Shown here piece after piece: positions 1 to 64,000 of a stretch of 64,000 nucleotides of DNA. A program made the position numbers and the translations under genes. The stretch lies in assembly GCA_019192445.1 (NCBI GenBank), contig JAHCMK010000003.1, positions 124,001 through 188,000 of the forward strand, read 5' to 3'. Each line of letters opens with the position of its first letter. Position 1 is the first letter of the stretch. This DNA is from Oceanococcus sp. HetDA_MAG_MS8 (GTDB lineage: Bacteria > Pseudomonadota > Gammaproteobacteria > Nevskiales > Oceanococcaceae). The notes under the pieces are model-generated. The model did no database searches. It had not been told where the DNA came from and saw nothing but the letters and a program-made list of their open reading frames with translations.

Positions 1-1363
<1,363 letters not shown>

Positions 1364-1364
<1 letters not shown>

Positions 1365-2254
1365 TGGGTGCGGGACACGATCACGGGATACAGTCGAGCA
1401 CACGCACGCTGCTGATCGCGCTGGTGGGCACCACTGGGTTCGCCATCGTCGAGGCCATCACCGGCTGGCTGGCCAATTCCCTGGCACTGATCGGCGATGC
1501 CGGACACATGCTGACCGACAGCATGGCCTTGGCAGTGGGTGCACTGGCTGCCTGGGCCGCCAAGCGGCCGGCAACGACAACGCTCAGCTACGGCTGGCAG
1601 CGCACGGAAGTGCTCGGCGCGCTGTTCAACGTGGTGTTCATGTACGTGATCGTCGCGTTCATCGTGGTCGCAGCGATCCAGCGGCTGATTGAGGCGCCGG
1701 ATGTCGAAGGTGGGTCGGTGCTGCTCGTCGGAACGCTCGGTTTGCTGGTGAACATCGGTGTGGCTTGGCTGCTGTCACGCGGAGAGCAAACGCTCAACAC
1801 GCGCGGCGCCATGCTGCATGTGATGGGCGACTTGCTGGGTTCGGTCGGGGCGGTTGGCTCAGGCATCGTCGTGCTCGCCACCGGGTGGATGCCGATTGAT
1901 CCGATTTTGTCGCTGTTGATCTGCGTTCTGATCGTGATTTCGTCGACCAAGCTGCTGATCGAGACGCTGCGCGTCGTGATGGCTGGTGTGCCGCCGGGAA
2001 TTAGCCTGTCGGCGATTGAGGAATCAATCCGCGCCTGCCACCCATCAGTGGTCGGCGTTCATCATCTGCATGTCTGGGAAGTTTCCTCACGCAATCGAGC
2101 GCTTTCTGCACACATCGAAATGAACGCAACGGATCACTGGCAGGAGGCTCTGGAGCAAATCGCCCACCACCTTGACCACGAGTACGGGATCAATCATCCG
2201 ACGCTCCAGCCTGAACTTGCGTGCGTGGACGAATCGTTGCACGCACACGGGTGA
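1364..2254 (+). CDS. Cation diffusion facilitator (CzcD/ZitB-like)
   Basis: This is a full-length CDF exporter of 296 residues: six transmembrane helices (about 15-205) followed by a cytoplasmic ferredoxin-like domain (about 210-290). The helix II metal site is visible as GDAGHMLTDS (about 44-53) and the helix V site as HVMGDLLGSVG (about 150-160). The C-terminal domain has the usual histidines (VVGVHHLHVWEV). An MGAGHDHG histidine-containing N-terminus is typical of zinc-type members. It exports Zn2+ or related divalent ions from the cytoplasm by proton antiport. It is the last gene of the RND-CDF-CDF operon, starting at the base where the preceding gene ends. Confidence 0.93.
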
Positions 2255-2296
2255 GTGCGATCTCAATTCGCGACCGTGCGTTGTTGCTTCATACGC

Positions 2297-2325
2297 TGAC
2301 CGGCGGCTTTGGGCTGGCTGCTGCC
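2297..2325 (+). repeat. 29-bp sequence, left copy (partner at 22609-22637)
   Basis: The 29 bases match those at 22609-22637 in 26 positions, in the same orientation. It lies between the metal operon and the tyrosine recombinase. It may mark an old insertion boundary or belong to a common intergenic repeat family; the sequence cannot decide. Confidence 0.45.
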
Positions 2326-2349
2326 TCTAAATAACCGCCAATGTAAGGC

Positions 2350-2964
2350 TCAAACTTCCATCTGCTCGGCGAGTTGCAAGGCGTCATCCACCTCGACGCC
2401 CAAGTACCGCACCGTGCTCTCGAGCTTGGTGTGACCCAGTAGCAGTTGTACAGCTCGTAGGTTCTTTGACTGGCGATAGATCAGGCTCGCCTTTGTTCGG
2501 CGCATCGTGTGCGTTCCGTACTTCGCCGATTCCAGACCAATGGACTCCACCCAGCCATGCACGATTCGCGCGTACTGCCGGGTAGACAGATGTTCGGAAT
2601 TCCGAAGGCGGCTACGGAACAAGTAACCATGTCCCGGGTGCCTGTCGCTTGTGATGAGCGCCGAGACTGTCTTTCGGGTTCGGGCCGTGATCTCGAACTG
2701 CACGGGGCGTCCGGTCTTTCGCTGCACAACCGTCGTGCGAGAAAGCACGCCGCTGTTTCCATGTGTGACGTCCGCTACACGTAGCCGCACTAAGTCACAC
2801 GCCCGGAGCTTGCTGTCGATTGCCATGTTGAACAAGGCAAGGTCGCGGACCTTGCCTTCCAGCTCTAGCCGGACTCGGATCGCCCAGATTTCATTGAGCC
2901 GCAGCGGCGCTTTCTGGCCAATGAGTTTGTTCTTGTTCCAGGGTTCCACATCGTTCGAGAGCAT
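2350..2964 (-). CDS. Small tyrosine recombinase/integrase (catalytic domain)
   Basis: The 204-residue protein is essentially only a tyrosine-recombinase catalytic domain. Visible catalytic elements are the first Arg in the helix KLRACDLVRLRV (about 50-61), a HTMRRT box (HxxR), and the C-terminal LGHTKLESTVRYLG segment holding His and the nucleophilic Tyr. A longer open frame reaches 3201 but overlaps the end of ilvD. I chose the ATG at 2964 because a GGAG Shine-Dalgarno lies about 8 bases upstream and the protein then starts at the conserved fold. It probably performs site-specific integration or excision of a mobile element. The usual N-terminal core-binding domain is missing, so it may be a remnant or a naturally short type. 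It sits next to one of a pair of 29-bp repeats. Confidence 0.85.
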   Translation of the reverse strand: MLSNDVEPWNKNKLIGQKAPLRLNEIWAIRVRLELEGKVRDLALFNMAIDSKLRACDLVRLRVADVTHGNSGVLSRTTVVQRKTGRPVQFEITARTRKTVSALITSDRHPGHGYLFRSRLRNSEHLSTRQYARIVHGWVESIGLESAKYGTHTMRRTKASLIYRQSKNLRAVQLLLGHTKLESTVRYLGVEVDDALQLAEQMEV

Positions 2965-3031
2965 GGTTTCGCTCCGTTTTTTGACTACCCGACTGGCGTG
3001 TTTCTCGACAAAAGCAGTCCACAAAATTGCC

Positions 3032-4711
3032 TCATGGCCTAGATGGACGTTCGGCCTGAAGCACTGCGCCATGGCTCGCCGTATCGACGAGGGCGCGATA
3101 CCTACCAAGCAATCCATCCGGGCTTGAAAAATGCGGCCAAGCGATGGGGGCGCGGTTGAGCACCTCCGTCTCGCAAGAGACTGTATTGGCAGCAAGGTCA
3201 ATGCGAATCATATCGCCATCGCGCAGCCGGCTTATCGGCCCGCCTGCGTGAGCTTCCGGAGTGATGTGACCCACAAGCAAGCCGTGCGAACCCCCTGAGA
3301 ACCGTCCATCGGTGATCAGGGCCGTCTTGCCAGCAAGTCCACGGCCAGCCAACGCGGCGCTCGGCGCCAGCATCTCGGGCATACCCGGCCCGCCGCGCGG
3401 CCCCTGATTGCGGATGACAACGATGTCCCCCGCGACGATCGCACCAGCCGAGATCGCGGCCATGCAGTCAGCCTCCGCATCGAAAACCTTGGCTGGTCCG
3501 GTAAAGACCTCTCCGTCGAATCCGCTGACCTTGGCGATTGCCCCATCCGGGGCTAGGTTGCCGCGCAGCACGTGGATATGACCGCGCCTTCGGATGGGGT
3601 TTGTAATGGCACGGATCACGGTCTGAGCAGACGAAAACGCGGGTGCTTCAGACACATTTTCAGCCAGTGATAGACCCGTAATCGTCGGTGTGGACCCGTC
3701 GAGCAGTCCCTCTTCGATCAGCAATCGATGCACGGCAGGCGTACCGCCTAGCGCATGGAGATTGGCCATCACGTAGGTTCCGCTGGGCTTCATGTCTGCA
3801 AGCACTGGAGTGGACGCCGCGACCTCCTCAATCGTGTCCAGGTCAAGCGGCACCTCCGCTGCGTGTGCGGCTGCGAGCAAGTGCAGCACCGCGTTTGTTG
3901 ATCCACCCATGGCCATGACGACCACAAGCGCATTGCGCAGGCTTTCGGGCGTGATCAGATCACGCGGCAAGATACCTGCAGACATGATGCATGCAATGGT
4001 TTTTCCCGCACGTTCGCACTCTCGGTGCTTTTGCTCGCTCAGCGCAGGTGCCGAGGAACTGCCGGGCAGGCTCAGCCCCAGCGTCTCGATCACCATAGCC
4101 ATGGTGCTCGCGGTGTACATGCCGCCACAAGCGCCGGCAGACGGGCAGGCGGATGCCACGATGTTCTGCCGTTCAGCCTCGTCGATGGAGCCGGATCGGA
4201 ACGCGCCATAAGACTGGAATGCAGAGATTACGTCGATGGTCTTCTCTCGCAGTCGACCAGGTGCGATGTGGCCACCGAAAACCACCATGGACGGTCGGTT
4301 GAGCCTGGCCATGGCTATCAAGCACCCTGGCAGGTTTTTGTCGCACCCCGGAATGGAGATATTGGCGTCGTAGCCATGAGCAGACATCACCGTCTCAATT
4401 GAATCGGCAATCAGTTCCCTCGACGGGAGGGAGTAGCGCATCGCCGGTCGCCCCATCGCGATGGCATCGTTGACGCCAGAGGCGACGAAACGCATGCCCA
4501 CCATGTCAGCTCCTTGCACACTTAGCCGCACTCGTGTCGCCAAGTCCAGCAGATGCTGATTGCAAGTGCTGCCGTCGTACCAGATGGTCGAGATGCCTAC
4601 CTGTGGCTTCTTAAGGTCTGATGGTGCGAGACCAGTTCCGCACAGAATGGCCTGCGCGGCACCGCGCTCGGCGGGCTCGGTGATCTCTCGACTAAACGGG
4701 TTGTTGGTCAT
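3032..4711 (-). CDS. ilvD: Dihydroxy-acid dehydratase (IlvD/Edd family)
   Basis: The 559-residue protein matches IlvD/Edd dehydratases along its whole length. The three cluster cysteines lie in GSTCNQH (near 51), [10 protein letters not shown] (near 120) and [10 protein letters not shown] (near 190). [13 protein letters not shown] and the C-terminal [19 protein letters not shown] signature follow. The family dehydrates 2,3-dihydroxy acids; IlvD makes the 2-oxo acids for valine and isoleucine, while relatives act on sugar acids. The size and ending fit IlvD, but the isolated location next to a LysR regulator and an integrase suggests an accessory or second copy with a possibly different substrate. 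It is divergently transcribed from the LysR gene. Confidence 0.9.
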
Positions 4712-4785
4712 GCCGGATTCCTAGTGCATCTTCTCAGGGAAGGGGCGGCAGACTTTGCCCGACAGCGTTTATCAGTTCCAATACC

Positions 4786-4801
4786 GATTTGTTGGCAAAT
4801 C
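4786..4801. promoter_or_regulatory. Candidate LysR operator between ilvD and the LysR gene
   Basis: GATTTG-TTGG-CAAATC is a perfect 6-bp inverted repeat with a 4-base spacer, of the size and T...A form expected of a LysR-family binding site. It lies in the roughly 100-base divergent promoter region, just upstream of the regulator start. This is an inference from position and symmetry only. Confidence 0.6.
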
Positions 4802-4811
4802 ATTAGTAGGA

Positions 4812-5705
4812 ATGATGAATAGAGGAATCGAGCTCCGCCACCTGCGGTATTTCATCGCTGTGGCCGACCACGGGCACGTCAGCAAGGCGGCCGAGGCCTT
4901 GCACGTCTCGCAGCCCGCCGTTTCGATGCAGATCAGGCAGTTAGAGGAGCGCGCTGGTGCTCAGCTTGTCGAACCTGCTGGGCGAGGTATTGCCTTGACC
5001 GACGCTGGGTTGTCGCTGGCCGCAGACGCGCGACGATTGTTGCAGCAACTGGATCGCGATCTGCTCACCTCACAGCAGATCGACCAAGGTGCTCGGGGTC
5101 GCTTGCGCGTTGGGTTTGTCAGCACCGCTACTTACGGTCCGCTACCGCAGCGGCTCAAAGCATTCAAAGCGTCCCACCCGGATGTGGTGCTAGAACTCGC
5201 CGAGCGCACGGTGAACCAGCAAATTGAGGCACTTCGGCGCGGCGAGTTGGACGCAGCCATTGCGATTGCGCCGTTGCCGAATTCCGGATTCGATTCAACG
5301 CTGCTGTGGAGTGAGCCTGTGGTGTGCTGCCTGCCAGCGGATCACCGACTGGCCCCTGAAGATGCCATCCCGCTGGCGGCGCTTCGATCAGAGCCGCTGG
5401 TCGGCTTCAGCCGAGATCTCGCCCCTGGGCTATTTGATGCTTTTGGCCTGCTGGCCCAGGCAGGGGGCTTCAAACTTCAATTCGCACAGTTGGCGATCCA
5501 GATGCAGACAATTGTAGGCTTGGTTTCCGCCGGTTTTGGTTGCGCATTCGTGCCCGAATGCATGATTCGACTCAACCGACCAGACGTGGTCTACCGACCA
5601 CTCATTGGTACGGACGTTCGTCTGGGCACCTGCGTCTTGTTGCCGAAAACGCCATCACCGATCGCGCGACGTTTCGTTTCCGAACTGCGAATGGAGCCAG
5701 CCTAG
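4812..5705 (+). CDS. LysR-family transcriptional regulator
   Basis: A LysR-type regulator of about 297 residues. The N-terminal winged helix-turn-helix reads ELRHLRYFIAVADHGHVSKA followed by ALHVSQPAVSMQIRQLEE, and the remainder is a periplasmic-binding-like effector domain. An upstream in-frame ATG at 4755 exists, but the ATG pair at 4812/4815 next to an AGTAGGA sequence places the start where LysR proteins usually begin. It is divergent from ilvD with a symmetric candidate operator between them, so it probably controls ilvD and itself. The inducer is unknown. Confidence 0.9.
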   Translation: MMNRGIELRHLRYFIAVADHGHVSKAAEALHVSQPAVSMQIRQLEERAGAQLVEPAGRGIALTDAGLSLAADARRLLQQLDRDLLTSQQIDQGARGRLRVGFVSTATYGPLPQRLKAFKASHPDVVLELAERTVNQQIEALRRGELDAAIAIAPLPNSGFDSTLLWSEPVVCCLPADHRLAPEDAIPLAALRSEPLVGFSRDLAPGLFDAFGLLAQAGGFKLQFAQLAIQMQTIVGLVSAGFGCAFVPECMIRLNRPDVVYRPLIGTDVRLGTCVLLPKTPSPIARRFVSELRMEPA

Positions 5706-5833
5706 GAGATTCGCCGCAGAGTCCACCTCGGAAAAAAACATCGCACGTCACCCAGAGTGAGATCGGCCCATCGAAATGCATCATCGGCGACCAAGTGCCA
5801 AAAGCCGCCGGTCAAGCAATCTTCCCTACCTAA

Positions 5834-7612
5834 TCAATAAACATGGGGAACGAGCGCAACTGCGGCCACCCAGAATAAGCACACAAGCGGCAGTCCCAGT
5901 TTGGCGAAATCCATCGCGGAGTATCGACCGATGCCTTGCACCATCAAATTGGTCTGATAAGCGATAGCAGTGACGAAACTCGCGGACGCACCAACGATCA
6001 GCGTGACGGTTACAGCCACGGGCGACAAACCGGCGGTTGTTCCGTATTCCAACGCGATGGGAAAAAGAATGATGACCGCAGCGCTGTTGGTGATTGCGGA
6101 GCTGAGCAAGCAAGTGAGTGCGAAAATCACACCGACAGCGAACGTTGTGCTTACCTCACCGGTTGCTGTCGATGCGAGCAACCACTGACTGATTGCGTCC
6201 GCGCAGCCCGATTCCACCAGTCCATTGCCGACACCGATCGCAGCGGCGATCACGACTAGCACTCGATAGTCCACCGCGCGCCGTGCAGCCTGGGGCGTCA
6301 CGCAACGTAGCGCCAGCATTAGGCCTGCGCCAATCCAGGTCGCGGCCAACAACGGGATGGCTCCGACTGCGGCACTGCCCACTACGGCCACAAAGACTGC
6401 GGCTGCCAGCGTGCCGCGGCGCGACCTTGCTGGGTGATACACCCCAACTTCGCGAACGAGCAAAAAATGTCCGGCGGTAACGGACGGTCTCAGCGGTCGT
6501 GATGCAGAGAGCAGCAAGGTGTCGCCAGACTGCAGAACAATGTCGCCGATTTTTCTTCCGGATAGGCGCTTGCCCCCGCGCCGCACGCCCACGATGACAG
6601 CGCCAGTGACAGTTCTGAACTCGCAATCGCGAATGCGCTGATCGACAAAACCCGATTGCGATGACACGACGGCCTCGTACCAATGCTGCTGTGAAACGGC
6701 AGCGGCTCCAGCGTCCGAGTGAACCAGCCCACGAATGCGTTGCAGATCGGCAATTCGGGTCGCGTCTCCAACAAATTCCAAACGGTCACCGGCGGCAATT
6801 ATGGTCGCCGGGCCTACAGCTGAGAGCCGTTCAGTACCCCGGACGATTTCCGCGAGGTAAACCCCGGCCAAGTGGCGCAAGCCTGCACGCTCTACGCTCT
6901 TCCCAACAATCTCGCTGTCTTCACTGACCACGAACTCAGTTGCGTAAAACTGTGCGCCAAGGTGCGCCTCATCGCGAGGTAGCTGTGGTGTGCTCTTCAG
7001 TATCACTGGCGCAGCCACACAGAGGTAGAGCGCAGTCATCAATAGAAGCGGAATGCCGACAAAAGCGGTTTGAAACAAGCCCAGCCCATCACCCGCAGCG
7101 TCAACCAGCAAACCATTGGCGATCACGTTTGTCGCGCTGCCCAGTAACGAGCAGGTGCCGCCAGCAATCGCAATGAAAGAGAGCGGCATCAGAAACATCC
7201 TTGGCGACAAGCTGTGCCGCTTGCACCAATCCATGACGGCGGGGATGAAGACCGCCACGATAGGCGTGTTGTTGACGACCGCAGAGCTGCCAGCGACCGG
7301 AACGAACATGCGCAGCATGGATCGCTTAGTACCGCTAGGTTGTCCCAATGCGATGACGCCGATGCGATCGACAATCCCAGTCTCGCGCAGACCAGCAACC
7401 AGCACGTAGAGCCCGGCGATTGTCAGCATGCCCTCGTTGGAGAAGCCGGCCAGGCCTGAGTCGATCTGGACGATGTCTAGCGAAAGCATGGCCGTCAGGC
7501 CCGCCATCATGATGATGTCGGGAGCGTTGCGGTACCGCGCCAAACCGACAAGGCACGCCACAAGGATCGCGATTGCCCACATGCTTTCGGTGGGCAGCAT
7601 GGCGGCTGACAC
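5834..7612 (-). CDS. SLC13-type anion permease with paired RCK_C (TrkA_C) domains
   Basis: The 592-residue protein has two halves of membrane helices separated by a large cytoplasmic insert (about 210-395) resembling two TrkA_C/RCK_C domains, as in SAC1-like and NadC/CitT-type permeases. Repeated transport motifs are seen as SSAVVNNTPIVAVFIPAV (about 108-125), GSATNVIANGLL (about 156-167) and SSAITNSAAVIILFPIALE near 505-523. Proteins of this design carry sulfate or other oxyanions or dicarboxylates, often with Na+. Placement directly beside the sulfur block favours sulfate or a related anion. Its start overlaps the stop of the upstream DUF156 regulator by one base, so they are co-transcribed. 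Confidence 0.85.
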   Translation of the reverse strand: MSAAMLPTESMWAIAILVACLVGLARYRNAPDIIMMAGLTAMLSLDIVQIDSGLAGFSNEGMLTIAGLYVLVAGLRETGIVDRIGVIALGQPSGTKRSMLRMFVPVAGSSAVVNNTPIVAVFIPAVMDWCKRHSLSPRMFLMPLSFIAIAGGTCSLLGSATNVIANGLLVDAAGDGLGLFQTAFVGIPLLLMTALYLCVAAPVILKSTPQLPRDEAHLGAQFYATEFVVSEDSEIVGKSVERAGLRHLAGVYLAEIVRGTERLSAVGPATIIAAGDRLEFVGDATRIADLQRIRGLVHSDAGAAAVSQQHWYEAVVSSQSGFVDQRIRDCEFRTVTGAVIVGVRRGGKRLSGRKIGDIVLQSGDTLLLSASRPLRPSVTAGHFLLVREVGVYHPARSRRGTLAAAVFVAVVGSAAVGAIPLLAATWIGAGLMLALRCVTPQAARRAVDYRVLVVIAAAIGVGNGLVESGCADAISQWLLASTATGEVSTTFAVGVIFALTCLLSSAITNSAAVIILFPIALEYGTTAGLSPVAVTVTLIVGASASFVTAIAYQTNLMVQGIGRYSAMDFAKLGLPLVCLFWVAAVALVPHVY

Positions 7613-7887
7613 TAGCCGTACTTGGCAAGGATGCGGGTGACGTCGGCAACGCCGGCTTCAAGCTCGCCGGTGATGGGCTGGTGGCGCTCGACTTCCTGCG
7701 TGACGGCGCAGGCCATCATTTCAAAGAACGCTTTATCCAAGGCGCGCCGGACTGCGGTCATCTGAATGGCCAGCTTCTCGCACTCTTCGCCGGCATCCAC
7801 CATTTTTTGAATGCCGCGGATCTGCCCTTCAGCGCGCTTGAGCCTCGCAATCATCGCGCTGCGTTTATCGTCCCAATCGGTTGCCAT
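7612..7887 (-). CDS. DUF156 (CsoR/CstR/FrmR family) repressor
   Basis: A 91-residue all-helical repressor of the DUF156 family, with the signature RLKRAEGQIRGIQKMVDAG and QMTAVRRALDKA. The ATG at 7887 is preferred over one at 7905 because TGGGG lies about 6 bases upstream. Family members sense Cu(I), Ni/Co, formaldehyde or persulfide. Here the conserved first cysteine (C36) is present. The second cysteine is at residue 60, five residues earlier than the metal- or persulfide-binding Cys of CsoR and CstR, and no histidine fills the CsoR site. The sulfide-oxidation genes around it and matching operators at three promoters suggest a sulfane-sulfur sensor. That is inference; the ligand is not shown by the sequence. 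Confidence 0.88.
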   Translation of the reverse strand: MATDWDDKRSAMIARLKRAEGQIRGIQKMVDAGEECEKLAIQMTAVRRALDKAFFEMMACAVTQEVERHQPITGELEAGVADVTRILAKYG

Positions 7888-7911
7888 TGCATCCCCAGTC
7901 ATCAAACTTGC

Positions 7912-7927
7912 ATGCCCATAGGGGTAT
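7912..7927. promoter_or_regulatory. Candidate DUF156-repressor operator, site 1
   Basis: The 16-bp site ATGCCCATAGGGGTAT has the form ATRCCC-N4-GGGTAT and sits between the divergent starts of the repressor (7887) and the YeeE/YedE gene (7967). A TTGCAT hexamer overlaps its left edge, so bound repressor could block polymerase. Two near-identical sites occur at 10135 and 18925. Confidence 0.7.
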
Positions 7928-7966
7928 GCCTACGCTTATTAGCCAAAGTCTACTGGCGCACGCTTT

Positions 7967-8401
7967 ATGGATACAACTGCATTTACTCCCCTCACTGGCT
8001 TGGCAGGCGGTTTGCTGATCGGCCTGTCCGCAGTGCTGCTGCTGCTCGCCAATGGGCGGATCGCCGGCATCTCCGGCATTGTGGGTGGGTTGCTCGCGCC
8101 AGCACGGGGCGAATGGGCCTGGCGTCTGTTGTTCGTCGTTGGCTTGGTTTCCGGCGCAGCGGTCTACATGGTCTCGACGGGCAGCTTGGGTGTTTCTGTC
8201 CAAGCGGCGTGGCCAGTCATGGCGGCTGCGGGCCTGCTGGTTGGCATTGGGACGCGGCTGGGTTCCGGGTGCACATCCGGGCACGGGGTCTGCGGCATTG
8301 GTCGGCTCTCGGCTCGCTCGATGATCGCAACCATCGTATTCATGGCAACCGCTGGCACCACGGTTTTCATCGTTCGGCATGTTGTCGGAGGCGGGGTATG
8401 A
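7967..8401 (+). CDS. YeeE/YedE (DUF395) sulfur transporter, first half (PmpA-like)
   Basis: A 144-residue membrane protein with about four helices. The signature GSGCTSGHGVCG (about 103-114) is the cysteine motif of YeeE/YedE proteins, whose characterised members import thiosulfate. Full-length YeeE is about 350 residues with two such halves. Here the halves are separate genes, as in the PmpA/PmpB pairs found in BigR-type sulfide regulons. It follows a candidate repressor operator, diverges from the repressor gene, and overlaps the next gene by ATGA. It probably forms a heteromeric channel with that gene's product for a reduced sulfur species. Confidence 0.88.
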   Translation: MDTTAFTPLTGLAGGLLIGLSAVLLLLANGRIAGISGIVGGLLAPARGEWAWRLLFVVGLVSGAAVYMVSTGSLGVSVQAAWPVMAAAGLLVGIGTRLGSGCTSGHGVCGIGRLSARSMIATIVFMATAGTTVFIVRHVVGGGV

Positions 8402-8820
8402 GTGCGGGCACTGCGCGGGGCCTCGCCGCACTCATCGCGGGCGTGCTGTTCGGGCTTGGGCTGGCAATCTCGCAGATGGTCAACCCAGCAAAGGTGCTGA
8501 ATTTCCTCGACGTGGCAGGGCATTGGGACCCCACTCTTGCCCTGGTGATGGGCGGGGCTCTGCTCATCACCATCCCGGCGTTTCGCTTCGTACTGAAGCG
8601 CCCGGCACCGTTGTTGGACGGACGCTTTCATCTGCCCACACTCAATGACGTGGACGGCCGACTAATTGCCGGTGCCGCGTTGTTCGGGGTTGGTTGGGGG
8701 CTTGGAGGATTGTGCCCAGGGCCTGCGGTTGCTGCCACGCTCTCTGGCGCAGGCGCAATACTGATCTTCCTGCTGGCGATGCTAATCGGTAGCTGGTTGG
8801 TCAGCCACTTTCAGGCATGA
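8398..8820 (+). CDS. YeeE/YedE-like transporter, second half (PmpB-like)
   Basis: A 140-residue membrane protein with about four helices. The sequence SQMVNPAKVLNFLDVAGHWD (about 24-43) and the GWGLGGLCPGPA motif (about 99-110) match the second half of split YeeE/YedE transporters. I chose the ATG at 8398 that overlaps the preceding stop codon; the same frame is open much further upstream, but that part is not coding. It is the partner of the preceding GSGCTSGHGVCG protein. Reduced-sulfur transport is inferred from the family and neighbours. Confidence 0.88.
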   Translation: MSAGTARGLAALIAGVLFGLGLAISQMVNPAKVLNFLDVAGHWDPTLALVMGGALLITIPAFRFVLKRPAPLLDGRFHLPTLNDVDGRLIAGAALFGVGWGLGGLCPGPAVAATLSGAGAILIFLLAMLIGSWLVSHFQA

Positions 8821-8860
8821 CCCGCCCGAGTGGCCGTCAGTGGCACTCAGACCACTCGAC

Positions 8861-10108
8861 TTAGCCGCTGACCACGCTCGGGCGGGGCTTCGGTGACGGC
8901 TTGTCCCAGTTCTTGCCCGCCAGCATCACATTCCAGTAAAGCCAGGGAAAAAAGCGCCGTTTCATCACCCACTGCAAGCGGCGGGGGACGGTGGGGTCCA
9001 GCGGGAAACTGGGAACGACTTCGCCGCCATAGCGAAACTCCGCCAACATCACCTTGCCGCGCTCGGTCGTGAGTGGGCAGGCACCGTAGCCGTCATAGCG
9101 CTCGGCGCCGTTCCCGTGGCCGAGCTTGGCCAAGACGCCACTGACAACCGCCGGAAACTGCCGGCGCACGGCTGCTGCCGTCTTCGCATTGGGCGTGTTG
9201 GTGCAATCGCCCAGGCCATACACGTTCTCGTATTGATCGTGGCGCAGGCTGTTCTTGTCCACCGTCACCCAACCAGAGTCGTCCGACAGCGGGCTAGCCT
9301 TGATGAAGTCTGGCGCGCTCTGGGGCGGCACCACGTGTAGCATGTCGAAGCTGGCTTCCACGTCGCCATTCTCCGTATGGAATGTGGCGCGCTTGTCGGC
9401 ACCATCTACAGCGATCAGGTTATGCCCAAAGTGGGTGTGAATGCCATAGTCGGCAACCACTTTGTCCAAGGCCTTGGCGTACAACGGCACGCCGAACATC
9501 CCGCCGCCCTGGTTGTAGAAATGCACGTTGGCCGCCACACCTTGCTTGCGCCAGTGATCGGCCGACAGATACATCGCTTTTTGCGGCGCACCAGCACACT
9601 TGATCGGCATGGACGGCTGGGTGAACACCGCATCGCCGCCTTTGAACTGCTGCGTCAGTTGCCAGGTGTACGGCGCGAGGTCGAAGCGGTAGTTGGACGT
9701 GACACCGTTCTTGCCGAGCGACTCAGTCAGGCCATCGATCTTGTCCCAGTCCAGTTGCAAGCCAGCCGCCATCACCAGCACCTTGTAGCCGACCGTCTTG
9801 CCGCTGGCCAACGTGAGGCGATTACTGTCCGGCTCAAAGGACGCAGCGGCGTCCTTGATCCAAGTTGCCTTGTCAGGCATGTGATCGCGCTCGGCGTGGT
9901 GCGTGGCCGCAGCGCTCATTGCACCGCCGCCTACAAGGGTCCAGCCGGGCTGGTAGTAGTGGTCGTCGCTGGGCTCGATCACTGCCACGTCCAGGTCAGG
10001 CTGCGCTCGCAGCAAGCCCGCAGCCACTGCGAGGCCGCCTGCGCCCCCGCCGACAATGACGACGACATGCGTGTGGTCTGTGTTGGTGTTGGGATCTTGC
10101 TGGTGCAT
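8861..10108 (-). CDS. sqr: Sulfide:quinone oxidoreductase (SQRDL-like)
   Basis: A 415-residue flavoprotein of the SQR/flavocytochrome family. The FAD dinucleotide-binding motif GGGAGG is at about 20-25 and the second FAD motif GDC near 300-302. The redox cysteines that carry the trisulfide are C171 in PIKCAGAPQK and C344 in YGACPLTT, a two-cysteine pattern typical of type II (mitochondrial SQRDL-like) enzymes. It oxidises sulfide at the membrane, passes electrons to quinone and hands sulfane sulfur to an acceptor such as glutathione. It is divergent from the persulfide dioxygenase gene and shares with it a promoter carrying a candidate DUF156 operator. Confidence 0.93.
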   Translation of the reverse strand: MHQQDPNTNTDHTHVVVIVGGGAGGLAVAAGLLRAQPDLDVAVIEPSDDHYYQPGWTLVGGGAMSAAATHHAERDHMPDKATWIKDAAASFEPDSNRLTLASGKTVGYKVLVMAAGLQLDWDKIDGLTESLGKNGVTSNYRFDLAPYTWQLTQQFKGGDAVFTQPSMPIKCAGAPQKAMYLSADHWRKQGVAANVHFYNQGGGMFGVPLYAKALDKVVADYGIHTHFGHNLIAVDGADKRATFHTENGDVEASFDMLHVVPPQSAPDFIKASPLSDDSGWVTVDKNSLRHDQYENVYGLGDCTNTPNAKTAAAVRRQFPAVVSGVLAKLGHGNGAERYDGYGACPLTTERGKVMLAEFRYGGEVVPSFPLDPTVPRRLQWVMKRRFFPWLYWNVMLAGKNWDKPSPKPRPSVVSG

Positions 10109-10134
10109 TGGTTGCCTCCGTTCGTTTCGCCTTG

Positions 10135-10150
10135 ATACCCATGCGGGTAT
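10135..10150. promoter_or_regulatory. Candidate DUF156-repressor operator, site 2 (perfect arms)
   Basis: ATACCC-ATGC-GGGTAT has perfectly inverted 6-base arms. It lies between the divergent sqr and persulfide dioxygenase genes, with a TTGATA hexamer overlapping its left side (10132-10137) that could be a -35 element of the rightward promoter. Confidence 0.75.
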
Positions 10151-10208
10151 GGCTTTACCATTTGGTTATAAGCATATGCTTTTGTGAACCCATTGCAAGG
10201 AGGCTCCC

Positions 10209-10907
10209 ATGCTCTTTCGCCAACTTTTCGACGACACCTCCAGTACCTACACCTATCTGATCGCCTCCGGCCGTGGCCGAGAGGCCCTGATCATCGACCC
10301 GGTCAAGGAGCACACCGAGACCTATCTCGGCCTGATTGAGCAGCTTGAACTGAAGCTCGTGCGCGCAATAGATACGCACACCCACGCCGATCACGTCACC
10401 GCGCTGGGTGACCTGCGCACGGCCACTAACTGCGTGACGCTGATGGGCGAGTTCACCAAGGCCGAGTGCGTGTCCGACCATGTGTCCGAGGGCGATGTGG
10501 TGGATGTGGACGGCATCCGCCTGCACGCGCTGTACACGCCCGGCCACACTGACGAATCCTTCAGCTTTCATCTCCAGCATGCCGCCATGGACGCGGTGTT
10601 TACCGGCGACGTGTTGCTGATTCGCGGCTCGGGGCGCACCGATTTTCAAGGTGGTGACCCGCATCGCAGTTGGGATTCCATCACCAACAAACTGTTTGCC
10701 CTGGGCGATGACACGCTTGTCTACCCCGCGCACGACTACAAGGGTTGGTCAGTGTCCTCGATCTTTGAAGAAAAGCACTTCAACCCACGCCTGGCTGGCA
10801 AGTCCGAGGCCGAGTACGTGGACATCATGAACAACCTCAATCTACCCAACCCCAAGCTGATGGACGTTGCGGTGCCGGCGAATCTGGCCTGCGGGCAAGC
10901 GGCATAG
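10209..10907 (+). CDS. Persulfide dioxygenase (ETHE1-like, metallo-beta-lactamase fold)
   Basis: A 232-residue metallo-beta-lactamase-fold protein of the ETHE1 type. The metal-binding set is visible as HTHADH (H57, H59, D61, H62), PGHTDES (H113), TGDVLLIRGSGRTDFQGG (D134) and PAHDY (H175). The GRTDFQGG segment is diagnostic of ETHE1/SDO proteins, which use one mononuclear iron to oxidise glutathione persulfide to sulfite. A strong AAGGAGG Shine-Dalgarno precedes the ATG. It is the natural next step after SQR and is followed after 6 bases by a SulP permease, so the operon runs on through that gene. Confidence 0.95.
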   Translation: MLFRQLFDDTSSTYTYLIASGRGREALIIDPVKEHTETYLGLIEQLELKLVRAIDTHTHADHVTALGDLRTATNCVTLMGEFTKAECVSDHVSEGDVVDVDGIRLHALYTPGHTDESFSFHLQHAAMDAVFTGDVLLIRGSGRTDFQGGDPHRSWDSITNKLFALGDDTLVYPAHDYKGWSVSSIFEEKHFNPRLAGKSEAEYVDIMNNLNLPNPKLMDVAVPANLACGQAA

Positions 10908-10913
10908 CAAACA

Positions 10914-12662
10914 ATGCCGGCACGCTTCCCAGCTCGGTTGTTCCCGCTGTTCGCGCACATGAATGCGCCGGATCGGGGCGCGTTTGGCGACGACCTGCTG
11001 GCCGGTGTCATCACGGCAATCCTGCTGATTCCGCAGGGCATGGCTTATGCGCTGCTCGCCGGCCTACCGCCCGAGATGGGGTTGTACGCCTCCATCGTGC
11101 CGCCGTTTGTCTATGCCTTTTTTGGCAGCAGCCGGGCGCTTGCCGTCGGCCCGGTAGCAGTGGCAGCCCTCATGGTGGCCAGCGCGCTGTCGGCCTACGC
11201 GGATGGCGACCAGGCCAAGTACCTGACTGGCGCACTGATTCTCGCCGCTGAAACCGGGTTGATTTTGCTGGCGCTTGGCGTGTTCCGGCTGGGCGCTTTG
11301 GTTAGCTTCATCAGCCACCCGGTGCTGTCGGGCTTCACGACGGGCGCAGCGGTACTCATCATCACTAGCCAGCTCAAGCATCTGACGGGGATTGATATAC
11401 CGCGCGGCGACGGCTTCGAAACTGTGCATGCGATCGTCATGCGGCTGGGCGAATTCAATGCTGAAACGCTGACCTTTGGCGTGGCCTCCGTCGTGCTGCT
11501 GTTGCTGGCGCAGCGGCCCTTGCAGCACCTGCTCGTTCAGTTCGGTTTATCGAAGCGTGCGGCTGGAATCACGTCTCGCACCGCGCCGCTGGTCATCGTG
11601 TGTGTCGCGACCGCAATCGCAGCGACTCTTCAGGCGGATACCGCTGCAGGTGTGGCGATTGTTGGTTCGATTCCAGGCGGCCTGCCGATGCCGACGCTGG
11701 AATTTCTGACAGCAAGCGGCTGGATCGATCTGTTGCCATCGGCCGTACTGATTGCCCTGGTCGGCTACGTGGAAAGCGTGTCTGTGGCGAAGGTGCTCGC
11801 CGCGCGGCGGCGGCAGAAAATTGACGCCAATCAGGAACTGACTGCGCTAGGCGTCACCAACGTTGCCGCTGCGGTCGCGGGCACCATGCCGGTTGCAGGT
11901 GGCTTCTCCCGCTCGGTGGTCAATTTTGACGCCGGTGCTCGCACGCAGCTCGCCGCCATCATCACGGCAGGGCTGGTTGCCATCGTGGCGCTGTTCTTCA
12001 CTGCGTGGTTTCACTATCTGCCCAACGCGGTGCTGGCGGCCATCATTGTTGTGGCCGTCGCCAAGCTGATCGACGTGCCAGGCGCGCGTCGTGTGTGGGC
12101 CTATGACCGAGCCGATGGCGTCGCACTGGTGGCAACTGCATTGGCCGTGCTCGCCGTGGGCATCGAGGCCGGGCTGCTAGTGGGCATCGGCCTGTCACTG
12201 GCGCTGTATTTGTGGCGCACCAGCCAACCGCACATGGCGGTCATCGGCCGCGTGCCGGGGACCGAGCACTTCCGCAACGTCTGCCGCCATGTCGTCGAGA
12301 CCGATCCACGGCTGCTGATCGTCCGGATCGACGAGAACCTGTACTTTGCCAACGCTGAAGCTGTCGAGGCATACCTGATGGAGCACGTGGAGGCCAGCAG
12401 CCGCATCCAGCACGTACTGTTGGTGCTCTCCGCCGTCAGCTACATCGACAGCAGCGCACTCGAAGTGCTGGAGCACTTGGCTGATGACCTGCAGGCCGCC
12501 GGCATCACGTTGCACTTGGCCGAGGTCAAGGGCCCGGTCATGGATCGCCTCAATCAGTCGGCGCTCGGGCGCGTGATTGGCCCTGAGCACATCTTTCTGA
12601 CAACCCATCGTGCCGTTGAAGCATTGGCTCCGGCACCTGAGCCCACGGAGGGCATTACATGA
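10914..12662 (+). CDS. SulP-family anion permease with STAS domain
   Basis: A 582-residue SulP transporter: about twelve helices (30-430), including GMAYALLAGLPPEMGLYASI (about 43-62), the SulP signature region, followed by a C-terminal STAS domain (about 450-560) with VSYIDSSALEVLEHL. Family members carry sulfate, bicarbonate or related anions. It sits between persulfide dioxygenase and a rhodanese and overlaps the latter by ATGA. That placement suggests it moves sulfite or sulfate, the end products of the pathway, or brings in sulfate. Direction and substrate are inference. Confidence 0.9.
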   Translation: MPARFPARLFPLFAHMNAPDRGAFGDDLLAGVITAILLIPQGMAYALLAGLPPEMGLYASIVPPFVYAFFGSSRALAVGPVAVAALMVASALSAYADGDQAKYLTGALILAAETGLILLALGVFRLGALVSFISHPVLSGFTTGAAVLIITSQLKHLTGIDIPRGDGFETVHAIVMRLGEFNAETLTFGVASVVLLLLAQRPLQHLLVQFGLSKRAAGITSRTAPLVIVCVATAIAATLQADTAAGVAIVGSIPGGLPMPTLEFLTASGWIDLLPSAVLIALVGYVESVSVAKVLAARRRQKIDANQELTALGVTNVAAAVAGTMPVAGGFSRSVVNFDAGARTQLAAIITAGLVAIVALFFTAWFHYLPNAVLAAIIVVAVAKLIDVPGARRVWAYDRADGVALVATALAVLAVGIEAGLLVGIGLSLALYLWRTSQPHMAVIGRVPGTEHFRNVCRHVVETDPRLLIVRIDENLYFANAEAVEAYLMEHVEASSRIQHVLLVLSAVSYIDSSALEVLEHLADDLQAAGITLHLAEVKGPVMDRLNQSALGRVIGPEHIFLTTHRAVEALAPAPEPTEGIT

Positions 12663-13042
12663 ACCTGAAATCTGCTGTACAGGCGCTGCTCGGCAGCGCC
12701 GAAGACGTCGTCGAGCAGCGTCACGCCGACACCATCGACCCCGCTGACCTGACCGGCTTTCTGCTGCTGGACGTGCGTGAGGACGACGAATACCTGACGC
12801 AGCGCATCCCGGGCGCAATCAGCTTGCCGCGCAGCCGGCTGGAGATGGCCTGCGTGGATTGCGCGCCACTCACTCAGCATGCGGACAAGCCGGTGCTGGT
12901 CTACTGCAAGAGCGGCCGCCGATCATTGCTGGCAGCCAAGACGCTGCGCGAGCTTGGCGTAGAGAACCCCATCTCCATGGCTGGCGGCATCACTGCTTGG
13001 ATGGCCGCGGATAAGCCTGTCGAGACGGGTGGTTCCGTATGA
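12659..13042 (+). CDS. Rhodanese-like sulfurtransferase (cytoplasmic)
   Basis: A single-domain rhodanese of 127 residues. It has LLLDVREDDEY (about 36-46), the active-site loop CKSGRRS with C83, and a C-terminal AGGITAWM motif. No signal peptide is seen, so it acts in the cytoplasm. It would transfer sulfane sulfur between thiols, for example between glutathione persulfide, thiosulfate and sulfite. It overlaps both neighbours by ATGA and is translationally coupled between the SulP permease and the oxidase. Confidence 0.92.
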   Translation: MNLKSAVQALLGSAEDVVEQRHADTIDPADLTGFLLLDVREDDEYLTQRIPGAISLPRSRLEMACVDCAPLTQHADKPVLVYCKSGRRSLLAAKTLRELGVENPISMAGGITAWMAADKPVETGGSV

Positions 13043-14709
13043 CCGTTGCGATCGCTTTTTTGCTGTCGATGACCTTCCTGATCTCGATCGGCGGTCTGTT
13101 TCTGTTGATCTGGGCTGTGACCAATGATCAGTTCGGGATGGGGCAGAAAGCCGCGCAGATGATCTTTGCCGATGGCGAGGTTGGCCGCGTTGAAGACCCG
13201 GCCACGCCAGCAACGGATCGCGCTGAAATGCAGCGAAAGCGCAACCCTGTACTCCCCGGCGATGAACCAGACGAGGCCGGGCCGAATGAAGATGCAGGCG
13301 AACTCACCGATCGCATGCGATTCGATCAATCCAGCCGAGTACCTGTGCTGGTGTGGTTGTCGTCGTCCATGATCTGGCTGTTGCTTGCCTCGGTGCTTGG
13401 TGTGGTGGCATCCATCAAGCTGCACGCCCCAGACTGGCTGGTCTCCGAGGCGATCCTCACGTTCGGCCGCATCCGGCCCGCACACCTGAATGTTGCTGCC
13501 TACGGCTGGGCCTCCATGGCAGGTGTGGGGGTGGGTATCTGGCTGATTCCGCGGTTGTTCAAGACCACGCTGGTCGGTGGTCACTTCGCAACCGCCGGTG
13601 GCGTGGCCTGGAACATCGGTGTACTGCTCGGTACGGTAGCCATCATCGCAGGCGCGAGCGATGGCCTGGAGTGGCTCGAGATTCCCTGGCAAGTGGACAT
13701 TGCACTGGTGATTGGCGGGGCTCTGGCTGCGATTCCGCTGATTCTGACTTTGCTGCGCCGGCGCGTGCAGCACCTGTACGTGAGTAGCTGGTATCTGATC
13801 GCCGCATTGGTCTGGTTCCCCATGTTGTTCCTGACGGCCAACGTGCCCGGCCTGTTCTCGGGCACTGAGCAGTCCATCCTCAACTGGTGGTTTGCTCACA
13901 ACGTGCTGGGGCTCTGGATGACGCCGCTAGCCCTGGCTGCTGCCTACTATTTCATCGCCAAGATCGTTGGCGCGCCAATCTACTCCTACTCGCTATCGCT
14001 CATCGGTTTCTGGGCCTTGGCGCTGTTCTACAGCCAGGTGGGCATCCACCATCTGATTGGTGGCCCGGTTCCCACTTGGCTGGTCTCGTTGTCAATCGTC
14101 ACAAGCGTGATGATGGTGATCCCCGTGCTGGCGGTCGCTATCAATCACCATATGACCGTCGCACCCCACTGGCGCTTGCTGCTGCACTCGCCCACGCTCC
14201 GCTTTGTGGTGTTGGGCGCGATGATGTACACGTTCGCGTCCGTGCAGGGGTCGATTGAGGCGCTTCGCAGCGTCAATACCGTCACCCACTTCACGCATTA
14301 CACCGTGGCGCACGCGCACATGGGGATGTACGGGTTCTTCTCGTTTGTCATGTTCGGCTCGATCTATTTCATCATGCCGCGGCTGATGAACTGGGAGTGG
14401 CCGTATCAGACAGCCATCGTGGCGCACTTCTGGCTTGCATTTGGCGGCTTCGCCGTCTACTTCTGGCCGCTGACCGTGGGCGGGCTCAAGCAAGGGCTGG
14501 CCATGCTCGATGCGAGCGTGCCCTTTATGGACTCCGTGGCGATCACGCAGCCGTATTTGATTGCGCGGTCTGTTGGCGGTGTGCTGATGACACTGGGGCA
14601 TGCGGTGTTCGTCACGCACTTCTTTGTCGCCGTGCAGCGCGGAGGCTTGAAGCGTGAGCAGCCCTTGCGCCTGCTTGGCCGCTTCCAGCGTAACGGAGGT
14701 GCGGCATGA
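13039..14709 (+). CDS. C-type (cbb3-like) oxidase catalytic subunit with N-terminal CcoS-like domain
   Basis: The 556-residue protein begins with a short single-helix segment (1-55; LIWAVTNDQFGMGQ then MIFADGEVGR) that resembles CcoS, the small copper-loading factor for cbb3 oxidases. A hydrophilic linker follows, then a CcoN-type haem-copper oxidase subunit with about twelve helices. Candidate ligands are H149 (low-spin haem), H287 and H337/H338 (CuB), and H425/H427 in HYTVAHAHMGMYG. PIYSYSLS near 313-320 offers the active-site Tyr of C-type enzymes. The product reduces O2 to water using cytochrome c electrons. CcoN and CcoS are normally separate genes; the fusion seems intact and in one frame. 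It overlaps the rhodanese and CcoO genes by ATGA. Confidence 0.88.
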   Translation: MTVAIAFLLSMTFLISIGGLFLLIWAVTNDQFGMGQKAAQMIFADGEVGRVEDPATPATDRAEMQRKRNPVLPGDEPDEAGPNEDAGELTDRMRFDQSSRVPVLVWLSSSMIWLLLASVLGVVASIKLHAPDWLVSEAILTFGRIRPAHLNVAAYGWASMAGVGVGIWLIPRLFKTTLVGGHFATAGGVAWNIGVLLGTVAIIAGASDGLEWLEIPWQVDIALVIGGALAAIPLILTLLRRRVQHLYVSSWYLIAALVWFPMLFLTANVPGLFSGTEQSILNWWFAHNVLGLWMTPLALAAAYYFIAKIVGAPIYSYSLSLIGFWALALFYSQVGIHHLIGGPVPTWLVSLSIVTSVMMVIPVLAVAINHHMTVAPHWRLLLHSPTLRFVVLGAMMYTFASVQGSIEALRSVNTVTHFTHYTVAHAHMGMYGFFSFVMFGSIYFIMPRLMNWEWPYQTAIVAHFWLAFGGFAVYFWPLTVGGLKQGLAMLDASVPFMDSVAITQPYLIARSVGGVLMTLGHAVFVTHFFVAVQRGGLKREQPLRLLGRFQRNGGAA

Positions 14710-15365
14710 CACGCGCTCTTGGTATTTTTGCAGGCGCGGCGCTCATCCTGCTGTATGCGACCCTGCTGCTTGTGGTGATGCCGACGGTGCAGATCCGCGC
14801 GGGCATCACGCCTCCGGAGGGTTTGGCTCCGTATACCAAAGCCGAGCAGCGGGGCAGAGACTTGTATGTGTCGCTGGGCTGCGTGTACTGCCACAGCCAG
14901 CAACCGCGCGACCCCAAGCAGGCGCCTGACGGTGCCCGCGGCTGGGGGCGCCCCTCCGTACCGGCCGACTATTACTACGACGAGCCGCACCTGCTGGGCA
15001 CCATGCGCACGGGACCTGACCTGCTCAACATCGGCGCACGTCAGCCAAGCGTGGACTGGCACCTGACGCACTTGTATCAACCGCGTGCGGTGGTGCCAGG
15101 CAGCACGATGCCGGCATATCCGTTTCTGTTCGATCTAACCGACGTGGTCGTTGCCGACGACAAGGTCGTCAAACTGCCGGAGGACTACCAGCCGGTGGGC
15201 GCAACCGTCGTCGCTCGCCCGGGGGCGATGGATCTTGTTGCGTATCTGAAATCACTGGATCGCACCTACCCCGTCAGTGAAATCCCGACGGAACCGGCCA
15301 CCGAGGCCGCCAGTGACGTTGTTGTCGACCAGGCAACCGGCGACTCGGAGACCAATGATGAGTGA
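14706..15365 (+). CDS. ccoO: Cytochrome c subunit II of cbb3-like oxidase
   Basis: A 219-residue membrane-anchored mono-haem cytochrome. One N-terminal helix (about 5-27) is followed by the haem motif CVYCHSQQPRD (C59, C62, H63). The FixO/CcoO signature segments GRPSVPADYYYDEPHLLGTM and GPDLLNIG come next, then a distal methionine candidate in GSTMPAYPFL. It conducts electrons into the catalytic subunit. Overlaps with the genes on both sides place it inside the oxidase operon. The acidic, low-complexity tail (about 195-219) is unlike classic CcoO and may be flexible. Confidence 0.93.
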   Translation: MTRALGIFAGAALILLYATLLLVVMPTVQIRAGITPPEGLAPYTKAEQRGRDLYVSLGCVYCHSQQPRDPKQAPDGARGWGRPSVPADYYYDEPHLLGTMRTGPDLLNIGARQPSVDWHLTHLYQPRAVVPGSTMPAYPFLFDLTDVVVADDKVVKLPEDYQPVGATVVARPGAMDLVAYLKSLDRTYPVSEIPTEPATEAASDVVVDQATGDSETNDE

Positions 15366-15951
15366 GCGGCAAACCGACAAGGCAACCGGCATTGCCGCGC
15401 GCGAAACGATTGAGCCTGACGAGCTGCACAATCCAGTGCCATGGTGGTTCGCCATCATCGCGCTCGTGGCAATCGCTTGGGGCGCAGCCTACTTCTTCTT
15501 CCAGACCGGATATCCAGTGGCGGCCGGCGACATGCGCACCCCCATAGTTGAGGCGTCGGGTGACGCCATAGACGGAGCTGCGGTTTACGCTGGCAACTGT
15601 GCCTCGTGTCATCAGGCCAACGGCGCGGGCTTGGCTGGCGTGTTTCCGCCGCTGGACGGTTCCGAGTGGGTAGTAAACGCGCCGGAGCTCCCCATCCAGA
15701 TTCTGCTGCACGGGATTAACGGTGAGATGCAGGTGAATGGCCAGCGCTATCAGGGCGTGATGCCAGGGTTCGCCCAACTCTCAGACGGTGAACTAGCTGC
15801 GGTGGTTTCGTACATCCGCGGGAGCTGGTCAAACGCGGCGTCACCCGTTAGTGATAGCGATGTGGCAGTTGGACGCGAGTCGTATCCGGATCGGGGCCCG
15901 TGGAACAGCGGCAGCGAGCTGCGGGCAACTATCGCAGACCCAGGCCAATAG
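15358..15951 (+). CDS. Membrane-anchored mono-haem cytochrome c (CcoP-like)
   Basis: About 197 residues. An N-terminal cytoplasmic stretch with DELHNPVPWWF (about 21-31), typical of CcoP, precedes one helix (about 29-48) and a single cytochrome c domain with CASCH (C81, C84, H85) and a GVMPGFAQLSDGELAAVVSY distal region near residues 125-144. Classic CcoP has two haem domains, so this is a shorter form. Either ATG of the pair at 15355/15358 can serve; a GGAG lies 5 to 8 bases upstream and both overlap the ccoO stop. It likely accepts electrons from soluble cytochromes or the bc1 complex. Confidence 0.9.
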   Translation: MSERQTDKATGIAARETIEPDELHNPVPWWFAIIALVAIAWGAAYFFFQTGYPVAAGDMRTPIVEASGDAIDGAAVYAGNCASCHQANGAGLAGVFPPLDGSEWVVNAPELPIQILLHGINGEMQVNGQRYQGVMPGFAQLSDGELAAVVSYIRGSWSNAASPVSDSDVAVGRESYPDRGPWNSGSELRATIADPGQ

Positions 15952-15968
15952 CGGAGACCGCGCGGTCA

Positions 15969-18188
15969 ATGCGTAGCACGCTCGCGATTGACGGGATGTT
16001 CTGCGGTGGCTGCGCGGCGACTGTCGAGCGCGCGCTTGTCGGTATGCCGGGTGTGCAAACAGCCGCCGTATCGTTCATCAGTGATGCGGCGGTGGTTGAG
16101 CACGACACCGAGTCAGCCCCGGTCGAGCGGCTTGTTGATCGCGTCCAGCACATTGGGTACTCCGCACGCAATCTGGACCAAAGCGGCGGGAACCTAAATG
16201 CGCCGCACTCCCGAAACGCTTTTCAAACCAATCTGGTGATTCGCCTGTGCGTGGCCATCGCGCTGGGCATGTGGGTCATGCTGGCGAGCATTGCCGGATA
16301 CATGGGCCAAGTACCGGCTGGCGATGGTGCCTGGTGGTTGGCGCTCGCTACTTGCATACTTGCTATACCCGTGGTGCTGTACAGCGGCAGCCGGTTCTAC
16401 CAAATGGCCTGGCGCAGCGTGCGTGTTGGGGCACCGGGCATGGACGCGATGATCACGCTGGCGGTACTGGCTGCCAGCGTTGTCTCGGTTGCCAATCTGG
16501 CGCTCGGCATCCCCGTGGTCTATGCCGATGCCGCGGTGATGCTCATCACCTTCCAACTGATTGCACGCCTGACCGATTTTCACGTGCGCCGACAGGCCAC
16601 CGACGCCATGCGGGCCCTGTTGGAGCTGGCTCCAGACAGGGCAATGCGCGTGCCGTCTGCCGATCCGCGCAAATCTGGCGGTGCGACCGAGCAAGCCGAG
16701 TCGGTGCTTGCACGAGATTTGACGCCGGGCGACTACATTGTTTGCCGGGCTGGCGAACGCATTGCGGCAGATGGCGTCGTTGTTGATGGTCGTGGCCATG
16801 TTGACGCCAGTGTGCTGACGGGTGAATCTAGGCCGGTTCCGGTTGCTGACGGTAACCGCGTAGATGCAGGCTGCGTTGTGCTGGATTCGGCGATTACCGT
16901 GCGCGTTTCTGCCGGTGGCGGGCACCGGGGCATCGACGCGCTCGCAGCTGAAGTCCGGAGATTGGTGATTGCCAAGAGCGCGCTGGCTCGCACCGTTGAC
17001 CGTATCGCATATCGCGTGGTTCCGGCGATGGTGCTGGCCAGCGTGGCCGCCGGCGCGCTGGCACTATTCCAAGGGCTGGGCGCGCAGACTGCGGTGCAGC
17101 GGGCACTGGCTGTGCTCGTCGTCACCTGCCCGTGCGCGCTGTCTTTGGCGATACCGCTGGCGGTTGCACGAACGACAGCGGCGGCGCGCAGCCTTGGAGC
17201 GATTCTCCGAGACCCTGCTGCCATTGAGCAGGCCGGCAGCTTGCAGTCTGCATTCATCGACAAGACCGGAACGCTGACGGTTGGCCAACCACGGGTGCGC
17301 TCTGTTGTGCCGCAGGACGATTTCAGCCCAACCGAGGTGCTAGCCATCGCCGCGCAGGTCGAGGCCAATTCAACACATCCGCTGGCCCGTGCCATCGTTG
17401 AGGCAGCCGATATTTCCCGTGCCGACCAGGTCAGCCAGGCAGTCGAACGTGCCGGCCAAGGAATTATCGCGCAGTCAGCAACGGGTGAGCGCTTGCTGGT
17501 GGGCGCCGCAGACTTGTTGCAGGCGCACGGAATTCAACTCCCTATCCATCAGCCAAGCGATGCTAGCGAAGTCTGGGTTGCACGAGGCGAGCACTGTCTG
17601 GGGCGCATCGAACTTGCCGATGCACTGCGACCGGGTGCCAGCGACGCGATCAAGCGGTTGGCCGCAATGGGCATCAACACAAGAATTCTCAGTGGCGATG
17701 GGCCAGGTCCTGTGCAAGCGGTTGCCAATGCATTGGATGTGCCGGGCACGAGCCGGTGCTCGCCAGAAAGCAAAAAACAGATCATTGCAGCGCGCCAGAA
17801 AGGCGGCGAGCGCGTCATCTTCGTCGGCGATGGCCTGAACGACGGGCCGGCCTTGGCCGCCGCGGATATTGGTGTCGCCGTTGCCTCGGCAACCGAACTT
17901 GCACGCTCGGCGAGTGCGATTGGATTGCTACGCGGCGGGGTGGAGCAACTCCCGAGATTGGTTGCACTGCTGCGCCGCAGCCGACGGATCCTGCTGCAGA
18001 ACCTTGCCTGGGCCCTGATCTACAACGCGATCCTTGTGCCTGTGGCCATTTTGGGCGGTATCCAACCCGTGTGGGCGGCAGTTGCGATGGTCGCAAGTAC
18101 GCTCAGCGTGCTCGCCAACAGTTTGCGGATTCGCGTGTTATCGCGCTCCGAACCAGAACACGTCGCCAACTATCAGGGCTGCTTGTGA
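15969..18188 (+). CDS. ccoI: Copper-translocating P-type ATPase (CcoI-like)
   Basis: A P1B-type ATPase of about 739 residues. An N-terminal heavy-metal-associated domain carries GMFCGGC (C12, C15). Helices follow, with the actuator TGES loop, the metal-site motif CPCALSLAIPLA, the phosphorylation site DKTGT, the STHPLARA HP locus and the hinge GDGLNDGPAL. CPC marks Cu(I)/Ag(I) specificity. Its place directly after the cytochrome genes identifies it as the CcoI type that supplies copper for oxidase assembly rather than detoxification. The frame is open from 15900, but the HMA fold starts at the ATG at 15969, after a GGAG about 12 bases upstream. Confidence 0.92.
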   Translation: MRSTLAIDGMFCGGCAATVERALVGMPGVQTAAVSFISDAAVVEHDTESAPVERLVDRVQHIGYSARNLDQSGGNLNAPHSRNAFQTNLVIRLCVAIALGMWVMLASIAGYMGQVPAGDGAWWLALATCILAIPVVLYSGSRFYQMAWRSVRVGAPGMDAMITLAVLAASVVSVANLALGIPVVYADAAVMLITFQLIARLTDFHVRRQATDAMRALLELAPDRAMRVPSADPRKSGGATEQAESVLARDLTPGDYIVCRAGERIAADGVVVDGRGHVDASVLTGESRPVPVADGNRVDAGCVVLDSAITVRVSAGGGHRGIDALAAEVRRLVIAKSALARTVDRIAYRVVPAMVLASVAAGALALFQGLGAQTAVQRALAVLVVTCPCALSLAIPLAVARTTAAARSLGAILRDPAAIEQAGSLQSAFIDKTGTLTVGQPRVRSVVPQDDFSPTEVLAIAAQVEANSTHPLARAIVEAADISRADQVSQAVERAGQGIIAQSATGERLLVGAADLLQAHGIQLPIHQPSDASEVWVARGEHCLGRIELADALRPGASDAIKRLAAMGINTRILSGDGPGPVQAVANALDVPGTSRCSPESKKQIIAARQKGGERVIFVGDGLNDGPALAAADIGVAVASATELARSASAIGLLRGGVEQLPRLVALLRRSRRILLQNLAWALIYNAILVPVAILGGIQPVWAAVAMVASTLSVLANSLRIRVLSRSEPEHVANYQGCL

Positions 18189-18856
18189 ACGGAACTATAA
18201 AATCGCGCACGCTTCACCGGCTGGTGATGGTTTTTTGCACCCACTTCATCTGGGCGTTTCTTGGCCCAGTTGCCTTGGCGGCCGAAGACTCGGAAACGCT
18301 CGTACCGGGGCCCAGCGGTGTCGGCACACCCGAAATAGCTGGGTCTGCCTGGGCAAGGGCACTTGTCCAGCCGCTGTCTAGCACCTTGAAGGCAGCACTT
18401 GAATCAAGTGGCCCAGTTCAGGCGCTGTCGGTTTGCAGTATTCAGGCACCGCTTATTTCGGCCGCGGTGGCGCAGCAGGCCGCGCCGGACAGTGGCTGGC
18501 AGCTCGTCGGGCTCGGTCGTACCGCGCAGAAACTACGGAACCCGGACAACGCACCGGACGACGACGTTGCCGCAGTTCTCGATGACTTCATGGCAAGTCA
18601 CCAAAGCGGTGAGCCGCCACCATCACGTGTTTTGCGACCGGATACCAACAGCCTGATCTACCTCCAAGGCATACCGACACAACACGGCTGCCTTGCTTGC
18701 CATGGTGCGTCCTTATCACCGTCGCTGGAGCGGAGAATTGATGTGCTCTATCCAGAAGATCGTGCCACTGGATTCTCAGAAGGAGAACTGCGAGGCACAT
18801 TCTGGGCGCGATGGGAGCTGACCCGACCAGCGGAGTCACGGCTGTCGAACAAATAG
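18185..18856 (+). CDS. Exported haem-binding Tll0287-like (DUF3365) protein
   Basis: About 223 residues from a GTG start that overlaps the ccoI stop (GTGA). An N-terminal hydrophobic segment (MVFCTHFIWAFLGPVALAAE) looks like a signal peptide, so an internal ATG near 18226 is an alternative start. The mature part has a CLACHG c-type haem motif near residue 180 and the general layout of Tll0287-like domains, which bind haem in periplasmic sensors. No kinase or cyclase output domain is attached. Its coupling to ccoI and the oxidase suggests a redox or electron-carrier role in the periplasm, which is inference. Confidence 0.75.
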   Translation: MNGTIKSRTLHRLVMVFCTHFIWAFLGPVALAAEDSETLVPGPSGVGTPEIAGSAWARALVQPLSSTLKAALESSGPVQALSVCSIQAPLISAAVAQQAAPDSGWQLVGLGRTAQKLRNPDNAPDDDVAAVLDDFMASHQSGEPPPSRVLRPDTNSLIYLQGIPTQHGCLACHGASLSPSLERRIDVLYPEDRATGFSEGELRGTFWARWELTRPAESRLSNK

Positions 18857-18924
18857 AAAGCGCCTATCAAGACCGTAGAAACGAATCATTGGACTGACTG
18901 ATGCGTCGAGACTAGCCTATCTGC

Positions 18925-18940
18925 ATACCTATGGGGGTAT
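18925..18940. promoter_or_regulatory. Candidate DUF156-repressor operator, site 3
   Basis: ATACCTATGGGGGTAT has the same 16-bp length and arms as the sites at 7912 and 10135, with one mismatched arm position. It lies in the intergenic stretch upstream of the peroxiredoxin gene, which starts at 19037. Confidence 0.7.
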
Positions 18941-19036
18941 ATCTCGCCTTGTTTGAGCAAGGCAGTTTGGAACAGGCTCCGAACCGATTTCTTTCAAATG
19001 ACGCCCCGGCGCTTTCAGAACCAGAGGAAACGACTA

Positions 19037-19690
19037 ATGGCTATTCGCATCAACGAAACAGTGCCCAATATTGATCTGCAGACGGATCAGGGCGACTTCA
19101 AACTCCATGACTTTATTGGTGACAAATGGACAATTTTGTTCAGCCACCCCAAAGACTTCACGCCCGTGTGTACCACTGAATTCAGTGCGGTCGCTCAACT
19201 TGCTGATGAATGGGCCAAGCGGAATACGCAGGTTATCGGGCTGTCCGTGGACGGCGTTGAAGAACACAAGGCGTGGAAAGTCGATATTGAACAGTTCGGC
19301 GGTGCGAAGGCCGGTTTTCCGATCATCGCCGATGAATCGCTGGAGGTATCCAAGGCGCTCGACATGCTGCCCGCTGATGCCTATTTGCCAGATGGAAGAA
19401 CGGCTGCCGACTCTGCAAGTGTTCGGGTCGTTTTCATCTTCAGCCCCGACAAGAAGCTGCAATTGTCGATGACCTACCCGATGTCAGTTGGGCGGAATTT
19501 CGCGGAAGTGCTGCGTGCTCTGGATGCCTTGCAGGCCACCTACGGGGAGCCGATCGCCACACCTGCCAACTGGCAGCACGGGCAGGACGTCATTGTGGCT
19601 CTGTCGCTGAACGATGACGATGCCAAGGCCAAGTTTGGCGATATCGACATTAAGTTGCCTTACCTGCGCACGGCGAGTCTGGGTGACTAG
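19037..19690 (+). CDS. 1-Cys peroxiredoxin (Prx6-like)
   Basis: A 217-residue peroxiredoxin. It has the catalytic PKDFTPVCTTEF motif with peroxidatic C45, and the C-terminal extension typical of the Prx6 group (PYLRTASLGD ending). No resolving cysteine is evident. It reduces hydroperoxides with an external thiol, and related enzymes in sulfide regulons may also handle persulfides. The start is taken at 19037 after a GAGG sequence; an upstream extension to 18953 runs through the promoter and is rejected. It has its own promoter with a candidate operator, and two rhodaneses lie downstream. Confidence 0.93.
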   Translation: MAIRINETVPNIDLQTDQGDFKLHDFIGDKWTILFSHPKDFTPVCTTEFSAVAQLADEWAKRNTQVIGLSVDGVEEHKAWKVDIEQFGGAKAGFPIIADESLEVSKALDMLPADAYLPDGRTAADSASVRVVFIFSPDKKLQLSMTYPMSVGRNFAEVLRALDALQATYGEPIATPANWQHGQDVIVALSLNDDDAKAKFGDIDIKLPYLRTASLGD

Positions 19691-19802
19691 AGTTAGACCA
19701 ATTACTGGGTTTGCTCCGGCGTACGCTGGAGGAAAACCGCATAGTCGGTAGACGGATTGCTCTGTGGGACACGCGACATGCGAATCTCATCCGGCGCTCA
19801 CC

Positions 19803-20366
19803 ATGAGTCGAGTGAGATGGTTCCCGCTGGCTGCCGTGGCCATCGTCTATTTAGTAGGGAACGTGGCAACGGCTGACGGGCTTGGGCGCATGGAATGGCT
19901 GGTCGACGTGCGTTACGACATTCCAGAGGTCACAGTCGATGAGGCAAAGGTTGCGTTGGCAAATGACCCCGCCGAGTGGGTGGTATTGGATGTTCGCGAG
20001 CCCGACGAATTCGCGGTCAGCCACTTGCCCGGTGCCGTGCGCATCCCGCCAGATGCCGATATCGAGACGTTTACACAAGTCGTCGGAGACACGCTCGCCG
20101 ACAAACGCGTGCTCTTCTACTGCTCAGTCGGGCAGCGTAGTACCAAGGTGGCTAGTCGCATGGAGGACGCTGTGCGCGAGGCGGGCGGCCAAGGCGTTGC
20201 CAATTTGCGGGGCGGCATTTTTCGCTGGCATGGCGCGCATGGGCCACTCGAGAACGCCAGTGGGCCGGTGGATCGTATCCATTCCTACAACGCGATCTGG
20301 GGCAAGTTGATGCCACGCAAGAACCCGCCCGAAGTGGACACCGATCAAACGGAGGAGAGCTCATGA
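19803..20366 (+). CDS. Exported rhodanese-like protein
   Basis: A 187-residue rhodanese with an N-terminal hydrophobic segment (about 5-24; FPLAAVAIVYLVGNVATADG) acting as signal peptide or anchor, so it probably works in the periplasm. The domain shows VVLDVREPDEF (about 60-70) and the active-site loop CSVGQRS (C107). A long tail past the GGIFRWH motif (about 145-187) is of unknown role. The ATG at 19803 begins the signal segment. It overlaps the following rhodanese by ATGA. Confidence 0.88.
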   Translation: MSRVRWFPLAAVAIVYLVGNVATADGLGRMEWLVDVRYDIPEVTVDEAKVALANDPAEWVVLDVREPDEFAVSHLPGAVRIPPDADIETFTQVVGDTLADKRVLFYCSVGQRSTKVASRMEDAVREAGGQGVANLRGGIFRWHGAHGPLENASGPVDRIHSYNAIWGKLMPRKNPPEVDTDQTEESS

Positions 20367-20794
20367 ACCAAGTGTTTCAAAGGACCAGACCAAGATGGCT
20401 CGCGCTGGTGATGGCCGGCCTGATGGTCGTCACGCAAGCGTGTTCCGGCCAGGCCGCACCCGAGGCATCCGTGCAATTTGTCACGGTGGACGCTGCGGTA
20501 GCCGCCGCACAAGATGGAATCACCGTCATCGATGTGCGCACGGATCGCGAGTGGGCCGCAAGCCACTTGCAGGCTGCGCAGCATCTGCCGCTGTCCACGC
20601 TGGATGAAGCGCTGCCAATGTCGGACCTGGATCGCGGCCAGCCCGTGTTGCTGCACTGCAAGTCTGGTGGGCGGGCGACACGGGCCAGCCAGCAGTTTGC
20701 GCAGGCTGGCTTCACCGACATTCGGGTGCTCAAACCTGGTGGCTACGCCGAGCTGGCCGCCGCCGGGCTGCCCACCGAACCCGACGATGAGTAG
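20363..20794 (+). CDS. Rhodanese-like lipoprotein
   Basis: A 143-residue protein with a lipoprotein-like signal (hydrophobic 12-24, then a cysteine at C27 in VVTQACSG), followed by one rhodanese domain with VIDVRTDREW and active-site CKSGGRA (C99). It would be anchored on the periplasmic side and move sulfane sulfur or thiosulfate sulfur there. It overlaps both neighbours and is the second exported rhodanese in a row, a redundancy that suggests different partners. Confidence 0.88.
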   Translation: MNQVFQRTRPRWLALVMAGLMVVTQACSGQAAPEASVQFVTVDAAVAAAQDGITVIDVRTDREWAASHLQAAQHLPLSTLDEALPMSDLDRGQPVLLHCKSGGRATRASQQFAQAGFTDIRVLKPGGYAELAAAGLPTEPDDE

Positions 20795-21422
20795 TACCCT
20801 ACAAGCAGGATTCTACGAACGGCGCATCCTGCCGTGGTTGATTGACTGCGCCTGCGGCCTGCCGGCCGTGGAGCGCCAGCGCGCAAAGGTGGTACCGCTG
20901 GCCAGCGGCCGGGTGCTGGAAATCGGCATCGGCACTGGTCGCAACCTGCGCCACTACAACGTCAGCCAAGTGGACTCACTGCTCGGTTTGGACCCATCAC
21001 TCGCCTGGCATCCGCTGGCAAAACGCCGCCTGGCCAGCATCGACCTGCCAGTTGAGCCGTTGGCGCTCTCGGCAGAAACAATCCCATTGGACGACGCCAG
21101 CGTGGACAGCGTTGTATGCACCTACACCTTGTGCACGATTCCCGACCCGCAGGCCGCGCTGGCCGAATTTCGCCGTGTGCTGAAACCCACAGGCAAGCTG
21201 TTATTTTCGGAACACGGGCTGGCACCCGACGCAACGGTGCGCCGGTGGCAGCACCGAATCGAGCCGATCTGGAAGCCTTTTGTAGGGGGGTGTCACCTGA
21301 CGCGCGACACGCGCGGCCTGCTGCTGGACAGCGGCTTTGCGATCGATGACATCGATCAGCGGTACCTGCGCGGCCCACGTCCCATGACGTACAACAGCCG
21401 CGGCGTCGCGCACAAGCGATGA
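20787..21422 (+). CDS. SAM-dependent methyltransferase, METTL7 (TMT1)-like
   Basis: A 211-residue class I methyltransferase. Motif I is VLEIGIGTGRN (43-53). The region VDSVVCTYTLCTIPD, then RRVLKPTGKLLFSEHG, then the GGCHLTRDT segment near 166-174, resembles METTL7A/B proteins from memory of that family. In animals these are reported as alkyl-thiol and hydrogen sulfide S-methyltransferases. The start overlaps the rhodanese stop and the stop overlaps the next gene, so it belongs to the sulfur operon. Sulfide or thiol methylation is an inference from this resemblance and the neighbours; ordinary UbiE-type roles remain possible. Confidence 0.8.
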   Translation: MSSTLQAGFYERRILPWLIDCACGLPAVERQRAKVVPLASGRVLEIGIGTGRNLRHYNVSQVDSLLGLDPSLAWHPLAKRRLASIDLPVEPLALSAETIPLDDASVDSVVCTYTLCTIPDPQAALAEFRRVLKPTGKLLFSEHGLAPDATVRRWQHRIEPIWKPFVGGCHLTRDTRGLLLDSGFAIDDIDQRYLRGPRPMTYNSRGVAHKR

Positions 21423-22543
21423 CGGCAAACAAACGCCACACCATCGTTTTGGTAGGTGCCGGGCACGCCCACCTGTACATCGCCAATCAAGCGGCGGACT
21501 ACGCGAAAGTCGGCGCTGAGGTCGTGCTGATTGACCCTGGCAAGTTCTGGTATTCCGGCATGGCCACAGGCTTGCTCGGTGGCCGTTACGCACCGGAGGA
21601 CGATCAGATCGATCCTGATGAACTGATCCGGCGGCGCGGTGGCCGCTTCATTCACGACCGGGTTGATGCCGTGGACACGTCAGCACGCCGGCTCACGCTG
21701 AGTTCAGGCGAGACCATCGACTACGACTGGCTGTCGCTCAATGTGGGCAGCGAGGTGGACGTCAGTGGTCTGGAGCCTGCCGGAAACGGTCCGCGGATCT
21801 GGCCTGTCAAGCCGATCCCTCCGCTCTACGAACTGCGACAACTCCTTGAGCAGACCATGCGAGAGACGGGCGAGATGCCTCCCGTTGCAGTTATTGGCGG
21901 TGGTGCAACCGGCAGCGAACTGACTGCCAATCTAGCCGGCCTCGCCCGGCGTGCAGGCGTGTTGCCGAACGTCACGCTCATCACCAGCAGCGAGCGCCTG
22001 CTACCCGATGCCCCGTCCGGCGCGTCCCGCGCGTTGCTGCGTGTCCTCAAGGGGTTTGGGATCAAACTGCGTCTGCGGATGCGTGCAAGACGCATCAACG
22101 CGCGCGGTGTGGAATTAGAAACCGGCGAATCCATCGCGTGCGAGCATGTGCTGGCCGCTGTGGGGTTGCAAGCCAAGGCCCTCACCCGCGAACTGGGCCT
22201 GAGCGCAAGCCGGGCAGGCCTGCGTGTCAACAAATACATGCAATCCGTGGACGACGCGCGTGTATTTGCCGCAGGCGATTGTGCCGACTTTGCGCCGCGT
22301 GACCTACCCAAGCTGGGTGTGTTCGGTGTCCGGGCCGCCGCCATCATTCATCACAACCTGCTTGCGAACGTTCAGGGAAAGCCTCTCAAGGCCTACAAGC
22401 CGCAGCGCATATGGCTAGCCATCCTGAATCTGGGCGATGGACGCGGCTTACTGACATGGTGGAGGTTCTGGTGGCTGGGGCGCATCGCTGATTGGCTGAA
22501 GGACCGGATTGACCGGCGGTTTATGGAGAAGTATCGAGCTTGA
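21419..22543 (+). CDS. FAD-dependent oxidoreductase (NDH-2/SQR superfamily)
   Basis: A 374-residue flavoprotein with an N-terminal FAD motif VLVGAGHAHLYI (about 10-21), a second dinucleotide motif VIGGGATGSEL (about 157-167), and a GDCADFAPRD FAD contact near 280-289. GAGHAH is typical of a group related to the flavoprotein part of SelD fusions and to NDH-2. The C-terminal amphipathic, Trp-rich segment (about 335-374) probably binds the membrane. It likely passes electrons to quinone. No SQR cysteine pair is evident, so I do not call it SQR. It is the last gene of the operon. Confidence 0.85.
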   Translation: MTANKRHTIVLVGAGHAHLYIANQAADYAKVGAEVVLIDPGKFWYSGMATGLLGGRYAPEDDQIDPDELIRRRGGRFIHDRVDAVDTSARRLTLSSGETIDYDWLSLNVGSEVDVSGLEPAGNGPRIWPVKPIPPLYELRQLLEQTMRETGEMPPVAVIGGGATGSELTANLAGLARRAGVLPNVTLITSSERLLPDAPSGASRALLRVLKGFGIKLRLRMRARRINARGVELETGESIACEHVLAAVGLQAKALTRELGLSASRAGLRVNKYMQSVDDARVFAAGDCADFAPRDLPKLGVFGVRAAAIIHHNLLANVQGKPLKAYKPQRIWLAILNLGDGRGLLTWWRFWWLGRIADWLKDRIDRRFMEKYRA

Positions 22544-22608
22544 CCGGAGAGATTTAGGTAGCGCCGTGCCCATGCGATAAGGGTGGCACGCTAGCGACAG
22601 ACGAGATT

Positions 22609-22637
22609 TGACCGGCAGCTTTGGGCTGTCTGCGGCC
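22609..22637 (+). repeat. 29-bp sequence, right copy (partner at 2297-2325)
   Basis: It matches the left copy in 26 of 29 positions in direct orientation and lies just past the end of the flavoprotein gene. Together the pair flanks the segment from the recombinase through the sulfur block. Confidence 0.45.
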
Positions 22638-22693
22638 TGTTCAATCGGTAGACTGCGCGCATCGGTTGTTGGTCAAGATCGGAGTTAAAAAAC

Positions 22694-22879
22694 ATGCCGC
22701 AGAATGGCCAGAAAGTTACGAAACAAGAGAAATCGGTAGATGAGTATTTTTCGGCTCTGTTGAAAGAGATGAACACGCCGGAATCAATAGCGGCTGTTGA
22801 TGCACTCTTCGACATGTCAGCCGAGGACCTCGGCGCGTCACACAACCCGGACTGGGCTGATCGGCAGCCAGAGAGTTAG
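22694..22879 (+). CDS. Small hypothetical protein
   Basis: A possible 61-residue soluble acidic protein with no recognised domain. A GGAG lies about 10 bases before the ATG, and the composition (DEYFSALLKEMNTPESIAAV) looks like a helical protein rather than random reading. It stands alone between the sulfur block and the KfrA-like gene. It could be spurious. Confidence 0.45.
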   Translation: MPQNGQKVTKQEKSVDEYFSALLKEMNTPESIAAVDALFDMSAEDLGASHNPDWADRQPES

Positions 22880-23111
22880 CCACTCGAAATTGTGCCTTGG
22901 CCGGCTCAGCAACTCGAGCGCCGTCGGTAACCTGCTGTCCACGCGTGAACAGATCAGCAATAGACATGGCCGCCGAGCCATTGGCGTAAAACCGCCAAGC
23001 CGATATTCAGATTTATGACAGCCTTGCTCTGAAATCGCAGGTCTACCTGCGAATCATCGTTCGGGATCATTCCGGAACGATTGGATTCCGCAATGCTTGG
23101 AGGCTGGAGCA

Positions 23112-23654
23112 ATGGCTCGAAAACCCGACAACACTGATGAGGAAATCTACCAGTACATCAGTGACTACTTTACAGAGCACGGGCGGGAGCCAACTGTCGC
23201 CGAGCTCTCCCGTGAAATTGGCGGCAGCAATGAGCGCCTGGGACGTGCGCTGAGAAAATGGCGCGCTGATCGAATGCGAGCGCGCGATGCTATGCATCGA
23301 ATCCCTGATCGATTCTTGAAGCAGGCAGAACACGCATGCGCTTCCATGTGGGTGTTGTGTGAGACTTGGGCGAACGATCAGATCGAGCAAGCGATAGCCG
23401 CTTCCGACAAACGCACCACTGAGTTGGAACGCGACCTAGATCAAGCGCTGCAGCAGGTCGACGAAATTAGTGCTCGGCATGAACAGCTTCAGACGCTCTC
23501 TAGCTCCACCCAAGCGGACATCAAGGCGGAGCGCGAGGCGCGTCTGATTGCGGAGAGTCGACTCGAGGAGCTTCGCCGAGCTTACGAGCTCCTCAAGGCG
23601 TCTCCCGCAGTCAACGGCGCATATCGGACGGATTTGGTGCAGTGTGCAACCTAG
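23112..23654 (+). CDS. KfrA N-terminal-like DNA-binding protein
   Basis: A 180-residue protein with an N-terminal helix-turn-helix-like region (EEIYQYISDYFTEHGREPTV, then SREIGGSNERLGRALRKW, about 9-58), as in KfrA N-terminal domains. A coiled coil follows (about 105-165). KfrA-type proteins are found on plasmids and genomic islands, where they bind DNA and may help segregation. A GGAG six bases upstream supports the ATG at 23112. It lies about 200 bases from a tRNA gene with a scar, in keeping with an island end. Specific function unknown. Confidence 0.7.
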   Translation: MARKPDNTDEEIYQYISDYFTEHGREPTVAELSREIGGSNERLGRALRKWRADRMRARDAMHRIPDRFLKQAEHACASMWVLCETWANDQIEQAIAASDKRTTELERDLDQALQQVDEISARHEQLQTLSSSTQADIKAEREARLIAESRLEELRRAYELLKASPAVNGAYRTDLVQCAT

Positions 23655-23846
23655 CCCCGAGAGCAATAGTCACCAGCGACCGACCTTCACCAGGTGTGGT
23701 CTCAGGTGGCCCCGTCGTGGTCGCTACATGGTCTCAACGGGAATCATGGACCCGAGAGGCGGAATCGAGCAGCAGTCATGAGATGAGGCAGATTGATGTC
23801 CAAAAGACATCAAGACTGCTTGATAAACTACGCTAAGTGCTTGATT

Positions 23847-23923
23847 TGGCGCGCCCGGCAGGATTTGAACCTGCGACCCCTGCCTTCGGAGGGCAGTACT
23901 CTATCCAGCTGAGCTACGGGCGC
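23847..23923 (-). tRNA. tRNA-Arg (anticodon CCG)
   Basis: Read on the minus strand from 23923, it forms a complete 77-base cloverleaf: 7-bp acceptor stem GCGCCCG/CGGGCGC, anticodon loop CTCCGAA giving CCG, T-loop GGTTCAAATCC, discriminator G and an encoded CCA. It decodes the Arg codon CGG. Confidence 0.95.
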
Positions 23924-23963
23924 TTTGACTCTTTCTCTTCGCAGATTTTATCGCAATGACTCT

Positions 23964-24006
23964 TGCCTTCGGAGGGCAGTACTCTATCCAGCTGAGCTAC
24001 GGGCGC
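23964..24006 (-). pseudogene. Duplicated 5' half of tRNA-Arg(CCG)
   Basis: These 43 bases are identical to the 5' half of the neighbouring tRNA-Arg, from acceptor 5' strand through the anticodon stem. The match stops there, so no tRNA can form. It sits 40 bases upstream of the intact gene in the same orientation. Likely explanations are an integration scar with crossover in the anticodon region or a partly deleted tandem copy. Confidence 0.85.
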
Positions 24007-24093
24007 GTGGTGCTGTACAGCAACAAAGGTAGGTGTCGTATGCCGCCCTTTGCGCAGGGCGCGATTGTACGTGATCGCGAGCAGAGACGGAAG

Positions 24094-24564
24094 TTAGCGT
24101 TTGCGAGGGCCTGCGTTGAGATGGCGCCAATTTCGGTAATGGGCCAGGCAAAGTAAAGTTGCGGCTGTGCCGACCATGAGTGGCTCCAGTGCATGGGGTA
24201 CTTTTGAGGCCAGCAGCATGGCTGCCAGCCCTAACAGGCCAAAGAGCGCTGGTTGAGCGCGACGGTGGCGTAAGAAACCAGCCGTCAGAACCGTAACGCC
24301 GAGGGCGATGGCGCCGAGTTTGAGCCAGGGTTCGTAATCTGGGCTAAACACTAAGGCGCCAAACCCCGCGAGTGCCATCCAGGGCATTAACACCGGCAGT
24401 AAGCAATGCACGGCGCAGAGTGCACTCAGCAAGATGCCCGCCCAGTCTGAATGCTGAGCTAGCGGGGCTGGTGCCTGCGCGTGTTGAGTATGTGGGGTTC
24501 TAGGGTGCAAGGCTGGTGCGCTCTTGGGTTGGCTGGCTGTTGGGTAGGTCAACGAGTAGGGCAC
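24094..24564 (-). CDS. MerC-domain membrane protein
   Basis: About 156 residues: a hydrophilic N-terminal extension rich in Pro, His and Gln (1-38), then four helices of the MerC type. The metal-site signature in the first helix reads LCAVHCLLP (about 49-57). MerC proteins were first described as mercury importers, but chromosomal members often accompany zinc-starvation genes. Here it follows a DksA-like gene after 5 bases and faces a CobW/Zur operon, so a role in zinc handling is more likely than mercury resistance. No other mer gene is present. Confidence 0.82.
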   Translation of the reverse strand: MPYSLTYPTASQPKSAPALHPRTPHTQHAQAPAPLAQHSDWAGILLSALCAVHCLLPVLMPWMALAGFGALVFSPDYEPWLKLGAIALGVTVLTAGFLRHRRAQPALFGLLGLAAMLLASKVPHALEPLMVGTAATLLCLAHYRNWRHLNAGPRKR

Positions 24565-24569
24565 AGTAC

Positions 24570-25058
24570 TCAGCCACGACGATGGCGCTCCTCAATTTCG
24601 CGGGCTTCTTGTTCTTCAACGCTTAAGGTCGCCACGGGACGAATATCCAAACGCGCAATACCGATGGGTTCGCCGCTGACTTCGCAGTAGCCGTAATCAC
24701 CGGAGTCAATGCGTAGAAGGGCCTGGTTGATTTTCCGCAATAGCTTGCGGTGACGGTCTCGGGTACGCAGTTCCAAGGCTTGGGACGACTCGCGGCTAGC
24801 GCGGTCACATTCATCGCCCACTTCAAAATGCGCATCACTGCGCATGTCATCGATAGTGGCTTGAGCTTCAAGCAATAACTCCTCACGCCAGAGCTGCAAC
24901 TTGCGCCGGAAGTAGTCGCGCTGGCTGGCGCACATGTATTCCTCGTCCGGTGTGGCTGGTTGGTACCGCATTTCCAGCGCGGATGGGCGCTCCGCTTGCC
25001 CTGAGTTGGCTGCGCCTGAGGCCACGTTGGAAGTCATGGTTGGGAAGGGATTACTCAT
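24570..25058 (-). CDS. dksA2: DksA-like transcription factor without zinc ligands (DksA2 type)
   Basis: A 162-residue DksA/TraR-family protein with a coiled-coil segment (about 45-115) and a C-terminal globular region. The four zinc-finger cysteines of DksA are reduced to one: C125 in YGYC, with S128, S146 and E149 at the other positions. This pattern matches zinc-independent paralogues that replace DksA during zinc limitation, acting in the secondary channel of RNA polymerase with ppGpp. It is divergent from a CobW-type GTPase across a candidate Zur operator, and is followed by the MerC gene. Confidence 0.88.
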   Translation of the reverse strand: MSNPFPTMTSNVASGAANSGQAERPSALEMRYQPATPDEEYMCASQRDYFRRKLQLWREELLLEAQATIDDMRSDAHFEVGDECDRASRESSQALELRTRDRHRKLLRKINQALLRIDSGDYGYCEVSGEPIGIARLDIRPVATLSVEEQEAREIEERHRRG

Positions 25059-25083
25059 GCAGGCATGCTTCTTTAATAATTAG

Positions 25084-25105
25084 TGATATGTTATAACAAG
25101 TTATC
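25084..25105. promoter_or_regulatory. Candidate Zur operator
   Basis: The region contains the perfect palindrome TGTTATAACA followed by AGTTATC, resembling half-sites of gammaproteobacterial Zur boxes. It lies between dksA2 and the cobW-type gene, both zinc-starvation genes in known regulons. The full 23-bp consensus is not matched. Confidence 0.55.
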
Positions 25106-25120
25106 CGTAGAAACATTGCT

Positions 25121-26368
25121 ATGACTCAAGACGACCTCGACCAACGTTCCACCGATGCTTCCAATGCATCCCTACCAGTGACGGTGCTCTCAGGTTTTCT
25201 CGGTGCCGGTAAAACCACGCTGCTCAATCATGTTCTGCAAAACCGTGAGGGCTTACGTGTGGCTGTCATTGTTAATGACATGAGCGAAGTCAACATTGAT
25301 GCCGACTCGGTCAATCAACAAGTCAGCCTGAACCGGGCCGAAGAGCGCCTGGTGGAAATGTCTAATGGCTGCATTTGTTGCACCTTGCGTGAGGACCTTT
25401 TGGATGAGGTGTCCCGTTTGGCGCGTGAGGGTCGGTTTGATGCATTGCTGATTGAGTCCACTGGCATCTCGGAGCCACTGCCCGTGGCCGAAACCTTCAC
25501 CTTCAGAGATGAACACGGGCAGTCGCTCAATGACATTGCACGGCTGGACACCATGGTGACGGTGGTCGATGCCGTGAATTTTTCCCAAGATATGGAGCGT
25601 GCAGACGACCTCCATGATCGCGGCCAAAGTTTAGGTGAGGACGATGAGCGCACCGTGGCCGACTTACTCATTGAGCAAGTGGAATTCGCGGATGTCATTG
25701 TGCTGAACAAGCTGGACCTGGTGAGCCAGGCCGAAGCTCAGCGGCTGCAGGAGGTTTTGCGTAGCCTCAATCGGCATGCCCGGATTGTGACAGCACAGTT
25801 TGGACGCCTGCCCCTGGCGGAAGTTATCAACACAGGCTTGTTTTCTATGGAGCGAGCCCAGCAGGCCCCAGGGTGGCTGGCCGAACTGCGCGGCGAGCAT
25901 GTGCCAGAAACCGAGGAATACGGCATTGGAAGTTTCGTCTACAGGGCGCGCCGTCCATTTCATCCCCAACGCTTCTTTGATCTGATGACGGCCAACAACT
26001 GGCCGGGCACATTGCTGCGCTCCAAGGGTTTCTTTTGGCTGGCGACCCGGCCGAATTTAGCGGGTGAGTGGTCGCAGGCCGGCGGCATTCTGCGCTATGC
26101 CCCTGCTGGCTATTGGTGGGCTGCTATTCCGCAAGAGCACTGGCCAGAAGACCCGATCACACGAGAAAAGATCATGCAGAAAACTCTGGATGAGGTCGGT
26201 GATCGGCGGCAAGAGCTGGTATTCATCGGTCAGGGGCTGGACGAGCAAAGGATGCGCTCAGAGTTAGATTCGGCGCTGTTAACCGATGCCGAGTGGAAGG
26301 CTGGCCCTACCGCGTGGGCACAACTTGACGATCCTTTCCCGGCCTGGGTGAGTGAGGAGGCGGCCTAA
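25121..26368 (+). CDS. CobW-family GTPase, zinc metallochaperone type (ZigA/YciC-like)
   Basis: A 415-residue G3E GTPase. Walker A is [16 protein letters not shown] (about 26-41), the metal-binding [10 protein letters not shown] motif follows (about 84-93), guanine specificity NKLDLV is near 196, and there is a C-terminal CobW_C domain. Members of this type (ZNG1/ZigA/YciC) deliver zinc to client enzymes under zinc shortage. It begins a probable operon with DUF1826 and zur, is divergent from dksA2, and follows a candidate Zur box. Confidence 0.92.
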
Positions 26369-27033
26369 TGACATCCTCAGCCGTTGCCGCCTCTACATTC
26401 AGTCCCATTGGGGTCAGCAGTGAGCAAGCGGCGATTTGGGCCGAGATTTATGAGCCCACCGTGAACCTGGCCTGCTGGCAGCGTAATGGCGATGAAGCCA
26501 TGCACGATGCGGCGCAGTCCATCGTCACCGCCGCGCCCTATCTTGGTGTGCGCGCATCTGGGCAGCCCCAGGCTTTATGCGAGGAACTCAAGGCGCGTCT
26601 GCCACAGGGGGCGGCAGCGTCTATGCTCATTGCCGACATAGAGCGGTTACTGAACATGATGATGGATCTATTCGAGCCGCCTGCATTGGGCTTGCGGTTG
26701 GAAGTGGCCGATCGGGCCAGTTGCCCTCGGTTTCATGTGGACCGCTTGGGCGTGCGCCTCGTCTGCACCTATCTCGGGCCTGCCACCCAATGGCTGGAGC
26801 ACGCCGGCGTCGATCGCAGTTGGTTGGGGCCGCGTGCCGCCGAGGTCTGTGATGAGAGCTGTGGCCTGATTCGCCCCGGCTATGATGTTCAAAGCGTGCA
26901 AACGGGTGATGCCGTGCTCCTGAAGGGCGAGGGCTGGCATGGCAACGATGGTTGCGGGGTGGTGCATCGCTCACCCCCATTGCTTCCGGGGCAACGCCGC
27001 TTGGTACTCAGCGTCGACCCAGCAGGGGCATAA
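26368..27033 (+). CDS. DUF1826 protein
   Basis: A 221-residue protein matching DUF1826, recognised from the conserved segments FHVDRLGVRLVCTYLGPATQ (about 131-150) and VVHRSPP...RLVLSVDPA near the end. The conserved HxD...H residues recall a cupin-like or 2-oxoglutarate-oxygenase-like metal site, but no activity is established. DUF1826 genes frequently sit beside CobW and Zur. Its start shares a base with the upstream gene's stop codon (TAATG arrangement), so it is co-expressed with it. Confidence 0.82.
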   Translation: MTSSAVAASTFSPIGVSSEQAAIWAEIYEPTVNLACWQRNGDEAMHDAAQSIVTAAPYLGVRASGQPQALCEELKARLPQGAAASMLIADIERLLNMMMDLFEPPALGLRLEVADRASCPRFHVDRLGVRLVCTYLGPATQWLEHAGVDRSWLGPRAAEVCDESCGLIRPGYDVQSVQTGDAVLLKGEGWHGNDGCGVVHRSPPLLPGQRRLVLSVDPAGA

Positions 27034-27092
27034 GTCTGTGGGGCAGAACTTAGAGCAGGGCAGTAAACTAAGGGCGGATTGGAGAGATAGCT

Positions 27093-27527
27093 ATGCCTGA
27101 CACTGCACTACAAAACGCAGAAAAAATCTGCCGCGAGCGCGGTGTGCGTCTCACGCCTCAGCGCAAACGCGTCTTAGAGATTGTCGCCAGCAGTCTACGG
27201 CCACTGGGTGCTTACGACATCATGGCCGCTATGGACGAGGCCGATGGTCGAAAAACTGCTCCGCCCACGGTGTATAGGGCCTTGGACTTCCTCCTAGAGC
27301 AGGGTTTGGTGCACAAGATTGCATCGCTGCATGCCTTCATAAGCTGCCATCATCCCGACCATGATCATGCCTCGCAGTTCCTGATCTGTAAGGATTGCGG
27401 CCGAGTGGACGAATTGGAAAACGACAGCATCGATCAGGGCGTCCAAAATGCGGCGGCGGCGGTCGGCTTCGTGGCCCAGCAGCAGACAGTAGAAGTGCTG
27501 GGCCGGTGTGTGCAGTGCCAGAGTTGA
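27093..27527 (+). CDS. zur: Zinc uptake regulator, Fur family (Zur)
   Basis: A 144-residue Fur-family repressor. An N-terminal winged helix (GVRLTPQRKRVLEIV, TVYRALDFLLEQGLV) is followed by a dimerisation domain with metal ligands in SCHHPDHDH and the structural zinc cysteines CKDCG and CVQC. The position at the end of a DUF1826/CobW cluster identifies it as Zur rather than Fur. A GGAGAG ribosome site precedes the ATG. With zinc bound it would repress the divergent promoters of the cluster. Confidence 0.93.
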   Translation: MPDTALQNAEKICRERGVRLTPQRKRVLEIVASSLRPLGAYDIMAAMDEADGRKTAPPTVYRALDFLLEQGLVHKIASLHAFISCHHPDHDHASQFLICKDCGRVDELENDSIDQGVQNAAAAVGFVAQQQTVEVLGRCVQCQS

Positions 27528-27538
27528 GCCGCTAGCCC

Positions 27539-27841
27539 TCAAGACCTCATCTGCACCTTTTGCCGGGCCGCCCATTGGGCAAAGCGGCGTACCTGGGGGT
27601 CGGCTTGTAGCCGCTCTAAGGTATTGAGCTCCCGCCCCAGCCGGTTCTCATCATGAAATCGATGAATAGCGCGGTGGCAGGGTTTGCACACCCATACTCC
27701 GCGGCTGCGCATATCGGCCTTGTCGAAATGCCGTCTAAACCAAGGCTTGTTGTGGTTTTTGCGCGGTATGAGGTGATGAAAAGTCAGCCAAATGACCCGG
27801 CCGCAGAGGGCGCAGGGTTGGTCTTTGGGCGCCTGTGGCAT
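27539..27841 (-). CDS. HNH endonuclease-domain protein
   Basis: A 100-residue protein with an HNH-type fold: paired CxxC motifs (CALC near 10-13, CKPC near 52-55), the HHLIPRKNHNK core (22-32) and HRAIHRFHDEN (56-66). Stand-alone HNH proteins of this kind are common and usually uncharacterised; they may be nucleases of unknown target. It lies convergent to zur with 11 bases between them and directly follows the SDR gene on the minus strand, whose stop abuts its start. Confidence 0.8.
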   Translation of the reverse strand: MPQAPKDQPCALCGRVIWLTFHHLIPRKNHNKPWFRRHFDKADMRSRGVWVCKPCHRAIHRFHDENRLGRELNTLERLQADPQVRRFAQWAARQKVQMRS

Positions 27842-28671
27842 TACTGCAGACGCGCAAAGCCCTTTTTCACCAGGGCTTGGTAACCCGTGGGTAGTAAGCG
27901 CTGGATGAGATCAATGGCGACGGCGTCCGGGCCTACTAATACCCGGGCCTTGTTTTTGCGGGCAGCCTTCAAAATGGTTCTTGCAGCCTTGTCGGCGCTG
28001 GTAATAAATAGCTCCTCAAACTTTTGTTTGGCGCTGGCCTCATCTTGTTGCGATAGGCGTTGCACACTGGGGTCGAAACGCGCCTTGCGGGCAATAGCGG
28101 TTTTGATGCCGCCGGGGTGCACGCAAGTCACACCGACCGCGGCCTTTTCCAGTTCCAACTCCATACGCAATGCTTCGCTGAAGCCGCGTACCGCGAACTT
28201 CGTGGCGTTGTAAGCGCCCATGCCAGGTTGTGCGATCAGCCCGGACACACTGGACGTATTCACAATTTGGCCCCGACCGCTGACCCGCAGGGCGGGTAAA
28301 AAAGCGCGGCAGCCATGCACGACTCCCCAATAGTTGATGTTCGTAATCCATTCCAAATTGGCCTGCGTGCTTCCCTCTAATGTGCCCGAGAGGGCCACGC
28401 CGGCATTGTTGAACAACAGATCCACACGCCCATGCTCGGCGAGCACGTGCTCGGCCCAGGTATAGATGGCATCCCGCTCGCCGACATCGACCTGATGCTG
28501 GGTCACCGTCACGCCTGGGTTTACGCTAGCCGCTGTTTGCGCGAGTCCATCCTCATCAACATCGCACAGGGCTAGATGACAGCCTTCAGCCGCCAGTAAG
28601 CGAGCCAGCTCTCGGCCCATGCCTGAGCCTGCGCCCGTAATGGCAGCGACATGATCTTTGTATTGCTTCAT
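27841..28671 (-). CDS. Short-chain dehydrogenase/reductase
   Basis: A 276-residue classical SDR. The nucleotide site is TGAGSGMGRE (12-21), with NNAGVA near 89-94, a catalytic Ser in NTSSVSG, and the YNATK catalytic Tyr/Lys motif near 155-159. The Asp after the second strand (CDVDE) suggests preference for NAD. The start at 28671 agrees with the family; a longer frame to 28806 overlaps the GNAT gene. Substrate cannot be predicted. Confidence 0.9.
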   Translation of the reverse strand: MKQYKDHVAAITGAGSGMGRELARLLAAEGCHLALCDVDEDGLAQTAASVNPGVTVTQHQVDVGERDAIYTWAEHVLAEHGRVDLLFNNAGVALSGTLEGSTQANLEWITNINYWGVVHGCRAFLPALRVSGRGQIVNTSSVSGLIAQPGMGAYNATKFAVRGFSEALRMELELEKAAVGVTCVHPGGIKTAIARKARFDPSVQRLSQQDEASAKQKFEELFITSADKAARTILKAARKNKARVLVGPDAVAIDLIQRLLPTGYQALVKKGFARLQ

Positions 28672-28774
28672 GGTGTCTCCAAAGTGATGCAAGCTTGTGC
28701 TACGTCGACAGTAGGCCTGCTGTGTGCGTGAGCGCGTGCGGTGCTCGCCATGTGCGCCTGAGGTGTATGCGGCC

Positions 28775-29398
28775 TCAGCAAGCCGCGCTGCTGGCAGTGT
28801 CTGCACTCAAGGTTTTTCGCCAAAAGCTCAGCGTTTTGATACTGCTGTGGGTGCGGCCAATATCGGTCCACGCGAATTGGCAGCGGTGTTGCGGCGCTGG
28901 CGCGTAACCGCGCCGCGTCCAAAATGCCGAGTTGCCTTGGTAGTGGGCTGGGCGGCGGGGGTCTGTTGCTGAACGGTCCACCGCACAAAAAACGCTCTCA
29001 GTCAGCCCCAATGAGCGCGCATGCGCCTCCCGCCTTCTGAAGAACTCGCGGCCTAGGCCCTGTCCTCGGTAAGCCGGTAGCACTACCGATTCGGCGCAAT
29101 AGAACATCTGCTGTAGGTCTTCGCCGGCTTGCAGGAAGGGTTGCTGCATTTCTGCCGGGGCATCGGCCAATGGAAGCCCCGTTGATGCTCCGATCACTGT
29201 CTTGCCGTCGCGCACCACAATGGCCAAGCTCCGGGGGCAATCAACGTAGGCTTGCAGATAACTCTGCTCATACTCTGCCGTCCCTGCATACAGGTAGGGC
29301 CATTCCGCGAACACCCGAATTCGAAGGTCAGCCAGGGGCGCTATGACGTCTGCGACCTCTAATCCTGTGTGGCTTGCGATATCCCAATTCATGGTCAT
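28775..29398 (-). CDS. GNAT-family N-acetyltransferase
   Basis: A 207-residue GNAT protein, with the acetyl-CoA-binding motif VVLPAYRGQGLGREFFRRRE (about 105-124) and C-terminal YQGNSAFWTRRGYAP. The last 25 residues are hydrophilic and may not be conserved. It could acetylate a small molecule or protein amine; the substrate is unknown. It is transcribed toward the SDR gene, with about 100 bases between its stop and the SDR start. Confidence 0.85.
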   Translation of the reverse strand: MTMNWDIASHTGLEVADVIAPLADLRIRVFAEWPYLYAGTAEYEQSYLQAYVDCPRSLAIVVRDGKTVIGASTGLPLADAPAEMQQPFLQAGEDLQQMFYCAESVVLPAYRGQGLGREFFRRREAHARSLGLTESVFCAVDRSATDPRRPAHYQGNSAFWTRRGYAPAPQHRCQFAWTDIGRTHSSIKTLSFWRKTLSADTASSAAC

Positions 29399-29636
29399 GC
29401 ATTATGCGATGCCGAGCACCGTTGGGGGCATTTCGTGTTGTGCTACGCCGAGTAGTTTGCCGCCGTGTGCCAGGATGTCGCGAGTGCCGTCCGCGCTACA
29501 CTGCGCAGCATTGCCCCATGTTGCTAAACGCGAGTGCACGGCCTTGTGTGCTCACACGATTCAGCCTTGCTGAGTCGGCTCCGACTATGGAGAGTAATTC
29601 GAGGGGGAGCCTAAAGAACCACTGGAAACCGTCTGC

Positions 29637-31211
29637 ATGTCTGCTACAAGTCCTAGTCCTGCAACCCGCCGAGGTCCGATGGACCGCTTCCTCGATACGG
29701 TGGAATGGCTGGGAAATTTACTACCGCATCCCGTCACCCTCTTTGCTCTGCTGAGCATTGCCGTGGTGGTATTGTCGGGGCTGCTGGCCGCTATGGGCCT
29801 GTCGGTACCGGACCCGCGCCCTGCAGGCGGGACGATCGAGGTGGTGAGCTTGCTCAACGCCGAAGGCCTCCGCCGCATCCTGCAAAACCTGGTGGGGAAC
29901 TTTGCGGGTTTCACACCACTGGGTACGGTGTTGGTGGCCATGCTTGGCGTGGGCGTGGCCGAGCACTCTGGCCTGTTGTCGGCGGTGATTCGGTCCATGG
30001 TTCTGCGGGCGCCACCGCGTTTGGTGACGGCAGTTGTGGTTTTTGCCGGCATTTTGTCGAACACCGCATCCGAAATGGGCTATGTGGTGATGATTCCTCT
30101 GGCGGCGGCGATTTTCCATGCCCTAGGTCGGCACCCCTTAGCGGGCTTGGCGGCGGCTTTTGCGGGGGTGTCGGGAGGTTACTCGGCCAACTTGTTATTG
30201 GGGACCATCGATCCGCTGCTCGCCGGTATTACCCAGGCTGCGGCGCAGATGATTGATCCCGATTACTTCGTGCACCCGGCTGTGAACTGGTACTTCATGG
30301 TCAGCAGCACCTTTCTCATCACCCTACTCGGCACCTGGGTGACCAACAGCGTGGTGGAGCCGCGCCTTGGAAGTTACGACAGCACCCAGGCAGCGGAAGA
30401 GTTGGATGCGGGTGGACGGCTGGACCCGCTCACCGCAGATGAGCGTCGTGGTCTGCGCCAAGCCGGACTGGCTGCAGGGCTGCTGGCCTTGGGTATTGCT
30501 GCCTTGGTCTTGCCCGAGGCTGGAGCCTTGCGAGACCCCCAGGCTGACACCACCTTGGGGGCCATCACGCCCTTTCTGAAAAGCATTGTGGCTTTGGTGT
30601 TTGTGGTCTTCGTCATTCCCGGTTTCGTCTATGGTCGGGCGGTGGGCAGCATGCGCAATGATGTAGACGCCATCAATGCCATGTCGAAGGCTATGAGTAG
30701 CCTGGGTCTGTACATCGTATTGGTGTTCTTCGCCGCCCAATTTGTGGCCTTTTTCAACTGGACGCAGTTGGGGCAAATCATTGCTGTACTCGGTGCCCAG
30801 ACCCTCACCGACATCGGCCTCACGGGGCCAGCGGTGTTCTTGCTATTCATTCCCATGTGCATGTTGGTGAACCTCAGCCTGGGCTCGGCATCAGCGCAGT
30901 GGGCCGTCACAGCACCTATTTTCGTGCCGATGCTGATGCTGGTGGGCTATAGCCCGGAAGTGATCCAAGCGGCCTATCGCATTGGTGATTCCACCACCAA
31001 TATCATCACGCCCATGATGAGTTACTTTGGGCTGATCTTGGCCTTTGCTACCAAGTATGTGCGCGACCTGGGTATTGGCACCCTGATCGCCACCATGCTG
31101 CCCTACAGCTTGGTGTTTGCCCTGGGCTGGACAGCGTGGTTCTTTATATTTGTGTTTGGATTGGGTTGGCCGGTAGGCCCAGGTGCGCCGACTTACTTTA
31201 CGGCGGGCTGA
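29637..31211 (+). CDS. AbgT-family transporter
   Basis: A 524-residue membrane protein of the AbgT family with about eleven to thirteen helices. It has the N-terminal DRFLDTVEWLGNLLPHPVTL segment and the C-terminal YRIGDSTTNIITPMMSYFGL signature (about 446-465). AbgT of E. coli takes up p-aminobenzoyl-glutamate, while MtrF/YdaH relatives export sulfonamide-like compounds. It is monocistronic here with no amidohydrolase partner, so substrate and direction are open. Confidence 0.93.
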   Translation: MSATSPSPATRRGPMDRFLDTVEWLGNLLPHPVTLFALLSIAVVVLSGLLAAMGLSVPDPRPAGGTIEVVSLLNAEGLRRILQNLVGNFAGFTPLGTVLVAMLGVGVAEHSGLLSAVIRSMVLRAPPRLVTAVVVFAGILSNTASEMGYVVMIPLAAAIFHALGRHPLAGLAAAFAGVSGGYSANLLLGTIDPLLAGITQAAAQMIDPDYFVHPAVNWYFMVSSTFLITLLGTWVTNSVVEPRLGSYDSTQAAEELDAGGRLDPLTADERRGLRQAGLAAGLLALGIAALVLPEAGALRDPQADTTLGAITPFLKSIVALVFVVFVIPGFVYGRAVGSMRNDVDAINAMSKAMSSLGLYIVLVFFAAQFVAFFNWTQLGQIIAVLGAQTLTDIGLTGPAVFLLFIPMCMLVNLSLGSASAQWAVTAPIFVPMLMLVGYSPEVIQAAYRIGDSTTNIITPMMSYFGLILAFATKYVRDLGIGTLIATMLPYSLVFALGWTAWFFIFVFGLGWPVGPGAPTYFTAG

Positions 31212-31302
31212 ATGCCGTCTTTGAACTTAAACACGCGGTCACGCCCGAACTGGGACAATTTGGCGTCAACTCTGAAAGCGCTGAACATGGAGAATAGTGA
31301 TT

Positions 31303-31848
31303 ATGAGCAGCACAGCATCCACCACTGGCTTAGTGCCTCGCTTGGAAGAGTTGAGCTGCAGGCAGCTGCTGGACCTGTACCCCACCCTTGAGGCCCCCAG
31401 CCTGGCAGAGATGCACGGCGAGTATCAGGCGCGTGTGCTACGGCAGGCCTCGCTGGTCATTAGCTTGCTTGGCAAGCTGTCTCTGAACAACCCCATTTCA
31501 GGGCAGTGGCAGGCGAAGGGATTCAAGCCTTTGAGTGCAGAAGAAGGCTTGGGCTACAACGGCTTTGCTCGGCGCGGTCAATGGCTGACGCGCTACCCCA
31601 TGCACCTGAGTATTGCGCCCTCTATATTCGATCAGCAACCCTGCCTGCGCTTGGACTACACCGTCTATGCATCGCTATGGGGGCGAGTGAAGATGGTGGA
31701 CGAGGTTCGTCGCGTCGGGGAGGGCCAATATCTAGGCTTGGGCACCATCGGCGTGCCTGGCTTCCTTCGGTACCTGCCCATGCCCTTCATGTTGCTGGGG
31801 CCGGTTCGGGAGTATCGCGGGCCAGAAACTCCGCCACAGCTACGTTGA
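31303..31848 (+). CDS. Conserved hypothetical protein
   Basis: About 181 residues, no signal peptide or clear membrane helix. The N-terminal half (ELSCRQLLDLYPTLEAPSLA) and a beta-rich C-terminal half (LRLDYTVYASLWGRVKMVDE, then YLGLGTIGVPGF) look like a conserved soluble fold, but I do not recognise the family. The ATGATTATGAGC context gives two ATGs, at 31297 and 31303. The last codon and stop lie at the edge of a dispersed repeat, so the C-terminus may have been altered by its insertion. Confidence 0.65.
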   Translation: MSSTASTTGLVPRLEELSCRQLLDLYPTLEAPSLAEMHGEYQARVLRQASLVISLLGKLSLNNPISGQWQAKGFKPLSAEEGLGYNGFARRGQWLTRYPMHLSIAPSIFDQQPCLRLDYTVYASLWGRVKMVDEVRRVGEGQYLGLGTIGVPGFLRYLPMPFMLLGPVREYRGPETPPQLR

Positions 31849-31984
31849 ACACATCCGCGAGCGGAGCACGATGGCTCCCCGCCGGAGCACAGCTGTCGCA
31901 GCATATGGGTGTGGACTGAGGGCAGGGCGGTGTAACACCACCCTGCCATGCCAGATTGCTAGCGCAGCGGCTTATTCGGTGCAG
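31839..31984 (+). repeat. Dispersed TIR repeat, copy A (degenerate)
   Basis: About 146 bases that align to copies at 43550 (same orientation) and 61727 (opposite). They share a left end with CATCCGCGAGCGGAGCA, a central CGGAGCACAGC...CGCAGCATATGGG, and a right end AGATTGCTAGCGCAGCGGCT. The terminal inverted repeats are degenerate. The stop codon of the preceding gene lies in its left end. Confidence 0.75.
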
Positions 31985-31986
31985 AC

Positions 31987-32775
31987 TTAGCGGGTGAGTA
32001 CTTCGCGTAAGAAGCTCGAGGCCTGGCGCCAGGAGTCTTCATCGGCGGCTTGGTTGTATTCCAGCGGTAAGCCGAATTTTTCTCCAGTTGCGGTGGCCGT
32101 CGGGCTGGTGAAGGAATGTTTGGCATTGGCGTAGCCCACGTACACCATGTCGGCTTGGGCTTGCTGCATTTCCTGGTTAAAAGCCGCTACGGCATCGGCC
32201 GGCACGAAGGGGTCGGATTCGCCGTTGAAGACCATGATAGGGGCAACAACATCACCGGGCTGTGTGCCCTCCTGGGGGTTCAAGCTGCCATGGAAGCTAA
32301 CAATGCCAGCCAGGTCCACTCCGGCGCGCGCCATATTGAGCACCACGCCGCCACCGAAGCAGTAGCCAATGGCGGCAATGCGATCGGCTTTGACATCGGG
32401 CCGACTGGCGAGAAGGTTCTTTGCCGCCAAAAACCGTTCTTGGACAGCACCTTGCTCTTCCATTACGGCCATCATGAAGCCTTTGGCGTCTTCTGGGTGG
32501 CTGGCCAGCTTGCCTGCTCCGTACATATCCAAGGCCATGGCGACGTAGCCCTGGGCAGCGAGCATGTTGGCGCGTTGGCGCGCGTAGGCGTTATGGCCCC
32601 ACCATTCGTGCACAACGATCACTGCCGGAAGTGGGCCGCGCAAGCTGTCGTCTTTGGCGATATAGCCTTGATAGTTTTGGCCATCAATCTGGTACTGCAG
32701 GTTTTGGCCTTGAACGGCTGCCCACAACGGGCTGCTGAACAAAAGCGTGCATAGGACGGTGGCTACGAGGCGCAT
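31987..32775 (-). CDS. Exported dienelactone-hydrolase-family protein
   Basis: A 262-residue alpha/beta hydrolase. A signal peptide (1-19, ending SSPLWAA) precedes a DLH domain with VVHEWWGHNAYARQRA near the oxyanion region, the nucleophile elbow GYCFGGG (Cys as in dienelactone hydrolases), then FNGESDPFVP (Asp) and AKHSF (His). The start at 32775 is supported by an AGGAAGG ribosome site. It probably hydrolyses an ester or lactone in the periplasm. It follows DoxX on the same strand but after a terminator. Confidence 0.9.
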   Translation of the reverse strand: MRLVATVLCTLLFSSPLWAAVQGQNLQYQIDGQNYQGYIAKDDSLRGPLPAVIVVHEWWGHNAYARQRANMLAAQGYVAMALDMYGAGKLASHPEDAKGFMMAVMEEQGAVQERFLAAKNLLASRPDVKADRIAAIGYCFGGGVVLNMARAGVDLAGIVSFHGSLNPQEGTQPGDVVAPIMVFNGESDPFVPADAVAAFNQEMQQAQADMVYVGYANAKHSFTSPTATATGEKFGLPLEYNQAADEDSWRQASSFLREVLTR

Positions 32776-32816
32776 AGAGCCTTCCTTGTTGTCAATGAAA
32801 GTTGTGTGATTCAAAC

Positions 32817-32849
32817 GCAAAAGCCCCAGCCAAACAAGTTGGCCGGGGC
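32817..32849 (-). terminator. Rho-independent terminator after the DoxX gene
   Basis: On the minus strand an 11-bp stem GCCCCGGCCAA/TTGGCTGGGGC with one mismatch and a 5-base loop is followed by TTTTG. It lies just past the DoxX stop and before the hydrolase gene. Confidence 0.8.
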
Positions 32850-32870
32850 CCTAGGGTAATGTTGGCAGGC

Positions 32871-33260
32871 TTAGGCAGATGCGCGCTTGGCGTCCAGGCT
32901 AATCTGCCCGGCCCCATGGGCAGCTAAGAGTAGAAAGCCGCCGGCTAAACCAATGTTCTTGAAGAACATGGCGAATTGGGTGGGGTCGGCCAGCTGAAAG
33001 TGGAAGAGTAGGGCAGACGCCACAGAGAAGCCTGCCAGTGCCAATGCGCTCAGGCGTGTGAAGAGCCCGGTCATGATGGCCAAAGCGCCGAGCACCTCGA
33101 GCACGATGACGGCGGGTAACAGTATTCCAGGAATGCCTACGGACTCCATGAAGGCTTGCGTGCCCTCGTACTGGCTAATTTTGTTGAGGCCGGCCAGCAA
33201 GAACAATGCGGCCAGGGCGACGCGGGCGATGAGATCTAGAGTGGGTGCGAAACGAGTCAT
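32871..33260 (-). CDS. DoxX-family membrane protein
   Basis: A 129-residue protein with four helices and the DoxX pattern RVALAALFLLAGLNKISQY (about 13-31) and VLEVLGALAIMTGLFTRL. The start at 33260 follows GGAGAAC. DoxX proteins are linked to respiratory or thiol-redox functions in a few cases, but most are undefined. A terminator follows the gene. Confidence 0.88.
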   Translation of the reverse strand: MTRFAPTLDLIARVALAALFLLAGLNKISQYEGTQAFMESVGIPGILLPAVIVLEVLGALAIMTGLFTRLSALALAGFSVASALLFHFQLADPTQFAMFFKNIGLAGGFLLLAAHGAGQISLDAKRASA

Positions 33261-33489
33261 GATGTTCTCCAGTGGAAGCAAAATGTGGGTCTATTGAGCC
33301 ATCGCTAAATGCGAATAAAAAGCGCAAATAACAGCCAAAACCATTCTAAAAATTAGAAAGAAAATTCTCTTCGCTGCGTTTGCTGAGTATTTACGCTTGG
33401 CAGCGGTCACCTTTAGGCGGAAACTAAAAGAGTGGCAGCATGCTGCCCAGAGAATTCCTAGGCTGCGGCCTACCCAATGAGGAGACCCC

Positions 33490-35316
33490 ATGCGCCAGCT
33501 CTTCCCCCTGGTGGTTTTAGTGTTTTTTGCGGCCTGCCAACCCGGCGGCGGGCGGCCAGATAGCGGCTCTACAGGCTCATCCACGTTGAATACGCGCACA
33601 GCGCTCCCGTATGGCTCTGAAACTCCGGTCGCATCCTGCGCCACGCGAGACAGCTTGGAGGGTGGCCGTGCATACCAGGTGATCATTCCCTCCCGCGTCG
33701 ATGAAGAAGCCATCAGCTTCCAAGTGCATGAGCCCGCCAACTTCGATTGCGGCCAGAAGCACGCGTTAATCCTCGAGGGCCACGGCTACGGCGGTGGCCG
33801 GCAAACTGCGGTGGGCAGCTTTGCCCAATACACCGACTCGGGTTATGCGGTGATCAGCATCGACCAACGCGGCTCGCCAGACTCGGGCGGTACCGTGCGC
33901 GTGATGGACCCTGACTTCGAAGGGGAAGATCTTGTCGCCATTGTCGACTGGGCCGAGCAACATCTGGACTACCTACGCTACCGCAGCGGCAATCTGCTGC
34001 TGGGTGCCATCGGCGGCAGTTACGGCGGCATGTACCAGTATCTGCTACTGAACAAAGATCCCGACCGTCGTCTGGATGCCATCGTGCCGGAAATTGCTCC
34101 CCATGACCTCACCTATTCGCTGAACCCGAATGGGGTGGTCAAATCGCAATGGGCCCTCATCCTGGCTGGCACGGCCGATGTGCAAACCACCTTTGGGCAA
34201 GATCCCCTCATTCGCGCCACCTTGCTGGAGGGCGGCGTAACCGGTGAATTCCCGGAGGAGGCCATACCATTCTTTGCCTATCACTCCATGCGCTACTTCT
34301 GCGAGAACCCGCTGGATCTGCAGCCGGGTGAAGTCGAGGGCGGTACTTCCAGCTATTTGCTAGACCCCCTGTTCCAATTGCTCCCGTTGACCGCAGATGG
34401 CAACTTCACGGTGCTGACGCCTTCCCGGCGGAGTGTGCCCAGAGTCGATGCGCTGATCTGGCAGGGGCCGCGGGATGACTTGTTCAACCTCAACGAGGCT
34501 TACCGGAACTATGAGTGCCTGGCCAAAGCGGGCGGTGATGTTCGCCTGCTGACTTACAGCTTCGGCCATCATTTCCTCACTCCCAACCTGGGTTTGGCGC
34601 TGCAGGCCTTGAATACCCTGGCCAACCCGCTGAATACCGCCTGCGGCACCATCAGCAAAGATGCGGCAGCGTTGGCTTGGTTTAATGACAAGCTTCTGGG
34701 TGTTGGCAACGTCGATGATGTGCTGACCACCGGTCAAAACATGTGTTTGTCGCTCACCGAAGGCGATGCCGTAGAACTACCCGACATGCCCATCGGCGGC
34801 GAAAACTTCCCCGTAGAGCTGCCGGGGGGGCTGCCTGTACCTGTTGTTATCGCCAATCCGGCCCCTGTTGTGGTGCCCCTGACCACAGCCGGCGATGGCA
34901 GCGAAGTACTGGCGGGTATTCCCACCGCAACCTTCACGCTCACCCGTGGCGATCCCATATTGGACGAGTTCTGTTTGGAGGAGTCTGACCCGCTGCTGCG
35001 CCTGGGCACCTGCGATGCCACCGTCTTTGCCGGCCTGGGCGTGATTCGTCTCGGCAGCGGTGAGCTTCTACCGCTGGTTCCTGACCTCATTGAAGAACAG
35101 GTTATCCCGATTAATGGCCTGGGCACCCACGAGATCGAAATGGTCGGCGTTGCCGAACGCATTCAGCCCGGTGATCAAATCGTGCTGCTGCTTTACGGCC
35201 TGAGCGATGCCTTCATCATCTCCACCGCCCGCGACGTCACCGTACCGGTGGTGTTTGTGAGCGGGGAAGTGCAGGTGCCACTGCAGGGCGATTTGCCGAA
35301 TATCACAACACGCTGA
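33490..35316 (+). CDS. Large secreted alpha/beta-hydrolase lipoprotein
   Basis: A 608-residue protein with a lipoprotein signal (1-16, cysteine C16 after LVFFAA). An alpha/beta hydrolase domain follows: LILEGHGYGGGR (about 94-105), DQRGSPDSGG and the nucleophile elbow GGSYGGMYQY near 176-185. This GxSYGG form is typical of S15/CocE-like and tripeptidyl-peptidase-like hydrolases. The catalytic acid is probably near 326 (GPRDDLF) and the His in FGHHFL near 357-362. The last 170 residues form a beta-rich domain of unknown type after a Pro/Val-rich linker. Probably a cell-surface esterase or peptidase; the substrate is unknown. Confidence 0.8.
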   Translation: MRQLFPLVVLVFFAACQPGGGRPDSGSTGSSTLNTRTALPYGSETPVASCATRDSLEGGRAYQVIIPSRVDEEAISFQVHEPANFDCGQKHALILEGHGYGGGRQTAVGSFAQYTDSGYAVISIDQRGSPDSGGTVRVMDPDFEGEDLVAIVDWAEQHLDYLRYRSGNLLLGAIGGSYGGMYQYLLLNKDPDRRLDAIVPEIAPHDLTYSLNPNGVVKSQWALILAGTADVQTTFGQDPLIRATLLEGGVTGEFPEEAIPFFAYHSMRYFCENPLDLQPGEVEGGTSSYLLDPLFQLLPLTADGNFTVLTPSRRSVPRVDALIWQGPRDDLFNLNEAYRNYECLAKAGGDVRLLTYSFGHHFLTPNLGLALQALNTLANPLNTACGTISKDAAALAWFNDKLLGVGNVDDVLTTGQNMCLSLTEGDAVELPDMPIGGENFPVELPGGLPVPVVIANPAPVVVPLTTAGDGSEVLAGIPTATFTLTRGDPILDEFCLEESDPLLRLGTCDATVFAGLGVIRLGSGELLPLVPDLIEEQVIPINGLGTHEIEMVGVAERIQPGDQIVLLLYGLSDAFIISTARDVTVPVVFVSGEVQVPLQGDLPNITTR

Positions 35317-35632
35317 AATTCTGGGCCGGGCGAAGGTTTTTCGACAGCCGTCTCACATAGATCAATATCTAATTGTCAATTTCAAAAGCAATATTGTGTT
35401 GATTGGCTTATCGCTCGGCCCTCAAGGTAGCAGGCAGCTTGTGTTGTGTGCTCGGTGGACGGAGTTTTATAACGGCCGGCCTGGGATTTATTGCTGTGTG
35501 CGTAGTTGTTCATAACAGAGTGGCCAACTCTAGGGACGGTACAGCGTATTGCCCACCTGCGCGAACGAAGTTCTCTGCCGTTAAGTTGGGTTAATGGCCG
35601 CAAAGAAACCAGGATGCCAGGGTAGTCATGTT
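35317..35632. other. Intergenic stretch without a recognised gene
   Basis: About 315 bases, visibly less GC-rich than the surroundings (for example near 35360-35400). I see no convincing gene, RNA or repeat. It probably contains the promoter of the Sel1-like gene. Confidence 0.5.
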
Positions 35633-36340
35633 ATGCGGGAACTCGTGCGCCAAAACGCTGTAAGGCGTATTTTTTCTCTTTGCCTGATGTGCGTTACGTG
35701 CAGCATTTACGCAGGTGCTCCGAATGAAGGTTGGGAGCTTTTGCGAACTGGAAAGTATACGGAAGCTTGTGATGCATTTGAGGGAGGGGGAAGTGACCCT
35801 CTGTTCTTGTATGAGCTCGCTGACTGCTTCTTTCAGGGGCGGGGCAGGCCGAAAAGCTCACAGAAAGCTGAGGCCCTACTGAGGAGGGCTATCGAATTGG
35901 GTGCGGCTTTTACATTGGCATCTGAAAGGTTAGCGTTCAGCTTGCTCATCGGACCCGAGGACGAAGAGCGTTACGCTGAAGCAATCGAGATCACGCAAGA
36001 GGCGCTCCAGGCTGACGATAAGTCCTACGGTCGTAATGAGTTCAATATAGGGTTGGCATATCTGAGTGGGCGCGGGCTGCCGCAAGATGATCAGCTCGCT
36101 GCGAAATGGTTCTCTAAGTCCCAAAAAGAGGGACATTTCCTCGGTGGGATCGCAGTGATTTGTATGGCACGGTCTGACTTACACGAAGTTTCGGTTTTTA
36201 GGAGGATTAGAGCGTCTTTGCTCCACTCCTGGAAGAGAACACCTCTATGGCTACGTGGTGACACCTTCACCTATATGCCTCCAGTGAGTACGGGTCTTTC
36301 GGTGTTCGATGAAATGACAGGTTTGAATCGATGTAGCTAA
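35633..36340 (+). CDS. Sel1/TPR-repeat-like exported protein
   Basis: About 235 residues from the ATG at 35633 (an upstream ATG at 35594 gives 248). A hydrophobic region (IFSLCLMCVTCSIYAGA, about 14-30) looks like a signal peptide. Two to three Sel1-like helical repeats follow, such as YELADCFFQGRGRPKSSQKA and NIGLAYLSGRGLPQDDQLAA. Sel1 repeats mediate protein contacts. The last 70 residues do not fit the repeat and are unrecognised. Base composition is less GC-rich than that of adjacent genes, suggesting acquired DNA. Confidence 0.7.
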   Translation: MRELVRQNAVRRIFSLCLMCVTCSIYAGAPNEGWELLRTGKYTEACDAFEGGGSDPLFLYELADCFFQGRGRPKSSQKAEALLRRAIELGAAFTLASERLAFSLLIGPEDEERYAEAIEITQEALQADDKSYGRNEFNIGLAYLSGRGLPQDDQLAAKWFSKSQKEGHFLGGIAVICMARSDLHEVSVFRRIRASLLHSWKRTPLWLRGDTFTYMPPVSTGLSVFDEMTGLNRCS

Positions 36341-36640
36341 CAGCTACGGCCAGCCCCATTCTTGTGTTGATGATGGTGGCGGCGCGTTGCGCCATGACTT
36401 GCGGGTGTCAAATTGTCGGTGGAGAGAACGTGGTCCGTATTAGTAGTCAGCATTAATAGTTGTTTTTGGTGTTGAGCGGCATAAACGACGCGGTCGATAT
36501 GTCCTGCCTTTTCTGATGTAAGTTGTTGATCAGACGATTGCACCTTGGTGATCGGCAGATGGAAGCCGAGTCGTTCGTTGCCTGTGGCAGTGGTGCTAGC
36601 TGATGATTACGCTTGGGAATAGCATTGTGGCTGCGTTCAA
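36341..36640. other. Intergenic stretch without a recognised gene
   Basis: About 300 bases between two orphan genes. A short minus-strand reading frame (36337-36543) has no ribosome site or recognisable domain. No attC-like site or RNA gene was found. Confidence 0.5.
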
Positions 36641-36994
36641 ATGGCTGAGAATATTCTTGTGGCTTTGCTCTTCGTGTTCTGGGGTGGTGCCGTTGTTCTC
36701 GCTCCTTTCGAGATGAAGCTGAGGCGTGAGCTTCTGAGGCTTATACAGAGGTATGATGAGGCGTTATGGAAGCGTTTAGGTTCCCCTCATAAGGGCAACT
36801 TAGAGTCGCTATATGCTGAGTACCTGATGATCGCCTATTGTGTGAGGCCACAGCATCAAACTCAAAGTGTCGAGCTGTCAAATTCCTCACCAATGCTATC
36901 TAGATGCGTCGTGATAACAGTCAAGCTTTTTATAGCTTTAGGCTTTTTCTCTGGCGTGTTGCTCGTGATGTACAAGGAGGGTGTACTCAACTGA
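36641..36994 (+). CDS. Small membrane protein, unknown function
   Basis: A 117-residue protein with two predicted helices (about 4-22 and 90-110) separated by a basic cytoplasmic or periplasmic loop (KLRRELLRLIQRYDEALWKR). No family is recognised. It stands alone in a less GC-rich region, and expression signals are weak, though the reading frame looks protein-like. Confidence 0.5.
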   Translation: MAENILVALLFVFWGGAVVLAPFEMKLRRELLRLIQRYDEALWKRLGSPHKGNLESLYAEYLMIAYCVRPQHQTQSVELSNSSPMLSRCVVITVKLFIALGFFSGVLLVMYKEGVLN

Positions 36995-37371
36995 GTGAGG
37001 TGTTTTTAACGCGCATTGTGGTTGTGTCTCGTGTAAACGTGGTTGATTGTGGCTTTAAGCGAGGCATGGGTAGGGATGTGAGCAAAACCTCATCGCAGCA
37101 AGAGGGTGACGCCTAATGCATGTAGCCCTAGTGGTGGAGACACTCGGGCAAGGCTTCATCGTTGTGGCGGCTCGCAGTAGGCGTACTTGCTCAGGGGGAG
37201 GCGGGGTCATTCGGTGTGTGTCGAGTGAACCTCGTCGCAGATTTGCAGAGCCTGCTACATTCCCTCGTCTAATTGCGACTTCATTGGATTAAGGGTTGCG
37301 TGCACTTCGCATCGAAGTGACGCAATCTCGCGCCCAGTCAGTCGCTTGAGGAGATGCAGCAGAGGACAGGC
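36995..37371. other. Intergenic stretch without a recognised gene
   Basis: About 375 bases with no convincing gene, RNA, inverted repeat or terminator. A GAGGAG precedes the ATG at 37354 too closely to be a normal ribosome site. Confidence 0.5.
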
Positions 37372-38823
37372 ATGCACAGCACTGAGGTTTTGGTAATTGG
37401 CACCGGTTTTTCCGGTTTATGCGCGGCCATTCTGGCCAGACAGGCCGGTTTTGAGGTCACCATTCTGGAAAAGGGCCCCGATGTAGGTGGAGTCTGGCGG
37501 GAGAACACCTATCCCGGGGCGGCCTGCGATGTGCCTTGGCACCTGTACTCCTTTTCCTTCTTCAAGCGGGTGCGTTTCTCTCGGCGCTATCCGCAGCAGC
37601 CGGAGATTTTGGCGTACATGCGCGAGTGCGCTAAGCACTACGGACTATATGACTGCACTCATTTTGGGGTGGAGGTGCAGTCGGCGCAGTGGCAGGAGCA
37701 CAGTCAGCGCTGGGAGGTGCAGACGGCCGATGGCAAGACGTATTCCGCGCAGAGTTTGATCTCTGGCGTGGGGCAGCTCTCTAGGCCGAGCTGGCCCAAC
37801 ATTCCTGGGCTGAAGGGCTTTTCAGGGCCACTATTTCACTCGGCGCAGTGGGACCACTCGGTGGACCTGAAGGGCAAAAAAGTGGGCGTGATTGGCACTG
37901 GGGCCAGCGCCATCCAGTTCATCCCCGAAGTCGCCGAGCAGGCCAGCCAGCTCACCATTTTTCAGCGCAGCGCTCCCTACGTGCTACCGCGTCTGGACGG
38001 TACCTATGGCTGGTTGAATCGACAGCTCTTCAAACATATTCCGGGCTATGAGCGGCCATTTCGGTATCTGCTCTGGAAGTCGGGGGAAATGAGCACTGAT
38101 GCCTTCGATGCTGGAGATAACCGGGTGTCGAAGCTGTACCAGTGGGTGACGCGACGCTTCCGTGAAGCCCAGGTTAAAGACCCGCAGCTGCGCGCCAAAC
38201 TCACCCCGGACTACCCCATTGGCTGCAAGCGCATTCTGTTCACCAGCAACTACTACCCGGCGCTGTGCCAGCCTCATGTGGAGCTGAACACCGAAGGTGT
38301 AGACTGCGTCACCAGCACCGGCGTGCGGGACAAAACCGGGCGCAATATCGACTGCGATGTCTTGATTATGGGCACGGGCTTCAAGGCCACGGAGTTCCTC
38401 TCGCCCATGCAGATCACCGGGCGCGATGGCGTGGACCTACATCAGCAATGGAAAGCCGGGGCTGAGGCCTACTTGGGCATGACCGTGCCCAGCTTTCCCA
38501 ACCTCTTTTTGATGTATGGGCCGAATACCAACCTGGGTGGTAACTCCATTATTTTCATGATCGAGTGCCAGGCCCGCTACATCGTGCAGGCTCTGAAAGC
38601 CCTCCGCGATAAAGCCACTTTGGAGGTGAAGCCCGAGGTGCATGAACGCTTCAACGCCCAAACCCAGGATCGGCTCAAGCACACGGTGTGGAATGCCGGT
38701 TGTTCCAGCTGGTATCACACCGCTGACGGGCGTATTACCAATAACTGGCCAGGGCGCACGGCGGAGTACCGCGCTATGACGGCGCAGTTTCAGCCGCAGG
38801 ATTATCTATCTGCTGAGAGCTAA
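37372..38823 (+). CDS. Flavin-containing (Baeyer-Villiger-type) monooxygenase
   Basis: About 483 residues. An FAD motif GTGFSGLCAAI lies at the N-terminus, followed by GVWRENTYPGAACDVP, the BVMO fingerprint FSGPLFHSAQWD (FxGxxxHxxxW) and the NADPH motif GTGASAIQFIPEVA. These define a class B flavoprotein monooxygenase that inserts oxygen next to a carbonyl or oxidises heteroatoms using NADPH and O2. The ATG at 37372 is preferred because AGAGGA is five bases upstream; the ATG at 37354 is an alternative. It is monocistronic, and the substrate is unknown. Confidence 0.92.
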   Translation: MHSTEVLVIGTGFSGLCAAILARQAGFEVTILEKGPDVGGVWRENTYPGAACDVPWHLYSFSFFKRVRFSRRYPQQPEILAYMRECAKHYGLYDCTHFGVEVQSAQWQEHSQRWEVQTADGKTYSAQSLISGVGQLSRPSWPNIPGLKGFSGPLFHSAQWDHSVDLKGKKVGVIGTGASAIQFIPEVAEQASQLTIFQRSAPYVLPRLDGTYGWLNRQLFKHIPGYERPFRYLLWKSGEMSTDAFDAGDNRVSKLYQWVTRRFREAQVKDPQLRAKLTPDYPIGCKRILFTSNYYPALCQPHVELNTEGVDCVTSTGVRDKTGRNIDCDVLIMGTGFKATEFLSPMQITGRDGVDLHQQWKAGAEAYLGMTVPSFPNLFLMYGPNTNLGGNSIIFMIECQARYIVQALKALRDKATLEVKPEVHERFNAQTQDRLKHTVWNAGCSSWYHTADGRITNNWPGRTAEYRAMTAQFQPQDYLSAES

Positions 38824-38865
38824 TTCAGCGCCAGTCATGGCTGCTCCTTGAGAGCCGCTGCGGAC

Positions 38866-39651
38866 TCAGTTCAAGCGCCAGGCAAACTCAACCAGGCCGG
38901 TAATGGCCACGGGTTGGCCATTTTGGGTAGCCGGGGTGAAGTCGCAGCGGCGCACAGCGCGCAGCGTGGCCTCGTCCAAGGAGCGATGCCCGCTGGAGGT
39001 TTGGATACGCCCATCCAGAACTTGACCTCGGGCGTCCAAGTCCATGGCAAGGATCACGGTGCCTTCCGCTCCGGTGAGTTGGGCCATACGCGGATACGCG
39101 GGCTTGCTGCAGCTGCTCCAGTCCACGCGCGCTGGTGTGGTCTGTGGGACTTCGGGGGGCGCGGCAGCTTGCGCTGCCTGTTGCCGCTCGCGCTCGGCGA
39201 GCTGGGCTTGCAGACGGGCCAGGCGTTCTTCGGCGGCGCGTTGCTGAGCGGCAAGTTCGGCGGCCCGGCGCTCGGCTTCGGCCTGCCTTTGCGCTTCGGC
39301 AGCTTGCTCAGCCTCCATCTGCTGGCGCTGGGCTTGCGCCGCTTCAAATTCCTGCTGAGCCTGCGCTTCCACTGCGCTCATGCTGGCCTGTAGCTGGGCC
39401 TTCAGCTCGCGTAAGGCTGCCAATTCAGCCTCTAGTTCTGCGGGGTCGGCGCTAGGCTCGTCAGTGTTGATGCCAGTAGCCACGATGCGTGGTTGGGCCG
39501 GCTCTGAGGAGCCTTGGTCGCTGCTCAGCCATACGGCTAGTCCGACGGCGACGCAGACCAACAGTAAGCCGAGTGCCACCACGTACTCAGCGGAGCCACC
39601 AATACTTTGGCGAAGTTGAGCGAAGGCGCTGGTGCTTGCGCTGGTGTTCAT
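38866..39651 (-). CDS. TonB-family energy-transducer-like protein
   Basis: A 261-residue protein: one N-terminal helix (about 24-44), a long charged coiled coil rich in Ala, Gln, Glu and Arg (about 70-165), then a TonB C-terminal domain (YPRMAQLTGAEGTVILAMDL, about 190-209, and ATLRAVRRCDFTPA). It would span the periplasm from the inner membrane to partner proteins, as TonB or TolA do. No ExbB/ExbD genes are adjacent. It lies just downstream of the two-component genes in the same direction, 10 bases after the response regulator, so it may be part of that operon. Confidence 0.85.
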   Translation of the reverse strand: MNTSASTSAFAQLRQSIGGSAEYVVALGLLLVCVAVGLAVWLSSDQGSSEPAQPRIVATGINTDEPSADPAELEAELAALRELKAQLQASMSAVEAQAQQEFEAAQAQRQQMEAEQAAEAQRQAEAERRAAELAAQQRAAEERLARLQAQLAERERQQAAQAAAPPEVPQTTPARVDWSSCSKPAYPRMAQLTGAEGTVILAMDLDARGQVLDGRIQTSSGHRSLDEATLRAVRRCDFTPATQNGQPVAITGLVEFAWRLN

Positions 39652-39661
39652 GTGTGGGTCC

Positions 39662-40645
39662 TTAAGCCGTGCGGCTGCGGCCAATGCCCAGCAGCGTACG
39701 AATACGGGTGAACAAGCTAGTGCCTGAGCCATGCTCTGGCATGGCATCCACGCTACCGGCCAGGCGCTGGGCGCGTTCCGGGTCGCGGCGCAGTTGCTGG
39801 TGTCGATGGTTGGCGACATTGACCGCCCCGCGTAGCACGCTAGCGCGTAGTGGTTTACGCAGGACTCGGTAAATGCGGCCGAAGTTGATCAAATCGATGA
39901 TGTGGCCGGCATCAGGTTCATGGGTGATGACGATGTAGACCAGCTCGGGTCGGGCACGGCGCAGAGCGTTCACCAGGGCTGTCACGGCGCCTCCTTCAAA
40001 GACCGACTCCGTGAGGACGACGCCAATATCGGGATGGTCGCGAATGCAGCTCAGGGCTTCGTCAATGGTGCCGGCGGCATGCAGCCGCCATTCGCTGCTC
40101 AGGGTATGTACCAGAGCCTGCCGTTCCGCACTGTTGGAGTCGAGAACCAGCACCTCAGCTCCGTCTTGTTTGGTGGGTGCCGGAGCTGGGGTCGCAGCGA
40201 CAGATTCGGACGCCGACCCATCACTCAGGGTTTGCCGGGTTTGAGCAACCGCGGCGGCCATGGTGCGGTTGAGGTCATCGCGTTTCCAGGGCTTGGAAAC
40301 AAAGCGAAAGACCTCGCTCTCGTTGACCGAGCCAATAATGGCCTCTAGATCCGAGTAGCCGGTGAGTAAGATGCGGGTCGTCGTCGGGCGTATCTTGGCC
40401 GCCCCTTTCAGAACCTCAACACCGGGCATCTCCGGCATGCGTTGGTCGCTGATGATCACATCGGCAGGCCACTCGCGAAGAATCTCCAGGGCTTCTGCGC
40501 CGCTGGTCGTAATTCGCACCTCGTAGTGATCGCGAAAGATGGACTTCAGCGACACCAAAATGCGTCGTTCATCGTCCACGAAGAGCAGCTTTGGGCGCTC
40601 GGGCGTTTGCGTAGCCGGGATGGGGGTGCCCACAGGCTCAGGCAT
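39662..40645 (-). CDS. Response regulator with a second, degenerate receiver domain
   Basis: A 327-residue protein. The first receiver domain (about 18-135) has LLFVDDE, phospho-acceptor D67 in DVIISDQRMPEMPG, T in LLTGYSD and K in VSKPW. A second receiver-like domain (about 163-280) starts VLVLDSN, but has E where the acceptor Asp should be (VVLTESVFEGG) and keeps the Lys (VLRKPL). No DNA-binding or enzymatic output domain is seen. The start at 40645 has a GGAG seven bases upstream and overlaps the kinase gene by 8 bases. It probably acts by protein contacts. Confidence 0.85.
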   Translation of the reverse strand: MPEPVGTPIPATQTPERPKLLFVDDERRILVSLKSIFRDHYEVRITTSGAEALEILREWPADVIISDQRMPEMPGVEVLKGAAKIRPTTTRILLTGYSDLEAIIGSVNESEVFRFVSKPWKRDDLNRTMAAAVAQTRQTLSDGSASESVAATPAPAPTKQDGAEVLVLDSNSAERQALVHTLSSEWRLHAAGTIDEALSCIRDHPDIGVVLTESVFEGGAVTALVNALRRARPELVYIVITHEPDAGHIIDLINFGRIYRVLRKPLRASVLRGAVNVANHRHQQLRRDPERAQRLAGSVDAMPEHGSGTSLFTRIRTLLGIGRSRTA

Positions 40646-42305
40646 GGGCTGGCTCCGCCGAGTCATCAATGATCACTGCGCTGCTGGTGGCCTGCGCCGG
40701 GGCTTGCTGGCGAATCGGAAGCCGAATTTGGAACTGGGTGCCCTGGCCCGGTGTGGAGTCCACCGTAATACGGCCTCCGTGGTCCTCGATAATCCGGAAC
40801 ACGATGGAGAGGCCCAACCCGGTGCCTTCACCGACGGGCTTGGTGGTAAAGAAGGGCTCGAATATATGGGCTTGGGTCTGCGCATCCATCCCGCAGCCGG
40901 TGTCGCCAATGACAATGCTGAGGTGGTCTTGATCGCGCTGCGAACTCAAGCTGAGGGTGCCGCCATCGCGCATGGCCTGCGCCGCATTGTTGATCAGGTT
41001 GAGAAAGACCTGATTCAACTGGGAGGGGGCGCAAAGGATGTCTGGCAGGCCTTCCGCGTAGTCGCGAACGACCTCAATTTGGTCTTTGAGGGTGTTGCGG
41101 CAGATTTTCAGCGCCGTATCCAGCCCTTCGTTGATGTCAAAGAGCTCGGTATGGGAGCGGTCGACACGGCTGAAATTTTTCAGGCTTTTCACTAGCTCGT
41201 CGATTTGCTCCAGGCCGTGCATGGAGTCTTCCAAAAGAATGTCGGCCTCTTCCAGGCGCTCCTGCGCATCGTCACTTAGGTTTGGCTCGGCGGATACGCG
41301 GGTGAGCGATTGCTTCACCGATTCCACGTTGCTGCTGGCATAACCCAAGGGCGTGTTGATCTCATGCGCCACGCCCGCCACCATCTGGCCCAGCGATGCC
41401 ATTTTTTCCGACTGGATGAGATGCGCCTGCTGCAGCTTCAGTTCTCGGGTGCGCTCCTCCACTGTTTGCTCGAGGTTGCTGTTGATCTGATCCAGGGCGT
41501 GCATGCTGGACTGCAAACGCAGGGCAATCAGGCCAAAGACCAGCATCAAGGCACCGGCAAAGGCCGCCAAAGCGACGGAGTAGGTGTTCTGTTCCGCCTC
41601 TTGCTTCTCCAAGGCTTGGCCAAGGCCTTGCTCCAGGCCATTGAGCTGTGTCTCCAGGTCCAGCTCTCTCCAGGCCCGGTGGCTTGACCGCAGCTGGTCG
41701 CGTGCTACGCGCAGTTCCGCCACGGCCCGTGACAGGCTTGCACCGCTGGACGGTAGCCGACTGCTCAGGCCGTCAATAACATCGCCATTGCTGGGTCGGC
41801 TTTGCAAGCTGTAGCGAGCAAGCTCCTCAACGAGTCGGCCGATGAGTTGCTGCGCTTTTGCCCCCTCGCCGGCTGCAGTCATACGCGCCAGCGTGTCTTC
41901 AGCAGCTTGTTGGAATTGCCCAAAAGCCTGCACAAATGTGGCCTGCACGGCGCCGATTTCACTCAGCTGCTTGCGAGCTTGTGTTGCATCTGAGCGGTAG
42001 CTGCGACTGGCTGCGCTGAGCACAGGTAATTGTGCCTGAGTCAGATCCAGCCAGCGCCGATCAGCCTCGACCCAGGCCTCAATGCGCTGTTCTAGGCGGC
42101 CTAGCCCCGTATCCTGCTCCAGGCGCAGCCGGGTGATTTCTGCATCGATTTGGCGCACCTGTTCGGCGCTTTGTTCCAGGGCTGCTCGCCAAAGACTGGC
42201 CTGCGCTACGCTCAAGGGTTGCTGCTGGGTCTTCCAAACCAGCCCTGTGAGCACAGCCAGCGAACCCAGCACGGCAGCAGCCGCGACGGCTTTACGAAGC
42301 AACAT
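40638..42305 (-). CDS. Sensor histidine kinase
   Basis: About 555 residues. An N-terminal helix (about 7-24) and a second near 250-270 bracket a long helical, coiled-coil-rich periplasmic sensor region with no recognised ligand domain. A short coiled coil, a HisKA domain with phospho-acceptor His in VAGVAHEINTPLGYASSNVE, and a HATPase_c domain with N, G1 (IGDTGCGMD), F and G2 (GEGTGLGLSI) boxes follow. There is no HAMP domain. The form resembles kinases whose partners have the SDQRMPEMPG-type receiver found in the next gene. Confidence 0.9.
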   Translation of the reverse strand: MLLRKAVAAAAVLGSLAVLTGLVWKTQQQPLSVAQASLWRAALEQSAEQVRQIDAEITRLRLEQDTGLGRLEQRIEAWVEADRRWLDLTQAQLPVLSAASRSYRSDATQARKQLSEIGAVQATFVQAFGQFQQAAEDTLARMTAAGEGAKAQQLIGRLVEELARYSLQSRPSNGDVIDGLSSRLPSSGASLSRAVAELRVARDQLRSSHRAWRELDLETQLNGLEQGLGQALEKQEAEQNTYSVALAAFAGALMLVFGLIALRLQSSMHALDQINSNLEQTVEERTRELKLQQAHLIQSEKMASLGQMVAGVAHEINTPLGYASSNVESVKQSLTRVSAEPNLSDDAQERLEEADILLEDSMHGLEQIDELVKSLKNFSRVDRSHTELFDINEGLDTALKICRNTLKDQIEVVRDYAEGLPDILCAPSQLNQVFLNLINNAAQAMRDGGTLSLSSQRDQDHLSIVIGDTGCGMDAQTQAHIFEPFFTTKPVGEGTGLGLSIVFRIIEDHGGRITVDSTPGQGTQFQIRLPIRQQAPAQATSSAVIIDDSAEPAHA

Positions 42306-42456
42306 GATGTTTCCCAAGTGTTGTCCCGCTTGATTGGTATAACCAAGCTTTCTGCTGCAGCGCAGCAATCTCCATGCCAGCTTGTGGGTGACTCTGTGGG
42401 CTTGATCTCCTGCACTAGGAGGCTAAGCTCGACCACTCATTTGCTCTAGCCCTGTC

Positions 42457-42873
42457 ATGCTCGTGATCAGCTCCAGTCTGTCCATTCCAGACTCCGAGAT
42501 CAGCTGGGAGGCTATTCGTGCCCAAGGCGCGGGCGGGCAGAACGTGAATAAGGTGTCCAGTGCCATCCACCTACGCTTCGACGTGCAAGCCTCCTCTTTG
42601 CCGGATGGTCTTAAGCAGGCCTTGCTGAACCTACGGGATCGCCGGGTGAGCAGCGAAGGTGTGGTGGTGATCAAAGCTCAGCGCTCCCGCTCCCAAGAGG
42701 CCAACTTGGAAGATGCGCGCCAGCGGCTGGCCGAGCTTGTGGCCCGCGCCGCGCACAAGCCTAAGGCTCGCAAAGCCACCCGGCCCACGCGAGCCTCGCA
42801 GCGGCGGCGGGTAGAGAGCAAGGTGAAGCGGGGGAGGACGAAGGCTCTGCGCCGTGCGCCGCCTACCGACTGA
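42457..42873 (+). CDS. arfB: Alternative ribosome-rescue factor ArfB (peptidyl-tRNA hydrolase)
   Basis: A 138-residue release-factor-like protein. The catalytic GGQ lies in RAQGAGGQNVNKVSSAIHLR (about 21-40) and a basic C-terminal tail (about 95-138) with many Lys and Arg residues enters the mRNA channel of stalled ribosomes. It hydrolyses peptidyl-tRNA without needing a stop codon. It is monocistronic, with a partial dispersed repeat directly after the stop. Confidence 0.95.
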   Translation: MLVISSSLSIPDSEISWEAIRAQGAGGQNVNKVSSAIHLRFDVQASSLPDGLKQALLNLRDRRVSSEGVVVIKAQRSRSQEANLEDARQRLAELVARAAHKPKARKATRPTRASQRRRVESKVKRGRTKALRRAPPTD

Positions 42874-42902
42874 GGGGCCACTGAATGCATCGCTGCGCTT
42901 GC
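42874..42902 (+). repeat. Fragment of the dispersed TIR repeat
   Basis: The end GGGGCCACTGAATGCATC followed by GCTGCGCTTGC resembles one terminus of the repeat at 61727 (about 25 of 29 positions with one gap). It starts directly after the arfB stop codon. No matching second end was found, so it is a remnant or chance resemblance. Confidence 0.4.
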
Positions 42903-43017
42903 CGCGCTCTGGCGGCTTCTTTGTTGAGCCAAGGGGTGCGCTGCTACCTCATTTCCGAACGGGCGCGTGGCAGCCCTTGGCAGACCTCCCTTGCGCTCGC
43001 GGCAACGTGCACTAAAC

Positions 43018-43035
43018 TGTACAAAGTTCTGTACA
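43018..43035. promoter_or_regulatory. Candidate operator of the toxin-antitoxin module
   Basis: Two TGTACA palindromes (43018-43023 and 43030-43035) are spaced 12 bases apart, centre to centre, just upstream of the antitoxin start. TGTACA cores are known in yefM-yoeB operators, where the antitoxin represses its own promoter. Confidence 0.65.
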
Positions 43036-43050
43036 TACTGAGGCTGCTCG

Positions 43051-43302
43051 ATGGACACGCTGAGCTATACGTCTGCACGTACCAATTTGGCCAAAACCAT
43101 GGAGAAAGTCTGCATGGATCATGCGCCAGTCGCGATAACGCGCAATGGCAAAAATGCCGTGGTCATGATGTCTATGGAGGACTACCAGGCCTTGGAAGAG
43201 ACGGCCTATTTGCTTCGTAGCCCGAAGAACATGCGTCGACTGTTGTCAGCAATCGGGGAACTCGACGATGGTGATGGCACAGAACGAGAACTTGCCGAGT
43301 GA
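43051..43302 (+). CDS. yefM: Antitoxin, Phd/YefM family
   Basis: An 83-residue YefM-like antitoxin. The DNA-binding N-terminal domain (LSYTSARTNLAKTMEKVCMD) and VAITRNGKNAVVMMSMEDYQ match the family, and the acidic C-terminal tail would wrap and neutralise the toxin. It overlaps the toxin gene by ATGA, and paired TGTACA palindromes lie upstream. Confidence 0.92.
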   Translation: MDTLSYTSARTNLAKTMEKVCMDHAPVAITRNGKNAVVMMSMEDYQALEETAYLLRSPKNMRRLLSAIGELDDGDGTERELAE

Positions 43303-43553
43303 AGCTTGTCTTCTCGGAACAGGCCTGGGAAGACTATCTCTACTGGCAGAAAACAGACAAAAAAACCGTCAAACGCATCAACTTACTCATTGAGGATGCG
43401 GCGCGCGATGCGTTTGAAGGAGTCGGCAAGCCTGAGCCGCTAAAGCACGCCTTATCGGGGTATTGGTCCCGAAGAATCAACGAGGTTGATCGTTTTGTAT
43501 ACAAGGCGGATGACGATAGCCTCTTCATTGCTCAGCTTCGTTATCACTACTAG
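43299..43553 (+). CDS. yoeB: Toxin, YoeB/Txe family (RelE superfamily)
   Basis: An 84-residue toxin with YoeB features: VFSEQAWEDYLYWQKTDKKT at the N-terminus, GVGKPEPLKHALSGYWSRRI in the middle, and a C-terminal FIAQLRYHY. The catalytic Glu, Arg, His and Tyr of YoeB have candidates in these segments. It cleaves mRNA at the ribosomal A site. The stop codon TAG lies at the edge of the dispersed repeat that follows. Confidence 0.93.
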   Translation: MKLVFSEQAWEDYLYWQKTDKKTVKRINLLIEDAARDAFEGVGKPEPLKHALSGYWSRRINEVDRFVYKADDDSLFIAQLRYHY

Positions 43554-43698
43554 GGAGGCGCTGAAGAAATCCGCGAGCGAGGCAAGGTGGCCCGCCGCCG
43601 GAGCACAGCGCCCGCAGCATATGGGCGATATGTGAGGAGTGCGCGCACCGCCGGCGGGTCAGATTGCGAGCGCAGCGATTTATTCAGCGTCTCCCTAG
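43550..43698 (+). repeat. Dispersed TIR repeat, copy B (best preserved)
   Basis: The ends CTAGGGAGGCGCTGAA and its inverted counterpart CTAGGGAGACGCTGAA match in 15 of 16 positions. The two halves form an imperfect long hairpin. It is about 149 bases, non-coding, and flanked or terminated by CTAG on both sides. It is related to copies at 31839 (same orientation) and 61727 (opposite). Confidence 0.85.
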
Positions 43699-43907
43699 GC
43701 GAAGTCTCGCCCTGAGGCGCTGATCAGGCCATCATGAACTGCGCGGTGCTCCGTGCGTTAGGATGGTTTCTACGGGGCAATCTTGGTCAGCGCTGCCGCC
43801 TGTCAATGTCCCGTGTTTGAGACGTACAGCAGCGCTGGCTTCAACATCTGTCTGCGATTGCGCAGCGCCGCAAAACTTAAGCGCCGGGCAGTGGCCGTCA
43901 TCCCTTT

Positions 43908-43921
43908 GAAATAATAATTTC
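43908..43921. promoter_or_regulatory. Candidate ArsR operator
   Basis: GAAAT-AATA-ATTTC has perfect inverted 5-base arms and lies in an AT-rich stretch immediately before the arsR start at 43936, where ArsR operators normally lie. Confidence 0.55.
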
Positions 43922-43935
43922 ATTATCATCGAAAT

Positions 43936-44265
43936 ATGGAAACGAATTTGGCCGTCGAACAGCTTGTCGCTCTGGCACAAGAGGCGCGTCTGCTGATCTA
44001 CCGCCGCCTGGTGCGGGCTGGTAGCGGAGGCTTGTGTCCGGGTGATTTGGCGGCGGAGTTACAGCTCACGCCGTCGGTGTTGTCCTTTCACCTCAAGACA
44101 CTCACCGCCGCAGGGCTGGTACGCATGCAGCGCGATGGGCGGCATCGGTACTACCGCGCGGACTTTGCGGCCATGAATAGCCTGCTGGCTTACCTCAGCG
44201 AGAACTGCTGCGCGGATCAGCCTTTGGAACAATGCGAGACCCCCCAACAATGCACCACGTCTTGA
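43936..44265 (+). CDS. arsR: ArsR-family repressor
   Basis: A 109-residue winged-helix repressor. The recognition region is LAAELQLTPSVLSFHLKTL with wing AAGLVRMQRDGRHRYYRADF. The classic E. coli CVC motif is absent, but there are C-terminal cysteines ([19 protein letters not shown]), as in other ArsR types where As(III) is bound at the C-terminus. It is the first gene of the arsR-arsC-arsH-acr3 operon and overlaps arsC. Confidence 0.9.
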   Translation: METNLAVEQLVALAQEARLLIYRRLVRAGSGGLCPGDLAAELQLTPSVLSFHLKTLTAAGLVRMQRDGRHRYYRADFAAMNSLLAYLSENCCADQPLEQCETPQQCTTS

Positions 44266-44738
44266 TTTTGTGCACCGGCAACTCGGCGCGATCGATTCTG
44301 GCGGAAGCCCTGCTCAACCAACATGGTTTGGGGCGAATCACTGCCTATTCGGCAGGGTCTCAGCCCAAAGGTCAGCCCCATCCCTTGGCTTTGGAACTGT
44401 TGGCGTCGAAGGGACATGAGCTGCGCGGCCTGCGCAGCAAGTCCTGGGACGAGTTCACCGCGCCGGATGCGCCGCCGCTGGATTTGGTGATTACGGTGTG
44501 TGACAGCGCGGCGGCCGAGTCCTGCCCCATTTTCCCCGGCCGCGCGCCCAAGGTGCATTGGAGCTTTCCAGACCCGCCTGCCGCTGGCGATGAGGCGGCG
44601 CAACGCGCTTGCTTCGCCCAGGTGTATGCCGACATGAGTGCCCAGATGCAGGCGCTGGCTGCGCTGCCCGAGTCCGCTTGGACTGCGCCGGATTTTTCTG
44701 CTCGGGTGCAAGCCTTGCACCGACTCACTTCTTCTTAA
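44250..44738 (+). CDS. arsC: Arsenate reductase, low-molecular-weight phosphatase type
   Basis: A 162-residue LMW-PTPase-fold reductase with the P-loop CTGNSARS and the conserved [10 protein letters not shown] and [14 protein letters not shown] motifs. The latter supplies the second and third redox cysteines of the thioredoxin-coupled class. It reduces As(V) to As(III). An earlier ATG at 44232 exists; the ATG at 44250 places the P-loop at the usual distance. It overlaps arsR by 16 bases. Confidence 0.93.
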
Positions 44739-44754
44739 ACGCCTCCGGACCCCT

Positions 44755-45468
44755 ATGCTGCGAAGCCTGCCCGACCCCCACGACTTGCCCCATCTCAACA
44801 CGGCCGCGCTGGAGCGCGATATTCCAGCCGAGCTAGGACTAGGGCCCCAGCATCCGCCGCGCATCCTGATGCTCTATGGATCGCTGCGGGAGCGGTCCTA
44901 TTCGCGGCTGCTCACCGAAGAAGCGGCCCGCATCCTGCTCTGGCTGGGCTGCGAGGTGAAGATCTTCGACCCCAGCGGCTTGCCCCAGCCGGACGCGCCG
45001 GGCAGCAGCGAGCATCCGGAAGTGGTGGAGCTGCGGGAGTTGTCCCTGTGGTCTGAAGGCCAGGTGTGGTGCAGCCCCGAGCGTCATGGGGCGGTGACGG
45101 CCGTGCTCAAGAATCAAATCGACCACATCCCCTTGAGCATGGGAGCCTTGCGCCCCACCCAGGGGCGCACATTGGCCGTGATGCAGGTCAGCGGCGGCTC
45201 GCAAAGCTTTAATGCGGTCAACACCTTGCGTTTGCTGGGGCGCTGGATGCGCATGATCACCATCCCCAATCAATCGTCGGTGGCCAAGGCCTATCAGGAG
45301 TTCGATGAGGCCGGCCGTATGCACCCCTCCGCTTTTTACGAGCGGGTGGTGGATGTGATGCAGGAGCTGGTGCGCTTTACTCTGCTCACGCGCAGCCACA
45401 GTGCCACGCTCACCCGACGTTACAGCGAAACCCTGCAAGCCCAGGCCAAGGAGGCATCTGCCGCATGA
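44755..45468 (+). CDS. arsH: ArsH organoarsenical oxidase / NADPH-FMN reductase
   Basis: A 237-residue flavodoxin-like protein. The FMN phosphate loop is [11 protein letters not shown] (about 40-50) and the ArsH-specific [20 protein letters not shown] segment (about 144-163) is followed by [16 protein letters not shown]. ArsH oxidises trivalent organoarsenicals using NADPH, and some have quinone or azo reductase activity. It lies 16 bases after arsC and overlaps acr3 by ATGA. Confidence 0.95.
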
Positions 45469-46517
45469 GTACCTTCGAGCGTTATCTGTCGGTGTGGGTG
45501 CTGCTCTGTATGGCGGCGGGCACTGGTCTGGGGAAACTGCTCCCCGGCGTCTTTTCCACTCTGGGTGCTCTGGAACTCGCCCAGGTGAATCTGCCCGTAG
45601 GGGTACTCATCTGGCTGATGATCATTCCCATGCTGATGAAGGTGGACTTCGCCACCCTGGGCGAGGTGCGCGGGCATTGGCGGGGTTTCTCCATCACCTT
45701 GCTGGTGAATTGGGCCTTCAAACCCTTTTTGATGGCGGGGCTGGCCTGGCTGTTCATCGAGCATGCCTTTGCGGACCTGCTGCCGGCCGAGCAGCGCAGT
45801 AGTTACATCGCCGGTTTGATCTTGCTGGCGGCCGCTCCCTGCACGGCCATGGTGTTCGTCTGGAGTCGCCTGGTGGGCGGCGACGCCAACTTCACCCTCA
45901 CCCAGGTGGCGCTGAACGACGCCATCATGGTGATCCTGTTTGCTCCGCTGGTGGCCTTGCTGCTGGGTGTGAGTGATGTGCCGGTGCCCTGGGCCACTTT
46001 GCTGTTATCGGTGGGGGTGTACATCATCGTGCCGCTGGTGATCGCCCAGCTCTGGCGTGCGGCCGCCCTGCGTCAATCCGAGTCAGCTTTGCAGGCCACA
46101 CTGGATCGCTTGGGGCCGGTGTCCATGGCCGCCCTTCTGGGCACTTTGGTGCTGCTGTTTGCCTTTCAGGGGCCGCAAATTCTGCAGCAGCCCTTGGTCA
46201 TTGCCTTGCTGGCCGTGCCCATTCTGCTGCAAGGGACGCTGACGGCTGTGGTGGGCTATCTGGCTAACCGTGCCGCCGGTGAGCAGCACGCCATTGCCGG
46301 GCCGAGCTGCCTGATTGGGGCTTCCAATTTCTTTGAGCTGGCGGTAGCGGTGGCCATCGTGCTCTATGGCATCGACAGTGGCGCGGCACTGGCCACCGTG
46401 GTGGGCGTGCTGGTGGAAGTGCCGCTGATGCTCGCTCTGGTGGCGGTGGTTAACCGTAGCCGAGGCTGGTATCAGTCGGCGGCAGAATCGGGCCGCAGTC
46501 CAGTCAGGCAAAGCTGA
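45465..46517 (+). CDS. acr3: Arsenite efflux transporter ACR3
   Basis: A 350-residue membrane protein with ten helices. It carries the ACR3 signature around [19 protein letters not shown] (conserved Cys in helix IV) and [13 protein letters not shown]. It exports arsenite by proton antiport. It ends the ars operon and its last 46 bases overlap the convergent DUF3293 gene. Confidence 0.95.
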
Positions 46518-46927
46518 GTAGGGTGGCCGGTCGCATGCCAGACAAAGGCCAACTGCTCGCAATAGCGCGCCATGTTCAGGGCCCCCTCCTGGTCCAGTCC
46601 GGTGATGAAGAAACTGGGCTCGGCGGCCCAGCTCTGGGCATCATCGGGCACGCCCAGGCCGGGCCAGTGCGGTAGCCCCCGCTGCAGCAGCCCGCGTTGC
46701 AAGGCGGCATTGCGTTGGGCGTTGCCGCGGTCGCTCAATACCGCGCCCAATGGATTGGCGTTGGTCAAAAACGCGCCGCCACTGAACTGCTGCTCGCATA
46801 GTTTGGCGTCGAGTGCCGGGTTTAATTGGTTGAGCCGCAGGCGCATGATGTCCTCACCCCACACAAAGCGGTACTCCGTTGCGGCATAGGCGGCGAGGAG
46901 TTCGGCGGGTAAGCTCGGTGTTGTCAC
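46472..46927 (-). CDS. DUF3293 protein
   Basis: A 151-residue soluble protein matching DUF3293 by the N-terminal LLAAYAATEYRFVWGEDIMRLR and the central FLTNANPLGAVLSDRGNAQR. No function is known. It is convergent with acr3, overlapping by 46 bases, and follows the TerB-like gene on the same strand. Confidence 0.8.
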   Translation of the reverse strand: MTTPSLPAELLAAYAATEYRFVWGEDIMRLRLNQLNPALDAKLCEQQFSGGAFLTNANPLGAVLSDRGNAQRNAALQRGLLQRGLPHWPGLGVPDDAQSWAAEPSFFITGLDQEGALNMARYCEQLAFVWHATGHPTQLCLTGLRPDSAAD

Positions 46928-46936
46928 TGCTTGGCT

Positions 46937-47389
46937 TTAGGTGTCGGAACCTGGCTGGTGGCGCAGCTTGGACTGAATGAAATCCGCATGGGGTAGGTAG
47001 AGTAGTTCCGCCATGCGTCGAATGGTGTGTTCTTCGTAGGCGGCCAGTTCGCCGTCGGCAAAGGCCACCTTCCAGAGGCTGTCGAGTAATTGCTGCTTCT
47101 GCTCTTGGGTGGCCTCTTCATTAATCACTCTGAGGTAGCTATGCAGCGAAGCCACGTCGTCCCGTGTGCCCTCGGCTTCCACCAATAATGACTCCGCATC
47201 GGCTGGGCTGAGCTGGCAATGTGCTTGTAGGCTCTGGCAGATGCTCTGGCGCTCGCGTGGGTCATCCTCCCAGTCGGCTCTAGCGACATCGACTAGCAGT
47301 ACGGCCATCGCCAGCCTAAGCCGCTGCTGAGCGCTCTGACTGCTGTCTTCCTGGGTCGTTGTGAGTTGGTTGAGCCAACGTGCAAGCAT
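46937..47389 (-). CDS. TerB-like protein
   Basis: A 150-residue helical protein. The two acidic helix-pair repeats (LLVDVARADWEDDPRERQ and KVAFADGELAAYEEHTIRR) carry the Asp/Glu metal-site pattern of TerB/DjlA-N domains. TerB proteins bind metal and are linked to stress responses; this one has no other ter genes nearby. It is followed after 9 bases by the DUF3293 gene. Confidence 0.85.
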   Translation of the reverse strand: MLARWLNQLTTTQEDSSQSAQQRLRLAMAVLLVDVARADWEDDPRERQSICQSLQAHCQLSPADAESLLVEAEGTRDDVASLHSYLRVINEEATQEQKQQLLDSLWKVAFADGELAAYEEHTIRRMAELLYLPHADFIQSKLRHQPGSDT

Positions 47390-47469
47390 GCGCGGATCTC
47401 GTTGAAGTGCATGCGCAGACTACCAAGGCTGGCAAAGGTCGCGCTGCTGACTTGCTATGCTCGGAGCCG

Positions 47470-48198
47470 ATGGACACAGGTAATCACTCCTCAATTTCAG
47501 GCTTGGTAGGGCAAAGGGGCGCCATCGATCGGCGTTGGTTGTTTGCCGCACTGGCCCTAGCGCTGCTGGCAATGGCTGCTGTTTGGCGCTTTAGCCCGCT
47601 CGGCCAGGAACTCACCGCTGAGCAGGTGGCTGGATGGCTGCAAGGCCTGCGACAGAGCCCCTGGGCGCTGCCCGCGTTGGCAGCAATATATGTTGTGGGC
47701 AACGCCGTTCTGTTCCCTACGCTGCTGCTCAATGTTGGTGTGATTTTGGTTTGGGGTGGCTTGTGGGGCAGCGTCTATGCCTTGGCGGGCTCGGTGTTGG
47801 CAGGCGTCTTGTTTTTTGCTGTAGGACTGCGCTGGGGCGCGCCTTATCTAGAGCGTTGGCAAGGGCGCAGGCTGCAGGCGACCTTAAAATTCTTAAAAGC
47901 CAGCGGCGTCGTGGGCATGGTCATTTTGAGGGTGACGCCGGTTGCGCCATATCCCATCGTCAATTTGGCCTTGGGCGCAGCGGCGATTTCCTGGTGGGTG
48001 TTTAGTCTGGGCACGGTATTGGGTTTGCTGCCCAGCATTGTGGGCATTGCTATTGTGGGGGAAGAGGTGCGTGCCTTGCTTCAGGATCCGCAGCCAGAAC
48101 ACATTGCTCAAGCCGTTGCTTTGGGGGGAGCTGTGTTGCTGGCTCTGACTGGTCTGCAGTGGCTTGCCCGTCGATATCAGCGGGAGCACAGCGCGTGA
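47470..48198 (+). CDS. TVP38/TMEM64-family membrane protein
   Basis: A 242-residue membrane protein with five to six helices and the SNARE-associated (DedA-related) core: FPTLLLNVGVILVWGGLWGS and the re-entrant ILRVTPVAPYPIVNLALGAA. DedA/TVP38 proteins move lipids between leaflets in described cases. The start at 47470 follows a GGAG; the longer frame from 47380 lacks one. It is coupled by GTGA to the next gene. Confidence 0.88.
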   Translation: MDTGNHSSISGLVGQRGAIDRRWLFAALALALLAMAAVWRFSPLGQELTAEQVAGWLQGLRQSPWALPALAAIYVVGNAVLFPTLLLNVGVILVWGGLWGSVYALAGSVLAGVLFFAVGLRWGAPYLERWQGRRLQATLKFLKASGVVGMVILRVTPVAPYPIVNLALGAAAISWWVFSLGTVLGLLPSIVGIAIVGEEVRALLQDPQPEHIAQAVALGGAVLLALTGLQWLARRYQREHSA

Positions 48199-48935
48199 AG
48201 CTACTCACCTTGAATATGCACAAGGGATTCTCGGTGGGGAATCGCCGCTTTATCCTGCATGAACTACGCGAGGCAATTCGCGCTGTAGAGGCCGATGTGG
48301 TGTGCTTGCAGGAGGTGCTTGGCGATCATCGCGAGCATTCCACGCGCTACGAGGCATGGCCAGATAGAGCCCAGTACGAATTCCTGGCCGACACGATTTG
48401 GCACCATCATGCCTATGGGAAAAACGCGGCTTATCCCGCTGGGCACCATGGCAATGCGCTGTTATCTAAACAGCCCATTCTGGAGTGGACCAATGAAGAC
48501 GTATCCACCCGTAAGGCTGAGCGCCGGGGGCTACTACATTGCCGTTTGCAAGACCCGGATGGCGGGTCGCAAGACTGGCATGTGATCTGCACCCATTTGG
48601 GCCTCACCGGTGGTCAGAGGCGTCAGCAAATACAGATGCTCGCGCAGCGCATCAAGACTCATGTGCCTGCACATGCACCCTTAGTGGTGGCTGGAGACTT
48701 TAATGACTGGCGGGAAGTGGCTCACGAATTATTGGCGAGTAGCTGCGGCCTGCAAGAGGTGTTTATTCAGGCCTATGGTCGTGCGGCCCGCAGTTTTCCG
48801 GTGCGTTTTCCCCTGCTGCGCTTAGATCGCATTTACACCCGGAACTTGCAGGCACGGGTGCCGCAGGTGCTCAACGGCCGGCCCTGGTCGCATCTATCAG
48901 ATCATGCTGGGCTGCTGGTGGAGTTGCAGCCATGA
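48195..48935 (+). CDS. Endonuclease/exonuclease/phosphatase-family protein (YbhP-like)
   Basis: A 246-residue EEP-fold protein from a GTG start overlapping the upstream stop. Catalytic motifs are LTLNMHKG (Asn near 6), VCLQEVL (Glu), a CTHLGLTGGQR segment, VAGDFNDW (Asp, Asn) and SDHAGLL (Asp, His). No signal peptide is seen. In E. coli ybhP lies beside clsB, as here. It may be a lipid or phosphodiester hydrolase. It overlaps the cardiolipin synthase gene by ATGA. Confidence 0.88.
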   Translation: MKLLTLNMHKGFSVGNRRFILHELREAIRAVEADVVCLQEVLGDHREHSTRYEAWPDRAQYEFLADTIWHHHAYGKNAAYPAGHHGNALLSKQPILEWTNEDVSTRKAERRGLLHCRLQDPDGGSQDWHVICTHLGLTGGQRRQQIQMLAQRIKTHVPAHAPLVVAGDFNDWREVAHELLASSCGLQEVFIQAYGRAARSFPVRFPLLRLDRIYTRNLQARVPQVLNGRPWSHLSDHAGLLVELQP

Positions 48936-50191
48936 GCGGGCGGCGGTGGACACAGGGCAATGATCTCAGCCTGTTAGAGAATGGCGAGGAGTTCTTCCCG
49001 GCTGTCTTTGCCGATATTCGTGCGGCGCGCGACTGCGTACTCATCGAAACCTTTATTTGGTTCGATGACCCTATTGGCCGTGAGCTGCAAGACGCCCTGT
49101 TGGAGGCCCGCAAGCGCGGCGTGCGTGTGAAGGTGGCTGTTGACGGCTTTGGTACGGCGCCGATCAGCGACGACATGGTGCAGGAGTTGCGCGATGCGGG
49201 TGTGGAGCTGTTGGTTTACGACCCACGGCGCCAATTTCTGGGTTTGCAACCCAATCTGTTCCGCCGTTTGCACCGAAAAATAACGGTCATCGATAGCGCG
49301 GTGGCCTATATTGGCGGCATTAACTACTCCTTGGAACATGTACGCGAGTTCGGTGCATTGTCCAAGCAGGACTATGCGGTCCGTATCCGCGGTCCCTTAG
49401 TGGCCGACATTGAAGCCCAGTGTTTGCTTGACCCGCCCCGCCGTCGGCGGTTTTGGCAGCGCTTCGTAGGCTGGCTGAAGCGCCGCGACGAGCCCGTTCC
49501 CACCGGTCATCCTGATGCCCAGGCCATGTTCATATGGCGGGACAACCACGAGTACCCCCGCGCGATAGAGGCGGTTTATCGGCAAGCGATTCGTCAGGCA
49601 CAACGTCATTTGGTTATCGCCAATGCCTATTTCTTCCCCGGCTATGGTTTTCTGCGGGAGCTACGCCGAGCTGCGCAGCGCGGAGTTCGCGTTCAGCTGA
49701 TTCTTCAAGGTGAGCCGGATAAAGCCTATGTGCGCACCGCGGCATCCACCCTCTATGACTACTTACTCAACGCTGGCGTAGAAGTGTGGGAGTACCGCGA
49801 GCGCCCCTTACACGGGAAGGTGGCCGTAATGGACGACGACTGGGCGACCATCGGTTCCAGCAATTTAGACCCATTTAGTTTGTCGCTGAACCTCGAAGCC
49901 AATGTGGTGGTGCGCGATGCCAGCTTCAAACGGGAACTGGGGGCAAAGCTGCAGCGATTGCTCGACCAGCATTGCGTGCGCCTGCAGCGCGATGATGTCC
50001 CTCGGCAGCGGGGTTGGCGGCAGATCATTCGCTGGCTGGTTTTTCATATTCTGCGCAAATTTCCGCAGTGGGCGCGTTGGATTCCTGCCCACTCCCGGCC
50101 CCTGCAGCCCAGTGGATATCAGGGTTTGGTGCCCAGCTGGAAGACGGAGCAGCAGTCCACGTCTGCGTCCGGGAACACTACAGCCGAGTAA
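48932..50191 (+). CDS. clsB: Cardiolipin synthase B (phospholipase D family)
   Basis: A 419-residue protein with two HxK(x4)D motifs: HRKITVIDSAVAYIGGINYS and HGKVAVMDDDWATIGSSNLD. The size and absence of N-terminal helices match ClsB, which condenses phosphatidylglycerol with another phospholipid to make cardiolipin. It ends a TVP38-EEP-ClsB operon that recalls E. coli ybhN-clsB-ybhP. Confidence 0.93.
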   Translation: MSGRRWTQGNDLSLLENGEEFFPAVFADIRAARDCVLIETFIWFDDPIGRELQDALLEARKRGVRVKVAVDGFGTAPISDDMVQELRDAGVELLVYDPRRQFLGLQPNLFRRLHRKITVIDSAVAYIGGINYSLEHVREFGALSKQDYAVRIRGPLVADIEAQCLLDPPRRRRFWQRFVGWLKRRDEPVPTGHPDAQAMFIWRDNHEYPRAIEAVYRQAIRQAQRHLVIANAYFFPGYGFLRELRRAAQRGVRVQLILQGEPDKAYVRTAASTLYDYLLNAGVEVWEYRERPLHGKVAVMDDDWATIGSSNLDPFSLSLNLEANVVVRDASFKRELGAKLQRLLDQHCVRLQRDDVPRQRGWRQIIRWLVFHILRKFPQWARWIPAHSRPLQPSGYQGLVPSWKTEQQSTSASGNTTAE

Positions 50192-50229
50192 TACTCTAAG
50201 ACTGTCCTCAATGTCGCACGGAGAGCGAA

Positions 50230-50757
50230 ATGAAACTTGTCGTCGCCGGCCTCGCCATTGTGTTGCTCAGCGCTTGCGCTGCAACACCCACTCCTTACCA
50301 GCCGCGCCCGGCTGACGATGAACCAGGCTTTAGTGATCAGGCCTTGGAAAGGGACCGAGTACGGGTGATCTTCCAGGGTAATTATGTGACGCCGCGCGAG
50401 ACCGTCGAGAACTACATGCTTTACCGGGCGGCAGAGGTTACCAAAGAGAGAGGTTACCGCTTCTTCGTCCCAACAGCGCAGGATGTTGAGCGGGAAGAGC
50501 AGCGCACCACGGTTGCTACGGGATTCGGCACCGGTTTTGGTGGGCCTTGGTGGAATGGTGGCTTCTTCGGCAGCAATATCGTCATTATCGATACGCTGCC
50601 ATCCAATGGGCGGGAAAGCTATCGAGCCTCAGCAGTTTTTAAACTTTTGTCCGAAGAACCTGCTGGCGAGCAAATGGATGCTTTTGATGCACTAGAGGTG
50701 TTGGAGGCACTGGGTCCTAACATCGTCCGCCCGCCGGAGCTAGAGTCCGGCGGTTGA
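50230..50757 (+). CDS. CC0125/CC1285-type lipoprotein
   Basis: A 175-residue lipoprotein with lipobox LLSAC (C17). The mature segment DRVRVIFQGNYVTPRETVEN with YMLYRAAEVTKERGYRFFVP (about 42-81) matches the CC0125/CC1285 lipoprotein group, followed by a Gly/Phe/Trp-rich stretch (GFGTGFGGPWWNGGFFG). Function unknown, probably at the outer membrane. Confidence 0.8.
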   Translation: MKLVVAGLAIVLLSACAATPTPYQPRPADDEPGFSDQALERDRVRVIFQGNYVTPRETVENYMLYRAAEVTKERGYRFFVPTAQDVEREEQRTTVATGFGTGFGGPWWNGGFFGSNIVIIDTLPSNGRESYRASAVFKLLSEEPAGEQMDAFDALEVLEALGPNIVRPPELESGG

Positions 50758-50915
50758 CGGCGATGCCTAAGCACGCTGGCGTCCACACTCTGGGCACGGT
50801 TCCCACCTTTGCCGGAGGTGCTCAGCGAATCTGAGCCTGCTCGAAGTAGGCCTAACTTGCTGATTAGGCCTCGCGCGTCCTGCCATCGTTTGCGTCTCCA
50901 TGGCATCCTCGCCAT

Positions 50916-52178
50916 GTGCCAAATATCCAAACTAGAGGGTCGCTCCCAAGGCTTTTAACGCTGATCGTCGCCGGAGAGGTGGCCTTCCTGCTGCCTTTCG
51001 TTCTACTGCGAGTCATCCGGCCAGCCTTGCTCGAGTGGACGGGTCTGACTCAGTTTCAGCTCGGCCAAGCCTTTTCTGCCTACGGCATTGTGGCCATGCT
51101 GGCTTATTTGCTCGGCGGGCCTTTGGCGGATCGTTGGCCTCCGCGTTACCTCATGAGTGCGGCCTTGGCGGCAACGGCCATCGGCGCCCTGGCTTGGTGG
51201 TGGGCACCCAGCCCTGGGCTGCTGATCGGGGTTTACGCCTATTGGGGCTGCACCACAATATTGCTGTTTTGGGCGCCGCTGCTGCGAGCGACGCGGGAAT
51301 GGGGTGGGCCTAGCTTTCAGGGGCGCGCCTTTGGTGGTCTGGAGGCCGGACGCGGTTTGGTCGCAGCTGCCTTGGCAACGCTTCTGGCCAGCGGATTCGC
51401 ATACTGGTTGCCCGCAGCGGGCCCGGCGCAGGATTCGGCGGCCTTGGGCAGTGCGGTACGCGCTGCCATCATACTCAGCATGCTGATCACCCTGTTCGCA
51501 GCGGTTTTGGTCTGGTGGCAATTACCCAGCCAACAGCTGACTGATCAGCGGCCGAGGCAGATCCCATGGGGACTATGGAAGCAGCCCGTATTGTGGTGGC
51601 AAGCGGCCATTATTTTCTGTGCTTATATGGGCTATAAGAGTACGGACTATTGGTCTCAGTATGCGCGCGACGTCCTCCATGTCAGCCATGCTCAGGCGGC
51701 ACATATTGCCGCAGCAAGCTTTTGGCTGCGGCCCGCCGCCGCCTTGGTCTGTGGTTGGCTGGCGGATCGCTGGAGTGCGGACCGCATCTGCAGCCTCGCT
51801 TTCAGCTGCATGGCTGTGGGCGCTGCGGCATTAGCGTGCTTGCCATCGGGCTTTATGTGGGCGGCAGCTTTGCTGTTGCTGGGTGTGACCGCTTTGGGTA
51901 TTTACGGCTTGCGTGGGGTGTACTTCAGCCTCACAGGCCAAGCAGGATTGCCCCTGGCAGTCACTGGAGCGGCAGTGGGCTGGGTGTCGTTCTGGGGATT
52001 TACGCCAGATGTGATTGCCGGGCCGCTATACGGTGCCATTCTTGACGCCTACCCCCAAGCCGCAGGCCATCGTGTCATCAATGGCGGTCTGGCCATGCTT
52101 GGCGTGTTAGGAGTGTTCTTTGTGTGGCGTTGGAGGCGGGCTCAACCCACCTTGGCAACTACGGCAATGCGTCCTTGA
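50916..52178 (+). CDS. MFS transporter
   Basis: A 420-residue protein with twelve predicted helices and the MFS loop motif GGPLADRWPPRYLM (about 67-80) with a second copy, GWLADRWSADR, after helix 8. The substrate is unknown. It is convergent with the anti-sigma factor gene, overlapping by 37 bases. Confidence 0.9.
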   Translation: MPNIQTRGSLPRLLTLIVAGEVAFLLPFVLLRVIRPALLEWTGLTQFQLGQAFSAYGIVAMLAYLLGGPLADRWPPRYLMSAALAATAIGALAWWWAPSPGLLIGVYAYWGCTTILLFWAPLLRATREWGGPSFQGRAFGGLEAGRGLVAAALATLLASGFAYWLPAAGPAQDSAALGSAVRAAIILSMLITLFAAVLVWWQLPSQQLTDQRPRQIPWGLWKQPVLWWQAAIIFCAYMGYKSTDYWSQYARDVLHVSHAQAAHIAAASFWLRPAAALVCGWLADRWSADRICSLAFSCMAVGAAALACLPSGFMWAAALLLLGVTALGIYGLRGVYFSLTGQAGLPLAVTGAAVGWVSFWGFTPDVIAGPLYGAILDAYPQAAGHRVINGGLAMLGVLGVFFVWRWRRAQPTLATTAMRP

Positions 52179-52924
52179 TCAGACACCACGACCCCGCCAG
52201 GGCGTTCTACGGTGACTGCGAATAAATGGGCCTGTCCCACTGGCAGCTTGGCTTCAAAGGCCACGTAAGCCTCACCCTGATCATTGATATTGAACACCCC
52301 ACCATCGACCGGGTGTAACTCCCGATTGGCATCAAAGATCCACAGTTGATACTGCTCGGCACGGGGGTCGTTGGGCTTCAGCCCGGTAAACCGCATGACC
52401 CCCTTTTGGCGGCGCGGGTCCCACACAATATCTCCAGACTCAGCCGGTAGAGAGGCCGGGTCATCTGTGGGGCTCCAGGCCACCTGGATCGCACCCTCGG
52501 CCAGCAATTCGGCATGAATGGCCGCAGGATTGATGGGGGCCTGTTGCTGTAGCTGCGGATACCAGCCCAGAGCAGCGATCAGCACGCTGGCCGCAAAGGC
52601 CAATGGCCAAAGACCACTCGCCGATCGGCGTGCTGGTTCTGGCTTGATCTTGGGCGTGTGCGGCTCGACTGCTGCTGGTTGGTGTTCAGCAAAGAAGGCG
52701 TCGGCCTGCTTGCTCAGGCGAGCGTGAAGCAACTCGGGCAGAGGCTCCACCGTAGGTGCGCTGGCCTGCAGGTATTGGCAGATTAAGTCTTCCCACTGAT
52801 TGGCCAAGTGTGGGTGATCGGCCAACAAGGCCTTCAGCTCAGCTTGCTGCAGTGCATCGAGCTGACCATCTGCATCGGCCAGCAGTAGCTCCAGCTGGCG
52901 GTCGTTGAGGTCGGCCAACATCAT
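52142..52924 (-). CDS. Anti-sigma factor, RskA-like
   Basis: A 260-residue protein. The N-terminal cytoplasmic domain (1-75; ELLLADADGQLDALQQAELK) resembles anti-sigma domains but has no HxxxCxxC zinc motif. One helix near 110-128 follows, then a periplasmic RskA domain (FTGLKPNDPRAEQYQLWIFD). It would hold its ECF sigma factor at the membrane until a periplasmic signal leads to its proteolysis. It overlaps the sigma gene by four bases. Confidence 0.87.
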   Translation of the reverse strand: MMLADLNDRQLELLLADADGQLDALQQAELKALLADHPHLANQWEDLICQYLQASAPTVEPLPELLHARLSKQADAFFAEHQPAAVEPHTPKIKPEPARRSASGLWPLAFAASVLIAALGWYPQLQQQAPINPAAIHAELLAEGAIQVAWSPTDDPASLPAESGDIVWDPRRQKGVMRFTGLKPNDPRAEQYQLWIFDANRELHPVDGGVFNINDQGEAYVAFEAKLPVGQAHLFAVTVERPGGVVVSDQGRIAVVAKVG

Positions 52925-53628
52925 GTGGCCCCCCCCGCGACTGGAGTCTTGAGTAAGGTTTGCAGGCGAGCAAGACCGCGCCGCATATGCGACTTCACCG
53001 TCCCCAGCGGCATATCAATTTTGCTGGCAATTTGGCTTTGGCTGTAGCCGTAGGTGAGTGCAAGGTCCAGCACCTTTTGCTGATCGGGTTCCAGTTGGGC
53101 CGCGAGTCGGCGCACCGTTTCCAGTTCTGCATGCGACTCAGGCGAGCTGGTCGATGGATCGGCAGGCTCGGCCGATTCGTACTCGGGCCATTCCACCAAA
53201 ACAGCGTGTTTGGATTCGCGCCGGTGCCGGTCAATTAACCGCCGTCGCGCAATCATCGTGATGAATACCGTTTCCGCACGAACATCCGGGTCGTAACTAC
53301 CCGCCGATTTCCAAAGCTCGATGAAGATATCTTGAACGGCATCTTCGGCATCCGCGCTGGATGGGCAGTAACGCCGGGCCAAAGACCACACCAAACCTCC
53401 ATAACGCTTGAGACAGGCATCTACCGCTGCACGATCGCCGGCAGCAATCTGCGGTAGCAAGGGAGTCTCGGAGGCGGAAGTCGAAGCGTGCACCCGCGCC
53501 ATATTGGTCGAAGCCGGCGCCGAAAACAAGCCTCTTTTGCTCAGCGGCTTGGCTCGCGTCGCCCGCGGCAGGCCCACCCCCGGAAACAGGGGCAGCGAGT
53601 CGGCGCTGAAGGGGCTGGCTTGGGTCAT
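52921..53628 (-). CDS. ECF RNA polymerase sigma factor (SigK-like)
   Basis: A sigma-70 family ECF factor. Region 2 is [20 protein letters not shown] and region 4 contains [22 protein letters not shown], then [15 protein letters not shown]. The whole frame gives 235 residues; an internal ATG at 53502 gives 193, nearer the usual length, and neither has a clear ribosome site. It is translationally coupled to its RskA-like anti-sigma factor. Targets are unknown. Confidence 0.9.
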
Positions 53629-53692
53629 GCTCTATAGTTCGCAGCCTAATGCGAAAAGGATGCGGTGCATTGCCGCTAGGAAGACATCAGGC

Positions 53693-55558
53693 GTGAGCAA
53701 GGCCTCCTCCAAGGACTCAATATCAACGACCGAAACGCAGCTCCATGCCGGCCTGACCTACTTTGCTCAGTCTCAGGAGGTATTGCGCAACCGCTTCGGT
53801 TATAGCGCCTTTCGCGGCCAGCAGCAGGCCATCATTAACTGCCTCTGCGCAGGCGGCGACGCCTTGGTGCTTATGCCCACTGGGGGCGGAAAGTCCTTGT
53901 GCTACCAAATTCCGGCCTTAGTTCGGCAGGGTACGGCTTTGGTGATCTCTCCTTTGATTGCGCTCATGCAGGACCAGGTGCGCGCATTACGGGCCCAGGG
54001 CATTACGGCGGCGGCGATCAATTCCAGTTTGAGCCTGGAGCAGCAGCGCAACATCCGCTCCGCCGCCCAAGATGGTGACCTGGAGCTTCTGTACCTGGCG
54101 CCCGAGCGGCTGTTCCAGCCCGCTACCCTGGCGTGGCTGCAACAGTTGCCTTTATCGCTGGTGGCCATTGATGAGGCCCATTGCGTATCGCAGTGGGGGC
54201 ATGATTTTCGGCCCGAGTACATGCAGCTGGCGCAGCTCCCACAGCTCTTTCCCGGCGTGCCGCGCGTGGCACTCACCGCGACGGCGGACCTGCCGACGCG
54301 TGCCGAGATGGTGGAGCGTCTGGGGCTGCAGCAAGCCCAGCAATTCATCCACAGTTTTGATCGCCCCAATATTTTCTACCGCGTCCTGGAGCGCAGCGGC
54401 GGCAAGGATCAACTGCTGGCCTGGATCAAACGCGAACATGCCGGTGAGGCTGGCATTGTGTATTGCCTGTCGCGCAAGAAAACCGAACAGATCGCAGAAT
54501 GGCTCAGCCTGCAGGGTGTGCCGGCCTTGCCGTATCACGCCGGTTTGGGGGCGAGCGTGCGTGAGCAGAATCAGGCGCGGTTTTTGGCCGAAGACGGTCT
54601 GGTGATGGTGGCAACGGTGGCCTTCGGCATGGGCATCGATAAGCCTGATGTGCGCTTTGTTGCCCACCTGGATTTACCACCTAGCATCGAGTGCTATTAC
54701 CAGGAGACCGGCCGTGCTGGCCGCGATGGCCAGCCCGCCGATGCCTGGATGCTCTACGGGCTGGGTGATGTGGTCCAACGCCGGCGCATGATTGAAGAAG
54801 GCGAGGCCGGTGATGCCCGTAAACGGGTGGAGCGGCAAAAGCTGGATGCCATGCTGGCCTACGCCGAGCAGGCCCAATGTCGGCGGCAGGCCCTGCTGGG
54901 CTACTTTGGCGAAGAACAGGCGCAGGCCTGTGGCCATTGCGATAACTGCTTACAGCCGCCACAAACCTGGGACGCCACCCAGGCTGCGCAGATGCTGCTC
55001 TCGGCAGTGGTGCGCACCGGCCAACGCTTCGGCGCCACCTATTTAGTAGGTCACTTGCGCGGCGAAGACGACCCGCGGGGTGAGCGCTTGGGCCACCAGC
55101 AGCTGTCCACCTTTGGCGTGGGGCAAGAGCGCAGTGCCAAGTCCTGGCGCTCTATCCTGCGTCAGCTTCTTGCGCGCGACCTGCTGCAAGTCGACGATAG
55201 CGGCTACGGCAGCATCCGCTTGGGGCCGCAGGCGGCGGCCTTGCTCAAAGGCCAGACCACGCTGGAACTGCGTGAAGAAACCAAAGGCGCCGCCCGCGCC
55301 AGCCGCAAAGCCGCACCCGCAGCCGATTTAAGCGCCGAAGACCAGACCCTGTATCAAAGTCTGAAACAGGAGCGGGCCGAACTGGCCCGCGAAGCCGGTA
55401 TCCCGGCCTATCGCATCTTCCACGACGCCACCCTCGTTGCGATGGCCAGCACGCGTCCGCATAGCCTTGGCGAACTGGCCGAAGTCCACGGCGTGGGTCA
55501 GGCCAAGCTGGAGGCCTACGGCCCACAGATGCTGGCGGTGATCAAAAGCGCGGATTGA
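53693..55558 (+). CDS. recQ: ATP-dependent DNA helicase RecQ
   Basis: About 621 residues from a GTG at 53693 with AGGAAG upstream (the frame is open from 53408, and an ATG exists at 53660). Motifs are Walker [33 protein letters not shown] and [12 protein letters not shown]. The RQC zinc cysteines lie in CRRQALL and CGHCDNC, and a C-terminal HRDC domain ends the protein. It unwinds DNA in recombination repair and resolves stalled forks. It is divergent from the sigma factor gene. Confidence 0.95.
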
Positions 55559-55597
55559 GCTTGGGTTGATGGTCCACCAGCGGTGCCTCTGCTGCGA

Positions 55598-56902
55598 TTA
55601 CTCCGGAGCTGTCTCCGTAATCACCGGAAGCAGCTCCGTACCCAGGGCAAGCCGGTAAGCGATGCTGGCCTTGAGTTCGGCGTATTGGGCGCTTTGGGCC
55701 AGGGCTTCCTGCTCGGTCAGGCGGGCTTCGGCCGCCAGCACCCGATCCAATGTGCTGCGTCCGGCTTCTAGCCGCGCCCGGCGCGTTTGTAGGCTGTCGC
55801 GGGCGGCCACTGTGGCGGCCGCAGCGGTTCTTGCGCTGGCCCGGGCTTGCAGAATCTGCGCGCGTGCTGCCGTGAGTTCTTGCTCGATGGCGCGCTCAAA
55901 GGCTTGAAGATCCAGCTCCAGGGCTTGCAGCCGAGCCTGCGCGGCTTGTCGGTCCGCGCGGCGACGGCCGCTGCTGAAGGGTTCCCAGCGCAGATTCACG
56001 CCAGCACGCACATCGTCTTCGGGCAGGATGGGGTTGCCGTCGGTGCGCAGCACACTGACTTCGGCGCCCAGTGTGGGCAAGGCTTGGGCGCGCACACGAT
56101 TGACCTCGGCGGCTAGGGCCTCGCGCTGGGCGCGCAGGGCTTGTAAGTCCCGTCGCTGTTCCAGCGCTTGCCGCAGGTCATCGCCGCTGTCGAGCTCGAC
56201 GGGAGCAGCGCTGAGGCGCGGGGGCTGCGGCTGCACAGGCACACCGGTGAGGCGTAATAAGTTTTGCGCCAGCACCTGCATTTGGGTGTCCAGAGTAATG
56301 CGGCGTTGATCCAGCTGGCGCAGGGCCACTTCGAGATCCAAAGCATCGGCATCGAGTGCGCGCCCGCCATCCACCAAGGCCTGAATGCGTTGCAGTTGTT
56401 GCTCAAGACTGCGTTGCTCGCGGCTCAGAGCCTGAAGCTGGGCTTGCAGACTCAGCCAGTCCAGGTAGGCATAGGCCGCTTGGGCCGCAGCCATACGCGC
56501 CTGTCTTTGGGCTTGGAACTGCGCGGCCTCTTCGTTCTGCCGCAGGGCTTTCACGCCATATTTCTGCGCCGACCAATTCAGCAGCGGTTGGCGCAGGCTC
56601 AGGGTGACGTCATAGAGATCGTTTTCGCCCAAGGTGAAGGCGCCGTTGGGAGTTTGAATCTGGGCCAGGTTGCGCACACGGGCGGCGTTGGCTTCCAGGC
56701 TCAAGCTGGGCAGCCAGGCCTGGCGCTGCGCACTCAGGCGTTGGGCCGTGCTGGCCTCGGCCTGCTCGGCGGCGCTCTGGGGCTGTAGTCCCGCCGCTGC
56801 ACTGCGCATGACGGCGGGCAGGGTGTCTGCGGCCAGGGCCTGGCCACTGCCAATGTTCAGGATAATGGCCAGAACCGTGAGGGAGAAAGCGCGCGGCATC
56901 AT
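55598..56902 (-). CDS. TolC-family outer-membrane efflux protein
   Basis: A 434-residue protein with a signal peptide (ending near GSGQALAAD) and two repeats of the outer-membrane efflux protein domain, long Ala/Gln/Arg-rich helices with LRQPLLNWSAQKYG in the first. It forms the exit duct of a tripartite pump. The start at 56902 (ATGATG) overlaps the RND gene stop. It is the third gene of the MFP-RND-TolC operon. Confidence 0.92.
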   Translation of the reverse strand: MMPRAFSLTVLAIILNIGSGQALAADTLPAVMRSAAAGLQPQSAAEQAEASTAQRLSAQRQAWLPSLSLEANAARVRNLAQIQTPNGAFTLGENDLYDVTLSLRQPLLNWSAQKYGVKALRQNEEAAQFQAQRQARMAAAQAAYAYLDWLSLQAQLQALSREQRSLEQQLQRIQALVDGGRALDADALDLEVALRQLDQRRITLDTQMQVLAQNLLRLTGVPVQPQPPRLSAAPVELDSGDDLRQALEQRRDLQALRAQREALAAEVNRVRAQALPTLGAEVSVLRTDGNPILPEDDVRAGVNLRWEPFSSGRRRADRQAAQARLQALELDLQAFERAIEQELTAARAQILQARASARTAAAATVAARDSLQTRRARLEAGRSTLDRVLAAEARLTEQEALAQSAQYAELKASIAYRLALGTELLPVITETAPE

Positions 56903-59900
56903 GCAGGCACCTCCGTGCGCAGCCACAGTCTACAGGCGGCCGGCACCATGAATAAGGTGAGAAAGGCCGAGGCTGATAGCCCCGAAATGATGGCCCAGGC
57001 CATGGGTGGCCAGAGGGTGGTGCTGGAAAATGCCAAGGGCAGCAGGCCAGCAATGGTGGTGGCCGTGGTGAGCAAGATGGGGCGTGTGCGGCGCTCAATG
57101 GCGGCTTGCACTGCATCCGGCAGGCTCTGGCCCGACTTGAGTTGCTGATCCACCACATCAATCAGCACGATGGCGTTATTCACCACAATGCCAATCAAGG
57201 CGATGATGCCCAGCAGTGGCTGGAAGCCAAAGGGTGAGCCGCTGAAAACCAGCCCCGGAATTACGCCAACCGCAGCCATGGGTACGGTGAGCATCACAAT
57301 CAGCACGCGCTTGTAGCTATTGAACTGCAGCAACAAGAAGGTAAGCAGCAAGACCAAGCCCAAGGGGGCTGTGCTCAGCAGGGCGGTGTTGGCTTCGCCG
57401 CTGGTTTCGCGTTCGCCGCCAAACACCAGCTCCACCCCTGCGGGCAGATCCAGTGCGGCGAGTCTAGGCTCCAACTCCGCCAGAACCTGGGTATACACCG
57501 TGTCTGGCGCCAGCTCGGATGACACGGTGGCCATGCGTCGGCCATCGCGGTGATGAATCGCAGCTGGCTGCCATTGCACTTCGGTGCGCACTAAGGCGGC
57601 CAGCGGGATGGGCCCGGCGACGGGGCTATACACATTCACCCCAGCCAGATCATCCAAGGGAAAAAGCTCACCGGCGGCCGAGCGCAGCAGAATGGGTATA
57701 GGTTCGTCTCCGGCTCTGTAAGCACCCACGCGCACCCCGGTGGAGCGCCCGAGTAGCGCCTGGGCCACTTCGGCCCGGCTCAGGCCGTAATCGGCGGCAA
57801 TGGCGTCATCGATATGGAATTCCAGGCTGGGAACGCCCACGCCAAGGTTGTGCCGGGCATCTCGCACGCCGAGCACGGTTTTGAGCTCGGCATACACCGC
57901 CAGCGTAGCCTGGGCCAAGGGGGCCGGCTCTGGGTGAAACACCCGCACTTCAATGGGGGCATTGATGGGTGGGCCCTGGGCCAGTTGCTTGGCGATGACT
58001 TCCACATCGGGCAGCTGGGCTAGGGCGTAATTGCGGACCTGATCAATCACGCCCTGGTTGGTGGCCAGGCCACGGGTTTCCACGACCAGCCGGCCGCGAC
58101 TGGGTTCGCGTGAGCTATCCGGCACGTTGTAATAAAAGCGCGGGCCGGTGGTGCCTACAAAGCCGTAGATCTGCTGCACGTCGGGGTGGTCTTGCAGGAT
58201 GCTTTGCAGTTCATCAGCAACGGCCAGCGTGCGGACCAGCGCGGTGCCCTCGGGGAGGGTGAAGTCCACCACCACTTGGTTGCGGTCGGCATTGGGGAAG
58301 AATTGCGCCTCCACCCAGCGCGTCATGCCAAAGGCGATGAGCACCAACAGCGCACCAGCGGCAAAGACACGGCCGGGTCGCCCTGTTGCGAGTTCCCCCG
58401 CGCGGCGGCCGAGACGCTCTGGCCATTGGGGCTGGTCATCGGCCTGGCGTTGAGGGCGCAAAAATCGCGCGGCGATGACGGGCGTGACCGTCATGGCGGC
58501 AATGTAGCTAATGCTCAGCGCCGTCATGATGGTGACCGGAATGGCGCGCGTGAAATCTCCGGTGCCGCCTTTGGAGAGCAGCATGGGGACAAAGGCGGCC
58601 AGTGTGGTGCCGGTCGCGGCGCCCAGCGGGCCGACCAGTTCGCGCACCGCATCGGCCGCAGCCTGGCGGCGGGAATGCCCTTGGTTCAAGCGCCACTGAA
58701 TGTTCTCGACGACCACAATGGCGTTATCAATGAGGATGCCCAGCGCGACGATGAGTCCGATCACGGCCATCTGATGCAAGACCTGCCCGGCCATGGCGTA
58801 GATGGCGATGGTCACAGCCGTTACCAACGGCAAAATCACGGCCACCACGATGCTTAGGCGCAGGCCCATGAAGCTGAGGAGCACGCCCAGAATGATGAGC
58901 ATGGCGATACCCAGGCTGCCGCTGAGGTTTTGCAGGCGCTCAGCCACGCGGTCGGGCTGAAAGAACACTTCCTCGATCTGGATGGGGGCGAAGCGAGGGT
59001 CCTCATCGCGCATCCAGCCCCGAATATCATCCACCAGTGACCGCAGCTGGGCTCCAAAGGCCACCTGATTGGTGGCATCGGGCACAGTGACAATGTCGAT
59101 GCCCACGGCTCGCTCCCCATTGACGTAGAAGCGCGTCAGCGCGGGTTCTTCCGGCCCCCGCCACACCCTGGCGATGCTGCCCAGCGGAACCGTATCCCCG
59201 GCAGGCAGACGCACGGGGGTGTTGCGAATTTCGTCCACGCTGCGAAATTCGCTTTCGGGTCGCAAGATCAAGGTGGTGTCGTCCACGCGCAGCGTGCCGC
59301 CGGGAATGATTTGATTGCGGCTATTGAGTTGGTTGACCAGTGCTCCGGGCGATAGCCCCACGCGCCAAGCGGTGGTTTCGTCAATGGCAATGCTGATTTG
59401 CTCTCCGGGGTCGCCGACCAGCTCCAGACGCTGGATGTTGGGCAGGCTCAGCAAACGGTTCTTGACGAACTCCGCCGCATCGGCCAGCAGCACAGGATCG
59501 TCCACCCCGCTGAGCGCCAGCACCACCGTAGAGGTGGAGATCAACTCGTCATCCAGTTCTGGCGTGCCGGCTTCCGGGGGAAACTTCACGCTCGCTCGCT
59601 GCATGGCCTGACGCACCTTCTCCCACGCGCTTTGGGTGTCGTAGATGGCGTCCCGCAGTTCCACCGTGATCAGGCCCACGTTGGTGCGGGTGGTAGAGCG
59701 GATGGTGCTGACCGATTCCACCTGTTTGATCTCTTCTTCCAGGTGACGCACCACCAGTCTTTCGATGCGCTCCGGGTCGGCACCGGGGAAGGGGATGGTG
59801 ATGAGCCCCGCGCGTTGCGGGAAAAAGGGATCTTCCTGGCGGTTCATGGTGCTGAAAGCCAGTAGTCCGCTCAGGGCCAGCAGCAGGGCAATGGTGAGGA

Positions 59901-59943
59901 TCAGGCGTTGCTGGCCCAGCACCAACTCAGCCACCCGGGTCAT
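56899..59943 (-). CDS. RND efflux permease
   Basis: A 1014-residue RND pump with two repeats of six helices and large periplasmic loops. In helix IV the usual Asp pair is represented by GILIDNAIVVVEN, with Asn in place of the second Asp. This is also seen in some non-AcrB subfamilies, so the proton relay may differ. Conserved segments such as RPILLTTATTIAGLLPLAFS near the end confirm the family. It exports a lipophilic or toxic compound. It overlaps both neighbours and is probably repressed by the divergent TetR protein. Confidence 0.93.
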   Translation of the reverse strand: MTRVAELVLGQQRLILTIALLLALSGLLAFSTMNRQEDPFFPQRAGLITIPFPGADPERIERLVVRHLEEEIKQVESVSTIRSTTRTNVGLITVELRDAIYDTQSAWEKVRQAMQRASVKFPPEAGTPELDDELISTSTVVLALSGVDDPVLLADAAEFVKNRLLSLPNIQRLELVGDPGEQISIAIDETTAWRVGLSPGALVNQLNSRNQIIPGGTLRVDDTTLILRPESEFRSVDEIRNTPVRLPAGDTVPLGSIARVWRGPEEPALTRFYVNGERAVGIDIVTVPDATNQVAFGAQLRSLVDDIRGWMRDEDPRFAPIQIEEVFFQPDRVAERLQNLSGSLGIAMLIILGVLLSFMGLRLSIVVAVILPLVTAVTIAIYAMAGQVLHQMAVIGLIVALGILIDNAIVVVENIQWRLNQGHSRRQAAADAVRELVGPLGAATGTTLAAFVPMLLSKGGTGDFTRAIPVTIMTALSISYIAAMTVTPVIAARFLRPQRQADDQPQWPERLGRRAGELATGRPGRVFAAGALLVLIAFGMTRWVEAQFFPNADRNQVVVDFTLPEGTALVRTLAVADELQSILQDHPDVQQIYGFVGTTGPRFYYNVPDSSREPSRGRLVVETRGLATNQGVIDQVRNYALAQLPDVEVIAKQLAQGPPINAPIEVRVFHPEPAPLAQATLAVYAELKTVLGVRDARHNLGVGVPSLEFHIDDAIAADYGLSRAEVAQALLGRSTGVRVGAYRAGDEPIPILLRSAAGELFPLDDLAGVNVYSPVAGPIPLAALVRTEVQWQPAAIHHRDGRRMATVSSELAPDTVYTQVLAELEPRLAALDLPAGVELVFGGERETSGEANTALLSTAPLGLVLLLTFLLLQFNSYKRVLIVMLTVPMAAVGVIPGLVFSGSPFGFQPLLGIIALIGIVVNNAIVLIDVVDQQLKSGQSLPDAVQAAIERRTRPILLTTATTIAGLLPLAFSSTTLWPPMAWAIISGLSASAFLTLFMVPAACRLWLRTEVPA

Positions 59944-61016
59944 GGCTTGGCCTCCGCACCCAGCAGGCTGACACGCTGCCCATCAATTAGGCGGGCCAGG
60001 CCGGCCACCACGACCTGGTCTTGGATGTTCAGGTCGCCGCTGACGACGATGCGCTCGCCAATGAGGTCGCCCAGCTCCACGGCGACGCGCCGCACCTTGT
60101 TTCCCTCCAGCGCAAAGACGGATGGCTGGCCGCTCCCGGGGTCGACCACCGCGCGTAAGGGCACCGTCATCTCCCCTCGCGTGGCGCTGGGAACCTCGAC
60201 TTCGGCGCTGATGCCCGCGCGCAAGCCCTCGGCTGCAAAACTCAATACCAGAGGAAACAGCCGGCCGGGCCCCGGCGCGGCATTGGCCACTTCAATCACC
60301 TGGGCCTCGCGTGCAGCATTCAGCATGGGAAACCGCACGGTCATGGTTTCGCCCACGCGGCGTTGCAGCGCCAGTGCTTCGGGCAGGGTGATTTCCACCT
60401 CCAGCAAGGGGGTATCACCCGAGATGGAGAGGATCGGCTGGCCAGGGTTCACGAATTCGCCTTCCTTGGCCAGGGTCTGGCTGACGGTGCCGGAGTAGGT
60501 TGCGCGAATTTGCGTTTCCGCCAGTAATTGCTCGGCTTCGGCGAGTTGGGCTTGGGCTGCCGTTTCGGCGGCGCGCAGGGTTTGCAGCCCGGCCCGTGTT
60601 TTCTCCAGCTCTTCTTCGGTGGCGGCCTGTTGCTGACGCAGATTGCTCACGCGCTGCAGGTCGCGTTCGGCCTGCGCGCGGTCGGCCCGAATCTGTTCCA
60701 GCCGATTACGCGCGGCATCCCGTGCAGGGGCCAGTCGCGGATTGCGCAGCTCGGCCAGCACCGTGCCGGCTTCGAAGACGGTGCCAATGGCGACGCGCTG
60801 ACTGAGCTGGCCAGAAACCTGAAAGGCCAGCACACCGCGATTGCCCGAGCGGGCGGTGCTGGCGAAGCGCAATGTGGTGTTTCCCGGCGCGGCCTCTACT
60901 GCGCTAATACGGACCCGCTCTGCGCTGGGCGCGGAGGTGTCTGTAGGGGGCTCTTCGTTGCCGCAGGCCGACAGCGCAGCGGTAAGGGTCAAGGCGGAAA
61001 GCAAGCGAGACAGCAT
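59940..61016 (-). CDS. RND periplasmic adaptor (membrane-fusion lipoprotein)
   Basis: A 358-residue adaptor with a lipobox (TLTAALSAC), a lipoyl/barrel-sandwich domain and a coiled-coil hairpin (about 95-160; RNRLEQIRADRAQAERDLQR). A beta-barrel segment with ATYSGTVSQTLAKEGEFVNP near 190-209 follows. It links the RND pump to the TolC channel. It is the first gene of the operon and is divergent from the TetR gene across about 100 bases. Confidence 0.92.
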   Translation of the reverse strand: MLSRLLSALTLTAALSACGNEEPPTDTSAPSAERVRISAVEAAPGNTTLRFASTARSGNRGVLAFQVSGQLSQRVAIGTVFEAGTVLAELRNPRLAPARDAARNRLEQIRADRAQAERDLQRVSNLRQQQAATEEELEKTRAGLQTLRAAETAAQAQLAEAEQLLAETQIRATYSGTVSQTLAKEGEFVNPGQPILSISGDTPLLEVEITLPEALALQRRVGETMTVRFPMLNAAREAQVIEVANAAPGPGRLFPLVLSFAAEGLRAGISAEVEVPSATRGEMTVPLRAVVDPGSGQPSVFALEGNKVRRVAVELGDLIGERIVVSGDLNIQDQVVVAGLARLIDGQRVSLLGAEAKP

Positions 61017-61116
61017 GGCAATACTCGTCGGGGGAAGCTGTGCGCACCATACACCTCAGTGTAAGCACTGTAAACAAATACGTAAGCGATGCATGCAAAT
61101 TTGCTAGGATGGCGCC

Positions 61117-61740
61117 ATGACTAGCGTTGACACAGACCCAGATTCCACCCGCGAGCGCTGCCTGGAGCAGGCCTTCGCCTTACTCCGTGATGGTGGCGGG
61201 GAAGCGGTGAGCCTGCGGGCTGTGGCGCGCGGGGCCAAACTCTCGGCCACTGCGCCTTATCGCCATTTCCCCAGCAAAGAGGCCATGTTGGCGGTGCTGG
61301 CGGCGCGTGGCTTTGGTCTGTTTGAAGAGCAGCTGCGTGCCGCCGTGCCGCAGGGGATTCATCTGATGACCATGGCCAGTTTTGTGGATATGGGCGTGGC
61401 CTATGTGCGCTTCTCGCAAGAGCAGCCGGAGTATTACCGGCTGATGTTTGGCGGGTTGGTCCCCGATCACACTCAGCATCCTGAACTGGACCAAGCCGGT
61501 GCCTCGGCCTTCTCGGTACTGCTGCAGGCCATTGAAGTGCTTCAGCGCATGGAGCAGATTCGCCCCGGTAATCCTCGCCAACTGGCCGCCCATGTCTGGT
61601 CGGTCTGCCATGGCTTCAGTTCCCTGCTAATGGCGCGCAAGTTCTCGCGCGTGGAGGGTTTTGGCGACTGGGAACAGGAGTTTCGGGCGCATCAGGGCTT
61701 GCTCATGCAGGGCCTGGCTCCGTGCCGAGGCGCTGAATAA
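61117..61740 (+). CDS. TetR-family repressor
   Basis: A 207-residue regulator. The N-terminal HTH reads SLRAVARGAKLSATAPYRHF followed by PSKEAMLAVLAARGF, and the C-terminal TetR_C-like ligand domain has MASFVDMGVAYVRFSQEQPE. It is divergent from the efflux operon and likely its local repressor. The last four codons (GGC GCT GAA TAA) lie inside a dispersed repeat, so the C-terminus was probably supplied by it. Confidence 0.9.
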   Translation: MTSVDTDPDSTRERCLEQAFALLRDGGGEAVSLRAVARGAKLSATAPYRHFPSKEAMLAVLAARGFGLFEEQLRAAVPQGIHLMTMASFVDMGVAYVRFSQEQPEYYRLMFGGLVPDHTQHPELDQAGASAFSVLLQAIEVLQRMEQIRPGNPRQLAAHVWSVCHGFSSLLMARKFSRVEGFGDWEQEFRAHQGLLMQGLAPCRGAE

Positions 61741-61865
61741 ATCGCTGCGCTCGCAATCTGACCTGCCGGCGGTGCGCGCCATCCTCACATATGGCCGATA
61801 TGCTGCGGTGGCTGTGCTCCGGCGGCAGGTCACCTTGCTTCGCTCGCGGATTTCTTCAGCGCCTC
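61727..61865 (-). repeat. Dispersed TIR repeat, copy C
   Basis: 139 bases bounded by inverted GAGGCGCTGAA ends (perfect 11-base arms). Its reverse complement aligns closely to copy B at 43550. The left terminus encodes the end and stop codon of the TetR gene. Confidence 0.85.
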
Positions 61866-61883
61866 TGGACCTCGGTGCCAAGG

Positions 61884-61966
61884 TCGCTGCGCTCGTCATC
61901 TTTCGCAGCGCCATTGGGCGCCATGCTCAGATATAGCCCTATATGCTGCGGCGGCTGCCGCCAGGG
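61884..61966 (-). repeat. Diverged partial copy of the dispersed repeat
   Basis: It shares TCGCTGCGCTCG, GGCGCCATGCTCAGATAT and ATATGCTGCGGCGGCTG with copy C in the same order and spacing, but lacks recognisable ends. It lies 18 bases after copy C in the same orientation, as a tandem partial duplicate. Confidence 0.6.
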
Positions 61967-62030
61967 GCGATGGTTGCATCGATGGGTACTGCGTAATACG
62001 GTAGTGGTATCGAATAAGCGGACATCACAG

Positions 62031-62237
62031 ATGGAAGCGACAACCTTGTCGTCGAAATATCAGTTGGTCATTCCAAGAGCGATCCGGGAGCGGATGAATC
62101 TGCGTCCTGGGCAGAAATTTCAGGCGGTACAGATAGGCAACCGAATCGAGTTGCTGCCTTTGGAGGCGCCCCAATCCGCTCGGGGCTTCCTGAAGGGCAT
62201 CCAAACAAACGTACCGCGTGAGCAGGATCGTGCCTGA
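62031..62237 (+). CDS. vapB: AbrB/MazE-type antitoxin (VapB-like)
   Basis: A 68-residue protein of the SpoVT/AbrB swapped-hairpin type: SSKYQLVIPRAIRERMNLRP (7-26), then a beta strand IGNRIELLPLE. The C-terminal tail (about 45-68) would bind the toxin. A longer frame from 61791 runs through the repeat and is rejected. It overlaps the PIN-domain toxin gene by 20 bases. Confidence 0.85.
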   Translation: MEATTLSSKYQLVIPRAIRERMNLRPGQKFQAVQIGNRIELLPLEAPQSARGFLKGIQTNVPREQDRA

Positions 62238-62628
62238 CAGGCATGTGGTCGATTCTTCGGCCTGGCTCGAATACCTCGCCGACGGGCCAAACGCGGACTA
62301 CTTTGCGCCCGCTATAGAAGCCACCGAGCAACTCGTGGTTCCCGTGGTGAGCATCTACGAGGTCTATAAACGGGTGCATCTGCAGCGTGACGAAAGTGAT
62401 GCTCTGAGGGCTGTTGCCCTCATGCAGCAAGGCGAGGTGGTGGAGCTCGACCTCACATTGAGTCTGGACGCAGCCACCTTATCCATGACACACCGAATGC
62501 CTATGGCTGACAGCATGATTTTGGCCACGGCAAGGCGGTACCAAGCGGTGCTTTGGACGCAAGACAGTGACTTCAAGGACATTGAAGGCGTGCGCTACAG
62601 GCCCGCTATGAAGGTGAAGGGGGAGTGA
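62218..62628 (+). CDS. vapC: PIN-domain ribonuclease toxin (VapC-like)
   Basis: A 136-residue PIN protein. The acidic metal site is seen in VVDSSAWLEY (D12), the Glu in SIYEVYKR, Asp in ADSMILATAR and Asp in WTQDSDF. The GTG at 62218 is the likely start, and another GTG at 62230 is possible. It cleaves RNA when not bound to the AbrB-type antitoxin encoded upstream. Confidence 0.9.
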   Translation: MSRIVPDRHVVDSSAWLEYLADGPNADYFAPAIEATEQLVVPVVSIYEVYKRVHLQRDESDALRAVALMQQGEVVELDLTLSLDAATLSMTHRMPMADSMILATARRYQAVLWTQDSDFKDIEGVRYRPAMKVKGE

Positions 62629-62883
62629 CGGCCTTCGGGAGACCCGTAAAAACCGCTGTGCTCTGACGTGATCAGCCGGGTGTGGTGCCGCTACTGGCGC
62701 AAGGGGCAGCACACTTTTTATGACGGCACTTCACGGATATGCTGCGGACTCAGGGTGCGGCACTAGGTCGTGTCGTAGGTAGCATCCATGGATCGAGCGA
62801 ATTCGTCCTCTGCGTGTCGCTGTTACTCTATAACGGCAGCTGCTCGCTCACTCGCGCAGGGACAAATACTGATGAGGACACAG

Positions 62884-64000
62884 ATGAAGAAGATCACACC
62901 TATCTCCTGGGCCTGGTTGGCGCCCATGACTCTGGCCTTGGCCCTGGGTTGCTCGGAGCGCGAGGAGCCCCAGGCAAGCGTCGAGCCCGCCACGGACGAA
63001 GTCCCTGCGGCTGATGCCAAGGAGGTCAGCGTAGATCCCCGTTGGACCTGGGATCTGACTGAGCTGTATCCCGACCTCGAGACCTGGGACCGGGCCCGCG
63101 CTGCGGTGCTGGAGCAAGCCGAGGCGGTGGCCAAACTCGAAGGCAGCCTGAGCGCGGGGCCGCAAGCCTTGCTGCAGGCCACGCAGGCTATTACCGAGCT
63201 CACCAAAGAGGCTAGCCGGGTGTATACCTACGCCAGCTTGGATGCCGATGAGGATGTGCGGGTGGCCAAAGGCCAGGAGCGCCGGCAGCTTGCGCAGCAG
63301 ATGTACACCCAGGCTTCTGCAGCCTTTTCCTGGTTTGCCCCGGAATTAATCGCCTTGGGTGAAGACACCATTGCGGACTTTGTGGCCGCCGAGCCGGAGC
63401 TGGCCAGCTTCCAGCATACCTTCGATAACACCCTGCGGGAAGCGCCGCATGTGCGCTCCGCCGAGGTGGAAGCGGTACTCGCCGAAGCCGGTTTATTGCA
63501 GGCAGCACCGTTCAACATTTACGGGACCCTGGCGAACTCCGATATTCCCTTCCCCACCATCACTTTGGAGTCGGGCGAGGAGGCCCTGATTAACTCTCAG
63601 GGCTATGGCCGTAATCGCGCCTCGCAAAGCCGCTCTCAGCGGCAAAAGGTGTTTGAGGCCTACTGGGGCACTTGGGAGAAGTACAAGAGCTCGGTCGGGC
63701 AATCACTCAGCGCCCATATTCAAAGCCAGGTCTTTTCGACCCGCCAGCGTAACCATGAGAGCAGCCTGGCACGCAATCTTTTCTCGGATGCCCTGCCGCC
63801 GGCGGTGTATCAAACCCTGGTCCAGGTCACCAACGACAACCTGGACACCCTGCATCGCTACCTGGAACTCAAGGGCCGTGTGTTGGGGCTGGATGACCTG
63901 AATTACCACGACATCTATGTGGACTTGGTGGAGCCGGTGCGGGAATACAGCATCGAAGACACCATCAGCCTGACCTACGATGCCATGGCGCCCCTGGGGC
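62884..64000 (+). CDS. M3-family oligoendopeptidase F-like lipoprotein, N-terminal part
   Basis: The gene runs past the end of the window; 372 residues are visible. A lipoprotein signal (LAPMTLALALGC, C near 23) precedes VDPRWTWDLTELYPDLETWD, and the body follows PepF-type M3 peptidases (SLDADEDVRVAKGQERRQ and NIYGTLANSDIPFPTI). The HEXXH zinc motif would be encoded further on. The ATG at 62884 has an AGGA about 5 bases upstream. PepF relatives are usually cytoplasmic, so export as a lipoprotein is notable. Confidence 0.85.
   Translation, partial: MKKITPISWAWLAPMTLALALGCSEREEPQASVEPATDEVPAADAKEVSVDPRWTWDLTELYPDLETWDRARAAVLEQAEAVAKLEGSLSAGPQALLQATQAITELTKEASRVYTYASLDADEDVRVAKGQERRQLAQQMYTQASAAFSWFAPELIALGEDTIADFVAAEPELASFQHTFDNTLREAPHVRSAEVEAVLAEAGLLQAAPFNIYGTLANSDIPFPTITLESGEEALINSQGYGRNRASQSRSQRQKVFEAYWGTWEKYKSSVGQSLSAHIQSQVFSTRQRNHESSLARNLFSDALPPAVYQTLVQVTNDNLDTLHRYLELKGRVLGLDDLNYHDIYVDLVEPVREYSIEDTISLTYDAMAPLG

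Follow-up and report, generated by a model that had tools for sequence, protein, structure and literature searches.

In a 64,000-nucleotide stretch of the genome of Oceanococcus sp. HetDA_MAG_MS8 (the window), three 16-bp sites are likely to be operators of the locally encoded DUF156 repressor, with sulfane sulfur relieving the repression of three units. Very probably, a sulfide-detoxifying gene set is jointly switched off by this one small repressor. The regulon is a variant of the sulfur-responsive regulons under CstR-like repressors. CsoR-family control of sulfide genes, and G/C-tract operators of this build, are already known.

Three 16-bp sites in a sulfur gene locus

An earlier note on this DNA had described three matching 16-bp sites ahead of sulfur genes, and all three were confirmed letter for letter. 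These candidate operators and the genes around them are as follows.

4830-5705: LysR protein gene
5834..7612, minus strand: DASS/CitMHS anion permease with TrkA-C domains, abutting the end of the repressor gene
7612..7905, minus strand: DUF156 (CsoR/RcnR-family) repressor (PF02583, E 6.4e-19)
7912-7927, no strand assigned: candidate operator 1, ATGCCCATAGGGGTAT, between the diverging DUF156 and YeeE genes
7967..8401, plus strand: YeeE-like half transporter (PF04143, E 4.4e-7)
8398..8820, plus strand: second YeeE-like half transporter (DUF6691; PF20398, E 2.7e-40)
8861..10108, minus strand: sulfide:quinone oxidoreductase (sqr), type III-like (NF049943, E 9.7e-62, under its cut-off)
10135-10150, no strand assigned: candidate operator 2, ATACCCATGCGGGTAT, between the diverging sqr and pdo
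10209..10907, plus strand: persulfide dioxygenase-like metallo-hydrolase (pdo; profile matches)
10914..12662, plus strand: SulP anion transporter with STAS domain (profile match)
12659..13042, plus strand: rhodanese (profile match)
13039..15951, plus strand: cbb3-type oxidase, as overlapping genes for CcoN (CcoS-like N terminus), CcoO and CcoP
15969..18188, plus strand: CcoI-like copper P-type ATPase (Pfam HMA and E1-E2 ATPase; the name CcoI is from position)
18245..18856, plus strand: Tll0287-like protein (start not fixed)
18925-18940, no strand assigned: candidate operator 3, ATACCTATGGGGGTAT, ahead of the peroxiredoxin gene
19037..19690, plus strand: peroxiredoxin with 1-Cys-type C terminus (profile matches)
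19764..20794, plus strand: two rhodanese proteins (profile matches)

Because the DASS permease gene directly adjoins the repressor gene, the two are probably co-transcribed. The sqr gene diverges from a close or overlapping run made up of pdo, SulP, rhodanese, CcoN, CcoO, CcoP, CcoI-like ATPase and Tll0287-like genes, a spacing that suggests that the operon of site 2 extends to the oxidase genes. THTHADH and GRTDFQ are present in the translation of 10209..10907, whose product we take, from knowledge of the family, to be a persulfide dioxygenase. The CcoN protein (13039-14709) has an N-terminal extension of about 100 residues with a weak match to CcoS/FixS (PF03597, E 9.6e-4, under the cut-off), so that a CcoS-CcoN fusion within the sulfide operon is possible.

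By ORF coordinates, site 1 lies 39 bp ahead of the YeeE gene, site 2 lies 26 bp from sqr and 58 bp from pdo, and site 3 lies 96 bp ahead of the peroxiredoxin ATG. Site 2 overlaps the one promoter-like match of a promoter scan, a TTGATA -35-like hexamer at 10132; at the other two sites, the scan gave nothing promoter-like. An inverted repeat (GCCTTG-TTTGAG-CAAGGC, 18946-18963) was seen by eye immediately downstream of operator 3, within the leader of the peroxiredoxin genes.

Of the three sites, 10135-10150 alone has two perfect 6-bp arms; 7912-7927 and 18925-18940 are near-palindromes. The search pattern proposed at the time, ATRCCNN[N4]NGGTAT, is 17 letters long, not 16, and has no match in the window, from which ATACC-N7-GGTAT is also absent. 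Scanning the genome with the 16-bp form, ATRCC-N6-GGTAT, did recover the three window sites among 18 distinct places, the other 15 lying elsewhere. These looser 10-letter matches are mostly inside genes (12 of the 15 were inspected; 10 were inside and 2 between ORFs).

The three sites differ among themselves at positions 3, 6, 9 and 10, and one of them has 1 mismatch, the other two 2 each, to ATACCCATAGGGGTAT, the sequence ahead of the orthologous repressor gene in another genome (G005, locus L010). A search of the window with this sequence, allowing up to 2 mismatches, found just the three sites against 0.02 expected, and none of 100 shuffles yielded three; in the whole genome of 3,529,516 bp, the same search found the three window sites and nothing else. 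Chance occurrence of the motif among unrelated genes, which had been named as grounds for rejecting the regulon, was thus not seen at high similarity, the best genome matches being the three sites themselves. With up to 3 mismatches there were 17 strand hits, of which the 14 beyond the three sites all had 3 mismatches; since a control gave 22, we regard the 3-mismatch matches as background. A weight matrix built from 20 sites of other genomes placed the three sites at the top in the window, in the order site 2 (20.5), site 3 (19.2) and site 1 (17.3), the next best score being 8.1. Of 400 simulated windows, two had a best score of 17.3 or more, and none had a third-best score above 10.5.

A second SQR gene is present elsewhere in the genome (56% identity), with no site among the genome matches to ATACCCATAGGGGTAT. 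The locus is flanked by a phage-integrase-family gene (PF00589, 2350-3201) and a tRNA-Arg (23847-23923), and the one other genome of the genus examined (G065) has no DUF156 match, no ATACC-N6-GGTAT, and a best SQR match of only E 3.4e-4. The locus is perhaps an acquired island; a repeat of the tRNA end marking such an island was sought within the window and not found.

The motif and DUF156 genes across the order

DUF156 matches were found in 45 of 85 genomes of the order (46 genes; E 1e-6), and ATACC-N6-GGTAT occurs 105 times in these 45. With the genome of the window left aside, a DUF156 gene is found no more than 12 kb from 29 of the 99 remaining sites (23 of 44 genomes) versus 0.66 expected, although genomes of one order are related, so that such Poisson figures overstate independence and are only indicative. 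The reversed motif, used as a control, had 32 sites in the 45 genomes, none of them within 12 kb of DUF156. The exact motif is missing within 12 kb of the gene in 21 of the 45 DUF156-bearing genomes; 49 sites occur in the 40 genomes without a DUF156 match, so a background of sites exists. The proposed link between the sites and the local repressor nevertheless gains support from this comparison of sequences: the repressor is the sole DUF156 match in its genome, and the motif tracks DUF156 across the order, whereas the reversed motif does not.

The gene sets point in the same direction. Around the DUF156 genes of 35 relatives' loci we found YeeE in 33, PDO-like proteins in 24 and SQR in nine. 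These loci contain 27 motif sites, 23 of which precede a match to DUF156, YeeE, sqr or pdo by no more than 330 bp; the exact motif is carried by 20 of the 35 loci and is missing from 15, and sites precede sqr in eight. In four loci (L010-L013), ATACC-N6-GGTAT occupies the same place as operator 1, between DUF156 and YeeE. As in the window, several sites are spread over one sulfur locus in G083 (three) and G068 (four), the latter including one ahead of a second PDO gene and one ahead of a DsrE-family gene. The cbb3 oxidase had no match in the other 35 loci.

Could sites 1 and 2 alone be real, with site 3 a chance match? Peroxiredoxin matches occur in four of the 35 relatives' loci, none with a site ahead of it, so that operator 3 has no counterpart there, and the genome matches with up to 3 mismatches do not exceed background, as noted above. 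However, site 3 outscores site 1 in the weight matrix (19.2 versus 17.3), it is intergenic and within 11 kb of sites 1 and 2, and a like site ahead of a di-haem peroxidase gene in G046 provides a loose parallel. We consider a chance origin of site 3 unlikely, and retain all three sites as candidate operators.

The site in G046, ATACCCATGGGGGTAT (L075, 8256), stands about 150 bp ahead of a di-haem cytochrome c peroxidase gene (PF03150) and far from the DUF156 gene; among the matches listed, the two others of the three DUF156-distant sites in that genome had no clear link to genes. Two further genomes, G073 and G079, have ATACC-N6-GGTAT sites ahead of a DUF2244/cytochrome oxidase gene set (L095, 9172; L107, 7516); in G079, no DUF156 gene was matched at E 1e-6.

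A repressor lineage with its second cysteine at +24

The repressor could start at TTG 7905 (97 aa), ATG 7902 (96 aa) or ATG 7887 (91 aa), and its PF02583 score of 68.6 bits, against a cut-off of 22.8, places it in the DUF156 family. Its two cysteines are 24 residues apart, with Ala at +25 and Glu at +29. It therefore has neither the Cys, His+25, Cys+29 set of CsoR nor the second cysteine of CstR at +29 (C60); the control of sqr, pdo and rhodanese from nearby operators, as in CstR, is matched by position only. Residue 2 is Met, Thr or Ala, depending on the start codon, rather than the Pro2 that goes with Cys35 in FrmR, and Ala and Glu stand where RcnR and InrS have metal ligands (+25/+29).

We read cysteine positions in 39 of the 46 DUF156 sequences of the order. 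The window protein has the first helix-2 cysteine, as do all 39; the second was at +24 in 36, the other three having Ser there and a cysteine at +32. In a tree of 118 sequences, from which FrmR and RcnR were left out and whose inner order is unsure because it rests on few columns, a branch with 100/98 support separated 71 of 72 Cys+24 and 5 of 5 Ser+24 sequences from the others. Across that branch were the CstR-type (25) and CsoR-type (16) sequences, plus one long-branched +24 stray. The named members of the +24 lineage are mostly from Pseudomonadota, with one Planctomycetota bin. By sequence, then, the repressor is distinct from CsoR, FrmR and canonical CstR, and the +24 cysteine marks a separate, mostly proteobacterial lineage.

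Some sequences met along the way deserve mention. A Bacillota locus (L343) has Cys+24 together with His+25. In a contig titled as a Klebsiella pneumoniae MAG (L143), the repressor groups with sequences of the window's order, and the bin is probably mislabelled. The available part of one source (PMC5016687) gives the family cysteine as conserved in all members; L282 and L284-L289 encode DUF156-like proteins that lack it (..YAEVVQQTNAVFSAIRRIN..).

We infer binding, repression, ligand, cysteine chemistry and operon extent as follows. Reduced repressor tetramers would bind the TAC/GTA arms and G/C tracts, covering the promoters of three units: the repressor-permease genes with the diverging YeeE genes, the repressor thus repressing its own gene; sqr with the diverging pdo-SulP-rhodanese-cbb3 oxidase genes; and the peroxiredoxin-rhodaneses genes. 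Type 2 operators of the CsoR family have the same build and require the TAC/GTA arms, according to the text available of PMC3902906. SQR would make sulfane sulfur (persulfide or polysulfide) from sulfide, and YeeE may import some; sulfane sulfur would then modify the conserved first helix-2 cysteine, releasing the repressor from DNA. The induced proteins would import, oxidise and relay sulfur, with the locus's own cbb3 oxidase taking the electrons.

The closest known systems are CstR (Staphylococcus aureus, Streptococcus pneumoniae) and YrkD (Bacillus licheniformis), described in the accessible portions of PMC5480029 and PMC9918477 as sulfane-sulfur repressors of sulfide-oxidation operons. They share with the window repressor the DUF156 fold, the first helix-2 cysteine and sulfide-oxidation and sulfur-relay targets, and most CstR-type loci likewise carry 16-bp sites with a G/C tract. 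The solved structure closest in sequence is CstR of Streptococcus pneumoniae (7mq3, E 1.1e-9). However, CstR lies on the opposite side of the well-supported branch, and it pairs C31 with C60', i.e., at +29 (PMC5480029, in part), whereas the second cysteine of the window repressor is at +24. Since this is not the CstR position, CstR-like cross-linking cannot be assumed. By our own estimate, the +24 cysteine would lie on an ideal helix about 120 degrees away from the +25/+29 face. On helix geometry, it does not have to point at the partner chain's first cysteine, for which a cysteine at +32, as in some relatives, would be better placed.

CsoR, the copper sensor, is like the window repressor in fold and operator build but differs in His+25/Cys+29 and in its 17-bp sites (TAC-X9-GTA), the window sites being 16 bp. 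BigR (Acinetobacter and others), as far as the available text describes it, controls a yeeE-yedE-pdo2 operon and senses persulfide. It belongs to the ArsR family and is unrelated to DUF156. TTHA1953 of Thermus thermophilus, as covered by the part available of PMC10318464, is a DUF156 protein that regulates sulfur oxidation and whose two cysteines, C39 and C68, have the +29 spacing; unlike here, its operator, TACNNTACNNNNGTANNGTA, is without a G/C tract and its gene is far from its targets. In Hyphomicrobium denitrificans, a YeeE-like protein, SoxT1B, is encoded beside the sulfur repressor SoxR, which differs in being ArsR-type, and acts as its signal unit (PMC11582611, from the sections available). 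By analogy only, the YeeE partner here could likewise feed the signal to the repressor.

Copper, nickel/cobalt or formaldehyde, the ligands of CsoR, RcnR and FrmR, could instead be sensed at these same DUF156 operators. The family and the operator style are common to metal and formaldehyde sensors, a P-type ATPase is encoded in the locus, and NCBIfam gave weak matches to RicR, FrmR and RcnR, all far under cut-off. The predicted monomer (pLDDT 87.7), all-helical like the family, had its top fold Z of 11.1 with FrmR (5lbm) and 9.0 with CstR; helical bundles can reach such values by chance, and this comparison of a predicted model confirms the family only. Conversely, CsoR's His+25 and Cys+29 are replaced by Ala and Glu, and the Pro2 for FrmR sensing and the +25/+29 metal ligands, requirements taken from the part of PMC5016687 at hand, are absent. 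Moreover, the neighbours are sulfur genes, the ATPase gene closes an oxidase gene run, and the operator length matches sulfur-type loci (see below). A non-sulfur ligand thus appears quite improbable. It is most improbable that another regulator, e.g., the LysR protein encoded nearby, binds the sites with the DUF156 gene a mere passenger, since the motif tracks DUF156 in other genomes and its G/C-tract TAC/GTA build is the published CsoR-family type.

Operator length and effector type

Sulfane sulfur is our preferred ligand of the repressor, and operator length bears on this choice. We counted ATACC-Nn-GGTAT at n = 6 (16 bp) and n = 7 (17 bp) per locus type, with types assigned from residues and loci that are not independent. 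In a first set, which retains near-copies (L171/L177, L175/L185), the n = 6 and n = 7 counts were 27 and 1 for loci of the order, 6 and 2 for named +24 loci, 24 and 6 for CstR-type, and 2 and 22 for CsoR-type; counts for every other length and for the reversed control ranged from 0 to 2.

A second, largely actinobacterial set was chosen without regard to operators, according to how the DUF156 match ranked. It comprised 27 loci from 10 genomes, 29 new loci and 60 regions (40 low-ranking, 20 higher-ranking), 27 of the loci having been inspected before the last 60 were picked; 12 of 116 loci were dropped for overlap with earlier ones, and 11 'other' and one mixed were tallied separately. The n = 6 and n = 7 counts were 1 and 24 for CsoR-type, 37 and 8 for CstR-type, and 1 and 1 for other types (Fisher p 6e-11). 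Sorted by neighbours, judged with window proteins as probes only, they were 22 and 2 beside sulfur genes, 0 and 13 beside a P-type ATPase, 1 and 1 beside both, and 16 and 17 beside neither. The sole 16-bp site in a CsoR-type locus of this set (L214, genome G091) lies about 3.5 kb from a CstR-type gene, and seven of the eight 17-bp sites in CstR-type loci belong to a single group of actinobacteria in which the probes found no sulfur neighbours. In a sample of 69 Bacillota loci, the counts were 0 and 11 for CsoR-type, 2 and 2 for CstR-type (12 loci), and 2 and 0 for one +24 locus.

On these counts, copper-type loci have 17-bp sites in all three sets, in agreement with the TAC-X9-GTA sites of Streptomyces CsoR (PMC3902906, in the part available). 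Sulfur-type loci have mostly 16-bp sites in the window's order and the second set, those in Bacillota being too few. Operator length thus seems to tell sulfur from copper sensors, with exceptions. We put forward tentatively, at somewhat less than even chances, a wider reading: a 1-bp length code across phyla, with TAC-X8-GTA for sulfur and TAC-X9-GTA for copper (CsoR), and the +24 lineage as a second, separately built Cys-pair sulfur sensor in Proteobacteria, fed by YeeE. Our literature search found neither the +24 lineage nor the length rule, though an earlier mention is possible.

With this regulon, Proteobacteria would have a sulfide circuit that resembles the one of CstR but uses a different spacing of the cysteines, and whose targets can be predicted. 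If the length rule is true, operators would reveal which class of effector many still unstudied DUF156 repressors respond to, and the rule would help to explain how copper and sulfur paralogues in one cell can avoid cross-talk.

An actinobacterial DUF156 group without sulfur-probe neighbours (L257, L260, L267 and L269-L272; GEDCES..LTQFAAAKGAFQRVGE) combines Cys+29 with 17-bp sites.
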